This document shows, one piece after another, positions 1 through 64,000 of a stretch of DNA of 64,000 nt (the stretch's first letter is position 1; each line of letters opens with the position of its first letter). Under the pieces are notes generated by a model. That model did no database searches and was not told where the DNA came from. It was given only the letters and a program-made list of their open reading frames with translations. The position numbers and the translations under genes were made by a program. Source of the stretch: Thuidium tamariscinum (taxonomy: Eukaryota > Streptophyta > Bryopsida > Hypnales > Thuidiaceae); NCBI GenBank assembly GCA_947034885.2, contig OX344749.2, forward strand, positions 52,481,682 through 52,545,681, in the 5' to 3' direction.

Positions 1-273
1 AGTTTGTAGTGTGATAAATTTTCAATGAATGGAAGTCAAAGTCATTTGAAATTGCAATATTGTGTCAAAAAGACTTTTATTTCCAACTTCAAATGCTAAT
101 ATATTATAATTTTTGTGGTCAAAATTCATGAAATTTTTACCACATAATTTCAATAAGGTGAAGCTCAAGATATTACAAGAAGCTTATAAAGAAAATGTGT
201 TTTTTTTGCTTTCTAAGATGAATGCAACAAAAATGATAGTTTTAAGCATTTTTGTCAAAAAATGACCTTGGTC
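1..273. repeat. Dispersed AT-rich repeat, truncated by window start
   Basis: No gene. Bases about 30-170 resemble 46,330-46,500 in the same orientation (shared words such as AAGTCATTTGAAATTGCA and TTTGAATGCTAATAT in slightly varied form). The stretch ends near CCTTGGTCCCTTAAGGCC at about 270. That end resembles the TTAA plus GGGACCAAGG-type end of the element nested at 45,698-46,946, so this may be the right part of a related TTAA-flanked element. Confidence 0.5.
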
Positions 274-1367
274 CCTTAAGGCCAATAAATGTAACTCTTT
301 GGAGATAACGAGAATCTTCTAAAAAATATATTTAACCTTGAAACATATTAAGTGTCCAATGGATGATAGAAAATCTTTCTATGTAAGACATTATAGACAC
401 TAAATGTCTAATTGATGAAAAATATCTTTCTATTTAAAGACACTTAGATGTTTGTGCAAGTGTTCATCTTTTGAATCCTTGTAAAAAGGGGAGGTTTAGC
501 ACAGTGGTTTGACCTCCAATGAATACTCTTAGTTTTTTTTAAGCAAATGATTTATGCAATACCAAAAAAGATGATTTCTATAGTAACCAATCCCACTTTA
601 TGGTTGAATGTTTGGATGACATAGGATGAGTCTTTGGCATAGGCAAAATATTATTTTTCATCAACTTTTTGTTTCAGGATTTCCTTGAATGGAATTTATT
701 TAGGATGAAGTTTGAAATTGTTTTGTTGAGGTATATATGACTTTTTCTTATAAAAAGTTGCAAAACATTCTATTTTAGTGAATGTTAGAAATTTATTATT
801 CTTTACTTTAGACCTTTAGTTTCTTCATAAAAATTATGTTTTTTTAAATTTGAGTTCAACTTATGAAATGAAGCTTATCACACTAGTTTCTACTCTAATT
901 TAAGAATTGAAAGTTTTTTAATATTGAAAATTTTATTGCAATATGAACTTTGAGCATGTTTTTAATATCTATTGGTTTTAATATATATAGAATTATGAGA
1001 GAATTTAATATTCAATATGATTTTTCTAAAAAAATTCCCCTGAATTTTAAGTTTTTGCAAAACAAATCTAAGAAGATTTGTACCAAAGAAGACATGTGAT
1101 TTTATCACTAAAAAGTAAAACAAGAATGATTTTATTGTGAAGCTCCAATGTAGATTTTTTTTAAAATTAATATTGGTTTATTGATAGTGGAAAATGGAAA
1201 AATTAAACAATGAAAACATTGAATCAATGATATATTAGCAAAATAAAAATTAAGAATAAAATATAATTAGACCTCTACATCTAACCAATTGCACCCTTCC
1301 TCTAAGCTATACCCTAAATACATTGTGCAATGTGATTACAATTGTAGATAGGATTTGGAAACTCACA
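274..1367. other. AT-rich intergenic DNA with a partial repeat copy
   Basis: No coding signal is visible. About 840-1,010 is a diverged partial copy of the repeat found intact at 1,372-2,097: both have a TTTGAGTTCAACTTATGAAA-like block, a TTTTATTGCAA block and a TTTTTAATRTC block in the same order. The last 60 bases (around CATTGTGCAATGTGATTACA) recur near 50,590. Confidence 0.5.
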
Positions 1368-1371
1368 TTAA

Positions 1372-2097
1372 CCCCTAAGCGACGCCGGCTCCATTTTTTG
1401 GCGTTCGGATGACTTCGCAGGGGCAGCAAAGGGCCTAAACTGTAGTTTTTTCATCCACTTTTTTTTTAATGACCTTTCATGTTCAGTTGTAAAGAGTCTC
1501 CAATTGAGTTTTTAGTCTAACTACTATTTGTTTTCATGTAGTTGAGAAGTAATTAGAGAAAATAGATGGCAAAATTTGCCATTTTAGTGTATTTTGAGAA
1601 ATTGACTGAATCTGAAATTTCTCCTTGAAAATGACATTTTTTGAGTTTGAGCCCAACTAATGAAATGAAGTTATTTTCTTCTAGTTTCTACTCCAATTTG
1701 AATTTTGGAAAAATTTATAAAATTGAATATTTTATTGCAATTTGAATTTTGGCTGCATTTTTAATGTCCACTGAAACCTATAAATAGGTGAACACGGAAG
1801 TTGAATTACACCATGATGTTTGTCACTACAATTTACACACATCGTGAAACTTTCATATTTTTTGCGATAATTTTCTATTTTCTACGATTTTTTCTTCATT
1901 TTTTCTTCAAAAAATCTCATAAAAATCAATTTTCCTCAAAAAAATCTGAAATTTCTGTGAAGTGCAGAAGACATGTACTTCCATCTCTGAAAAATAAAAA
2001 ATAAAAATTTCATACTTGATTGGTTCCTGAACGGTATCAAATTGAGTGACCAGCAAGGGGGCTTCTAACTAGTGGTCATAGGCCTGTCCTTTAAGAG
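1372..2097 (+). mobile_element. TTAA-flanked non-coding repeat element, copy A
   Basis: The element is flanked by TTAA at 1,368-1,371 and 2,098-2,101. It begins CCCCTAAGCGACGCC, and its other end, read on the minus strand, is CTCTTAAAGGACAGG. Two more full-length relatives lie at about 28,780-29,502 (inverted) and 47,702-48,418 (same orientation); shared blocks include TGGCAAAATTTGCCATTTTA and TTTTTTCTTCATTTTTTCTT. There is no meaningful ORF. TTAA duplication is the target preference of piggyBac-type transposases, so a non-autonomous piggyBac-like origin is inferred, not shown. Confidence 0.6.
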
Positions 2098-2214
2098 TTA
2101 AAAACCATAGTCTATGCAAAAGTTAATGCCATATGATAGTTTCTTTTGAAAGGACAAAGCCAATAAAAAAAATTCTTTGACGGACGTTTAGTGACTAAAT
2201 GGGAGAATCCAGAG

Positions 2215-2985
2215 CAGCGATCCCAGAATTGCTTTTGGGAATTAGTTGGGAACGCTATCTCCGTAGGAAAGGGTGGCTATTTCCGCGACTGGCCCCTGAA
2301 AGGGATAAAATATGTTGACTATCTTATGAGTAAAAAAGGGGCAATTTGACTCCCCATTTTTTTTTTCAGTATTGGAAAATTTGCTAAGTCACATGGAAGT
2401 TAATACAGCACTTGTGGCTATACTGTGACTTTGTGTATAAGAGAATTTGCTAAGGCATGTAATCAGAAGTGTATAATTGGCTATATTCAAGTTGTTTTGG
2501 AGTGTTTTTCTTCCATTTGGAAAGAATGAACAATTTTAGGGTTTATTTACAATTTTGTCACTAACAAGGGAGTTGAACCCTTCTTGCAGTGTATGCAAGA
2601 CTGCCCATTTGCAGTGTTAGTGTTCTGCACACACACAAACAAGCCACATTAGTTTGGAAGGGTTAGAATTCAAAAAAAGTTGCTTGGGTACCATAGCCGC
2701 CCAACTGTTGAAGCTCCACGCAGTTGCAATTGCCCCTTCTGAAGTCAAACACGATATTCTGTTTGCTCCCTGTGCAGCCACCTTCAGCTCCAATACCTAG
2801 TCCCGAGAAAGCCTCCGCCAGCCACGCCTCCAGAATACCACAAGCTGGTCAAGGAAATGAGTATTGAGCAACTAGGCCTGCTAATTCTCATGAAAACTAA
2901 GGGCTTAATGGAACTAGAAAGACAACACTGGCAATGATAAGAATCCTAATTAAAGGATACTCCTTTGCTTACTTCTCAGCTCACA
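2215..2985. other. hAT 3' non-coding end
   Basis: This stretch lies between the hAT terminus (CAGCGATCCC at 2,215) and the stop codon of the transposase on the minus strand. It holds no ORF of note. It should contain the 3' UTR and the subterminal transposase-binding region; no clear repeated subterminal motif was recognised by eye. Confidence 0.5.
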
Positions 2986-5900
2986 TTAGGCATCCCCCTG
3001 GCGGCCAAGTTTAACAGCTCCTTTCCAAGAGTTGATAGCCTCTTTGTATGGAAAGTTTCCAAGTGTGAAATAGCTCTGCCCAAACATGCGAACTACAAGA
3101 GGCAAGTGCCTGCCTAATCTATTTCTCTGGGTCGACTTGAGGAACTTCAACGTCGAGAAGCATCTCTCGTCTTCGACTGACCCCAACACAAGACAGCACC
3201 CGATCTCGACAAGGATGAAATACTCCGAAATGAGCTTGCTTAAGTGCCGTGACTGCGACAGTTTGTGCCAGAGTTTGATCACAGGGTTCACATCTAAAGG
3301 CTGCCCACATGCAACCTCACAATTGGCCTTCATGGTCACTTTAAATAACCCTTGCTGAAGGTCCAAGTTTGCAGCTGAGAGCAAAGCAGGGGCAGTAAAG
3401 TCACTACCACCTTCATGTAAAGCTTGGCCGTTGTTAACAGAACGTGCTGTGTAGTAAAAGCTTTTCAGCACTGCCAAGTGGTGAGCGAAGCTCTCATCGG
3501 CACCATCTTGCCTCCAGTACTGTGGGTACACAATACCGAAGGCATCTAGCAATTCCTGTTGAGGGAATCTGCGATCCAATTCATCGCTGAGGCACTGAGA
3601 AATATCTGCCAAAAGCAGCACAGGAGTTCACAAAATCACGAGTGAGTGTCTGAGTGACATGCCGATATGTATCGGCAGTTTCAAAATCACAAGCAAGTGA
3701 ACACATCGGCACTTTCAGGTCCTACGAGTCCAAGAAAAAACAACGCATGAAAAAGGGTACACATCAAGTTCCAGCGTGAACAAGAAAAAAATGTTCATGA
3801 AAAAGGTATAGTCAAGTTCCAGCGTGCAACTCCGAAACACCTGCAGCTTCGAACCACAACATCGGCCACAACAGTTTAAGAGAACACGCTCATTAGGACC
3901 ATATACTATACATAGAACATAATAAAGCCAACAAAAAAAATTGGAAATGTAATATAGACCAACTGAAGCAACTAAGAGCAATAAAGCACATAAATAAATC
4001 ATAAACAATCTAAGAAAAAAAATGGGAAGCATAAAGCTGGCCCAAGATAAACTAAAGCAAACAACAGCAATTAGAGCACATAGCCAGTTAGCCACTAATA
4101 CCACATAAACAATCCAACAAAAAAATTGGAAGTAAAATAAAGACAAAGCAAGAAACTGAATCAACAAATTAACCAAACATACATAACATGAATCTAAAGC
4201 ACCCAATCAGAACTCATTTATAACTTGGAAAGAAACTCAAATATGAAAACACATACATGACATCAAAAACTCAAGAAAAAAAATTGGAATAGAAATGAAA
4301 CAGGGAAGAAAAATACCTGAGAACTGTCGCTCTACTGTGTCCTAGACGTGGTAGAATGCCTCGTGCATCACAAAACTTTCCATCCCCGTGGCTTTGTCAT
4401 GCCAACGTGCATAGACAGTAGTCACACGGAGATTGAACACTAGATGGCATATGCCAGAATCTCCAGGTAATTCCCTCCATTCCATTGGAATTTCAGAAGA
4501 TTGCAATGACACAAGATCATTGTACATGATGAAGTCCTCCTTGCCAAATGCAGTCGTCCTGTCCAAGAACATTCTAGCCAGCTCATGTTGGCAAAGCTTT
4601 ACAGCTTGCAGGAAGTCACATACAAATATGTCACGGCTTTGAGAAAGCTTAATAAGTGCATATACTGCATTCACAAGAGATATGAAGCAGGATAGTGAGA
4701 GAACCATCTCGATATCAGACAGGCAAGCGAAGTTGTCGGCAGCACCGGGAACAGACTTGTGCCTAGGAGCGGCACTCATATCGACACCCATCTTTACCAT
4801 GAGAGTGGCGTACTCCTCCATAATCCGCAGAGCCGGACTTCTCATCGAGATCTAGCGAGTGTCAACATTTCGAACCATCTTATTTGTCTTAGTTTCCATG
4901 AGATTAGCAAGTCTGACAAGCTCAGCATGACACTTGTTACTACGACAGAAGTAGGAATAAATGGATTGAAAGAACCCTTCAAGACGAGAGATCATTGGAT
5001 ATTTCGTGAGTGTCTCAACGACCAAGTTCAGCCTGTGGCTCACGCAACTTGCCCCGAGCGTGAAAGGAGCCCACTTTTCTCTGATCTGTGCCGTGACTCC
5101 AGATCTGGCCCTCTGGAATGTGCTGACCCCATCCGCCCCAAAACACACAAGTTTAGTAGCAATCTCAGCATAGGAAAGACCTCCCTCATTCATCAAAGTC
5201 TACATGATTACACATGTTAGATGATCAGCCGTGCCACTTTCAGCAAGACAGGACAAGTGAAGCAAGTGCGGCTTCCTTTCCCAACCTTGCATTGCATACA
5301 CATGAACAACAATCCAAGAAGTATTATCCACGGCTGTAACTTCATCAGCGCTTATAGAGATGATCCTCGCCATCTACACAATTCCCTTCAAAGCAGTTAG
5401 AACCTGATCGTGCAAGTGCTCGCTCATCTCCCAGCCAGTACTCTTAGACCAATGTCTCCTAGGACAATTCTTAACCTTCAAGTGTTTAAGCAAGAACTGT
5501 TGCCTCTCATAGTCGCACATGGGACGTCCATGGCTTAGAATCTGGAACAGGGTGGAAAACTGCACTTCCTTCCGTTTGAACTCATTGTCCAAGCCCGCAT
5601 GCAACTGTTCCGCCATAGTACCGCCATGCTGCTGGCCTGCCCAGAGCTTGCAAAGCTTGGCGTGCTTGCAGTCCACCTTCACGAATACATCGCCCTTCTT
5701 CAAATGCAGCAATGGTACACCATCTTCTCTACAGGTCCTCTTGCCTTTGTGCTTCTCGAGGTTATCTAACTTTAGCACCAACACCTTCCTCCTTCTCGAC
5801 ATGGCTGTGCAATTCACGCAAACAACACCAGAGAGATTGCCATCCAAGTCGAACTCTCCTTCTGTCCAAGCAAATCTACAAGCCCATACTTCTTGCCATC

Positions 5901-6246
5901 GTCTGGTAATTGTGGCCGCCGTTGTCTTCTTCTTCTTCGATTTCCCAGTGCCCCCTCGTTTCTTCCTCTTACGGCTCATGGAGTCCCCGTCATCGCTGGA
6001 CAAGTCATGCACAGAATCTGCGAGTGGAGGCGACACTACAATATTCTCGGACGGCGGATTGAGAGGATTCGGTGGACAGAGAGACTGAGACAATTGTGTC
6101 TCCGAAACATGAGTAACCTCACGCATACACTCAACCAAGTCAGGACTGGGATTTCGGACCATATACTTCCCGATCCCATTAGGATTTCGGCTAGAGCCAA
6201 AGCAACGAAACCTGAAATTGTCAGGTAATTTTAAGCGAGGAGCCAT
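2986..6246 (-). pseudogene. hAT transposase, BED finger type, four in-frame TAG stops
   Basis: Two exons: 6,246-4,317 and 3,605-2,986, joined over a GT-AG intron (4,316-3,606) in phase, giving about 849 codons. From the ATG at 6,246: a basic nuclear-localisation-like stretch (about 91-108), a BED-type zinc finger (about 117-172; CVNC then H-x5-C), then the hAT core with FGADG and CVSHRLNL. The second exon holds the dimerisation domain (DERCFSTLKFLKSTQRNRL). The frame is continuous but carries TAG at 5,376-5,374, 5,202-5,200, 4,854-4,852 and 4,344-4,342. The third sits in the conserved TRWISM-like motif, where TGG to TAG is the obvious change; the others fit CAG to TAG. Family membership is sure. 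The enzyme cannot be made as it stands, because the CACTA insertion also separates it from its promoter. Confidence 0.88.
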
Positions 6247-6251
6247 CAATG

Positions 6252-8659
6252 CACTACCGGAGAATTCCCTGTCCTTTTTTGCAAAGATGTCGCATACTTC
6301 TGTTGCTAACTACAGTTGGTTAGGTCGTCTTGATTCGGACGAACTACAGCACAGTTCAGTTGCTTCAGACACGTCGGATGCCTTCCTCTAAATACATTGC
6401 CACGCTGTCACTAGGGCTAATTGCGCTTTCACTCTTGCTTGAGGTGAAAATTCCGAATCTTCAGGGTACTGAATCAGCCAAACTTGGATAACAACAACAT
6501 AGAATTCCCTTTGCCAGCGTTATTCATGTAGACTTTGCAGTCACTTAAAATAGGCAGCCAGAATTGGCTGCGTCCTCTAAATCTAGCAAACAAACATTTC
6601 CCATTCTTGTGCCACTTGCATGTTCGGGATTGGCACCTTCTTTGGTTGAGTTCCTTTTCACAGCCTCTTCTTGGCCATGTGGGGTAAAACGACAAGAACC
6701 TTCCCCGAAAGGAGGGCATTACTCCATCTGTTACTGCTGCGGTTCTAGGATGGTACTTTCTTAAATCCGGCACTACCATTGGCCGTGTTCTTCCTGTGCC
6801 AAAATCCTTTTATTCATTTCTTACTAGGTGCATTACTCAAAATCTTTTCTCTGGTACAAAAATCCATACAAAATTAATTTCCGATTTTGAAGGGGAAATT
6901 TACATCCACCGTCCGCTCTGCACAGTTTCAGAGGGCAGTAAGCAACATGCGATTCAGGGTTACTTCTACGTCCCTTTTCCATTTCCTGTAAACATTGAGA
7001 CGACTCTCCTATACCAGACAATACGAACGCCTTCATTAAGTTGTCCCATGACTGCTTCAATGCTTCCACCAAGCTATGCAAGCCATGCATTGCTAACTAT
7101 CACTCCTTACGTGGAACTTGAAAAACACATTGTGCTTCAAAGATAAATTAGTTCACTCATACTGTGTAGGCATCTTTGAAAACACTACATAAGCATACGA
7201 CGGATTATTTCTAACGCACACTGCAGTTCAATACAAAAACTTTCAAAAGTCCACGCATTGCTTGCTTTCAGTTTCTTTCTTCTTCCCGCACATTCCTTTC
7301 ATCCATGTACTCGGTCACTCTTTGTTAACCGACAAGTGAGATAACCTGCGGAACTCAAAGTGCATCCTCCGCCCCACATGAGTAGACGGTGATTTCCCAG
7401 GCACTTACTTCTCTTTCATCTTCCGAACACTGCTTCCAACATTCCCTTGTGAAGAACTGCAGAGGCCACCGTGGTCCTTTCCACTTCCTACTGTGGGCTC
7501 CTTTCACTGATTCAAGGGTTCAAGTCTTCTTCATTACTTGTACACGCCTTCAGTTCCAACATGAACAGAATGCCGTCATGGGTTCATCCCGTTCAAATAC
7601 CTGCAGCAAACAACGCTAACATGTCTGAATCGAAGGACTAACAAGGCACTCAAAAAACAAAGCTCACTTTCATGACAAACAAGGTCAACTACTTCTGTGG
7701 TATAGAGTTTTGGTCCTCTCCGTCACCAGCCTCTATTTCACACTCGTCTCTTTGCATTCTGTAAAACGAACAATAACAACCTACAGGGCTAAGTGGTAAA
7801 ACAGCTATTTATTACAAAATGTCAATTTCATGTACCACCTCCTCCCTTTATCATTCACATACATTCATACCAAACCCAAAAACAAAAACATGTACTAGAA
7901 CATCACATTCTCTGCCCACTTCATGTTCTTTTCATTTCTCCTACGGCTTTTTAGTGCACAACTAGTGCAGTTTCCTTACTCTGTCTACAAAATAGTGGCG
8001 GTTTAGTATACTTACACATGGATGGACTTCACTTCCTACGCGCTCTTTCTCTGCTTTCCTTCTCTGGCGTGAAGCACTGATCTCTCTCTCCGCTTGGATC
8101 GGACTCACTTCCACTTATCTGTACAATGCTCGCAGAGAAAGACGAATTCAGTACAGCAATATGGGTTCAAGGTTCAAGACTTCAAGGATCCCATGTGGTT
8201 TTTTACTTTGAATGTTCGGTGCCTCTACCTTGAACGGGTCACCATTTAAAAACAAAACAAGCCGCTACTCATAGTCACTTACTCACCTTCACTGCATTCA
8301 CATTCCTGTGGACTACATCGAATCAACTTATAACACACCAAAAAATGTAATTGAACACACTTAAGTACTACACCGTGAAGCACTCAGCCATTCACGATGA
8401 AGTGGTTACTCTTCCCTTCATTTGTATTGCGAGTGCACTTATCACATGCCACAATTTCAGAACTGCCTTCTATCACTTCCAAGTGCTGAACCTGTAGCCA
8501 TGCACAGCACCGAACTTATCCTCTTCTTAGTTATTTCAATCGGTTCTTCACATCCTTATTTTAAATTGACTAACGCGCTTTTCAAAGACAAATACCCTCC
8601 GCCTGCTAGTCAACAGGTACGTGAAACAACTGACATTGACACGCCCTCCCCTAAAACCT
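6252..8659. other. CACTA left non-coding flank
   Basis: No convincing gene. Open frames here are short and match nothing recognised. CACTT/AAGTG and TTCACT words recur many times between about 7,300 and 8,640, which may be the degenerate subterminal repeats that CACTA transposases bind; this was judged by eye, without statistics. It would also contain the 3' UTR of the leftward gene. Confidence 0.4.
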
Positions 8660-11600
8660 TCACAATCCGGGAGGTTTGGGGGACCTTACACTTGTCCTCG
8701 CAGCTTCGTCTCGAACGCCATTGTTTCTTGCCACTGGAGGGGGAATCAATGTCGTTGTCAGCACCTCCTGCTCCGCCTCTGCTAAAACAACCGTCTTCGC
8801 TTTCTTCAGAGCCTCCTGCAGCTGCTCCAGTTGAATCTCCATGCTTCGGATGGAATTCATATCCAACGGTTTTGAAGGTGTGATGCCTTGCACTCCTTCT
8901 CTTCTAGAAGCAACTGCACCTGCATTATTGGCGGTCTTTTCTTTCACGTGTCCTCCCTTTCCTGGTTTCCGTGCACCGTCGTAGCCTTTTTTCCTTCGCA
9001 TTTCATACTCCAGTTCGTCAGGGTCTGGCTCTCTGCCCAGTTCACGATATAGTTCCTCCCGGATTCCTTCTTGTCCTCTTGGGCCTGTTCTTCCTTTGTT
9101 CACCCGACAAGCATTGGTGTATTTCATCCTCTGAGAGACCTCCTTTCAATGTGGATCCTCGCAAACACGTTCCAAACAACGCCATATATCTGCATCAAAT
9201 CCAGCAGGACACGAAGCTCCTGCTCTAATGGAAGCCATGAGCTTCGAATGTCTTTGTGTGACGCTCTTACCTGCCACAGTCCTAATGTACGCCCGATCCA
9301 CAAGTGCACTGTACTCGAAGTCCTCTTTCAGCCGGCGTCGTAAAGTTGCCATTGCCTCCTCTGGCTGGTAGCGGATGTTCATTATAGATGGGTCCAATGC
9401 CACGCTCAATTTGTTGATAGCTTGACGCCAAGCTCCCACACCAAAGCTGTATGGAATGCTGTTTACATCCACTGCGATGTAGTGCCCTCACAGTCCCTGC
9501 CGCTCCCTTTGCATTCGCTCGGCTTCCCTTGCGCTTTGCCTTTGCCGTCTCTGTCGCCGCTTTGTGGTTTCATCATCCGATAATTTTGGGTTCTCCTCAA
9601 GCGTCCCACTGTCACGGCCTTCGTTTCCTGCAGGGCTCTCTCTTCGCCGAACCCTACGTCCCAGCCTTCGTTCACGACCACTGCCACTGTCATCATTCAC
9701 ATTGCTTGGGTAACAGTCTTCTTTTCGTGGATACTTACTACACTCCCCACGTTCCCAACGACCCGGCCTCCGCTCCAAATCAAAGTCCTTTCTGCGACCT
9801 CCACTGGCATCATGGTAATTTCTCATGCCCCTACTATCAACCGATCTCTCCCGATAAAACATTGGGCTTCCTCGATTAGCTCTATCTTTCACCACCTTAT
9901 CCCTCTGGTAACAAATACAGATACAACATTAAAACAATGACGTTGAGAGCAGGCTACTATTCAAGAAAGCAGACATGCACAACATTAATCACACGGCATA
10001 CATTTCGTTCCATTCCAAGTTCAAAAATACTTAGACAATCAAACACAGTCGGCCTCTCACCCTTGGTGAATGATCACACTTTCTCTCTGCCGACCTCCCT
10101 CTGCCCTGATGTCTTCTAGAATAGCGCCTATGGTGGCCATATTTATCGTACAAGGACTCATCAGAATCGGAATCGTATGCACGGCGCTCCACAGACCTCC
10201 CTCTGCGTCTGTACTTGTGCTTGTCAATTGACGGAGTGGACTCCAATTCCATGGGCATTTCCATGGGCGTTTCTCCAGGTTCATACGCTTGCTTTCCCTT
10301 CTTCGCATTGTTAACAACATCTCTAAGAGGAGAATTCCGTTGTGGAAGACGACTACACTGTGCTCCTGCAACCCCACATTTCCAAGTGCAAGGACTAAGA
10401 AGAACTCATGACAAAGGATGTGCGAACTTTACCTACCACACAAACTTTCAGTGTCGTCAAATATCCTGACTGTACAGTATACACCTCGTCGGACACGAAG
10501 TATAATCCAAATCCTTGTATGCTTTGGAAATTAAAGTAAATTTCAGTGGAACTCGATGTTCCTGGACAAGGAATCCATACCAGCTTCATTTGAGTGCGGA
10601 CTTCCCTTCGGAGTGGAATTGTCTTGCTCAACAACAGCTCCCACATTCTCTTCCTGCTGAAGAAAAGCACCAGCCGGATTCGGTGCAGACTTAGCTTTCG
10701 GTGGTGGATGACTGCCTCTACGCGAATTGTGTCCACCTTCAGCGTTTTTCTCCCCCACCACCCCATTCTTCAGTTGATGTGCTGTCTGGCGCTCCGTGCT
10801 AGTCATGGACGTGATCTTCATGCCTCTTGGAGAAGGTGAAGTGTTTTTCTTCCTCTTCTGATTTACTTTCTTGCTCGCTGGAGCAGGCTTCTCACTCTCC
10901 CCTGCATTTGATCGCGTGTTTGGTTTCTTCTTCTGTTTCGGAGTCCTCCACACCTCATATGTTTCCTTCTCATTCACCATTTTTTCCCGCTCCACCTTAG
11001 AGAACTGTAAGTGCAAGCAATTTCGGAATTTTTAGGACTGTAACTTCCAAACAGAACTACCACACATGGGCATACACGATCCATGCATTCATGATAGTAA
11101 TTCACTAAAATGTCTACTTAGCACGGAAGAACCTTCACAAATCATGCGGAACTGATTGGGGAAACCAAGGTACCGTGCTTACCTCATTCACATGATCCGG
11201 AAACCTCCGCAAAGGCGCACATTGACGTCCAACACTAGTGAGCTTGGTACGCTGATTTAGCTTTCCCTGTCGTATTCAGAAATCATAAGTCCTTCAAACA
11301 GGATGATTGCGTTACAAACATATGAAGCCAGAGGAAATACGGTCCACCACGAAATCCAGCGCAGCTCAAGACCTGTCTTGAGACCCAATTGATTCCCACT
11401 TTCTGTCAAGGGATGATGGGCTACTTGAACGTTAGATGTTGGAGAGTGAACTGCCCCACACTCCTCACTTTCCTGATCAGGTCTTTTGGAGTGTGGAATA
11501 AGATAAAAACTTAGGAAATATTATGGTTACATTTGGCATTTCATGTGTGAATTCCTGACCCATAAAAATTACCAGATCCTTCCCCTCATTTTGAGGGCCA

Positions 11601-14231
11601 CTCTCATCCCAAGGAGCTAACTATGTCGAACATTTGTTTACTAAACAACTACTCCAATTCTAAAAGAACTATGCTGATTAAATGCTACGATCCATTTTTG
11701 AATGAAGTGGGGTCCAATTAAAACATTTTCTGGTTCTTTCTTTTGATCAGGCTTCGAAAAAGGAAAGGAACATAAGGCCATTTAGTCTACAAATTACCTG
11801 ATGGTATTCCGTCTGCTTCGTCCCTCCTTCACTCTGCACCGAACAATACAAGGAAGTCATTATCAGCCCCAGTCCAATATATAACAAGACCAAATGGTAT
11901 AGATACTACAATTAATTTGTAGCCTCCCAATTGCGACAGTGCAACAAATTTTATTTTCAAAATACTTCTGACATTTCACATATGACATACTATAAGAATT
12001 GAACGAAGCTTCTTTTTTTCGAAGTTGTTTCAGTAACACGATGCAACTCGGAGTTCTTTGGCTGCGGCTCTGTAGTACATTTCCAGTCGTCTGTGGTGGA
12101 CACATTAGTTTGGTAATCCAAAAACCCGGCGGTGGTCACATAGTGGACACAAATGGACCTGACCAATTACAACTGCAAGACCAGGTTCTTAACGTATGAA
12201 TTCCAATTCAAAACCCATTCGGACTACAGGAGTATAGACTATGAACTCAGTGGCGGCAGGTGGTTATTCATTTGTTTCTTATTATTCAATCATCTTCATT
12301 TTCCCTAAAGAACAGAACCGCCGTCCAAAACTCAGATTAGGGTACAGTGGCACTACCTCTATATTGACTACACTGACTCTCTAAGCAGTGTATACACAGG
12401 TGCAACAAGTTTTACATACCAACGGTACATCCCTCTAAAGATATTCCCGTAAGCCAGTGTGGTACGTCTCTTAGAATTCACACTAAAATCTCAGAGTAGG
12501 AAGTGTTCAGAAACGGTGTGCAGTTCAATGCATGTGTCCGCTTTGAACTACATAACAGTCAGTACCTGATTTGATTCGTATAGTCTCAGAGTTGCTGCCC
12601 TTGTCCTCGAATGACGTGAATAGCCTGAAGCCCTCCTCTCCTTGTAGAAGCAGTCAGAAATCGATGAATCTAACTTTAGCAAATTCGTAGCCAAACTTCA
12701 TGACAGGTGTATGCAACCAACTTCATCGCAGCGTCGGTTCATTTAGTCACCTTCTTCACTCGAAACTGCTTAGTACAAGGTATGCCACACCTTGCAGCTA
12801 CCGTACCTTAAGGAAGTTCTCAATTTTTACCTGATCTAATTCCTAACATGCACCTTTGACATGCTGTTCAGACAAACCTTCTAGGCAAACCATCGACCGT
12901 ATTAACCCATTTTGAATTCAGCTTAAAATGGACACGTTTTCAGAGTCCAACGTTCACAAAACCTAATTGACAACGGAAAGGAAGTTCACATACTCACCTT
13001 ATTCACTTGCCTTTCATAACCAGCTTGACGCCTGACCCCCGAAAATAGCGTGGCGATCACGCTACTTGTATCCGACTATGAGAGGTACTCACTAGAGTTT
13101 GGGGATACCTCGGTGCTGGGCCGCCAAGACTCGTCAGAGTCAGAGAATGAACTGCTCTCGTTTTCTTCTATGTCTCTGTCAGGCACCACTTCGGTCTTGT
13201 TCCTTGCTTCCAATCCAAATAATTTGCTAACTCGTGCGTTGTTGGACTTTTTTTGAACTGCAGCGTCTTGTAAGTGAACACCTTCACCCGAACTCTTTGC
13301 GGCAGATACAATATGAGGTACTACGAAACTGATGTCTGTTCTTGGAGGCGGAAGAATACTAGCTGCTCGCTTCTCGGTGGGCTGCGCTGCTGCGCTGGAA
13401 CTTGGTTTATTGTGGTTCCTCTCAGACTGGACTGCGGGGGCGATCACCACTGACGGTGCCGGTACGTTTTCATCCGCTACAGTAGGTACGCTTTTCCTCA
13501 TGTCACGCAGGACACCCGCCTCAGTAACTGGATTAACTCCATCGCCGTCACAGCCACTGCGAGACAGAAGAACAACAGAGGAAATGTAACCTAATGTTTA
13601 GTCTTAATTTTTTTTCTATCGAAGCCTAATTCTGTACAAACCTACTGCTTTACAGAGCGACCACTTGTGTCTATTTTTGATCACAAAGTAAAAACTTGAG
13701 TAGCGACTACAATCCACGCTAACATATTACTGACTAAGTTCCACATTCATCCGTGGAGCGTGCATGAAATTGTGAGGAACTGTGATTTCTCGAGTTCCGT
13801 GCCTTCATAGTCGGCCGTCCTATACTAACGGCTTTCCAATGTCAAACGATGCGCAGCGAAGTTTGTGATTCCAGTTATAGACTACAGCGTTTCCTTTGCT
13901 GTCACAGCATTTATGTTCAGTTAGCAAAAGCATTTGCTAATCCGTCCTCACATAGATGGTGGTCACTCATGCCATGTGAAATTCTGCCCAAATATAGGAT
14001 CGTCGCCGCAATAAGGAAATCACTTTCTCAGGCGGCGTACAACTGGTGTAGTCTTTTGCATGCTGAGCTTCAACAATAGTCGAGGAGGACGCCTTTCTTG
14101 CTGACAAATACGCGACATGGTCGGCAGTTCACATTTTGAGCTCACCTGCTACGCGGAGGGCCCAACTTCTCTGAAATTCTTTCGACCATGCTGTGTAACA
14201 CGTCCCAATTCTCCTGGCACTCTTTAGACAT
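8660..14231 (-). pseudogene. CACTA second protein, Transposase_24-like, broken
   Basis: Multi-exon gene read leftwards. Supported exons: 14,231-14,146 (start MSKECQENWDVLHSMVERIS), 13,556-13,093, probably 12,640-12,566, 11,266-11,183, from 11,004 to about 10,543, about 10,360-10,072, and 9,895-8,660. The first two exons join in phase, as do 11,266-11,183 and 11,004; at least one small exon between 12.5 and 11.3 kb is unresolved. The middle is Arg/Ser/Asp-rich and low complexity. The last exon has the family's hallmark: a basic KYTNACR segment, then RTGPRGQEGIREEL, then ELGREPDPDELEYEMRRKK. A possible coiled coil (MEIQLEQLQEALKKAK) follows. Two in-frame TGA stops in the last exon, at about 9,488 and 9,146, both fit CGA to TGA. 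By analogy with En/Spm TnpA it would bind subterminal DNA; that role is inferred. Confidence 0.7.
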
Positions 14232-14910
14232 TGCAGTTGACTTGCTTTACTCTTGCGGCACCGGCGCGGCCTATCTTACTCTCAATTCCAGCATGCACCG
14301 TTCTGCTCCAGGCTGGGGTATGCAATAGTGTCGTCTTCGTTTGTGGAAGATCAGAGCGAAGTTGTCTTTCGGTGCAGGAGCTTCTGGGGGGAGACGGCGT
14401 TCATCATTACGGACGCAACATTCTTCGTGGGTGAGTCTTCATGATTGACCTGATTGTTTGTGTTAAGAAATGGTTTCATTCCCAGTAACTGCATGCATTG
14501 TCTTAGCAGTCAGTCGGACTGCATTTAAGTTGCAGACTTCTGAAATACTGTGAGATTACGTTTAGGATCTCCAGAAAAACGTTTTCCAAAAGAGATTGAG
14601 GTCATTATTAAAGATTTTATGGACTGATAACATAGATTGAAGACTAGGACGCTGTATTATGAGTCCATAAAATACTCTCTCCAATCGAACACTTCCTTTC
14701 AACGCTGAATTTCCAAACGTACTCATTTCTCAGTTGTCGCTGAAAAGCCTGAATCCTTGGAGATAAACCAAGTTGGAAGTTCCCATAGAGTAAGGGGACG
14801 TTTTCTAGTAAAGGTCATGGGTTCAGGGACACTATCCTCCCTGTGAAGTTAGCTGACAGGTGCGTGCAATATTAAGTTGTTTAGTGGGGGCTAATGATCA
14901 GATTCATTTC
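14232..14910. promoter_or_regulatory. Putative bidirectional promoter of the CACTA genes
   Basis: This is the gap between the start codon of the leftward gene (ATG at 14,231-14,229) and the first rightward ORF. Two divergent genes in one element must be driven from here. A coding-like plus-strand segment inside it (about 14,310-14,432, reading SSFVEDQSEVVFRC and ending at a TTCGTG/GGTGAG donor) may be an additional 5' exon of the rightward unit. No TATA box was assigned. Confidence 0.4.
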
Positions 14911-15249
14911 ATGGAGCAGCACGGAGGACATGAAGTCCAAGGGACATGTATATTGTCTACAGAAGCCGTACCCGCGAGTATCACAGCAGAACCTCATCTA
15001 GGAAAACGTGAAGAACCTGGTCTTGCAGTTGTAATTTTAAAGAAAAAACGATGTCGCATAATTAAACCCCGGGTGGACCCTTTCATAGAGTTACTGGACA
15101 GGCTACTAGAGCAGCAGAGGGCAAAGCATGAGTGCCATGACTCTGCTGTTGAGCAGGCCGTGAGGAAGTTCGGAGATCCTGTAGACTCTGCGCCAAAGAA
15201 GATGATCTCGTACTCTGAATTCATGCGTTTGGTCTCCAAGAAGACCTAG
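14911..15249 (+). CDS. Short ORF inside the CACTA element, unknown function
   Basis: A 112-codon ORF starting at ATG 14,911 and ending in TAG at 15,247-15,249. It lies upstream of the TNP2 exons and on the same strand. The C-terminal half looks like real protein: a basic KKKRCRIIKPR stretch, then a predicted amphipathic helix (PFIELLDRLLEQQRAKHE), then AVRKFGDPV. No family was recognised. It may be a separate small protein of the element, or a 5' exon of the transposase gene with a spliced-out stop. It shows no broken frame. Confidence 0.45.
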   Translation: MEQHGGHEVQGTCILSTEAVPASITAEPHLGKREEPGLAVVILKKKRCRIIKPRVDPFIELLDRLLEQQRAKHECHDSAVEQAVRKFGDPVDSAPKKMISYSEFMRLVSKKT

Positions 15250-15835
15250 TAATGAGTACCGTGGAAGTAGTTTGTACAGTGGACGATGGAGTCCACAAAT
15301 ACCTCTGCAGGAGAGATATCAATCATGGTAGAACTTAAATGAATGAGAACAGGTCCACTTGGACCATGGTTTTCGGAGGTGCTCGTTGTAGGAGCACTTT
15401 GTCAGTAATGCAAATGGTACGCTCCGTTTGGAGCATGCTTTGACAAGAGTACTGAGATATACAATTCCATGTGGTATCACTAAGCTGATTTTCAATTAGG
15501 AGGATGTGATGCCATGTATTTCAATGCCTAACACTCGGACCTGAATGTTCCAGTTGACAATGTCTGGTCGTCCATTACTGTTCTGTTTTTTTGTGGATCC
15601 AAGTCTCCGTGTCCAGTTTCTGTGATTTACGAAATTGTTTTGTCTCCATTGAACAGGGAAGACGTTAATGGCGTCTACCTCCCTATATAACCCTGTTTCA
15701 CTCTACAAGAATGTCTACTGTTCACTGTTTTGACTTCTTTAGAAATGAACTGACACTGCAAACTTAGTTCATAAACTACAGGTGGCATATATGTTGTGCA
15801 CGCACTTACCTCATTCTTCTTGTCTGTGCAGCAAC

Positions 15836-18800
15836 ATGCGTCCACGACGCCTTAGTTCGGCCTACCACATCGAGAGAGCCATTGCTTTGAGGCTCGGGTT
15901 TCCACGATATCCATGTGCTTGTTCTCAGTGTCACGGAGGCAGGACAAGAAGCACCAGTCAAGTAGCAAAGCACCATCGGCAGTATGGAAGAGATCCATAC
16001 CTACCGTATCCGGTATTGGTGAGTTTTTTTTTTCCTGAAACTCCAGAGTTGGCAAGAAGTTTTTCTTAGCTCAATCGGGCGTTGGATGTATGAAATGATA
16101 GTGTCATCACCGTGAAGGCCCTAACTGTTTTAGTCCTTCTTGTCTACCGTGTCCGTGTCTATTTTTCTGGTTGACGACAGAATTTGCTGAGTTTGGCATC
16201 CATTTTGGCAATCCCATGGGAAGGTCATACATGTAGTCATGAATTCTGTCTACTGGCATGTTGCCCGTTTTTGAAAAAACCATATTGCACTCGCTCATTA
16301 AAATTCACTTCAACTGCAGAGGAAAACTTGTTAATTAATACGGAAGGGTGCGGGGTAATATTGCAAACAAAAAATCAGAAGTGGTAGCTTATTCCACAAA
16401 ATCTAATACAACAATAATTAAACTGAAATGTGAATGTGAATCGGAGACCCAGATCCCTTATTTTATTGTACGTATTGTGGTATTGCACATATTGGTTTCA
16501 GTGGGTACTTTCAGAGCCGAAGCTTGGGGTGGACATTGACATGCCTTTAATGTCTTGTACAGACGGTGGACGGGCGGAACATAAGGGGCCCGATCGAAGA
16601 GCCAGAAGCAGGCGAAGAAGAATATGCACGGAGAAGAGACAACGAAGACGTTCCTCGTTACGTCTGGCCGCAAAGAACTGAAGTCGAAGTGGAGCAAATG
16701 GTACAAGATGCATACGCAAGGACAGATGCGATTCATGCAGAAACGTTTGAAGACCCTGGGGAACCTGCCGACGAAGCAAATGCTGCCTCAAATGGTAATT
16801 ATGAACAAAGCGTAGCTGACTTTGAGAACTTGATAGCTGAATCCACCCAGAACGTTTACGAAGGATGTGGGATAAACCGTTTACAAGCGTCCATTGTGTT
16901 GTTGAACATGGTGAATGTATTTGGAGTGCCTTACACCTTTTTGGATGAGCTGTTGCGGTTTCTGGCTGCGGATTTGCTTCCACAATCGAACTGCTTACCG
17001 CGCACAACTTACGAGATGAAGTCAATACTCATGAAGATGGGATTGGAGCACAAGACGATTCATTGCTACTCCTCTGGCCACATGTTATATGAAGGCCCAA
17101 AGAATGAGGATAAGTTGCAGTGTCCTTTGTGTGGAGAAGAACGGTACGTGTCATGCTCTACAACAATCCCCCCAAAAGTACTGAGGTATTTTCCAATAAT
17201 TCCTCGCTTGCAACGTCTTTTTCAGTGCCCGGAGGTCGCTAATCTTTTGAAGTGGCATGCTGCCAACAAGTCACCGGATGGGTACATGCGCTCGGTAGTG
17301 GATAGTCAGCAGTGGGCAGCTGTTGACGAAATAGATCCAACATTCAAGGAGGAGGATCGGAATCTATACATGGGGATGGTAGCGGATGGTGTAAATCCGT
17401 TTAAGAACCAGAGCACAAAGTATTCCATGTGGCCTGTTCTTCTGGTAATGTACAACCTCCCTCTCTGGCTTGTGTCAAAGAAGTTTTTTTATCTCATTGA
17501 CTCTTTTAATTCCTGGAGAGAAAGCTCCGAATGGTGAAGCATTCGATGTCTTCATCACTCCGTTGGTTCGGGATTTGCTCGTTCTGTGGCGAGGAATACA
17601 AACTCTTGACGCTTCCGGATAAGAAGGGAGGAGGCTTTTTCTTTTGAGGGCCATTCTTCTGTAGACCATAAATGACTTCCCAGCGTACGGGCTAATTTCA
17701 GGACAGCAAACAAAGGGTTACAGAGGCTATCCGGTGTGTGTAACAGAAACTTGCGCACTTCACTCGAATGTGTTGAAGAAAATGATTTATTTAGGCCACA
17801 GGAGGTGGCTAAATCCGGAGCACAGGTTTCGTAGGGCAAGAGTGGCCTTCGATGGGAATTCTGAGATGCGTGCACCTCCACGCCGACCATCTGGCCAAGA
17901 CATTCTGGAAATGGGTGAAGCACGGGCAGCGTACACAGAAAGCGGAGGTCGGTAGGATGGAGAAGATGATCTAGTCAAAGAGCATGGGGTCAAGAGGGTT
18001 AGCGCATTATTTCAACTCCCGTACTGGGCGGTAAGCTACAGAAAGCCTAATTGTTAATGTTGTTAGAGAAAGTCGTTTTTTGGGAAGTTCTACTTTGATG
18101 TAGTAGGTTATGAAGTGAGCTTCTCGTTTCTTAAAATGGAAGTGGTACAGTAGTCCGACTGGGTTTTGGAAAAAAGTAGTTTCCGATTGAGAAAAAATAG
18201 GTTGTGTTGAAAGTGATGTATGGTGGTGGTGAACAGAGAAAAAGATAACGAATATCAATGAGGAACAAGTGAGAAGTTAGTTGCTTCGGAAGACAGTAAT
18301 CAATCGTTAATTCAGTGTACATCGAAGTGTCTAATTCGTCATGCTGTAGTCATGATTGATTTGCGTTTTCCTAGTTCATTTGCATGTGTCGATTGAGCAC
18401 ACACCTGAAGTGGACAAGATGGATTGCGGTGATTCTTTTGATTTCAATCACGCATGAACAGGTTACCTGAAGGAAGAGGTTTGTCCCTTGGTTCAAAATC
18501 CCAACTCCCGTTTTATCTTATTCTGAAACCTAGTGTGGATGTTGTGCAGGATCTTTTGGTGCGGCACCTGTTGGATGTAATGCACTGTGAAAAAAATGTT
18601 TGCAAAAACATTTTGAAGACGTTAATGGGTGAGAAGGATTCAGCTGCAGTGCGTTTGGATATGCAGCAGATGGGAATCCGTCCTCAACTATGGCTGGAAC
18701 AAGGACACCCAAACCAACATCGAGTGTGGTTGCCCGATGCACCGTATGTTCTTTCTGCAGTGGACCGAAGAGAATTCATGGAGATACTGCGATCCATTAA

Positions 18801-20960
18801 GACACCATCACGCTATGTCTCCACACTTCATGCCAGAATCAACGATGGTAAGTTACGGGGTCTCAAATCTCACGACTACCACGTACTCATGCAGCAGATA
18901 ATGCCTGTGTGCTTACGAAACATTGGCGACGCTCGAGTAGTTGGCGCTGTAATGAGAGTCAGTAGGATTTTCCAACGTCTTTGTGCCAAGGTTGTTGACC
19001 CTACAAGTCAGCAGCAGTTGATGGAAGATGTTGCAGAGACGTTGTCTACTTTGGAGCGTGAATTTCCACCTGCTTTTTTTGATAGCATGGTCCACCTTAC
19101 AGTCCACCTTGTGGAAGAGTTATTTATCTGTGGGCCTGTGCACACACGGTGGATGTATCCTTACGAAAGGTACTTCAAAGGCCTTAAAGGATTCGTGCGT
19201 AATTTGGCGAAGCCAGAGGGAAGTATTGCGCAGGGGTATCACATGGAGGAGGCTCTGGGCTTTGTAACAGAGTACATGTCTGAGTACAGTCCCACAAGCA
19301 GACGTGTGTGGGACAGCAAAGAAGACCCGTCTATGTCAGATGAGATTGTCGAAGGAAAAGGGCGACTGCGGAAACTGTCCGATCAATTGAGGAAGTGGGT
19401 GCACTTGTTTGTACTCGACAACGCCATTGCTTTGGATGCTTATCGGCAGTAAGTGTCACCCTGAACCCTAGAGTAGTGGAGTTAGAAAAAGAACTCCGTT
19501 GTCATCAAAGTCATGGATTTTTAATGTGGCATGTGAATAGAAAGCGTATCTTGCAGCATGTCTGAAGTTGCACTTGACAAAGGTAGTACGGGATTGTTGT
19601 GATGTGAGGGGACTGTGAGGCTTAGGATGCAGTTGCTTGTTTGGATAGTCATGTCGGGAAATAGGTTACATTCATTTTCCAGGAGTCGTGGGTCAGGTTT
19701 AGAACATCTTTCCAAAATTTTTATGCTTAGAAATGGTCCATTACTTCAGTGTTTCACAGACTTTGCATTTCCGCATTCCCATGTTTATATGCACCGTGAG
19801 TAGTTAGTCTAACATAAAGTGTCTCATGCCAGAAGAAGGAAGTCTCTAATCTGAAATGAAGCAGAAGGTTTGGCTTTCATGAAATGTTTGCTTTAATGAA
19901 GTTCAGGGGAAGTGGGGGGGGTTGCTGTTGGGGCGTCGGGTAGAGTACGTGAAGCACCGAACGGCTGTCAACGAAGTGCCTCCAAATAATTTCAGCCTAG
20001 GTGAACTATCATTGTGTCTTGCATGGGAGGAATATTTACTATGGGTTCTGAAATTTTTCTTTGCATGACAGAGAGCATGAGGAGTATGAAGCACAACTGA
20101 CAACGGAGCGAAGGGTCTTCAGGAGCAGAAATCCAGGAAGACGAGGACGTCCAGCGATTCCTTTCCCTCCCGAACTGCCGGAGCCGAAGCCATTTAATGA
20201 GTGGTTGGAGGAGATCGTGTCGAACAGGGTGAGCGTGAACGAAGATTCAGTGGAAGCAGATGTTGTATGTCTATCGAAGCCCCCATCTGAGTTGGCTACA
20301 AAGTACCATAGCATGTGGGCATTCGGTAATCATTTACGAGTAGCGAGCGCCGAGACTCACTTGACAACATGTGACTCAGGTGTGGCAGCCATTTTCCGAC
20401 GTCTATGCAGAGCAGATCCAAGAGACAGGAACCCGGTGTTAGCTGATGTGGAATATGTTGGGCAGGTACACGAAATCATAGAGTTGAATTATGGTGGATT
20501 ATGCGTCATCGTCCTCCTGTGTAGCTGGATAAAAGCCAACTACAGAGGAAACACTGCTACAATGAAGAAAGACAAATGGGGGTTCAATCTGGTGAATTTT
20601 GCACATCCTTTGCCATTTGGCCCGGAATCTTTTGCCTTTCCTATGCATGTGGAACAAGTATTTTTTGCAGACGCAAGAGAGGACATTGGGTGGAAAGTGG
20701 TTTTGCGCAAAGAAGTGAGAAGTCGGCGTGTGCATGGGAACTTGGGTGCATTTCAAGACGGTGGGATGTTTTCTATGGGATAAGATTCAGAGCACGAGGG
20801 GTTACGTGTTCCTGAAGAAATTTCGGATGAAAACCGCGCACCATTGCCCACGGGTAGGGCAATCCGACATGAAGATGCGTTTGCTCCATGGTTGGATGAA
20901 GGCGTTGCTGCCGACCAGGATCTTGGCGAGTCCGGGACGTCTTCAGATGACGAGGTCTGA
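15836..20960 (+). pseudogene. CACTA transposase TNP2 (Transpos_assoc, TNP2, DUF4218, DUF4216)
   Basis: Four exons in consistent phase: 15,836-16,018, 16,563-18,030, 18,550-19,448 and 20,072-20,960, about 1,150 codons, the usual TNP2 length. Exon 1 gives the transposase-associated domain (PCACSQCHGGRTR). Exon 2 gives TNP2 (LQCPLCGEERY, KVLRYFPIIPRLQRLF, YSMWPVLLVMYNLP, GHRRWLNPEHRFRR, FDGN). Exon 3 completes it (LLDVMHCEKNV) and gives DUF4218 (SHDYHVLMQQIMPV, VHTRWMYPYERYFKGLKG). Exon 4 gives DUF4216 (IIELNYGG, WGFNLVNFAHPL) and an acidic tail. Damage: a one-base frameshift in the T7 run at 17,484-17,490, then TAA at 17,620, TAG at 17,662 (in the conserved LLWTINDFPAYG, so TGG to TAG), TAG at 17,953, and TAA at 20,781 before the tail. 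The real end is TGA at 20,958-20,960. Several stops fit C-to-T or G-to-A decay. Confidence 0.88.
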
Positions 20961-22127
20961 TGGCATTGCGGACTACATTTCGTAGGAAGAATGAAGTGTG
21001 TGAGTTGGTTTTTAAAAATCGTCCTTCCTTATCATGGAGAAGGAGATCTGTTTTTTTGTAGACGTCGGTGTTCAGTAGGCGACCTAACCCCCCTGAGCCG
21101 AAGTGTCATCCGTTTTCTTGTTTTTTAGCCTTTTTTTTTAATGTCCCAGATCCATACAGTGTTGTCGATTTCATTCCTTGTGTGTCTGACAGGTTTGTGT
21201 GAAGCCACTGTAGAGAGAAGCCCCCAAGCTTCAGTCTTTTACTAGTGTGGTGTCAAAATAATGAACCACAGCGATAATTATTGTCGCATGGTATGAATGT
21301 GTGAGGAATAGCGTCTTCAAGGTTTGAAGTCGGCCATCGTTGTGTGACGCTTGGTTCAGGCAGTAGAAGTGAGTGTCTGTCGTGTCTAATATGGCAGAGG
21401 AAGTAGGTAGTCTCCTTGTTGATCAGAGCAATGAAATTATAAATTAGTGCTGTACTTTATTTCCATTTGGCATTGTACATTTCCTACAGCTTGCTTTCAC
21501 TCCGAATTTCCAAGAAGATGGAGCTTTTGTTGTTGTAGGTTGTGAATTGCATTTGTCAGAGCCGTCTTAGTTAGTGAGAGGATTATGTATGTTTGGTATA
21601 TTTGGGGTTGTTTCCTGTGCCAAAATTTTACAGCAGTGAAGGCAGCGGTGAAGTTACCCAAAACCTACTAATAAAATTAAAAGTGATTTAAATGGCAGTA
21701 AATGTAAAAGCCGTGAGGGTAAGTACTGAAACAGGTAATGTTTTTTGTTGTCTCAAAAAAGGTTGCCCAAAACAGTGTAACCACAAGTTTAAAAAAAGGT
21801 GGGTGCCATCAGGTGGCCGAGAGGAACAAATCCACAATCTCCAGAAATTTAACCTGAGTACTTTCTTGTGGGGTCACTTAGTGGGTGCTATTATTTAAAA
21901 AGTAGGTCCGAGAGGGAATACCTAACACCACCCGTGAATGTAGTCTACAGTGCACACTGCCAGCTCAGACACGCATCGCGCTTCATTATTAAAAGTAACA
22001 TAGTTTTGCTGTCTATGTTGATTTCTTATAAATGGTAGTACGTATTGCTGTTTTAGCATTGCGAACAACTGAAATCAACAGAAAACAACAGAGTTAATGC
22101 GAAATAGGGCCCCCCTTTCCAGTAGTG
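20961..22127. other. CACTA right non-coding flank
   Basis: No gene. This is the 3' UTR and subterminal region of the CACTA element, ending at the terminus whose minus-strand reading begins CACTACTGG. Words such as GTTGTTTTCTGTTG near the right end resemble CTTCTGTTGCTAACTACAG near the left end (about 6,300), consistent with inverted subterminal repeats. Confidence 0.5.
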
Positions 22128-22130
22128 ATG

Positions 22131-23342
22131 CCTCACAGTCTCACACTCTCAGAGTCTCAGTGTAATGATGTAAACCAAAACTCAGCAATTGGTTGACACA
22201 CCAAGGAGAAAATCTAACGCCAAAGCGAACACACCACAGAGCACACCGTAAGCAACAAAGTAGTAAGCAATGCCACCAAATGCCTATCGACCTCAGGAGT
22301 GCACACGAAAGCGAACCACGAAAGAGTCTCATAGAAGCAAATGACAGCAAAGACTGAAGTGTGATCGCACATCATCGCAGGTGCAAAGCAAAGAGAAGGT
22401 GGGGTTTAAATTTACCCTTAAACCGCGAAACCATACGGCATTGCGGCCGTTGGCAATGAAAGAGCGCCGAGAAGCAACGATGAGCGATCCCAGAACCAGG
22501 CAAGTGAGGCAACGAATGATCTCTCATTCTCAACAGCTCCCTGAGTCCCTACACGTCTGTCACTGTGGAGTCTGCAACTCTGAATTCAAGAAGCCTTGCT
22601 GCCTCCACACAATCACAGGATTCACAGCCACCAATTCATGAATGTAAGTGTTGTAATGTTGCGCTAGTGCGCCTCGCCGCCTCCAAAATTCATAACGTCT
22701 AGACTCCAGACTCCAGACTTGGAACTTCCGCCAAGGCGCCAATCCGCCATGCATGAAAATTTGAACGCAAGAAGGGAATATGCCGTTTTGAACAGCAATG
22801 AGTGGAGATTGCAGAAGTGCAAATTGCTCAAGGCACGGATCTCGAAAACCACAGAAGGCAGGGATGACGGATTGACAACACTACGGCAAGGCTGAGGAAT
22901 GAGGATTAAAGACGCCATAATCGCCATTATGCCAAGTTAACAAGCTGATTAGTTGCAAATCAAAGCCACAGATTGCAGGAGCACTGGAGCAGTGCAGCGC
23001 TCAGCAAGAGAGCTTTGCTCCCTCCCCCCCCCCAAAACCTAGTTCCCTTCCTGCGAAACCGACGGTGTGGATCGCGCCGCGCCTGCTACATCAACGGTGG
23101 AGATCGCGCCGCCCAGCGAAAGATCAGCGGCCCAGATCGCGCCGAGGCTCCCAGCCAATTAGAAGAGAGCACGTACTCGCGACCCCGGGCACGGATGAAT
23201 GTGAGCTTTGGCGAACGGACAGAGAATTCAGCGTAGATTTTGGCTCAAATGTGCAATTCAAAAGAAATTTCATTATGTACATTTCGCTCTCCAAAAAAAA
23301 AGGTAGATTTGGGGCGCAAATTAGCCTGTTTTGGGATCGCTG
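22131..23342. other. hAT 5' region, displaced by the CACTA insertion
   Basis: This is the upstream part of the hAT element, read on the minus strand towards 22,131 and originally joined to 6,251. It should hold the hAT promoter and 5' UTR. An in-frame TGA lies upstream of the hAT ATG in the rejoined order, so the start at 6,246 looks right. It contains three imperfect ATCGCGCC units (about 23,066-23,145), possibly subterminal repeats. No ORF here was recognised. Confidence 0.55.
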
Positions 23343-23350
23343 ATCCAGAG

Positions 23351-24356
23351 TGAAGGAAATTGACTACTGACGGTGGAACTCGTTTTGGTAGTGGAGTAGG
23401 CCCGGCGTTTCAAGGTTGAAATTGCTGATTTATTGTTGATTGGGTAAACCCAGTTTCCATGTCATTATGGTTGAAACATGTTGTAGTCTCTCTCATGTTC
23501 ATTATATACACATTTTTGTACCCAAATTTCTCGCAGATTGCAAGCATAATATGTAGAAATTGAACTGCATTTTTCTTTTTGAAATTCTAAAAGAAAATCT
23601 CTCATTTGAATGTCCAAGTTGGTCACGACGTTCGGCGAATCACTTTGGCAAATCTCGATCTTGACTGCGGTGCTCAACCCTGAACTCAGCCATTGTTTAA
23701 TTCTGCTCAGAATTTTGAGGATGTCGTCTTCTAAAGGCGGACTCTTCCAAATTTTCGTTGAACAGGAATTACTTGAGGTTTCACTTCGCAGTGGATCGGG
23801 TCGAGACAGCGGACCCCTCTCGATCATAATTTCCCTGACGAAGGGGGTAAGAATCGTTACCCTTGTCTGACTGATCGAGTACCCCTCGAACTGCCCTTTG
23901 GAACCCCTGGCTAGCGCCATTGTAACCGCAGCGGTTACACAGCCCAGACCTCCACTGGGAAGGATAAATCAATGCGATGGTGGCTCAGAAGTTGGTTATG
24001 CAACTTGGAGAGAGTTGGTTATGTTTCATTGCATCGGTTTATCTCTCCAACCCATGTGATTGTGTGTGGACATTCGTGGAACACAAATTCATCGATTCGA
24101 TCAAGCACGGTCTCCTCGATCTTTACAATTAAAGTCTCTTGGTAGGAATTCCAACATAGTTGCAGCCTTCAATTCTCGATCTCTTGATTGTGGGAATGAG
24201 TTGTAGATGCATTGAAGGGAAGGGGGGTTGACCAGCTACAGTGCTACTCCTACTGAATTTTTCTATTCTCGACCTGAGCAGGTTTTCATTGCATGAGTCA
24301 GGATTGGGTAATGAATCCATCTTTCACGAACATGATGAAGCTTGAATTCCTCGACC
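23351..24356. other. Intergenic DNA downstream of the hAT insertion
   Basis: Host flank of the hAT target site. A 151-codon minus-strand frame (23,920-23,465) is open, but it resembles no family I recognise and lacks a clear start context, so it is not called. No tRNA or other RNA gene is visible. Confidence 0.4.
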
Positions 24357-24599
24357 ATGATCGGTTGGTCAGCTTGCGAGAGAGCTGATTTACTGGTGAA
24401 GCTGCTGCTGCTGCTGCTGTTGGGGATGATCACGGTGGTCACATCCAGCGTCACAAGCACCACCTCCAATGCTCTGAAAATGAATTCTTCTCTCAGCCCT
24501 GCCCATGGTCGACTATTTCAGACTTCCAACCGGAGGGGTGGAACTCTATTCTTCAAAACTCATTGTGTGCATGATTGGAATCGTTTCTTTGTTGGCTAG
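24357..24599 (+). CDS. Short ORF with a strong signal peptide
   Basis: An 80-codon ORF from ATG 24,357. It starts MIGWSACERADLLVKL, followed by a run of seven leucines encoded partly by a CTG repeat (about 24,400-24,420) and the segment GMITVVTSSVTS, a textbook signal peptide with a likely cleavage near residue 32. The rest is Ser/Arg-rich with only one cysteine (near residue 70) and no recognised domain. It lies 1.05 kb upstream of, and on the same strand as, the STIG1-like ORF that lacks a signal peptide. It may be the displaced N-terminal part of that gene, or an independent secreted peptide. No convincing donor site was found to link them. Confidence 0.4.
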   Translation: MIGWSACERADLLVKLLLLLLLGMITVVTSSVTSTTSNALKMNSSLSPAHGRLFQTSNRRGGTLFFKTHCVHDWNRFFVG

Positions 24600-25407
24600 C
24601 ATTGCAATGAACGCGTGAAAACGCCACTGCATTGCTCAGATGATCGTAAGAAATAGAATTCTTGGTTTGGAATGAGTGCAGAATTTATTGCACTTCCGTC
24701 CAAGTTTCGATAAGCAAATGGTCATTGATGTGTAGGTCGTACTTGCCCTGTAGATTAGCTGTGTATCCTGCCCATTCTGAGCTCAATTTCAAAATAGGTC
24801 TGAGCAGAAAAAAGACCTGAGCTCATAATTGGTGACCATGTGGTGATGGACAGAGAAGGCTATTATGGGGTACCTATCAGTCTTCAAGAGCCGCATTCGC
24901 TAACTAAGTCCAAATGGTTGAGTTCATAGAATTATCTCGAATGGATTCCCTGGAGCAAGATTTTTATTTTTCTCTTCTTCTGGTCAACATTAATGAAAAA
25001 GACATTAATCCCCCCTGCATTCCTAGCCTATGGCCATCAAACATTTAAACTGATACTGGATGTTGAAGGCCTAGCTAAAGAAGTACATATGAATTTCAGT
25101 GGGTGGGCTATACAATAATTCCCGCATGTTTGAGCAAAGGACATAACATTCTTGAAAGCTTTCTATTTGTCGCATGAACATGTCTCTTTGGTAAAGAATA
25201 TGCGTTATTGCTATCTACTTGTAAGCTTTTTGAAAGAAGAATGAGCGGTAGAGAGGCTTGCAATCGGGGGATCTTGACTCTTCAGTCTTGCTTCACAAGG
25301 GACCCGCCGCGTCCCACGTTGTTTCAAAGTCACTGTGTCCTTGCTTCGATCGGGGCTTGATTGAGATTCATGGTGCAGTTGGCAGGTTTTCAACTCCCGA
25401 ATTGGAG

Positions 25408-25713
25408 ATGAAACCAAAACCTGCAAACGCCAGGCGACTCTCGGGACAACAGTTTTGCAGATGGAAGCAAGAAATGTGCGAACAGGAGCCCATCAGCTTC
25501 CTGTTGGGGCCGGACTGCTGCAACTTCGCCTGCACCAACGTGAAGACCGATATCTTCAATTGCGGATCGTGTGGACGCATTTGCTTCTTCGGAAGCATCT
25601 GTTGCAATGGGGATTGTGTGGACATGTTCAATGATGTTAACCATTGTGGGTCTTGCCTCAATAGTTGCGCATCGGGATCCTCGTGCCAGTATGGAATCTG
25701 TGGGTACCCATGA
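25408..25713 (+). CDS. STIG1-family cysteine-rich protein, N-terminus incomplete
   Basis: From ATG 25,408 to TGA 25,711 it encodes 101 residues. The C-terminal part carries the Stig1 cysteine pattern: GPDCCNFACTNV, NCGSCGRIC, ICCNGDCVDMFND, NHCGSCLNSC, SSCQYGICGY. Stig1 proteins are small secreted apoplastic proteins of land plants (the founding member comes from stigmas), normally with an N-terminal signal peptide and about 130-150 residues. The frame is open upstream to about 25,252, but there is no ATG and no hydrophobic stretch there, so the secretion signal is missing from this exon. Either an upstream exon supplies it (candidate at 24,357) or the copy is a 5'-truncated pseudogene. Confidence 0.75.
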   Translation: MKPKPANARRLSGQQFCRWKQEMCEQEPISFLLGPDCCNFACTNVKTDIFNCGSCGRICFFGSICCNGDCVDMFNDVNHCGSCLNSCASGSSCQYGICGYP

Positions 25714-26970
25714 TCGATCGATCTTGCCGACGCAGCTCCGGTGAGAGAAGCTCGAATGGATCGCAATCTCATGCCGTTTTAACTCTAGCTGCTTAATTAA
25801 TAATTAACACGTGTGCGTTCTTTGGACATTGTAGGAATAGTTATGAATTTTTTGAAAGTGTTGGTTTATAGGTGTATTCAAAATTAAGGCTTGAGATTGA
25901 AAGTTAGGATCATGTTGTTTACATTTTAGGCAAGAATTTGTAGGAGTTGCTTTGAGACTTGGGTGGTAATGAGGTGTGTTTACTTAAAGGGGTATTATTG
26001 TTGTAAGGTCTCTCGGTCCTTAGTTCTTCTGTCATTATTTGACTTCAAGGTCTCTAGACAAGGTATGTAGAGAATAAATTATGTAACTATTTGATATTTG
26101 TGATTTTATTTGTATCTATTTGTGGAGTAGAGAATCATAACCTTTTTTCATATTCATTGTATTATTTGATTATTGATTGAAAAGAATTGAAAAGAATTCA
26201 ATTTCCTTTGTTTGAACCATTTCATATACTTTAAAAATATATTTAAAATATATATTTGGATTTAAATATTAATCTACTAATAAAATAAATGCATTAGAAA
26301 TTGTTCAACAATGAATGGTTTATTTAATCTAAATATAAGTTTCAAAATGGGCTATATATAAACTTGAAAAATGAAAGGAATTTGTTGATCAAAAGAAAAA
26401 AAAAATCTAATTAAAAAATCTATATTCACATATAGATGATTGTATGTGTAAAATTTGGGATCATTGTAGGTATATACATATACATTTGATGCCCCCAAAT
26501 TATGTGTCAAAACACTTGTATAATTACCAATTCAATTCAACAATAATATTTAAAATAATTTAATCACAAGAACCATTCTCAAGCGTTACAAGTATCATGG
26601 CAAGGATTATTGTATATATTATATGAACTTTGTTTACAATTGTGAACGTAACAATTTAACATTTTTGGAACATTTTTTGTTTTACTTCTAAGTTGAATAT
26701 TTGGTGGTGCTCATATAAACAAACACTACAAGCACAAAACTAAATAGGATGATTGTAATTTGAGCAAGTTCTCCAAAGTATGCTATAATAAGTTTATCCA
26801 ATAGAAATAATCTTTTTGTACAATGTGTAATATATAAGACATTGAATTTATTGCATTGTTGTATTCAATGTCCAAAAATTTTGACTTTGACCTTAAACAA
26901 CTTTTGTATATCATCATACTACTAAAATCATAACTCCCTCTCTAATATCACAAATGTTACCATTACATTA
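25714..26970. other. AT-rich intergenic DNA
   Basis: Strongly AT-rich, with no ORF above background and no recognised RNA gene. I see nothing specific here beyond possible 3' UTR of the STIG1-like ORF in the first 300 bases. Confidence 0.4.
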
Positions 26971-27247
26971 GAGGAGATTCGAGGGCAACAGGAGCCTGCG
27001 AAAGCCCTGTTCCCCGAATTGTTCCCGATCAGTAATTAATTAATTTTTTTTTTCAAAAAAAAAAAAAAAAAAAGTTCGTCCTGAAATGCAAAAAAAAGTC
27101 CAAAAAAATTATTTTTTTTCAAAAAAAAATCGGTGACGTGGCACACTCTCGACCACGTCAGCACAGGACAGTTCCGCATTCCTGCGGCAGATTCCTACAT
27201 TCACAGCTTCGGGAACTCATAGTCTCCCGTTGCCCTCGAATCTCCTC
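26971..27247. mobile_element. 277-bp MITE with long terminal inverted repeats
   Basis: The left end begins GAGGAGATTCGAGGGCAAC and the right end, read on the minus strand, is identical for the first 19 bases. It is flanked by TTA on the left and TAA on the right, which fits a TA target duplication (Stowaway/mariner type) better than a 3-bp one. The middle has long A and T runs, plus an inner inverted pair GTGGC/CCACGTC. A diverged second copy lies at 53,817-54,101. There is no coding capacity. Confidence 0.75.
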
Positions 27248-28779
27248 TAATGATACTAGGGACTGGTGCTTGGTATGCTATGCATTCACTGTATCACGTA
27301 TTAATAAAAAAATTTACATATTTGAATAGAATGCCTGATATTGATTTCAATAAGTCCTTAAAATAATCATTTTAAGTATTTTATAAGAATTTTTTCAATC
27401 ATGAATACATGGAAATCTTATTGTCACACAATGTGATATTACAGAAAAGGAGTAGCAATTTGCAATCACTTTTGTAATATCACTTTTTACAAAGAGTGAT
27501 ATTATAAAAATAATGTAGTTGTTGCAATGAAGGTGATATTAAAGAGGATCCACAAGAAGATATAATAGAGGTAGCAAATCCATTGGTTTTCTTGGCTTAA
27601 CACTTCTTTGCGCTTCTATGATTTAGTGCTTTTGTGAGATTTGAGCTTTCATGATATCAACTCTCTAAATTCTAATGATGATTGCATAGCATAGCAAGCA
27701 CCAACTGCTAGTATAATACTAAAATCTCAATTTTGAACCTCAAGTAAAATAAGGATGTGCAATACCAATTTGTTTATATTCAATTAATGATAGAATCCAT
27801 TCTTCAATTGAGGTTTTTTTTAAAGTTTACTAGTATGTTTGAAGAAATTCATTAGTTACCCCAAATTCATCATATCAATCATAAATAAATGTTGTCTCTT
27901 AGAAACTCAAGTATTACTTTGAATGAATGAGGAGGTATTTGAACAAAACATAGGTATGGGAAGCCCTTTCACCATGGCATTGCTAACCATCCTAAACTTG
28001 GATCATAGGAGTGAATTAGTTTATTTACAAAGAGTCATCAATTTGGCTTAGAAAGTTGCAACACTAGGAACTTTGGCTTTAAAGGACCTCCCAACATAGG
28101 TTAATAATGTTATGTGTTCATCACTCAAAACATATGGGCCCTAGAGAGCTGAAGGATAAAAATATAAAACTTTATTGCATGCTAAAAATTACTTGATTAA
28201 CACTCACTATCTTAGTTTGTGTTGGAAGTACATACTTGAAGGTTTGATTTGGCGCTTAAGGTGCTCAAATTGAATTTCCGTGTCAAATTCTCAACAATCC
28301 ATGTCACCTTACACCATTCACAAAATAACATGTGGCCCTTTTTTCCTTTTTTCTTTATTACAAAAATGACATAAATTATGGTGAATCTCACCTTTAGATA
28401 GTGTATTCAAGGGCTTTTCTTTTCATTTTTGAAGAAGTGCCATAGTGGCAATATAACATGTTATAATGGTCCTCCAAATTGCAACATTCATCTACTTATT
28501 GGATGTATAGAATGTTTTCATTCACAATTAGGCAATTTCATCTAATATTTTTTTAATTTCAAAGTTGTCTGGCAATTTCATCCAAATTTTTTAACATTTT
28601 TTAGTCAAATTATTTTTTGTGGTACAATCTGGAACAACCCAAAAGAAAAAAGAAAAAAAGCCCTGGTATATTCCGTATTAACAGAAAGCTCCAGTCCGGC
28701 AAGTTGTTGTGATGATGGGATGTCAAATAAACTTACCAGTAAGTTACTTACTGTATTGTACAGTACAGTACTGTACCCT
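27248..28779. other. AT-rich intergenic DNA
   Basis: No gene signal. There is a palindromic GTACAGTACAGTACTGTAC run near 28,757-28,775, just outside the following repeat copy. Nothing else was recognised. Confidence 0.4.
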
Positions 28780-29502
28780 GAAACGCTGGGCCTATGACCA
28801 CTGGTTTCAGGCCACACTGTCTGTCACTCAGTTTGTTATCATTTTGTAACCAGATGTGTATGAAAATTTTTATTTTTGTTTTTCAGAGATGAAACTGCAT
28901 GTCCTCTGTAATTCACAGAAATTTCAGATTTTTTTGGAGGAAATTGTATTTTATGAATTTTTTGGAAGAAAATTTGAAGAAAAAATCATATCAAACAAAA
29001 AATTACCTCAAAAAATCTAAAAATTTCACCATGTGTGAAAATTATAGTGAAAGTCATCATGGTATAAACTAATTTTCCGTGTATATCTATAATTAGAATG
29101 CAATGGACATTGAAAATACGGCCAAAGTTCAAACTGCAATAAAATATTTAATTTTACGAATTTTTCCAAATTTTCAATTGGAGAATAAACTAGAGTAGAA
29201 GACCTCCATTTCATTAGTTGGGCTCACATTTAAAAAATGTCGTTTTCAAGGAGAAATTTCAGATCCACTCAATTCCTCAAAATACACTAAAATGGCGAAT
29301 TTTGCCATCTGTTTTTCTTAATTACTTCTCAACTACATGAAAGAAAACATCAATTTCACTAAAAATTCAATTGGACACTCTTCATAGCTCAACATGAAAC
29401 ATCATTGGAAAAAAAATGGGTGGAAAAACTACTATCGAGGCCTTTTGCTAGCCCAATGAAGTGAGCCAAAAGCCACAAAATGGCACTGCCGGCACTTAGG
29501 GC
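28780..29502 (-). mobile_element. TTAA-family non-coding repeat, copy B
   Basis: Reverse-complement relative of 1,372-2,097 along its whole length. Its outer end reads, on the minus strand, GCCCTAAGTGCCGGC immediately after TTAA (29,503-29,506), matching CCCCTAAGCGACGCC of copy A. The inner end (CCTATGACCACTGG, about 28,790) matches copy A's CCTATGACCACTAG, but the flanking TTAA is degraded there. Non-coding. Confidence 0.6.
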
Positions 29503-32460
29503 TTAAGGTAGAACCACCCATGAGCAATCAATCCCCCATCTCCAACCTGTAGACTTCATTTAACTTATTTCCAATAAGGCTGGAACAGATTTCCAACTAG
29601 AGCTTGGAATGCATGTTTTCTTCTTTATCAAGGTTGGGACTAATAAGTTAAGTTCATAACACATGTCCCAAAGCTAGTGAACAAGTAAGAAAGAAGTAAT
29701 GAATAGGAATGGAGTTCTTTTATGGTTGTAATTGAAAGAGTCTACACATTGGCAATAGATTTGCAACACTTTTGGCCTTTCAAAATTCATAGTAATTTCA
29801 GTTCATGTGATAAAATTACCAAATTTTTGCAATCCCCATCATTTTTATCTTCACACCTCTAAAAATATTTATTTTGTCTTATACTACACTAGATCATGTC
29901 TCAAATACCTTAAATGATCGGTTATAGGTGGTTCTACCTTACTTAGTAGTTGTTCCTTTTTAGGAATTGGAAAAAAATATACATTTGTCTCCAAGAGAAA
30001 TAGAAAATTAAGGTAAACTGGCCTATAACAAGCATAATTGTTTGGTTGACATTTTAAAAAGTTTTTATTTTATTTTTCTATATACAAATAAATGTGAGAA
30101 TTGGAGAGAAAAATTCAAATTTTATTTTCTTGACAAAGTAAAAATTTGTTATGAATTTTTTAATAGAATTGTCTAATTACCCCAAATTAGTCTTTGTATT
30201 ATCCAAAAACCACCCATAAGTGTACCCATATTAGTCATCTTACCACCTATAATAGTCACAATATTTCCTAACATGGCCATGACATAAAAAATTAGTTCTT
30301 GTAATGAATTTACACTAAAAAGGTGGAAGTTCCTAAAGCAATCTCTAATAGCTCCATCATCATCATCCAAGGCATTGATTTTGACGACTAACCAACCTAA
30401 TGAAGTCTATTTCTCATTTATTAGAGAAAGTTTTCCATATAAGATTGTAATAGGTGGTTTTCATAGTCTTTGCATTGGACAATTTGCTTGTCATAGGCTA
30501 ATTTACTTTCAATTCAAAATTTTATTTTCTCTATAACTTCACTCGGTTTGTGCCATATTGTAATTTATAAATAGCATTGGCACTCAAGTGCCTAATATTT
30601 AATTAAAGTCCAAGTGAAAGGTTAAGCAAGATTAAAATTTAATTTCTATTGTTAAGACAACCATTCAAAATTGAATAAGGTCTTGGTAATCTAATAAAGG
30701 TTTGGAGGTAATTTGTTCATAGAATATATGAAATACTTAGACACAATTGCCAAGAATGGCTAGCACATGTCTCCCCTAAAGGATATAATGATTTCTCTTC
30801 AATCAATTGTGATTTTCAAATATTATGCAAAATAAGACGATGCTTTTTAAAAAATGAGGCAAGAATTGTTATCATTGTCAAATTCTATTGAAGTTGCTAG
30901 TGAGGTATGGTGTTTTATAACATGGAAAGGTAAAATGATCCAAAGATTTTATTTTAATCATTTGTGATTAAAATATAAGAAATCTAATGTGGTCAAGAGA
31001 CTCCATGTCAAATTACAAATATTTAATTAATTTAAAATATTTTTGAAAAAATTAAGTGTTTTTAAATGTTTTAATAATTTTTAAAATTTTGGCTACCAAT
31101 GACTGATTCACTATATGGAAAATGGACTTGAAATTTTCTCCTAATGCCCTTAAATCTCATCTAATATAGACTTTGGCAAATTATACCTATCAAAGCTAAA
31201 TTTGGCCAATTGCATTTAAAATTTATATGTAATTAGCCAAATTTTGTCTTAGTTAGAATGATTTGCCAAAGCCTTTATAATTTGTGACTTTAACTTGCTT
31301 TAAAGTGGTTGTTCAAATTCTAAATTTGAATTTTCTTATGTTTATTCAAAGTACTTTTTGAATGCACTTTCAATGAAAGTAATTTCAAGTTTTAATTAAC
31401 TATGAGTCAAAAGTTAAAAATACATTCAAAGGGCTAATACACTGTTTGGATTGATGATGATGATGATGATACAATAATGAATCTACTTTCAATTACCAAC
31501 AAAAGCAATAAAAATTATGACTATTTAATAATTACCAACTATTTCAAATATTTATTCATATCTTTATAAGTTTGATTACTTCAACTTTTAAAGAACCAAG
31601 TGTCTTGATTGGCCCCAAAATGGGTCCTACATTTTCTTAGTAACTTTGAGCAAGTCATTTGAGATGAACCTTCTAAGATTTGATTATCTTTTATTGGCAC
31701 ATACAATCTTCTTTAGTCTTTTAATTATTGATTCTAGTTGTAAAGATTTCAACCTCCTCTAAGTATATTTTCGATGATATATTTATTAAAAATCATGAAA
31801 TATTACCTTTTATTTAGTCCATCCCTAGTTCATATCTTATTTAAAAGTACATTGGAATCCTTATTCAACTTGTATTTATGTTAAAATGACTAGAAGGTAT
31901 GATTCCATAGAATCTAGTTACATTTACTTGTTTTCTTCTTATACTATGATTTAGGTCCCACCCTTGTAAGAAATACTAGCTAGAACAATAGTTAGTGCAA
32001 TTCAATTGCATCTAAAAGGTTTCATCAACTTGAGTAGATGATTTTATTAAAATACATTCATAGGGACTTCATTAGGATAAAATACAAATGGGCAGAAATA
32101 TTGTAAAAATAAAAAAATTAGTAAAAATCATAACATAGTTTATATTATATACAATATATATTAGGAATGAGTCTCTTGCAAAGCAATAGTAATGTAACTA
32201 AAATATCCAAGATTCTTGTAGATGAATGAGTGACTATAATATTAGGTGAGAAATCATAGATGAAAAAGTGATCAATTTTTTAATAGAAAGGCATGACAAT
32301 ATTTTCATATATAAGGTAGGTGCACCCATAATGAATACTAGTAGAAACAAAATATGCTTACTAGTGTAAAATGAAAATAATTTCTATTGAATTTTATTGG
32401 CAAGTGAAAGGAGATTCCAATTACACTTTAACATGCATAAATCAATTAAACATTGTTTAA
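29503..32460. other. AT-rich gene desert
   Basis: About 3 kb without a supportable gene. It contains a short TGA/GAT trinucleotide run (31,452-31,470). No RNA gene or further element boundary was recognised. The last four bases (TTAA, 32,457-32,460) are the left target site of the hairpin element. Confidence 0.4.
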
Positions 32461-33196
32461 TCCCGAAAGCCCTGCGCTGTGTTTTTTAGCAACATAAGTT
32501 TTTGGGCAATTCACTACAAATGGAGTTTTGTTTTGTTTTTCTTTGAAATTTTTACACAAGATGTGCCCAAGGAGTATCTTTAAGTCCCAACAATTTTCAT
32601 AACTTTTGACTTTGTGATTAAAAATTTATGGTATGATATGTTGTTTTCTTTACTCAGTGGGCAGTTGAGGCAGCTGAAAAAACTTCTTTAAATTTTTAAA
32701 AAAAAAGTGAAATTTCAAATTGATTCTTTGGGTTTATACAGACATGGGAAGCTTTGAATCATTCCATTTGGATTAAGGAGTCTAAAGTTATGAGGAATTT
32801 TAGTTTGCGGATAGGTATAGTTTTCAAAGACTCGATACCTACCCACAAACTAAAATTCCTCATAACTTTAGACTCCTTAATTCAAATGGAATGATTCAAA
32901 GCTTCCCATGTCTGTATAAACCCAAAGAATCAATTTGAAATTTCACTTTTCAAAAAAAAGTTTTTTTAAAGAAGTTTTTTTAGTTGCCCAGGCTACCGAC
33001 CAAGTAAAGAAAACAACATATCATGCCATAACTTTTTAACCACAAAGTCAAAAGTTATGAAAATTGTTGGGCCTTAAAGGAACTCTTCAAGCACATCTTG
33101 TGTAAGAATTTCAAAGAAAAAACAAACAAACTCCATTTGTAGTGAACTACCCAAAAAACTTATATTGCCAAAAAACACAGCTCAGGGCTTTAGGGG
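32461..33196. mobile_element. 736-bp near-perfect hairpin (foldback) element flanked by TTAA
   Basis: The whole element is one inverted repeat: two arms of about 360 bp around a loop of about 11 bases centred near 32,828. TTAA lies directly at both ends (32,457-32,460 and 33,197-33,200). The termini are TCCCGAAAGCCCTG on the left and, on the minus strand, CCCCTAAAGCCCTG. The arms match almost perfectly near the loop and less well towards the ends. Non-coding. It belongs with the other TTAA/CCCTAAAG elements of this window. If transcribed it would fold into a long double-stranded RNA suitable for Dicer-like processing; that is inference. Confidence 0.88.
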
Positions 33197-33200
33197 TTAA

Positions 33201-34100
33201 ATGAGTTATGAAAATCAAAATAAGTATATTCAAAACCAATATTGGTCTCTCTTTTTCAACTTGTATATATTTTGTATTAATAATCTGTAGGTTTTAGTAT
33301 CCCTTTCTCGGTAAGAATCACATTTTGGGCAATGATAATTAAAGATGAATAAAAAGAAGACTATACTTAAATGCATTCAAGTAAAGAATGGAGCTTTGTT
33401 CCTAAATTTAAATAGCCTAAATTTTTTTGTTGAATCTAACTGAAAGTCAAAAAATAATATAAATAGTTCTTTTCTTAAACATTTATATGAATTTTCAAAT
33501 TGCTAAAAATAGGTGCATCCCAAAGTCCACCTAGGCTCTTATGAATAAAGGTTAGGGGTTGGTTTCACTGTCCGGGAATAAATTTTAGCTTAACCGGCTA
33601 AAATCCTACATTTTCTTGTACCAACAGGTTGCTTGGAGAATACTCTTGCCTAGGCCTCCAGAAATTAAAGAATATTCTTTTTTTTCCCTCTAAAATGATC
33701 GGTTTTTTTCCTAAAATTTTGAACTCCATTTGGAAATTCTGGATTTCAACCGACTAACTTGTAACTAAATGCCGGTACTCCCCGTTCATTGGTTGGTTTT
33801 CTAAAGGGAGCACAATTAAAATAGGTGCAATCGACTTGGATATTTTGACATGTTGATGACCAATGGAATCGATCATTTCTCCACCCCCATCAAATTTTGG
33901 GGTCCAAGAAAGCGTCCAGAGTCACCTTCTTCTTCCGTTGGACCTTGCTCCGTTTGCCGTTTGCCGTTTGCCGGGTGGCCTTGCCGGCGAAGCGCTTCCT
34001 GTCCAGGTGCATCCACTTCGTCTCTCCCGAGTCTCCTGCTGTTTCTGCTTCCGCACAGAATCGTCAACCCAATTTCTTGCCATGATTTGCAAATACCCAC
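33201..34100. other. Upstream region and probable 5' UTR of the DEP1-type gene
   Basis: AT-rich to about 33,840, then GC-richer from about 33,860, where the transcript leader probably starts. Small ORFs in the leader overlap in several frames and match nothing. No TATA box was assigned with confidence. Confidence 0.4.
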
Positions 34101-37100
34101 ATGGCTGCTAGTGTTCTCGCTCCCCCTGTTTCCCTCCTTCCCCTCTCTGTGTCCCTTTCCAGCTTCCAAACTTGGCGTCAGAGGATTAAGCTTACTTCTG
34201 TCTCATCAGTGTTAGCGGGGTTGGGCGTGATGGGCATGGAGGCTCGGCTGGGGTCGGCGCTTGTGGGCGAGACCAAGGACTTGGCCGCGGAGCTTTGCAA
34301 GCATTTCTACAATCAGGGATGGGTCTCGGGCACCGGGGGGAGTATCACCTTGAAGGTGCTGGAACCCGAGGTGGAGGTGCAGGAGCGTCTCATTGTCATG
34401 GCGCCTTCAGGTATGGTGGGGAGCAATTCGATCTTACCCTCTTTTGGGGATGGGGGACATTTGGTGGGTGGAGGTGGTGTGGGAGTGGTATTGGATTGTA
34501 TCTGATCGGATGTTAAATTTTGCATGAAATTGCAATGCGATGAGCTAATTAAATTACTTTCTAGTCGCGTACGACAGCAGTGATGGAGGCGTTCACTAGC
34601 AGGAAGGGATGCTTTCTTGATTCATCTCAAGGAATTATTGTCTTTTTGGTATCGAATTGTGTCTTTTGGATTGTGGAGGGCCTGTTCCAATGGCATTAAC
34701 TATCGTGTTGATAACAAGAAATCATACTTCTTTGTTGGAGCAAATAAAACACGTTCTGATTTGAATTACTCGTTTCACCTCAATTTGTTGACACTGGGTT
34801 AAGGAACAAGAATGAGCATGTCGTGATTGCGCGTACATGGCTCCTCTGTGGCGTGCTATTAATATTTTAGATAACAAGATGTCAAGCAGTGTTGTAAGGG
34901 TATTGACTAAATCAAGAGTGAAATCAACAGTTGAATGGTGACCTTTGTTAGATAATAAATATTCGTCTGCATGACAGAATGAACCACTGTTTTAATTTTT
35001 AGTAAGACCCACTAACGCCCGCTCAACATTGGTTTCAAGCTACCTCTTTGAAATTTGAGTTGGACACTTGTTGCCTCGAATGCCTCGAATGCCTCGAATC
35101 CGTCAAAGGTGTCATAAGGTGTCTTGAATGCAATTAATTATTTTTAGCTTGTTACCTTACCCCTAGATGCACATGATGGTGGCTCAATTTTAACGCTGTT
35201 ATCTCAGATATGTGCAATGCAGAGTGGCCCTTGCATACTACTCATGAAAATATTACAGTGAACTGCTTGACGAGGGAACTATGCCGGGTTGGGTTGATGC
35301 GCAGGTGTGCAGAAGGAAAGAATGTTGCCAACCGACATGTACGTGCTGAGTTCCGACGGCACTGTGCTATCAGCTCCAACTGCCAAGGGACCGCCACACA
35401 AGCCTCCCAAGTGTTCAGAGTGCTGCCCTCTCTTCCTGAAGGTCTTGCCCTCTTGCCCTTTCCACGGTCCGAGTCGTTCAAGTTGTTGTCTTCACTGGAG
35501 ATTCTGCTTCGGGATTTGCGAGTAAAAAAGTGAGGTTCATGTTGTTCTTTTTATTGCTGTGGATGCAGGCTTACCTCTTGCGGAATGCTGGCGCTGTTAT
35601 CCACAGTCACGGATTAGAATCTTGTCTTGCTACCATGATAAATCCGACAGCAACAGAGTTTCGGGTATGCTTTATACTCTTCTCAAATGTTCCTCTTGCA
35701 TCTCCATGAGACAATTCTCTCTTGTAGTTCTTGGCTAGATGTTGCTGAAGCGAATTGGGTAACTGGGCAGGTAGTTGACGACATATGCTTATCGCGGTGT
35801 GAACGCCTCATGGTTTTTGCTGTTTGAGAATTTCATGTCGGGACTTTTGTTTGTCCAGTCCTTTTTTATTTCTTGAAAGCTCATACAATGTTCTCCATTG
35901 ATTTTGGTGATATTGAATGTAGTCCTATTAGAAGTATGTTGTCCACTATGTGATCAATTGAATTGGGCTTTTTTAAACCATGAATCCTTGGTCCTTTAGG
36001 GATTATGAATATATGGGGGAAAGATGCACCTATTTGGTGTTATTCTAGTGTTATATTGTGGTGTTGAGAATGCATTTCCAGGAATGCACTCGACTACTGT
36101 GCTGAATTAGGGTCCTGAACCTTGGGTACAGATTACGCACATGGAGATGATTAAGGGCATTACCGGGCATGGATACTACGACGAGCTTGTCATTCCTATC
36201 ATTGAGAACTCAGCCCGTGAATATGAGCTCACTGATGCTCTAGCAGCAGCCGTAAGTACTTGAACATGCACCTGCATCTCCCGTTCAATGCTTCTTGCAC
36301 TGCATTTGATAGTTCTTGCACTGCATAGGTTAACTCGTTATTAACTTCCAACCGTTTTATCGCTTATTGTACACCTCCAATATTTGAATTGATCGAGTTT
36401 GGAGGGGTTCAATCAATCTAGAGGTTATGGTGTACTCCAAATACACATATGTTTAGGAGGTCAAAGTTAAAACACAAGATGGTAATTAAGGATGGACTCG
36501 AAAGATATCTCTATCAAGAATGCGGGTTCCCGTGCGGAACTGGATGCTGCTAGCAGAAACTCTAACCTCGGATTTTTATTCTCTTCAGATGGAGGCTTAT
36601 CCAAAGGCAACTGCAGTCCTCGTGAGAAACCATGGCATATACATCTGGGGGGATTCTTGGATCAGTGCGAAAACCCAGGTACCTAGTTGAGTCCCTGGTG
36701 ATGCTTAGATTGAAATTCTAGCAGGTGTTTGACTTTGTTACAAGATGACAAGAGGAGGTTTTCATGGTTTTAAGATGTAGATGTCTGAAGTCCGCTCTTC
36801 TCTGAGTATTTCTTTTGCATCATAGCTAAAATCGGCTGCACAAACCTTCAACCTTTTGTCGGTAAGCAGTCTATTCAAATTGTGCTCGGGGTGTGAAGGC
36901 TGAGTGCTACCACTACCTTTTTGACGCTGCTTTGAAGCTTCACCAACTAGGAATTGATCCAGCTGATCCTAAGCACGGTCCTCTTACGAGAACTCAGGCT
37001 CTTCCAGCCTCCGTTAGCAACAAGCGACCTTCTTCAAAGGTAATTCTCTCAGTATTCTCATGAAGCTCTTGTGCATGCTTCTGTAGAGCATTTAAGTTCT

Positions 37101-39687
37101 GACTAAGTGCCCATTCCAAGATCAGAAAATTCACTTTGGGAGCTATTTGGTATCCTTCAAATCATATTTATATCGCTTAAGAATGTAAGGTAGGATTTCT
37201 TCATTTTATTGGTGCATTATTTACCATTCTTTGAAGCTTCCTAAAGGCTGTATTTCAACTCCATAGACACGGAAGTGGACAACTTTGACTATTTGGGCTT
37301 TTAGGGGTTAAGCTAATATTTATGTCTTTAGTGATTGAATTGGAGAGAACTTTTTAAAATAGATTCGTGTGTCTCTGATCGACAGAATGTATTTGTTCTG
37401 GACATCGAGGGGACCACAACACCAATCTCATTCGTGACTGAAGTTTTATTTCCGTATGCGAAAGCGAATGTGGCGAATTTCTTGAGATCCACTTACAACA
37501 GTACCGAAACTCGTAATGACGTACGACTGCTACGTGACCAGGTTGGTGGAACTTCGCACTTTTCGTCATGCATCTATAATATACAACTACTCTTCCTATT
37601 TTTGGTGTTTCTTTGTTTTTGATTGCAAGAGCGGTTCTGTGGTAAGAGCGGAACTAGCAGGTACTTTTAGAGTAATCTTACTTCGCTCAACTGCACACCA
37701 ACTTTCCTTCAACTTGATTTCATTGTTTCCAAGACCAGGATATTATAGTGGATATCCTGTATGTTTAGTTTACGTTCTTTCACTTTTCCTCCATTTTTGT
37801 TATTAATCCCGAGCTGTTGTTTGGCGTGGGCCAAACTAGTAAATTTTTAGTCGAAGTAGAAATTTTTTTTTAATACATTGACGAACTGTTCAACTCTTGA
37901 CCCTCCGCTCAAATTGACGCTTGGATTACAGGTTCATGAGGATTTAAGGAACGGAGTACCTGGATCTTCAGAAATACCAGCTGAGAGTGCAGGCATAGAA
38001 GCCGTAATTTCGGCCCTGGAGAAGAACGTGCTTGCTATGATCGAAGCTGATCGAAAAGTAACTGCTCTGAAGGAACTGCAGGTGTGTATCTCTGAGCGTA
38101 CTTTCAATTGTCGGGGGTGTTCTACATTACCTATGCTTTAGAAAGAATATGAGAGATTTGGACCGCAAGTAATTTCCATCATTAAAACGAGTTCACGTGA
38201 ATACTAATGCCAAGTTGAATATTAGACAAACTTTTCCAATTTGTGCCTTGTTACAATAGTTGCATTGTTTATGTGAGAAGGCGTCACTGTTGAGAATAAC
38301 ACTCAATAGTGACCACATTGAATAGAAGCGGCATTCTTGAGAAAACGAGTGGTTGAGAGGAATACTGCGGCTGTGTCTTGACACGATGGTAATGTGTCGT
38401 TGGGAGGCCATTTCAAGCACATTTCTCCTCTGATGAATGCATGCAAGTCTTTGATGTGCTTTGCTGGCCTTCATGGTGGTCACCATGTTGGTTACGCAGG
38501 GTCATATTTGGAGAGTCGGATATGAAAATGGCGAGTTGAAAGGTGTGGTCTTCGACGATGTCCCTGAGGCACTTGCAGAGTGGCATGGAAGAGGCTTAAA
38601 AACATATATCTACTCCAGTGGGAGCCGAGAAGCTCAAAAGCTCATTTTTGGAAACACCAACTTTGGTGACCTTCGGGTCTTCTTGTCTGGATTCTTTGAC
38701 ACCACTATTGGGTATGTTTGTTTGATTCCAAAATTCCAAAATCCCTTTCCTTTGCTTTTGTCATGGTCTGTGTAAATTACTTCTGAATTTTCTTTGTGCT
38801 AGTCTTCCTGGGGGATGCTTGTGAGCTTATTATAACCATGATTTTAGTGGACATCACTTAGGTCGTGGCACGAGGACTGGAACATGTACGTGGTCCAAAA
38901 CCTGCATTTATTGGATGAAACGGTTTGGGGCATTGTATTTTGCTGAATACTTGATTTGTGTTGTGCAGAAACAAGAGAGAGCCACGAAGCTACAAAGAGA
39001 TTTACCTCACAGTTGGAGTCGATCATCCTAGTTGTATAACATTTGCCACCGACGTGCTTGCTGAAGCCATAGCTGCCAAGGAAGCAGGTCCATTTCTTCT
39101 ACCTCTTGTGCTTTTGTCCAGCCTTTGAGCATTTGAGTTTGGTTACTTGGTAAAAGAGTAAATGCATCTTAAGTGTAGCAAACCAGCTTGACCTGTGCTG
39201 GACACTAGCCTTTGCAAGTAATTGAAAGTGCTCCCTTACATCGAATCATATGGAATCATTTAAATTGGATCAAAAGTGACATTTTTTTTCCTTAAAATAT
39301 TTGAAAAAGAGTTCAAGGCATGAATTTTACATCGAAAATTCCTAGAAAATGAATTTAAAATAAAATGGAAGTAAAATTAATGTCTAGTGTACCAATTCTG
39401 CGTTGAATCGCTCTTGTGATCACAAACAAACACCAAAAAAATCACCCAGTCCAGATACCGGTACTGACTAGATTTGCCATAATTTTGAGCTGGTCTTTGT
39501 CACTTCCTTTGAATGGACAAAGTGATTGATACCGACTGGCTGATGAGTCTCTTATCGTACGTCACTCTGATTTCCACTTGCTCCGATATTTTCAGGTTTG
39601 CAAGCGGTACTCTTGCTACGCCCTGGAAATGCACCATTGCCTGCTGATCACGGCTTCCGGACAGTCGCGTCCCTCCTTGAACTCTGA
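34101..39687 (+). CDS. DEP1: Bifunctional methylthioribulose-1-P dehydratase / enolase-phosphatase E1
   Basis: Methionine salvage: dehydrates 5-methylthioribulose-1-phosphate, then enolises and dephosphorylates the product to the acireductone. Eleven exons, all phases consistent: 34,101-34,410, 35,305-35,441, 35,569-35,664, 36,132-36,251, 36,589-36,678, 36,899-37,039, 37,386-37,541, 37,932-38,081, 38,500-38,711, 38,969-39,087, 39,596-39,687; 540 residues. The N-terminal class II aldolase (MtnB) domain, about 50-260, shows zinc-type His161 and His163 (HSHGLESC), His236 (RNHGIYIWG) and likely catalytic Glu186. A linker of about 265-298 follows. The HAD domain shows DIEGTT (Asp304, Glu306), YIYSSGS (Ser439/440), Lys473 and TDVLAE (Asp499). 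The first 43 residues are Ser/Leu-rich with few acidic residues and could be an organelle-targeting extension; Met44 or Met46 could start a cytosolic form. The fused domain order is that of plant DEP1. Confidence 0.93.
35071..35099. repeat. 9-bp tandem repeat in DEP1 intron 1
   Basis: Three copies of TGCCTCGAA in tandem within the first intron of the DEP1-type gene. A simple minisatellite; no function is apparent. Confidence 0.8.
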
Positions 39688-40754
39688 GGTCGGGTGCATT
39701 CATGATACCCTAGAGCATTGATGTTCTGCCCGACCATTGGCCGTTGGAAAGCTTGTTTACTATGATGGTAGTAAAATTTTGCAGGTCAAGCGTTCCATGA
39801 AAATGTCTCCTAGTAAGATATATATATACAGAAATGTTGGCCCTGCTCTTTTTCAATTACAACTATACAGTAGGAGCTGAATTTTCAATATTGCTATGCT
39901 GGTATGGTAGCTGAATATACGATACCATGCTGCACGCCCTCACTTGAATGGTTGGTTGTTGGCCCAGGAGTTTTTAGTCTGGAGATTTTCTCCTGAGACA
40001 CCTTGCCATAGGATGAAATATCCCTTAATATTGAGACTGTTGGGGGAGGGATTTCAATTTGTTTGTCAATTATGTTACATCTCCAAAGCACCCAAGGAGA
40101 AGGCAACCGGGCAGACTTGTGAATGTCCTTGACGACCCCTGTGGTATGTTCATTTGAAATACTCGATCAAATCAACCATCTCTTATCGGTCTCTCAAATG
40201 ACATTTGTGAGATCTCACCCTTTTTCGTTAGTGGGTAGTTAAGTGTTGGTGAATGGTTCACTGATTTTCGAGAAAAGGGTTTGATATTAGTGGTCATTTT
40301 TTCATCCAGTAGTGAATGCTGGCACCCTCCTCAAGGAGGTGCTGGTTGAGACGATATGACTTTCCTCTTTGTAGGGTCGCTTATCCGCCTTGTTCTGAAC
40401 ATATTTGACTGAAATCATTCTCACTAAGTTATTGGAGATGAAACCTGACGACCCAAAATTTTGTCGTTCACTGAAGAAAGCGTGTGGTCAGCGCCTGTTT
40501 TCTTCCTGAAACTGCTTTTTGTTTTACCCGTTTTTTTGTGTAAGAAAGAAAGGGTAAATCTTCCTGAATCTGGTTTTTTTTGTTGTTTTTTTCCTTTTTT
40601 TAGTTTAAGAAAAAAAGCGTAATCTTCCTGAAAACTTTTGGTTCCTCCTACATGAGATGAGCTCAGGACTGTACAGTACAGTACAGTGCATAAAAAGAAT
40701 CTGGATCCTTTTTCCAAGGTGGCGCCTGGCGAGGCAGTTCCTCGGAGACCGTTA
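39688..40754. other. Downstream region of DEP1-type gene
   Basis: 3' UTR and intergenic DNA. There are runs of T and A around 40,575-40,615 and a GTACAGTACAGTACAGTGCA run near 40,671-40,690. No further gene is seen. Confidence 0.4.
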
Positions 40755-40884
40755 GAGCAGCCCCACAGGCCCAAGGCCAAACAACACTGTAAGTGTTGTG
40801 GGCCATTGATCTTCTTCTGACAAAGAGGATCAGTGGCCTCCAACACTTACTGTGTTGCTTGGCCGTGTCCCTGTGGGGCTGCTC
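40755..40884. mobile_element. 130-bp PIF/Harbinger-type MITE
   Basis: TTA duplications lie at 40,752-40,754 and 40,885-40,887. The termini are GAGCAGCCCCACAGG and its inverted copy CCTGTGGGGCTGCTC. Almost the whole element is an inverted repeat (AACACT, TGGCC and GATC blocks pair across a short loop). TTA/TAA duplications with a G-rich TIR of this kind are typical of Tourist-like MITEs mobilised by PIF/Harbinger transposases. The same terminal motif with a one-base change (GAGCATCCCCAC) ends the element at 55,188-55,584. Confidence 0.85.
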
Positions 40885-41817
40885 TTAGGCAGAAAGGCAC
40901 ATGTTGTACAGCACTGTAATTGAAGTTTGACACTTGCCTGCCGGGGTGTCAGAGGACTCAGATTCTTCCGCAACTTGCTGCTTTCTTTATGAATTATAAG
41001 CTTGCTCAGCTCCGGTTAATTTCCTGAGATCATCGTATGATTGTACTGTTGGGCAGAGTCTTGAAGTTGTAATACCACATCGCCTTGGGATGGGGCACAC
41101 TGGCTGGCATCGAGATCCTGCATGGAAAGGCATCCAAGGATGGCAGAATTGTAGGGTCAGGAATTGGAGAATTGGAAAGCATCACCGACCTCAGCAATCG
41201 AATTTGAGGCGGAGCATCACCGACTACTTACTCTGGCTGGTCTGATTGCGAACAGAAATTTCCGCGCTCTGGCCGTGCCGTGAACTTATTCTTATTTGTT
41301 TTTAATTTTCTTACTCGGAATGATGTCTGTTGCAATGCAACAACGTTGAGGACAGCTGAGGTTTCATCAAATTGCAAGGTTTCATTGAAAATATTTGTGA
41401 ATGAGGAATTAGCAAGATTGAGGAATTGAGTCAATGCTCAAGCTATAGGAACTTAGGAAGGTGTGGTAAAGGCTATGGGTGAGTATTATGGAATCTAGCT
41501 TACAACACTTTCTCAAAAGGTAGAGTCTATGACCATCTAACACAATCACTAACTATCACTAGAGGTGTCGTTTAAATCTTAACTATATTTTTCAATGCAG
41601 GATATCTCAATTTTCTAAATCAATTGTTTAATTGGTAAAGACACATAGACTCATTTTCTAATCAATCAACATTCTAGGTATAGAATAAGACTACAAGTTC
41701 AAAGTTTACAAATCATGAAATATAAAACATTTCTTTTCCTAAAAGGCATATTATACTATTATTAATAGTAGAACTTCAAATAAGCAATAGGATTGGGACC
41801 AACCTTACACATTACAT
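40885..41817. other. Intergenic DNA
   Basis: No supportable gene. A 68-codon minus-strand frame near 41,228-41,434 has no recognisable features. Nothing else was seen. Confidence 0.35.
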
Positions 41818-42526
41818 GGTGATTGCAAGAAACACTTGTACATACTATTTTGTGTCACAAGATGTGTACTGATATGTTTTTTGGCGATAAGTTTTGTACT
41901 TTGGCTTGAAATGATTCAAGATTTATAGAGAGGGTATTCATGATTATTATACACCTTGCATAATTTTTTGGTAATTTAAAAAAATAGATAACTATCCAAA
42001 AATAGACCCCAATCTATTATCACACTTGTCAATTTAGAGGATTTTAGTACTATTAAGCACCCAAAAAAATGAATTTTGAGCTAAAATTTGGAAGAGATGG
42101 TCTTCTAGAAGATTTGTAGCTAATGGCCAAAGAAAATTTTGAAATAATTATTTTTATGTGGTGTAGAAGTCCACAAAGTGAGCCTCTTTCTTCTTGCGTT
42201 TTGAAACATGTAAAAAATGATTTTGGTGAGTTTTTTGGTGAATGGCCATCTCCATATAGTTATTGCGAATGGAAAATTTTTATTTTATTTTGTAAAAAAA
42301 ATTCCTATACTTTCCATCAAAGTATGTATTTTGTTGAGATTTGGCACATTTTTAGTTCTCCTACTTAGAGAATTTTTTTAATATACTTCCCTCAGTGGTT
42401 ACTTTTGTCTCAAAGGTGTACACAATATTCATTTTTCTTTTAATTGTAAATTATTTTTAAAATTTTAAAGTACTCCCAAATAATCATAAAAATGCAACAA
42501 AATCAAGTGTCATTTTTGCAATCACC
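41818..42526 (+). mobile_element. TIR repeat element, family GATTGCAAGAAACAC, copy 1
   Basis: It begins GGTGATTGCAAGAAACACTTG and ends, degraded, at TTTTTGCAATCACCC. Related copies are at 42,594-43,287 (inverted), 45,600-47,502 (inverted, interrupted) and 62,356-63,093. Non-coding, about 0.7 kb. The flanks CACATTACA and TAAATTACA (7 of 9 alike) could be a 9-bp Mutator-like duplication, but other copies do not confirm it. Confidence 0.65.
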
Positions 42527-42593
42527 CTAAATTACATTATGAGAGAAGTTATTATAGTAAAGGAGGATCATTTGCATTCATGATGTTTGTATA

Positions 42594-43287
42594 GGGTCAT
42601 TGCAAGAAACACCTATCCTATTTGTTGCGTTTTGCAACAGTACTCATGATTTTTTCAGTAGTACTATAAAATTAGAAAACTAATTTTAAAAAAAATTTAA
42701 AAATAGGAATAATGTATATACCTCTAAAATGAAGGTTTTCACCAAAGGAAATTGATAGAAAAATTCTCTAAGTAGGAGAACTTGAAAAGTGCCAAATCTC
42801 AAGAAAATAGGTACTTTGATTCAAAAATTAGAGAAAAATAGTAAAAATAAGTATTTTCCAAAAATAAAAAGTGACCATTTGCAAAAAATTTATAGATATA
42901 GTCATTCACAAAAAAACCCCACCAAGCTCACTTTGTAGACCTCCACACCGCACAAAATTAATTTTTTTTGAATCCTTCTCTGGAGAGCTAGAACTCTACT
43001 AGAAGACCATCTCATCCAAATTTCATCTCAAAATCATTAAAAAAAGGTATAGCTCAGGTACTAAAAAACCCTAAACTACTAAGTGTGACATCCAATCGGG
43101 GCCTATTTTTGGATAGTAAACTATTTTTGAAAATTATGAAAAAATCAAGGAAGGTGTATAATAGTTATGAGTACCTTCCCTATAAATCTTGAGTCATTTG
43201 GAGCTAAAACACAAAAGTTATGGCCAAAAAACTGATCAGCATGCAACGTGTGACACAAAATAGTACAGGTGTTTCTTGCAATGACCC
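42594..43287 (-). mobile_element. TIR repeat element, family GATTGCAAGAAACAC, copy 2
   Basis: Inverted relative of copy 1, only 67 bp away. It begins GGGTCATTGCAAGAAACACC and ends GGTGTTTCTTGCAATGACCC, so its terminal inverted repeats are nearly perfect over 20 bases. Together the two copies form a large imperfect inverted repeat of about 1.5 kb. Non-coding. Confidence 0.75.
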
Positions 43288-43344
43288 TATAAGGCCAAAG
43301 GCTAGGATGGGTTATCAATATTACTTTAGAAAGATGGTCAATTT

Positions 43345-43545
43345 TGTTAAAATGGCCGTATTTTAAGTGCCATTTTGACATATTCCGTGTGCCACTTTGA
43401 CAAATTTCAAGTGCCATTTTGACATAGAGGTTTGAGGTAGAGGAAGAAAATGTCTCATTTTAATAGAATGTTGTGCCATTTTAATGGAATGTCACCATTT
43501 TATTGGAATACCGCCATCTTAACAAAATTGACATTAAGGTTAATA
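43345..43545. repeat. Degenerate tandem cluster of GTGCCATTTTGACA-like units
   Basis: Several spaced, imperfect units of the form GTGCCATTTTGACATA or its variants (GTGCCACTTTGACAAA, GTGCCATTTTAATGGA, CACCATTTTATTGGA) follow each other over about 200 bases. The segment just before it (about GTCAATTTTGTTAAAATGGC) is also found next to the TIR element copy at 63,105, so the two sites share flanking repeat sequence. Confidence 0.5.
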
Positions 43546-45599
43546 CCTTCAAAAAAGTGCTACTTATTAGAAGTTCTACTATATTGATATTAACAATGAT
43601 TCCATCTTACCAACAGCATAAACCGTATTGACTCATTTTTTTTCTCATTTATGTTCAACAATCAAGGCCATCAACTAAATGCATCAACTAGATGAAAACA
43701 CCCAAAATTGTTTGCGTACCTATTCTTGACAAAGTACACTTACAACTATTGAAAGTATTCCTCAAAGTGCAACTAAACCATTCTCATGGTTAATTGCAAT
43801 TGAATGAATGTTGATTTTCTAAATTTCACTAGGCTATGTACTAACCGTTTTAGTGACCTAAAGAGCCTTTGCTTTGAAAATTCATAGTAATTACACGTCT
43901 TATCCGAAAATTCTAACTTTTTTTTTGGAAAAATTCATCATTTCAATGCCTAGAACTACCCAAAATTGCATGAAACTCTAGCTTAGCATAGTTGTCTGTC
44001 ACCTCCATCCTGACAACCCAACCAGTATTGAAATCCCATGCCTATAGCTAGCTCAGGTCCCGTATTTCTTTGTAATCATTCATGACAACGCCTGTATTCC
44101 GTGGTTGCGGGCTCTCCACCGAGCTGCCCTGCCATGCCCTGCCTCTTCACTCATGTGGTCCCGGAGTCAGTTGGGTGTGGGTCAGTTGGTGCCTTTGCAT
44201 TGCATGGCAGGCGCCGGCCGGCTTTATATATTTTCGATCGATATACCCCTTTCAGTTCAGTTCAGTTGGTGACTGTTTGGCGCAACGCAATCTCATCTTT
44301 TAATCTGCGTGCCAAATGAAAAGAGAAAGAGCCGATTGCACCACCGACCTCCTTCCGTCCAACTTGGTGATCAATCGAAGCAACCAGAACTGACATAGCT
44401 AGCTTGCTTTTGGCCTCACTGCATGTTTTGTTTGTTTTTGTTTGTTTTTTTGGACACAAATGAAACGGAATTCCACTCCATCGTAGAACTGAAGGATTCT
44501 GCCGCACTCTTCAATTGCTGCAGCTAGCATATATGCATCCGGCAGTCACGCAGAACTGCAACTTAACCCAGGCCACAAGCAACGTTACTACTGGAATCGA
44601 AGTACAGTTTAATTGTCAGTTTAATTGTCAGTTGTCACAGACGGATCGGAGTCTTTCTCAAGTTTCCGGCCACGGAACTGTCGGATCGAAGAGTAATTTG
44701 CGATCATTGACTCCATTCAAGTGATAAGCTGTTGACGTCCATATACCTCTAGTGTAACTATGCAGATTAAGAAGTAATGAATTGAAACATCCTTCGTTCA
44801 AGTACTCAGCATATTCATCCTTACCTGACGATCGATGTCATCTTGTTTTGAAATTCAGGCAGTTCATTGGGCATGGGTTGCAATTTCTAGTGATTTCATT
44901 CAAAAGCTCGGCCGCTAGCTGTTGAGTGCTTTACAAATATTCCAGTAGATTCCAATAATTTCTTCCATTATTACAACTGAAACAGTATCCAAGCTCGTAG
45001 GGTAGGGGACGTGGTAGTTGGACTCCAGGGAAACGAGGCCTAGACGAGAAGACAGCATAGGGCGGAAAGTGAGACACAAGAAAATAGTATCTTACGGAGT
45101 AATTCGTACAGTACAGCAGAATCCCAGTCAAGTGGGACATTCCTACTTTCCGGGGGTTGAGGGCACCCAGGTAGAAGTACCTACAACGAATAACTTAAGC
45201 ATTTTAGCATGTAAAGTGTGGGAAATTCGCTATGAAATTGAGCTCAATGTGTGCAAACATAAGGATGAGGAACAATGTGGGGGGAAAAAAAACTCAAAAA
45301 AAACTCAAAAATGAATATTTTATTCAATATAAATGCAGATTTTTCATTAGGAATTTCCCATTCCAATGACATAGACTCACCTATTATGGTTAGCCTTGAC
45401 ACTTCTCCCTAAACATTTAAGGAGGAGAGATGATTGAACGAGAAGGTACAAATAAAGAATCTTTTTCAATAAATAGTGCATTCAATTGTTGTTCACAATA
45501 GGTTAGCCTATGAAGCCATTAAAGGGGGGTGAGAGGCATTGGTTGGATGGGAAGCTACAACTCTAGTATCGTTGATTGAGTGAAAAGTTACAAAGAAGA
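43546..45599. other. Intergenic DNA with a GC-richer middle
   Basis: About 44,090-45,140 is less AT-rich than its surroundings and carries short open frames on both strands, none recognised. A TATA-like TTTATATATTTTC at about 44,222 follows a GC-rich GCCGGCCGGC; it could be a core promoter, but no gene downstream supports it. The rest holds nothing I can name. Confidence 0.35.
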
Positions 45600-47502
45600 G
45601 TGATTGCACTAAGCACCTCTACCATTTGTTGTATTTAGCAATAGTAATCAAGATTTTCTTAGGAGTATTTGAAAATTAGAAAAAATTAATTAATTAATCC
45701 CTAAATGACCAAAGTATTCTTAGGGGACACTTGGGATTTCAAGCAGGCTTGTGCAACTTGAATTTTTGACATGATTTTTGAAGATAGGAAATTAGATTAG
45801 TTTTTTGAAAATATAATTATTCTTTCAATTGGTGACTGAGAGAAAAAGTGATGCCATTCTAAGTCCTAAAAATAGTTTGTTGGGTAGAATAAAAAAAACA
45901 CAAAATAACAATTTTCTAATTTTAATTTTTTTTCTCTTAAAGATTATGTTTTGGTCTACCTTTGAAGCTTTAATTCATTCTATTTTGACTAGTAATGAGA
46001 AAGTTATGGAAAATCTTATATATTGGACAATCTAATTAGTAACTCTTGAAAAAACAACTTGTAGAATTCATTTTTTAATGCAATTTTTCAAATTTTTTTG
46101 ATAGGGTTAAATTTATTTGTAAGAACAATTTCACCATTAGAATTATAGCATTTCAATTCCATCTTAAAGCTATTAAAAATTTAGTGTTTTGTTCAATCTT
46201 GGACCTATTTTTGTTTAACAATTTCTTAATGAATGAAAACCAATTGTTTTTTTCTTGAATTTTTTCCCTTGACCCTCAATTCAAATAATCAATGCAATTG
46301 TTTTTTAATTTATCATCCATAGTGCAAAAAAATTCTACAAATGGTAGTTAAAGTCATTTGAAATTGCAAGCTAGAGTTTAAAAAAATATTTTTTTTCAAA
46401 CTTTGAATGCTAATATTTTCCAATTGGTATGTTCAAAATTAATAAGATTTTCACTATATGATTTAAGACAAGTGAATTATAAGATCCTACAGTTTATTTC
46501 TAAGAAAAATGTTGCATTAGAGAAATTTTGGACTCTCCATAGGACCGCCTAACTTTGACAAGCCGGTCTATATAAAAAGCCAGATTTCTATTCAAAGAGC
46601 TTGATTTCTGACAGAAGATGCGTTTCAGCTTGTCTGCACATCTTCACTACCTAGCAGAATATGTCAGTTTTTTATAGCTTTCGTCCAATTAAACTCAAGA
46701 TCTCATATTTCAAGGCTCTGACATTTGGCTACAATGTTGAGGAGATGACACTTGTACATCACAGCTATAAGGGACAAATTCTACCTCATACTAAATAAAT
46801 GTAATTAGGGGTCCCTTCTGCCACTTCTTAGCAACCTTGTCGAGAGTCCATATTTTCTCTAATGTTTTAGGTCCTTGGGTGGAAATAATAAACATGGCAG
46901 TTTTGAGTGGTTTTCAAGCTATAAAAATGCCTTGGGCCTTTAGGGTTTAAAAAACTATGGCCAATGTATTCACCTATAAGATGAAGGTAACTTTAATTTT
47001 CAAAAATAGGAAAACAATAAAAAACAAAAGATAAAAAAATAAAAAAATAATCCATTTGTAGAAACATCACAAAGATGGTCATTTACCAAAAAACAAACTA
47101 AAATCATTTTTTATATGTTTTAAAATGCAAGTGGAGAGAGGCTCACTTTGTAGACTTCTACACAACATAGAATTAACTATTTTTAAAAATCTTTTGAACA
47201 ACAACAAAGAATATACTAGAGTACCATCCTCCCCCCAAATTTCAGCTCTAAATTTGTTTCTTTGGAATACTACTTTCTTCAAAAGAATCCAAAATTGGCA
47301 ACTATGATATTAAATTGGAGACTATTTTGAACAATTTTTTTCTTAAAACTCCAAGAAATAAGAAAAGGTGTATGTACAATAGTTATGAATACCTTACCTA
47401 TGAATTTTGAGTCATTTGGAGCTAGATTGCAAAACTAATAGCCAAAAAAGAAACTAGCACACACCATGTGACAAAATAGTACAAGTGTGTCGTGCAATCA
47501 CC
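45600..47502 (-). mobile_element. TIR repeat element, family GATTGCAAGAAACAC, copy 3, interrupted
   Basis: It begins GTGATTGCACTAAGCACCTC and ends GTGTGTCGTGCAATCAC. The two halves (45,600-45,697 and 46,951-47,502) together match the 0.7-kb family; 1.25 kb of unrelated DNA flanked by TTAA lies between them. This gives relative age: the TIR element was here first. Confidence 0.65.
45698..46946. mobile_element. TTAA-flanked element nested in the TIR repeat
   Basis: TTAA lies at 45,694-45,697 and 46,947-46,950. The left end is TCCCTAAATGACCAAAG and the right end, read on the minus strand, is ACCCTAAAGGCCCAAGG. It is 1,249 bp long, with no intact ORF; a 68-codon frame at 45,829-46,035 has no recognised features. 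Its interior shares about 170 bp with the window start. The termini agree with the hairpin element and copies A-C, supporting one TTAA-targeting group. Confidence 0.7.
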
Positions 47503-47701
47503 TAAATTCATTGGGAAGTTGGGGAGTTGCATCATTAGGGGCTCACATTTTTTGAGGGAGCAAAAGGGACCCTAAATGTTAATTGGTAATATTATGTAGG
47601 AATGCCTAACACGACTGGGATTCAATGTATAAAAAACAGTCAAATTTTTTCACTCTTGCACATTATCTTGTCCTTTCAAGGCTTTTATAGTATGCTTCTT
47701 C
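47503..47701. other. Short intergenic spacer
   Basis: AT-rich spacer between two repeat elements; nothing is recognised in it. Confidence 0.4.
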
Positions 47702-48418
47702 AACCCTAGATTGCCACTAGTGCCATTTTGTGATGTTGGATGGCAATCAAGAGCCATAAAAAGAGATTAGAAGTAGTTTTTTCATCCACTTCTTTTTATT
47801 ACCTTTCATGTTGAGTAACAAAGAGTATCTAAATGAGTTTTCAATCTAACTAATGTTTGTTTTATGTAGTTGAGAAGTAAGTATAAAAACAACTGATGGC
47901 AAAATATGCCATTTTAGTGTATTTTGATAAGTTAAGTAAATCTAAAATTTCTCCACAAAAACAATATTTTTTGAGTTTGAATCCAACTTACGAAATTAAA
48001 CTCCTCTATTCTAGTTTAACTCCAATTGGAATATTTTTTTAATTTGTAATATTGAATATTTTATTGTGGTTTGAACTTTGAATGTATTTTCAATGTCCAA
48101 TGCATTTTAATTATAGAATGACATGGAGATTGAGTTTTCACCATGATGTTTATCATTGTAATGTACACACATGGTGAAATTTTCAGATTTTTTGAGATCA
48201 TTTTCTATTTGATATGATTTTTTCTTCACTTTTTCTTCAAAATTCACATAAAAATCAATTTTCCTCAAAAAAATCTAAGTTTTTTGAGAAGTAGAGAAGA
48301 CATGTAATTTCATGTCTGAAAAATGAAGTGAATTTTTTTATACATATCTATTTTCAAAATGGGAGCAAACTAAGTGATGAGCAATGAGGCTTGGAATTGT
48401 TGGTTATAGGTCCTTTCT
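47702..48418 (+). mobile_element. TTAA-family non-coding repeat, copy C
   Basis: Same orientation and block order as 1,372-2,097. It starts near CCCTAGATTGCCACTAGTGCC, after a degraded site (TTCAA), and ends before TTAA at 48,419-48,422, where the minus-strand reading AGAAAGGACCTATAACC matches copy A's inner end. Non-coding and more diverged than copy A. Confidence 0.6.
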
Positions 48419-50957
48419 TTAACCCTTGAAGGACTGATTAGTGGCTATGGAAATCATGCATTTGATACCATGTGACATCATCCACTTTGAATAAGCCAAA
48501 TATACTCATTGGAAGTCAAAGTACTATAGAAGATCTCCCCTTTCATCCCCTAATGTCGAGGATGAATAGTTGCACTTCTCTCCTACAAAAAAAGATTCTT
48601 TGTCATCCATCACACATCAAGCATCCATGTTGACGTTCAAGGATTAAGGTATCTTCTATCTTCAGTTGTATACTCCTTGTTTGCATATATTTTTTATATT
48701 TCTTTTTGGTTTAGCAGGGGTGCAATGCGTTTTAGAAAACAGCCTGCGGCAACAATGGCAATGCAAATATGGATAGTAGTAAGCTTATTGCGAAGAAGCT
48801 TTGTATCAACATTGACACAATGCCATCATTAGCTCTCCAAACTATGATGCAAAGTTTCTTTTTTAGGCGATAAAAAGACTAAAAGCATCAAAAAATTATC
48901 TTCCACACCAAGCTCTTAGAAAAATCTGGAGGAAAAAAGTCAAAAAACATTTTAAAAGCTAGATGTAAATCTTCAATCACACCCTAGTAGCCACTACGTT
49001 GACAATGACTACTAGGATTTGTCACTCTGTCACCACCTATCTCGATGTTGATTCAACAACTTTACATTTGTAGTTGCCTAAAATATACCAAAGTTGGAGG
49101 TATAGGTATAGATTGTAGCCACATGTATAAAGGCTCCTTCATCCTATCACCAAGTTCTATCACATCCTTTGAATCTACAATTTTCTTGCTCTCAATTTTA
49201 CTCCGCTTTTCTTACCAATTGCAATCTTTGAGGTTGCAATTTTGTTGTAGAAACCATTTAAAACTTTACGCACATGAATTAGGAAGATATTAAACTTTGA
49301 AGCCCAAGTACATGAATGAGGTGTAGTCTATGTACTTGAACTTGTGAGTCGTAGTTTTCATAATTCATGTGCATCTCATTTTGCACCACTCTTCAAAACT
49401 TAGTTGCCCTATTCTACACCGATCTAAGAGTTGTAGTAGGCGAAGATGTTTTTTGGGTTTTTGTTCTAAAGCCATACAACCTACACTAATTCCTCACTTA
49501 GAGCCAAATTTTGCACCAAAAGTAAATTTGAGTGTCACCTAACCTCAACCACTTACTTCTCACCTAGAGCCCAAATTCACATTCCTTTAAAATTATAAAA
49601 ACAAACAATGCTATGATGATGTGTTAACAATTGAACTTCTTTTTCTACTAGACTTTGAATCTTGTGGTTATTGTTCAAGAAGTTGTAGATATGCCAAGTA
49701 CAACTATCTCTTGAAAAGAAGCAGCCCTCCCCTCTTCCCCATGTTGGAGTACAAAAGACACAACTATAGATTAATTTTGGAAAACCCCCCCAAAAAATCT
49801 TACCATTGATTGAAATACAGCATGAATACATGAATATATCAATATTGATACTAATACATATATATACATACACGGACATTGAATATGATACGATTATAAA
49901 TATGAAAGTATGGCTATGGGTATTAGAATATGATATGGGTACAAAGTACAAAAGCATTAATCCTATATTGTTTGGTCTTGAAAATACATTTGAAAATTAC
50001 ATAAGGAAGGGGGGGTTGAAATCTAAACAAACCTCTTAAATAAATTAATCACCCCCTCTATGAACCTCACTTTTGGGTGGATAGGAACCTCTCTTCATTA
50101 TTCATTGCCAAAGAATTTGATGAAACACCAATTGATACTACTAAGATTTGATGCATCATTTGTTATTGTTGGTTCAGAATTGTTGGTGTTGTATTACTTG
50201 GTTCACTTTGAATCCAATCCTCCATTTCAAGAAAAAGAAAAGTATGCCCAATTATTTTACATAAAGAGATGACATACAAAGTAACGTATAGGACTCTACT
50301 CCTCTAGGACTACTAGCCTTTTTAGGAAGGGTAAAAACTTTGGAAGTTCACTCCAAATTTTTATCTCACAGAAAATGTAGGAGCAAATTATTAATCATAG
50401 ATGATAAAATTTTAAAATTTGGAATTTATAATTATTTGGAATTCTAGGGCGAAGAGGTCACATAATTCACAAATGACATGCAACCAAAATTGAAGAGGCC
50501 AATTTTGACATCTACGACAAGGATGGGTAACAAAAGAACAAGAGCAATGTAACCATAAGGTTTTGTTCACTCCAACCAAACCCTAATCATATTGTGCAAT
50601 GTGAATGCAAATGTAGATAGGATTTAGAAATTGAGATCCTCAATGAAAAAGTTGATGCCATAGTTTTGGGCCTAGAGGATAGAACCAATAAATTCTCCCC
50701 CTTCATCCTTCAGTTCCTTCAAAAACTTGATGTAATACTAGAAGTATGAAAAGCAACCCATTCTTGATCACCTTCCTAAAAATAAATAGAGTCTTTTTCA
50801 TACCTAATTCTCTACATGGGAAAATTGTCCCCTTTAAAGTCTAAATATCCACCCTCGAGGTTTGCTCAATTGCTCAAAAATGATCAAAGGTGGGTTGGCC
50901 TCAAACAAAAGAATACTCATAATCTATGCATTGGTTCTGGGGTTCTAACCCAAACAA
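48419..50957. other. AT-rich intergenic DNA
   Basis: No supportable gene; scattered short ORFs (for example 49,577-49,957 on the minus strand) are hydrophobic, low-complexity translations of AT-rich DNA. About 50,590-50,640 repeats a 45-bp block found at 1,320-1,365. No RNA gene is visible. Confidence 0.4.
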
Positions 50958-51237
50958 GACGTTAAATCGTGCAATTGAACCTGACATGGCGCAGATAAAT
51001 CCAGCCCCCCGTAGGTAAAACAGGTTTTACCAAGGGTTGATGAGGGTTTGGGGGTTTATGTTTTGTTGGGTTTTTTGGTTGTGTGAAGGTCTTCCCTAGC
51101 TAATTTGGGGTCTCCGAATCCAAATATGAATTCAAAATTTGAAAAAAATAAATTTTGAAAAAAATAAAAAATTTCAGTGTTTACCCTGGGGTAACTTCAG
51201 CTGCGCCACATTAGTTTCGATTACACGATTTAACGTC
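50958..51237. mobile_element. 280-bp MITE-like element with 37-bp inverted ends
   Basis: The left arm begins GACGTTAAATCGTGCAATTG and runs to GGCGCAG (50,995). The right arm, read on the minus strand, begins GACGTTAAATCGTGTAATCG and runs to GGCGCAG. Non-coding. No clear target duplication was found. A degenerate copy of its right half lies at about 52,110-52,256 (ATTTGGGGTCT, then ATGAATTC, then an A-rich run, ending AATTTAATGTC). Confidence 0.65.
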
Positions 51238-51359
51238 GCGCCTAACCCAAGGTCTGGAAAGAACCAGTGGCTAGTTCAATGTCAGCTAGATGAATGCGGC
51301 CCAAAACCGATGAGAAATCTATAAAATTTTCTATTTTGAATTTAAAATAGAATAAATTA

Positions 51360-52000
51360 CCAGACTCCATATTTGAAAAACTGATTCATTTTGGAAATAA
51401 AAGGAAGATAGCTGGTAGAACCCCAAATATTTCCCGGACCCTGTCCTTGACCTGCCCTCGTGATGCGCGAGCCCAAGGACGGACGGAAGGAAGTGAATCC
51501 GACTATCCGGACCGGTAACTGATTCCAGTAACTTCCGAACCTACCTACCCTCCAGCTTCGTAGAGCGTGGCGCCGTGGCTTTTTCGAAAGGGCTCCCGCC
51601 ATCTGCGGCACGGCAACGTCCCGCCTGGCGACTCCCCCCGACTCCCTCGCTGGGTCGCTGGGATGCTCTGCAAAAGGAGCGGGAGGGGCACTGACTGGCG
51701 CGTCCGGGCCTGGCGCGGCTGCCCCCACTTGCCCTGAGCTCCACGGGGCACTGCCCCGGAGATAGTGTGTCCCGGATTCACTGATGATCAGCCTTCGCAA
51801 ACCGTGTCGGCGAACGGGGACGCGCTTACGCGCCTCCGCAGTCCACGCTGAGCTAACTTATCATACTGGTCCCACCACCCCCCGGCCCGCCCAGGGCTCA
51901 GGCTCCGGTCTGTCCGACCCCCACTGGCTCTCCCTCAAGGACAGAATCCACTCAAGGTCAGTTCTTCTTCCGTTTTGCCCCTTTTCCTTGCTAGACGGGA
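51360..52000. other. GC-rich island of unknown nature
   Basis: About 640 bases with far higher GC than the AT-rich DNA on either side. Long frames are open on both strands (a 147-codon frame at 51,800-51,357 minus, a 134-codon frame at 51,784-52,188 plus), but their translations are Arg/Pro/Ala-rich, overlap one another and resemble no family, as expected of GC-rich non-coding DNA. It does not read as rRNA or tRNA. It could be a transposon fragment or a CpG-island-like promoter remnant. Confidence 0.4.
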
Positions 52001-52109
52001 AATCCTACCATCGAAGGTACGGTAAATTTGGGGTTCTCCGGGTAATAGTGAAATACAAGCCCCCTAACTTATTTGGGGCCGTGTGTAGGACAAGTACTGT
52101 AGTGGAACT

Positions 52110-52256
52110 CCCTCACAAATTTGGGGTCTTTGATTGCAAATACAGTATGAATTCCAAATTTGCAAGACTTTTTTTGGCAAAAAAATAAAAAATTCTTGCA
52201 TTTTCTCCAAGGTAGATCTTTGTGTTGGGTCCACCTTTGATGGTAGAATTTAATGT
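52110..52256. repeat. Degenerate partial copy of the 50,958-51,237 element
   Basis: Aligns in direct orientation with about 51,100-51,237: AATTTGGGGTCT, TATGAATTC, AAATTTG, an AAAAAAATAAAAAATT run and a final AATTTAATGTC that corresponds to the terminal GATTTAACGTC. The left half is missing. Confidence 0.5.
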
Positions 52257-53816
52257 CCTACTTTTTCCTTTCCTGAAGTTTTAAACCATCAACTACCTAA
52301 ACACAAAAAAGTTAAAAAAACCCTGCTTGAAGAGTAAATCTGCAGTAAAAAAAAGGCTTTGAGAAAAGTTTCATTGACTTTTAGGGCTACAACTTTTTAC
52401 CCAAGATTTATTGAAGATTTATTCTTAGTGTTGTTGTAGAAGTACATAAAAATGGTTTTCCCAGTGAGGCATGGGCCCTCTTCCATCCTTTTTCCTGATA
52501 TTAATCAAAATTCTTTTCCATGTCTACTTAGTCAAACCCAGTCCTTGAATTACATTGAAAGTCTCTCCCAAGCATCTAAGAAGGCATAATACCTTTTCAA
52601 CATGGGGACAACCATTGCTTCAACTAATAATAGAATGTTATGTACTGATTTATTTTTTCACCAAATTGCCTATGGTTGGGGTAGACTTGGGATTTTGCAT
52701 TTTCTTACCCATAGTGACCATTCTTCTCAATGATGGAACTGTTTAAACACCTTTTTTTTTAATCAAATCACATGATTGACTTTTCTATCATGGCAAGTTT
52801 TTTGAAGTAGGGTCAAATTTGGCTTCTACAATTATGGAAAATTATGAAGGAAAAAGATACTATGCTTGGAGTTTTATACGCTATTTTCTTTCAATTCCCA
52901 AATTGAATTATTTTTTTAAGTACAGATGAAATTTTCTTTTTCTTTTTTTTTACCCTCAATAAAAAATTTATAGATCTTTCCCCCATTTTTCACCTATGTT
53001 TTTGTATTGCAACTTTTCTTTTTCCCAATTCCACCGACTAACTTTCCACAGGGTCTTCCCCAAGACCCCAACATAGACCCAAGTACAGAATTTGCTTCCC
53101 GCCCTTGGATGATGAACGAGGTACAAAAGCAAGTCCACTCCTGAGTTTCCTTTCTTTTTCTTACCGTTCCCAGTTTCTACAGTACCAGCAGACAAGGCGC
53201 GCTGTTCTGACTTCTGACCTCGCTGGGGAATTGTTTTAGGGGGCCAATACCCAAAGATGAGGTCAGATTCATTTTTAAATAATTCAAAATATTATCAAAT
53301 ATGGCAACTGACGAAATTTTCAGAAATCACAACGTGGCAAAACTAAAAAATGTAGAAAATATGAATGAGGATGTTCTTAGTCCTCCCCCAAATCATGAAG
53401 TTTGAAAGTTGTAAATACATCATAAGATTTAGTAGCATTGGTTGGCAGTGCCTCTGGAAGGTGTGGAATATTTGACACCCCAACAATGTTTCATCAGTAA
53501 CTATTGAAGGAAGTGGACACGTGGAGGATGGAGAGGCTGCTCGGGTGTAGAATGTGCCACACCCTTCACTATAGAAGGAAGGCAGTGCCACAACATGCTA
53601 CTGAATGTTATATACCTATAAAGCCGCCAATATTGATAAAGTTTTGAATACTAGTACACGTGAGCATTCATTAGGGAAAAATTGAACCTCAAAAGAAGTT
53701 ACTTTGTAATGCAAAGATTGGGTGGGAAGAGCCAACTCAATTTACTAATTGGGTCAAAAAGTGCATGATGAATTCAAAAATTAATCATCATTAGGGTATC
53801 CAATCCATTTCCATTA
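52257..53816. other. AT-rich intergenic DNA
   Basis: No gene is supported. Short frames on both strands have no family features. Nothing else was recognised. Confidence 0.4.
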
Positions 53817-54101
53817 GATGAAATTTGAGGGCACTAGGAGACTGCGAGTTCCTGGATTGTGGGAACGCATTTTTTGCCCTGTGAACTCGAATCCTACGTG
53901 GTTGTGACCCTACCACGTAATTAATTTTTCTTCTTTTCAAAATTTGTTTTGGACTTATTTTTGTATTTCAGGACCCCCCCAAAAATTATTTTATTTTATT
54001 TTATTTTATTTTATTAAAGCCGGCCTAACATTAGCCAGCAACATTGGGAGCCATTTTGGGAACAGACCCAAAACGGCCTTGTAATGCCTTTAGATCTCTT
54101 T
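53817..54101. mobile_element. Diverged second copy of the 277-bp MITE
   Basis: The left end GATGAAATTTGAGGGCACTAGG and the right end (minus strand AAAGAGATCTAAAGGCATT) are decayed forms of GAGGAGATTCGAGGGCAAC. TTA and TAA flank it as in the copy at 26,971. The inner ACGTGG/CCACGT inverted pair is kept. It carries a TTATT/ATTTT pentanucleotide run (about 53,986-54,015) absent from the other copy. Confidence 0.6.
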
Positions 54102-55187
54102 TAATGCAACCACTTAAGCAATTCTGCATATTTCAAGTGCAAGTTTTTTGGATGTAAAATTTTTCCCATATAGAGAAATAGAGTTTAAAAGGACTATATA
54201 TATTTTTTAGAATTTTATCACACAAATTGTAATCACTGTGAATTTTTTATTCAAAGATTCTCTATGACCTGTAATAGTGATATAGGCCTTTCTATTTTTG
54301 ACCGTAGGCTGATTGCAAAATCTAACAAGGGTTGATTGCATTTATAAGAGCCTTACAACCAATCATAATGTGCCACAACTACTCCAGGCTTTATGCCACA
54401 ACTTCACAAAAAAATAAAAGTCTATAGATTGGAAATAGGGGGGGAATGGGTCAGATACTCTACTCAATCCATTTCTATGATCTCATTACAACTTGGGTAA
54501 AAAGAGCCTTCTCAACTCATTAATTGGGCCAAGAATTGCATGAATGAACTCAAAAATTTGTCATCATTATCTTATTCATCTCATAAATTTCATGATGTCT
54601 CCATCATAGACAATGGACAACATGCCTCCCACAAGCCAAGTCGCTACATGCAATCCTATATGGAAGTTGTAATACAAGTGTGGCTACTTCATATCTATTC
54701 AATTAGTATTAAAATTAGTGAGAAAATTCAAAGCCTCTTTGTAGGTTCAATTTTCCCTAATGGCTCGAGGTTTAAGTTCTAGTAAGGGTATGAGAAACAA
54801 AATGAGGTCACTACACAAATATGAGGTTGAATGGCATAACATGCACAACTCCAATCAAATTACAGCTTTTCAAAATCTACTCAAAATTCTTTTTGAATGA
54901 ATTTCTAATGTGATTTTTTAATCTAAGATCTTGTGTATTTGAGGCTCATTTCCAAGAGCCCTTAGCATTAAAAAAATCAGAGATTTCCAATAGACACTTT
55001 TACACTAATTCTAGAATAGAAAAATCATAATCATCCATTTTAGAATTAGATTTTGATGCAAAGTAAACTTTAAGAAGGATTTTACAAAAATACAAACTTT
55101 TAAATATAATCACTTGACTTAGTTTTATTTAACTTCAAAATTTTGTTGACGCTAGAATTTGGTGCCGCTTGGGCATTTAGGGGCTAA
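54102..55187. other. AT-rich intergenic DNA
   Basis: No gene, RNA or element boundary recognised. It ends at the TAA target site of the following MITE. Confidence 0.4.
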
Positions 55188-55584
55188 GAGCATCCCCACG
55201 CCTGGCCAGTTTGAGGCGCAAACTGGGTATCTGGCCGGGCGGGGAGGGAGCCACTTCCCCACGGCACGCAAATGGAGACTCAAGAAACAACCGGCCACGG
55301 CCAAATTCTCCGGGGAGACGGCCAAGTGCAGTGCGCCCGGCTTGGCTCAAGTCAACTCAAGATGGCTTTCTTTTTTATTGTTTCCTTGTTTCGAGGTGCT
55401 TTACAATTAAAAAAACCACATGAATCCCAAGAAAGTGCCTCGATTTCCGGAGAAAATCCTCGGAGTGAGCTTGTTCCCGTGTTTGCGGTGGGGAAATTTT
55501 TTTTTCCTGGGCCCGGCCAAGCTTCTGGCCACGCCAAGTGGTCCCTGGCCGGGCCACTTTCCTGCGTGCTGAGTGGGGATGCTC
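55188..55584. mobile_element. 397-bp PIF/Harbinger-type MITE, GC-rich
   Basis: TAA duplications lie at 55,185-55,187 and 55,585-55,587. The left end is GAGCATCCCCACGC and the right end is GTGGGGATGCTC. Inverted subterminal CTGGCC/GGCCGGGC words repeat several times near both ends. Its terminal motif matches the 130-bp MITE at 40,755. It lies about 350 bp upstream of the exchanger start codon, within the likely promoter region. Confidence 0.85.
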
Positions 55585-55587
55585 TAA

Positions 55588-55930
55588 GGAAGATTTGGGT
55601 GAATTAGAGTTTTCGGATCCACCGTCCGTTGTCAGTTAAAGTTACCTGCGACCAAAGAAACGCCAGCCCGTTTTACCCCTCCTCCATTTCCTACCTCCCT
55701 AACTACCTCCCATCCCTTACCTACCTATCACCCCCTTACGAACGCGGTACGTTGAGCCAGGCGCTTCACGAGCCTGCGGCGGAGGCGTAGGGAGTAGGGA
55801 CCGAGGACTCCGCCCCATCTTGTCGACTCTGTGTCCCGCTCTGGAGCATTCCAAATTTCCATTGCGGCGATGCTCACAAGTTTGCCCTTGAACTTGCACT
55901 GATTTCGCCACCGCCGCGCATGCACGCACG
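55588..55930 (+). promoter_or_regulatory. Promoter and 5' leader of the NCL-type gene
   Basis: A strongly pyrimidine-rich tract (CCTCC, TACCT and CTACC units, about 55,677-55,735) precedes the start codon by roughly 200 bases; plant core promoters and 5' UTRs often carry such Y-patches. No TATA box is obvious. A Harbinger-type MITE ends just upstream. Confidence 0.45.
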
Positions 55931-58900
55931 ATGGGGAGTCTAGGCTCCAGGTCGCGAGGAGGCGTCAGGAGCTTGCTGGCTGTAGCTGCGTTGCTGTTGT
56001 TGCTGGGCTTGCAAGCGCGAGGGGAAACGGCGTCGAACGGAAGCAATGTTGGGAAGATTGAGTCCGTGTTGGACCGGCAGGAACCCCAACTGGAGCAGCA
56101 GCAGCCTTGGTTGGTTGCCGTGGGTCGCGTGTTCGGGAAGTGGGGCATGCGTGAGGGGAAGGAGTGCGAGGAGCACTACGGGATCATGCCGTGCTCCGTG
56201 AGTCTGGGCGGAAACGCGGCGCTGCTGGTGATCTATGGATACATGTTGCTGAAAGCGGCGCAGCTGCTGTCGGACGGGAGCGAGCTGCTGTTGACGGTCA
56301 TGAATCCTGGGGTTATCGGAGGACTCGTGTTGCCCATCCTCGGCGCCTTCCCCGACGCATTGCTCATCCTTGGTACGCACAGATTTCTGGGGTTTGGACG
56401 CATTGTTGTTGCATGTGCTTTTCGCCAGATCGTGCGGTTTCTGAAGAAGTCGTGGAATTCTGGATCGTGTGGAGTCGTCTCGGCTGTGGTCAGTTTCGGA
56501 GTTTCCGAGGATCTAGATTTGGAGAAGTTGACTTATTTAATTAGTTCTCTGTTACCATTGCGAATTTTCACGGCGATCCTTTTTGGAAATTTTGGATGCG
56601 AATTGTCGAATGTAGTGTACGAAGGTTAGGGGCACCAGGCTTTGGATTTTGGAGGGGTTGCTAGACAGTCTGAGGAGATTATGGGGTTTGGCAACTGGAG
56701 AGAGAATTTATTGTTCAGTTGTGCTTAGAAGGTTTTGTTTTTTCTCAAGCGTGGATTCAACACGTGTGGGGTTTACTGGTGGTTCGAATTGTCGTATTTG
56801 ATAACTTAACTGTTAGTTTGTAGGACGCAAGAGTCATTTCAGAATTGTAGCTATTTTTAGTGTAATCAGATCGGATCTAAGATCTTTAGGATTTCTTACT
56901 ATTTACAGCTACGGTCTGACAGTTTCTGTTCCTCTGCTTGCAATCACGGGGGTGGGGTTTGGGTCGTCAATGACTGGTGTTCTGGGCTTCAACTTGATCT
57001 TTAAGATTTTCAGAGTCTAATTTTGGAGGAAGTGTTTTTGATAATGCCATGCTGTACGCCAAATTTGTACACGAATAACATGCATTTCGGTAATCGGCTT
57101 TTTGTCGGTGATTTATGGATTTTCACTGAGGACACCGTATACCGTGGGTGGGTGTTCAACTGTAGTGGGCGAGACAAAATTAATTTGGCTCACAACAATT
57201 ATATCCTACGAGGGTGTACTACACGTTTCTTTCTATTTATTAGTCGAGGTTTTGAACGAAGTTGATTGCTCTAACTGTTATCGAATTACAGGCGTGAGAG
57301 TATGACTAGGCTTGTCACTAATCCATGAATTTGTAAGTATCGGTAGGTGGATACAGGATGATTGGTACAATAATGAATCTGCTCAGAATAACGTGGAGTG
57401 ACCTACACTAGAGGTTGTCCTGAGTCTGCAGGTTGCGAAAGCGCTGCATTAAATTTATGGATGGAGTCGGTTGTACCTATTGCGGTCCTTAGTTTATGTT
57501 TGTATTTGCGGTACTAAATTGTGTGGTCCCTGGCGGCGTCGACTCATTCGCTTGTGTGTAGCTTAGAAAATGGAAATTCATGCTCACGAAAGATGGAATG
57601 ATCAATTGCAGTGTCGGGATTGGGAGCGAGCGCGGCGGAAGCCCAGCAGGAAGTGTTGGTGGGAATGGGGTTGGTGGCAGGGTCGTCCGTCATGTTGCTC
57701 ACAGCGCTGTGGGGAGCGTGCCTAATTGTTGGCCGTTGTGACCTGGAGCCTCACCCCACCAGCGGCAAGCTGGTGGCCAAGGATCGCACTTTGACCAAAG
57801 GATTTGATCTTAGAGGTCAGTCCCATCTTACACCTTGTTCTCATTAATAAGATTACGGCACTTGCTCAAGCGTAGTTGTTATAAAATTTGAGCCCTGGGG
57901 CTATTTCGATTATTTCAGGGAACTGTTTCAATTATAGTCTCCTACATGTGAGTCTTAGGAGACAGTGATTTGGTGTAGTGGCAACGAATTTGCGTATATA
58001 TCATAAGTGGGATGCAACAACTAGTTAGGTTGGATGTTGGATCTTTGTGATTCAGTGCGCCTCTGCAAGTTTAGGAATCGCTTTTCCTTGCAATTGGAGG
58101 ACACATCTCTGTAACCCCTGAGTGTCTGAATGGTCGGAAGTGGGACTGTCATATTTATAGGAGTTCGAAAGAATTGCATAGGTAGCAAGAATAAGTTGTG
58201 GATGGGAGGAAGTGACGTTTTGTTCTACACTTCTACATCTTGGAAGTGGTAGAAGGTTTAGCATATTGGTTTTCAGAGAGAATTTTATATTATTGGTTCA
58301 GGCAATTAGGGCTTATAGAGTATTCTTTCGAGGACACTTGTTCTCATTTTATGGTAGTGACTAGAAAGAGCGTCCTTCACCTCAAGGACAAAAATCTCAT
58401 CAAGAATCAAATGTCACTGCAAATTGCTCTGAGCAATTTAATTGTATGCAGTAGTGTGGCTGGACTGACATTGATCTGGTGGGAACAGGGACGGGAGTTA
58501 CCAATGATCATCAAACGAAGTGGGCATCGTGGATTATGATGTCCACACTTCTACCCTTTCTCGTGGCACAAATTCCTCGACTCTTTGGTTTGAACACTCA
58601 AGGGCACTTTTTCATTGTCATCGCTGCCGTCATTTCATTTGTCGGCTTGCTTGCCTACTGCGCATATCAGGTCGGTTACCATTTTGTGAGAGTGATTTGC
58701 GTGCTTGATGGACTAGATAACGCCAAGTCGAAAAGAATTGGAGAATGTAGTAATAACAGTGATCCTACGCTAATAAAAAGAAATCTCTCTGCAGAAGAAG
58801 GCTTTTACTTCATTCTACATGTCTATGATGTCTGAAGCTATTATTTTTGATGAGATGGAACTATGTGCGTAGAGTGAGGAGAAGGATTATGGGTTATGAT

Positions 58901-61584
58901 CCTTGTTCTGACCTCACCAATGAGGCTTGCCATTGTGGACAAAGTAACATGAAACAAAGCTCTCGTTGCTTCACTTTTGTCTCATTTGGATGCGATTGGG
59001 TGTGGATGGTGTGCAGCTTGTGGCTCCTTGGATTCAGGAAAGGAGGATAGTCTGGGCCAAGCACAGATACAGGAGAAATCACGCTCTTCACAGGGTGTCT
59101 GATCTTACCCATCAACAGCAGTGGGGCAGTCTTTTCACTGCCAAGGGCGATCCCGACGAGGAGGTGCTGAAGAAGTAAGCACTGGTTCTTGAAATTATTT
59201 TCGTTCAGATTTTTGAGTTATATCCAATGGACATATTCATTTCATTGGGGAATCTCACGAAATCGGGGCATTTGGAAAAGGCTTCTACTAGGAACCAGAG
59301 CTGCCTGAGATGACTTTATAGAAAACGAGCAGTTTGAGACATTGATTTGAAATCTTATCAATACTCTAAAGTTTAGAGCTCTGAGGGTTCAGTTGGGCAA
59401 CTGGAAATTCGTGAAGTTGGAGCGATTCTGGTCCCCACCAGCTGGGACATTTATCCATACATAGCACTAAAGACTCGCCCTAGAAAGTGCCAAAGTTGTG
59501 GAATCCCTCTAATTGAATGAAATTGACTTCAAACTTACCTGATCACTCAGAAGTGCAGATTTGCACCCCTTGCATGTCACATTTGACAGCCTGAAATTTG
59601 CCAAAACAACGAGCCTTTTCCCCCTACTGAAGGAGAGAGCTGAGCAATTTCGTTTATGTTTGGACGTGTAGGTTATTTTCTCATTTTGACGAAGACAAGA
59701 ATGGCTATCTGACGGAGGCCGAGCTGAAGGGCCTCCTTTTGGGCTTGGGAATCAAGCGCCATGACGGGGAAGTCGCCGACGTGGATGAAATCGACCGCTG
59801 GATGGAGGAGTTCGATGTCTCCCGGGATAACCAGATTTCGTTGCAAGAGTTTCTGCAGGGAATCAAGAGATGGATGAAGATGTCCCTTGGCAGTTTCAAG
59901 CGGAGGAGGTCGGGACCCAGCGCCCCCTCCTCCGAACACCGCGATTGGGATTTTGAGGCCCAGGTTAAGGTACGCTCTTTGGGTTTGGGGGCCAGGGTCA
60001 TTCCTTCTCATGATCTCTCTGTTTTGCTCGACTTATTCTTCACTTACATCACTTTCCTATTAGTGACCCCTATTCATTAGATTCGGTCCTATTGAAACAA
60101 GATTAGTACAGTCCATGCTTCGAACGAATTTAAGGATAACTCGAGTAAATCACCGAAACATGTCAACATATTAGAATTGTAGAATTTAAAAATCTTGCCG
60201 TGCACAGAAACATGAGTTTTGAGGAACTGGAGTTTAGTGTCACCAAGTTGAAAATTAGGACCTATTTGAACCTCTTATCTATCCTAGGGTTCATCTGGTG
60301 GCAGTGTGGCACCTTCAGATTCTAGATGCCAAAGCTCTATGCACTTAAATGTACTGATTTATTCAGAGTTTCATCAGTTGAATGTCACATTCTAGTGCTC
60401 TGAAGCCCGCCAGTTTAGTGGATACGACTATAATAGCACATGTAGCTTACCAGGACATGTGAGAATGAATTTGCCGTGAAGGACAGGGAGCGTAGTTTTC
60501 TGTTGAAAATTCGATCTCAGGGTTTTGGAACTGTGCTTTGGTTATACTAGTTTTGGCGATTTTCAACATCCGGTGCTCTTTAGCTATCATACCATCTGTC
60601 AGATGCAATTGAAATCGTTGAAACAACGTTCAAATTGAAGCTGAACTAGAAAGCGAGGATATTCTCAAATGCCTGAAATTGGAATGATCAATGTGACCTG
60701 GGCTGGGCAGAATGCAAAGGTGGATCTAGCGACGCTAGAGGAAGAGGCGAACGACGATGAAGAGGATGAGAACAAAGCGCCGCCGTCGCGAGCACAGCTG
60801 ATCTTCCTAGCCGTGTTCTACATGATGGCCGGCGCCGCAGTGGCTGCCGTCTTCGCGGACCCTTTGGTAGACGCCATCGGCGGCTTTTCCAGAGCGTCCG
60901 GCATTTCGCCCTTCTTCATCTCCTTCATCGCCACGCCGCTGGCCACCAACTCCAGCGAAGCCATCTCCTCACTCATCTTCGCCAAGAGGAAGCGCAAGAA
61001 AAACATCTCCATGACGTACTCGCAGGTCAACACATGTTCACCACCTGGCAATCCGTTTAGGGTTTTTAGGGTTTAGGATTTAGGGAAGTACATCGAAACT
61101 TGACAGAATGAACGATGTGTTTTGCTATCAATTGGTTGTGGTTGTGGTTGGGGAAATTTGGTATACGAACTATATCTGATGTGCTTGTCAATGGTTTCGT
61201 TGGTGAAATTTGGCAAAGTAACGATGACTTCGCTTTGATGGGTTGTTATGTTACGGCGTTGAAATTTGGAAGAGGAACGAATATGAGGTTGATATCTGAT
61301 ATGCTTTGCTATGGACTGTGGTTGTGGTGGTGCAGATTTATGGGGCTGTGACCATGAACAACACCTTGTGCCTGGCCATTTTCCTGGCCATTGTGTACTT
61401 CCGGGGGCTTTTGTGGGACTTTTCCGCCGAGATTTCCGTGATTTTCTTCGCGACTTTGATAATGGGTTCCGTGGCCGCGGTGCGCACCACGTTCCCGCTG
61501 TGGATGGCTTTCATTGGCTTGGCTTTGTACCCGGCGTCCATCGGCTTGGTGGCCTTCTTAGATTACGTCTGTGGATGGCATTAA
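55931..61584 (+). CDS. NCL: NCL-type sodium/calcium exchanger with EF-hands
   Basis: Seven exons with all phases consistent: 55,931-56,372, 57,612-57,815, 58,489-58,670, 59,017-59,174, 59,672-59,969, 60,711-61,025 and 61,336-61,584; 615 residues, slightly longer than typical plant NCL. A signal peptide (about 1-31) precedes two groups of membrane segments. The first exchanger repeat contains GAFPDALLILVSG (about 139-151); the second contains PLATNSSEA (504-512, with Asn508 and Glu511 as likely ion ligands). The cytosolic loop holds two EF-hand loops, Asp335-Glu346 (DEDKNGYLTEAE) and Asp377-Glu388 (DVSRDNQISLQE). The second has Asn instead of Gly at loop position 6. An acidic stretch (EEEANDDEEDEN) precedes the second membrane block. 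In Arabidopsis, AtNCL is a membrane Na+/Ca2+ exchanger linked to salt stress; the same role is inferred here. Confidence 0.93.
61056..61085 (+). repeat. Short TTTAGGG telomere-like repeats in an intron
   Basis: TTTAGGG, a TTTTTAGGG variant, then TTTAGGATTTAGGG, about 30 bases downstream of the exon 6 donor of the exchanger gene. The motif is the plant telomere unit; short interstitial copies (telo boxes) occur in plant introns and promoters. Confidence 0.75.
61100..61335. repeat. Imperfect tandem duplications in exchanger intron 6
   Basis: A GAAATTTGG unit recurs at about 61,154, 61,205 and 61,261, and a longer block (GATGTGTTTTGCTAT ... TGGTTGTGGTTGTGG near 61,114-61,148) reappears as GATATGCTTTGCTAT ... 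TGTGGTTGTGGTGG near 61,298-61,330, directly before the exon 7 acceptor. The acceptor region therefore looks copied from, or to, the intron interior. Confidence 0.5.
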
Positions 61585-62355
61585 CTTATTGGACCTGGAG
61601 TGCTCAGCGTTTTGCTTGTTTTGGAATTGTGACAACCGTAGATTCAAAGCTTGGCTGTGGGTTGTTTGTTTGGCTGACTTGCCTCGAAGATGCACCGTGT
61701 GGGCTCTCAAGTACAGTCGCCAAGTTTCGCCTTTACTGCCTCAGTCACATGTACATGTTCTGGAGAAACTGTAATTTTGAGAAAGTGATGATTCAATCAA
61801 GTTGCCCCTCCTCTTGCATTTCACTCAATATTTATGCAAATTTTAGCAATGATGTATGTGCTCTTCAGAAGTTCAGAAAATCAGCTGGGTCACCATCAAG
61901 GATCACTCCAAACCAAGGCACTAGTCATAGCTCTGTCCTTCATTCAAGTTTCCCCCATTTCTTCACATCTTGTTTCCGTTTACTAGATCGGTCAGAGAAG
62001 CATCATGAATCTCTCGCAAACAGACAGATGACAAATACTTACATAGATTACTAGTTTCTCGGTGATCGTTTTCTTTTGTGCCACACATTGAATTTTATTC
62101 CGATGGCGAGAAGGAAAATACGGACTGGACCACCGCCTGGAAGGTATTGTCGGTGAACTTTGTTAGCTTTGACTTTTGTTTCAGTGTCGAGTTACTATGT
62201 GCCAGTATTTTGTGTGGCAATCTTCTCTGTGGAAATTGTTTGTTGATCTCTGAATTTGCGAACGCACTACGTATGGCATTGTTCTCATATGGCTGAGAAT
62301 ATATTGCATCACAAACAGATGTTCACGCAATCTGTTTCAAGGAGATTCAAGTACC
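61585..62355. other. 3' UTR and downstream DNA of the exchanger gene
   Basis: Moderate base composition. A plus-strand frame overlapping the last exon continues to 62,054, but it is out of frame with the gene and is a shadow. No further gene is recognised. Confidence 0.4.
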
Positions 62356-63093
62356 GGGTGATTGCATGAAACACATGTACTATTTTTTGTCACACATCTC
62401 ATGCTGATCTGTTTTTTGACCATAACTTTTGCATTTTCACTTCAAATGACTCAAGATTTCTCGAAAAGGTACTCATGACTATCATACATGTTACATGATT
62501 TTTTCATAATTTTTAAAAATAATTTAATATTAAAATAGTACTAATAATTGAATGTCACAAATGACAATTTGGAGGTTTTTAGTACTAAGAAGTACCTTTT
62601 TTTAATGATTGTAAGATGAAATTTGGATGAGATGGTCTTCTAGTAGACATCTAGCTCTTCAAGGAAGGATTTTTGAAAATAGTTAATTTTATGTGATGTG
62701 AAAGTCTACAAAGTGAGCTTTTTTTTGCTTCTATTTTGAAACATATAAAATACTATTTTGATGTTTTTTTGATGATTTTTTGGTGAATGACCATTTCTAT
62801 AAAATTGTTGCAAATGTCCACTTTTTATTTTTTGTATTTACTTATTTTTATTATTTTTTCCTAAATAAAACATAAAGATATGTATTTTCTTGAGGTTTGG
62901 CACTTTTCAAATTCTCTTAAAAAAATTTCTATACAATTCCTTCCATATGTACCTTCATCTTAAAGATATGTATATATATAAAAGTCATTTTTAAAAAAAA
63001 AATTAAATTAATTTTTATAATAATACTCCAGAAAAAGTCATGAATATTGTTCCAAAACACAACAAATAGTACAGGTGTTTTCTGCAATCTCCC
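62356..63093 (+). mobile_element. TIR repeat element, family GATTGCAAGAAACAC, copy 4
   Basis: It begins GGGTGATTGCATGAAACACA and ends ACAGGTGTTTTCTGCAATCTCCC; the inverted ends agree over about 30 bases, including GTACTATTT. 738 bp, uninterrupted, non-coding. Its right flank shares sequence with the right flank of copy 2 (43,287), so the two sit in the same larger repeat or in homologous sites. Confidence 0.7.
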
Positions 63094-63946
63094 TACGGAT
63101 AACGTCAATTTTGCTAAATTGGCTATATTCCACAAACCAAAAAATATGACATATATCTTGACAAAGGTTTAATCTAGGCCGCAGGTACCGACTTTGGTTT
63201 CAGGCCGTGCGGTTTCAACCACGCCAAAGGAATGGATTATCGCCAACTTAACGAAAGTGATGACATGTCCCTCGAAAACATAGAAAGAAATACAAGTCTT
63301 TGCATACACTACCAACAAAATCAATTTCCCGGAGGTGAAGAACATCACTTTGCCAACCCGAAAACTCCATGAGTTCATAATTTCTTGCGCTAACAGTGAA
63401 GGCAACAGAGAAAAATCCACCCGCCCACTCGCCCACTCGCCCACTTGCATCAATATGTCACTGAAATACATCAAACAAGCACACCTTTCTATTTGAATTC
63501 TCTCACTAGAATCCATTAAAAAGAAGTTCTGAAATGCCAAAGAAGGATCGGAGAAGAATTAAAAGCACATGTTAATGAGATTGACACATGGGATTGACAT
63601 GCATTCCATTCGTAAGACTGTCCAGCGACAATCACTTGAACAGTAATATGAAAAATGAAATTCTTTCTTCATAGAAAGTCTGAGACAGAGTCATGTAATG
63701 GGATCCACATTCTACTGGCTGTGCCACTATTAAATCTACAATCAACTGGAAGGCCACGTCACAAGAGCGATGGGTCAAACAGTTGAGCTGGCATCAATCC
63801 CGTGAGACTCGTGATGCAGTAAGAGTGTGTCTATTGATGGCAATCGTATGGAGCTCACTGTAAATAGTTGGTTGCTCATGAAAATGGAGCTCAAACACTA
63901 CGGACAACCAACTTCATTTAATTGTTTTCACACGGAGATTGCCGCC
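63094..63946. other. Upstream region of the last gene
   Basis: The first 70 bases match the flank of copy 2 of the TIR family. A 123-codon minus-strand frame (63,540-63,169) is open but shows no recognised family. The rest is the likely promoter and leader of the gene starting at 63,947. Confidence 0.4.
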
Positions 63947-64000
63947 ATGGATTTCGTAGCGGCCGTCAACGCTTTGTCCTCCACGGGCTGCTCTTCCGGA
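63947..64000 (+). CDS. Start of a gene truncated by the window end
   Basis: The ATG lies in a very strong translation context (GCCGCCATGG), and GC content rises sharply from here to the window end. The 18 visible codons read MDFVAAVNALSSTGCSSG with no stop. The product cannot be identified from this much. The Ser/Ala-rich start would fit a plastid-targeted protein or many others. Confidence 0.6.
   Translation, partial: MDFVAAVNALSSTGCSSG

Follow-up and report, generated by a model that had tools for sequence, protein, structure and literature searches.

A 64-kb window of Thuidium tamariscinum DNA, by which we mean the whole stretch that was analysed, contains between positions 2207 and 23350 two pairs of transposon ends, one pair lying within the other, and this raises the question of which elements the ends belong to and how they came together. 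The best explanation, which we hold with high confidence, is that two class II transposons are nested, a 15.9-kb En/Spm (CACTA) element sitting inside a 5.25-kb element of the hAT superfamily. The initial annotation had proposed these element types and this nesting, with all four boundaries readable to the base, and our analysis agrees: the ends and duplications of both elements were found at their proposed positions, the inner element is identified as a CACTA by its Pfam matches, and the outer one is recognised as a probable hAT by its ends, its 8-bp duplication and the order of its protein motifs. Neither a second copy of either element nor an empty site was seen in the window, which we count against this reading.

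Boundaries and surroundings of the two elements

The outer element spans positions 2215–23342. Its length is 21,128 bp with the insert included and 5,249 bp once the CACTA element and one copy of the ATG triplet are subtracted, which is an ordinary size for a hAT element; the consulted part of one source gives 2.5–5 kb (PMC3942097). It is flanked by an 8-bp target duplication, ATCCAGAG, which had been predicted and which begins at exactly 2207 and 23343 (2207–2214 and 23343–23350); these are the only two occurrences on the plus strand of the 64-kb window, and the minus strand has none. The terminal inverted repeats are perfect (11 of 11 bases, starting CA) and read CAGCGATCCCA, a string that occurs twice in the window, at 2215–2225 on the plus strand and at 23332–23342 on the minus strand. 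The latter copy closes the right arm (22131–23342, minus strand), which would hold the leader of the transposase gene and the region upstream of it. When the whole window was scanned for perfect 11-bp inverted repeats lying 80 bp to 25 kb apart and flanked by identical 8-mers, two matches were obtained, the hAT element itself and one within a self-symmetric palindrome at 32456–33201, which places the hAT boundaries well above chance. The palindrome, 0.75 kb long and 87% self-complementary, resembles a foldback or MITE element.

An empty site, with the flanks joined through one ATCCAGAG, was compared with the whole window and none was seen; besides the window's own flanks, the only matches crossing the junction were short and weak (28775–28883, E 0.97; 61904–61966, E 0.36). 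An AT-rich repeat on the left flank of the hAT element, with matches to 1365–2146, ends short of the insertion point. This AT-rich family is present at 1368–2084, just left of the hAT element, and again at 28789–29506 and 47772–48377, the copies lying in both orientations; they were 78–80% alike in one comparison and 75–77% alike in the comparison with the joined flanks, which placed the two further copies near 28.7–29.5 kb and 47.7–48.5 kb. Within the right arm, at 23058–23144, a 22-bp unit is directly repeated, in three copies that are at least 82% alike and have the 10-mer CGGCGCGATC in common on one strand; the count of three for this shared 10-mer was matched in 1 of 200 shuffles.

The CACTA element occupies 6252–22127 on the plus strand. 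At a measured 15,876 bp it has the 15.9 kb first claimed for it, and complete CACTA elements are described, in the part of the source consulted, as usually exceeding 10 kb (PMC10741241). Its ends, CACTACCGGAGA and CACTACTGGAAA (reverse complement), are imperfect, with 10 of 12 bases alike, and both copies of the 3-bp ATG target duplication that had been proposed can be read, at 6249–6251 and 22128–22130. By themselves, the end motif and the 3-bp duplication are near chance: the window holds 144 CACTAC...GTAGTG pairs, and flanking 3-mers match in three of them, against 2.25 expected (144/64, with even base use). Among these three, the extended ends agree best in the pair at 6252–22127 (10 of 12, against 8 and 7 in the others), and TNP2, DUF4218 and a DUF4216 match lie between them. 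En/Spm elements usually, if not universally, have subterminal repeats. In the terminal 300 and 700 bp of the present element, repeated 8- and 10-mers did not exceed in number those of mononucleotide shuffles, a count that diverged repeats would escape, and one 15-bp stretch is common to both ends in the same orientation. Further inside the element there is a 31-bp inverted pair (12165–12195 and 15006–15036), 97% complementary, with one arm within the open frame 14857–15249.

Several other features were observed to the right of the nest. A STIG1-like open frame (25252–25713; Pfam Stig1, E 3.9e-21) lies about 2 kb from it, and a frame at 34086–34505 has a match to the class II aldolase N-terminal domain (Pfam E 1.1e-4) and is presumably DEP1-like. 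At 55892–61510 there are fragments of a gene for a sodium/calcium exchanger with EF hands, which we take to be NCL-like. Taken together, the STIG1-like frame, the exchanger fragments and TNP2 with DUF4218 and DUF4216 point to a probable nuclear genome of a land plant. A second dispersed repeat family is represented at 41818–43287, 47073–47502 and 62356–63095, partly as inverted pairs, with longer matches 74–81% alike. No match in the window was returned by Rfam, at gathering scores, or by ARAGORN.

Genes of the two elements

The outer element carries a transposase-like gene on the minus strand, predicted to consist of two exons with 849 codons before a TAA. Exon 1 (4317–6246) is separated from exon 2 (2986–3605), which contains an ERCFS...RNRL motif and the TAA end, by a predicted intron of 711 bp (3606–4316) with GT and AG ends; these splice sites are read from the sequence only. 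Three hAT-like motifs follow each other in order along the gene, GADGVS at 5139, CVSHRLNL at 5046 and ERCFSTLKFLKSTQRNRL at 3168, and we take GADGVS, CVSHRLNL and ERCFS...RNRL to be typical of hAT transposases. When all six frames of the window were scanned, using patterns drawn up once the protein had been inspected, the GADGVS and ERCFS...RNRL patterns were found nowhere else and the CVSHRLNL pattern once elsewhere. The joined protein matched no Pfam family, and pieces of it gave one sub-threshold Pfam match, to DUF7530 (E 0.065). Nothing significant was found in the PDB, where the search returned a single hit, to a lectin (E 0.6). A relative of the exon 1 protein was not confirmed among viral contigs or among genome contigs, nor one of exon 2 among plasmids, nor one of a single TNP2 piece among viral contigs; because the collections searched hold viruses, prokaryotes and plasmids and the elements are from a plant, this absence of relatives says little.

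The assignment of the outer element to the hAT superfamily, which we regard as probable, rests on its ends, the length of its duplication and its motifs. Transposases of this superfamily have an RNase H-like core and a C-terminal dimerization domain. It could be argued that the element instead belongs to another superfamily with 8-bp duplications, as its protein has no significant match in Pfam or the PDB. We find this very improbable, since the hAT-like motifs occur in order within one gene and the 11-bp ends start with CA and are accompanied by an 8-bp duplication.

In the inner element, the TNP2 gene lies on the plus strand. A Transposase_21 region (16551–18030, Pfam), whose right end is predicted from a GT donor, is followed by a continuation with DUF4218 (18550–19448, within the open frame 18442–19452) and by a 3′ part with the DUF4216 match (20072–20783, within the open frame 20052–20783), the splice ends of both being predictions as well. 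Transposase_21 is matched in three pieces covering positions 1–73, 84–113 and 129–209 of the 213 in the profile (E 3.7e-23, 3.6e-5 and 2.3e-22), of which the middle one, at 23.5 bits, is below the cut-off of 28.6. Downstream, DUF4218 is matched at E 4.9e-33 and DUF4216 at E 1.5e-6 (29.1 bits, just below its cut-off of 30.6); a frame upstream of TNP2 has a sub-threshold match to Transpos_assoc (E 0.54). The TNP2 gene is damaged: its frame shifts at a point between roughly 17495 and 17530, and three in-frame stops follow (17620, 17662 and 17953). The left half of the element contains minus-strand open frames (8660–11031) that have no convincing family match and that may represent a second CACTA gene. 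A match of one of them (8660–9145) to Glu_synthase, at 21.4 bits against a cut-off of 20.4, was rejected as spurious; it covers 67 residues and 68 of the 369 profile positions.

The hAT gene is also interrupted, by four premature stops in exon 1, all of them TAG (first bases 5376, 5202, 4854 and 4344, minus strand), with no frame change in the 849 codons. TAG is the only stop that can be obtained in this gene by C-to-T decay at CHG sites. In context-free models, the chance that all four stops are TAG is about 5% with uniform substitution and 6–7% with a transition or C-to-T bias; it rises to 41% if decay affects CG and CHG sites equally, and the outcome is certain under CHG-only decay. We consider the four TAG codons no more than suggestive of CHG decay, on the strength of four events and with a regional index that does not single out the hAT element. 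This index is calculated as TAG plus CTA divided by the sum of TAG, CTA, CAG and CTG. It takes the values 0.40 and 0.29 for the arms of the hAT element and 0.39 for the CACTA element; in the flanks it is 0.80 on the left, 0.38 on the near right and 0.78 at 26–33 kb. It gives no support to a special CHG decay in the hAT element. It was dropped as evidence on the order of insertion, as it does not separate the two elements. We are rather doubtful of the fuller proposal that the outer element belongs to a hAT lineage of plants which has diverged beyond the reach of the Pfam models, and that its four TAG stops record silencing by CHG methylation.

Position of the CACTA element and order of the insertions

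The target triplet at 6249–6251 is 2 bp upstream of the hAT start codon (6246–6244, minus strand), and the CACTA element therefore cuts the gene off from its leader and upstream region, with 5 bp of leader preceding the start of the CACTA sequence. When the hAT arms are joined across the insert, an in-frame TGA is found six codons before the ATG, as expected if the sequence from 22131 onward is leader, and for this reason we place the insertion in the 5′ leader. We suggest that the hAT element, 5.25 kb long, would have inserted by cut-and-paste and generated the 8-bp target duplication, and that the 15.9-kb CACTA element would then have inserted into the hAT 5′ leader, 2 bp before the start codon, generating the 3-bp duplication; this second insertion would have severed the promoter side from the hAT gene. 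We infer the insertion mechanism of both elements from the superfamilies to which they are assigned. As both transposase genes are interrupted, both copies are probably non-autonomous, judging from their sequences, and a transposase provided from another source could still mobilise the ends of both.

The duplications mean that the CACTA element must have entered an existing hAT element. The initial annotation had gone further and considered the order, hAT first and CACTA second, as fixed. The part of that claim which concerns the two elements stands, but the boundaries do not show that the hAT element was already at the present locus, because a CACTA-bearing hAT moving in as a 21-kb unit would leave the same four boundaries. 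According to this alternative, the CACTA element joined the hAT element at another locus and the 21-kb unit then transposed here, which makes one insertion at the locus and not two. It predicts four boundaries identical to those found, and the perfect hAT ends and the 8-bp duplication also fit a late arrival. Against it, a hAT element of 21 kb would be a long one, given the 2.5–5 kb stated in the part of the source consulted (PMC3942097), and the unit would have needed a transposase from elsewhere, the gene of this copy being interrupted. We therefore think a composite move unlikely, and two successive insertions at the present locus are the simpler reading. It could also be asked whether a false join makes up part of the nest, repeats being the usual place of assembly errors. 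Such an artefact is extremely improbable: there is no N anywhere in the 64-kb window, and hence no marked assembly gap at the joins of the nest, and the duplications and end pairs of both elements are preserved intact across the four junctions, which is not expected from a random join. We accordingly retain the reading of the locus as a CACTA element nested in a hAT element.

The nest among known transposons

The nest is a correct and ordinary case, nested transposons being common in plants. It leaves our knowledge of the hAT and CACTA superfamilies unchanged, and its interest lies in being a clean example of one DNA transposon severing another from its own promoter side. It can be used as a reference for annotation, and if relatives of the two elements are found, the steps of the nest could be ordered. 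A literature search for the CAGCGATCCCA string returned only papers that are unrelated by title and the beginning of the abstract, and the hAT family with these ends may thus not yet have been described under these letters in the literature searched.

Compared with the hAT superfamily, which includes Ac/Ds of maize, Tam3, Tip100, hobo and Hermes, the outer element is alike in its 8-bp duplication, its short perfect inverted ends and a size near 5 kb without the insert, but its protein, unlike theirs, is not recognised by Pfam-A. The C..H and ERxFS motifs are common to the superfamily and the outer element. Ac, Buster and Tip are named as subgroups of hAT in the consulted part of the source (PMC3942097). 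The inner element resembles En/Spm (CACTA) elements with TNP2 in its CACTA...TAGTG ends, its 3-bp duplication and its matches to Transposase_21, DUF4218 and DUF4216; it differs from them in that no excess of subterminal repeats was detected and in that TNP2 is damaged.

In repeat-rich plant genomes, the nesting of transposons is described as very common, with LTR retrotransposons as frequent targets and DNA transposons as possible ones (both from the consulted part of PMC10741241). On wheat chromosome 3B, nested insertions have been mined with CACTA elements included, and the consulted part of that study reports a low accuracy for the CACTAs, with 13% sensitivity and 40% specificity (PMC4290129). 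The present locus is like other plant nested transposons in that one element lies inside another, and it is unlike them in that both partners here are class II elements.
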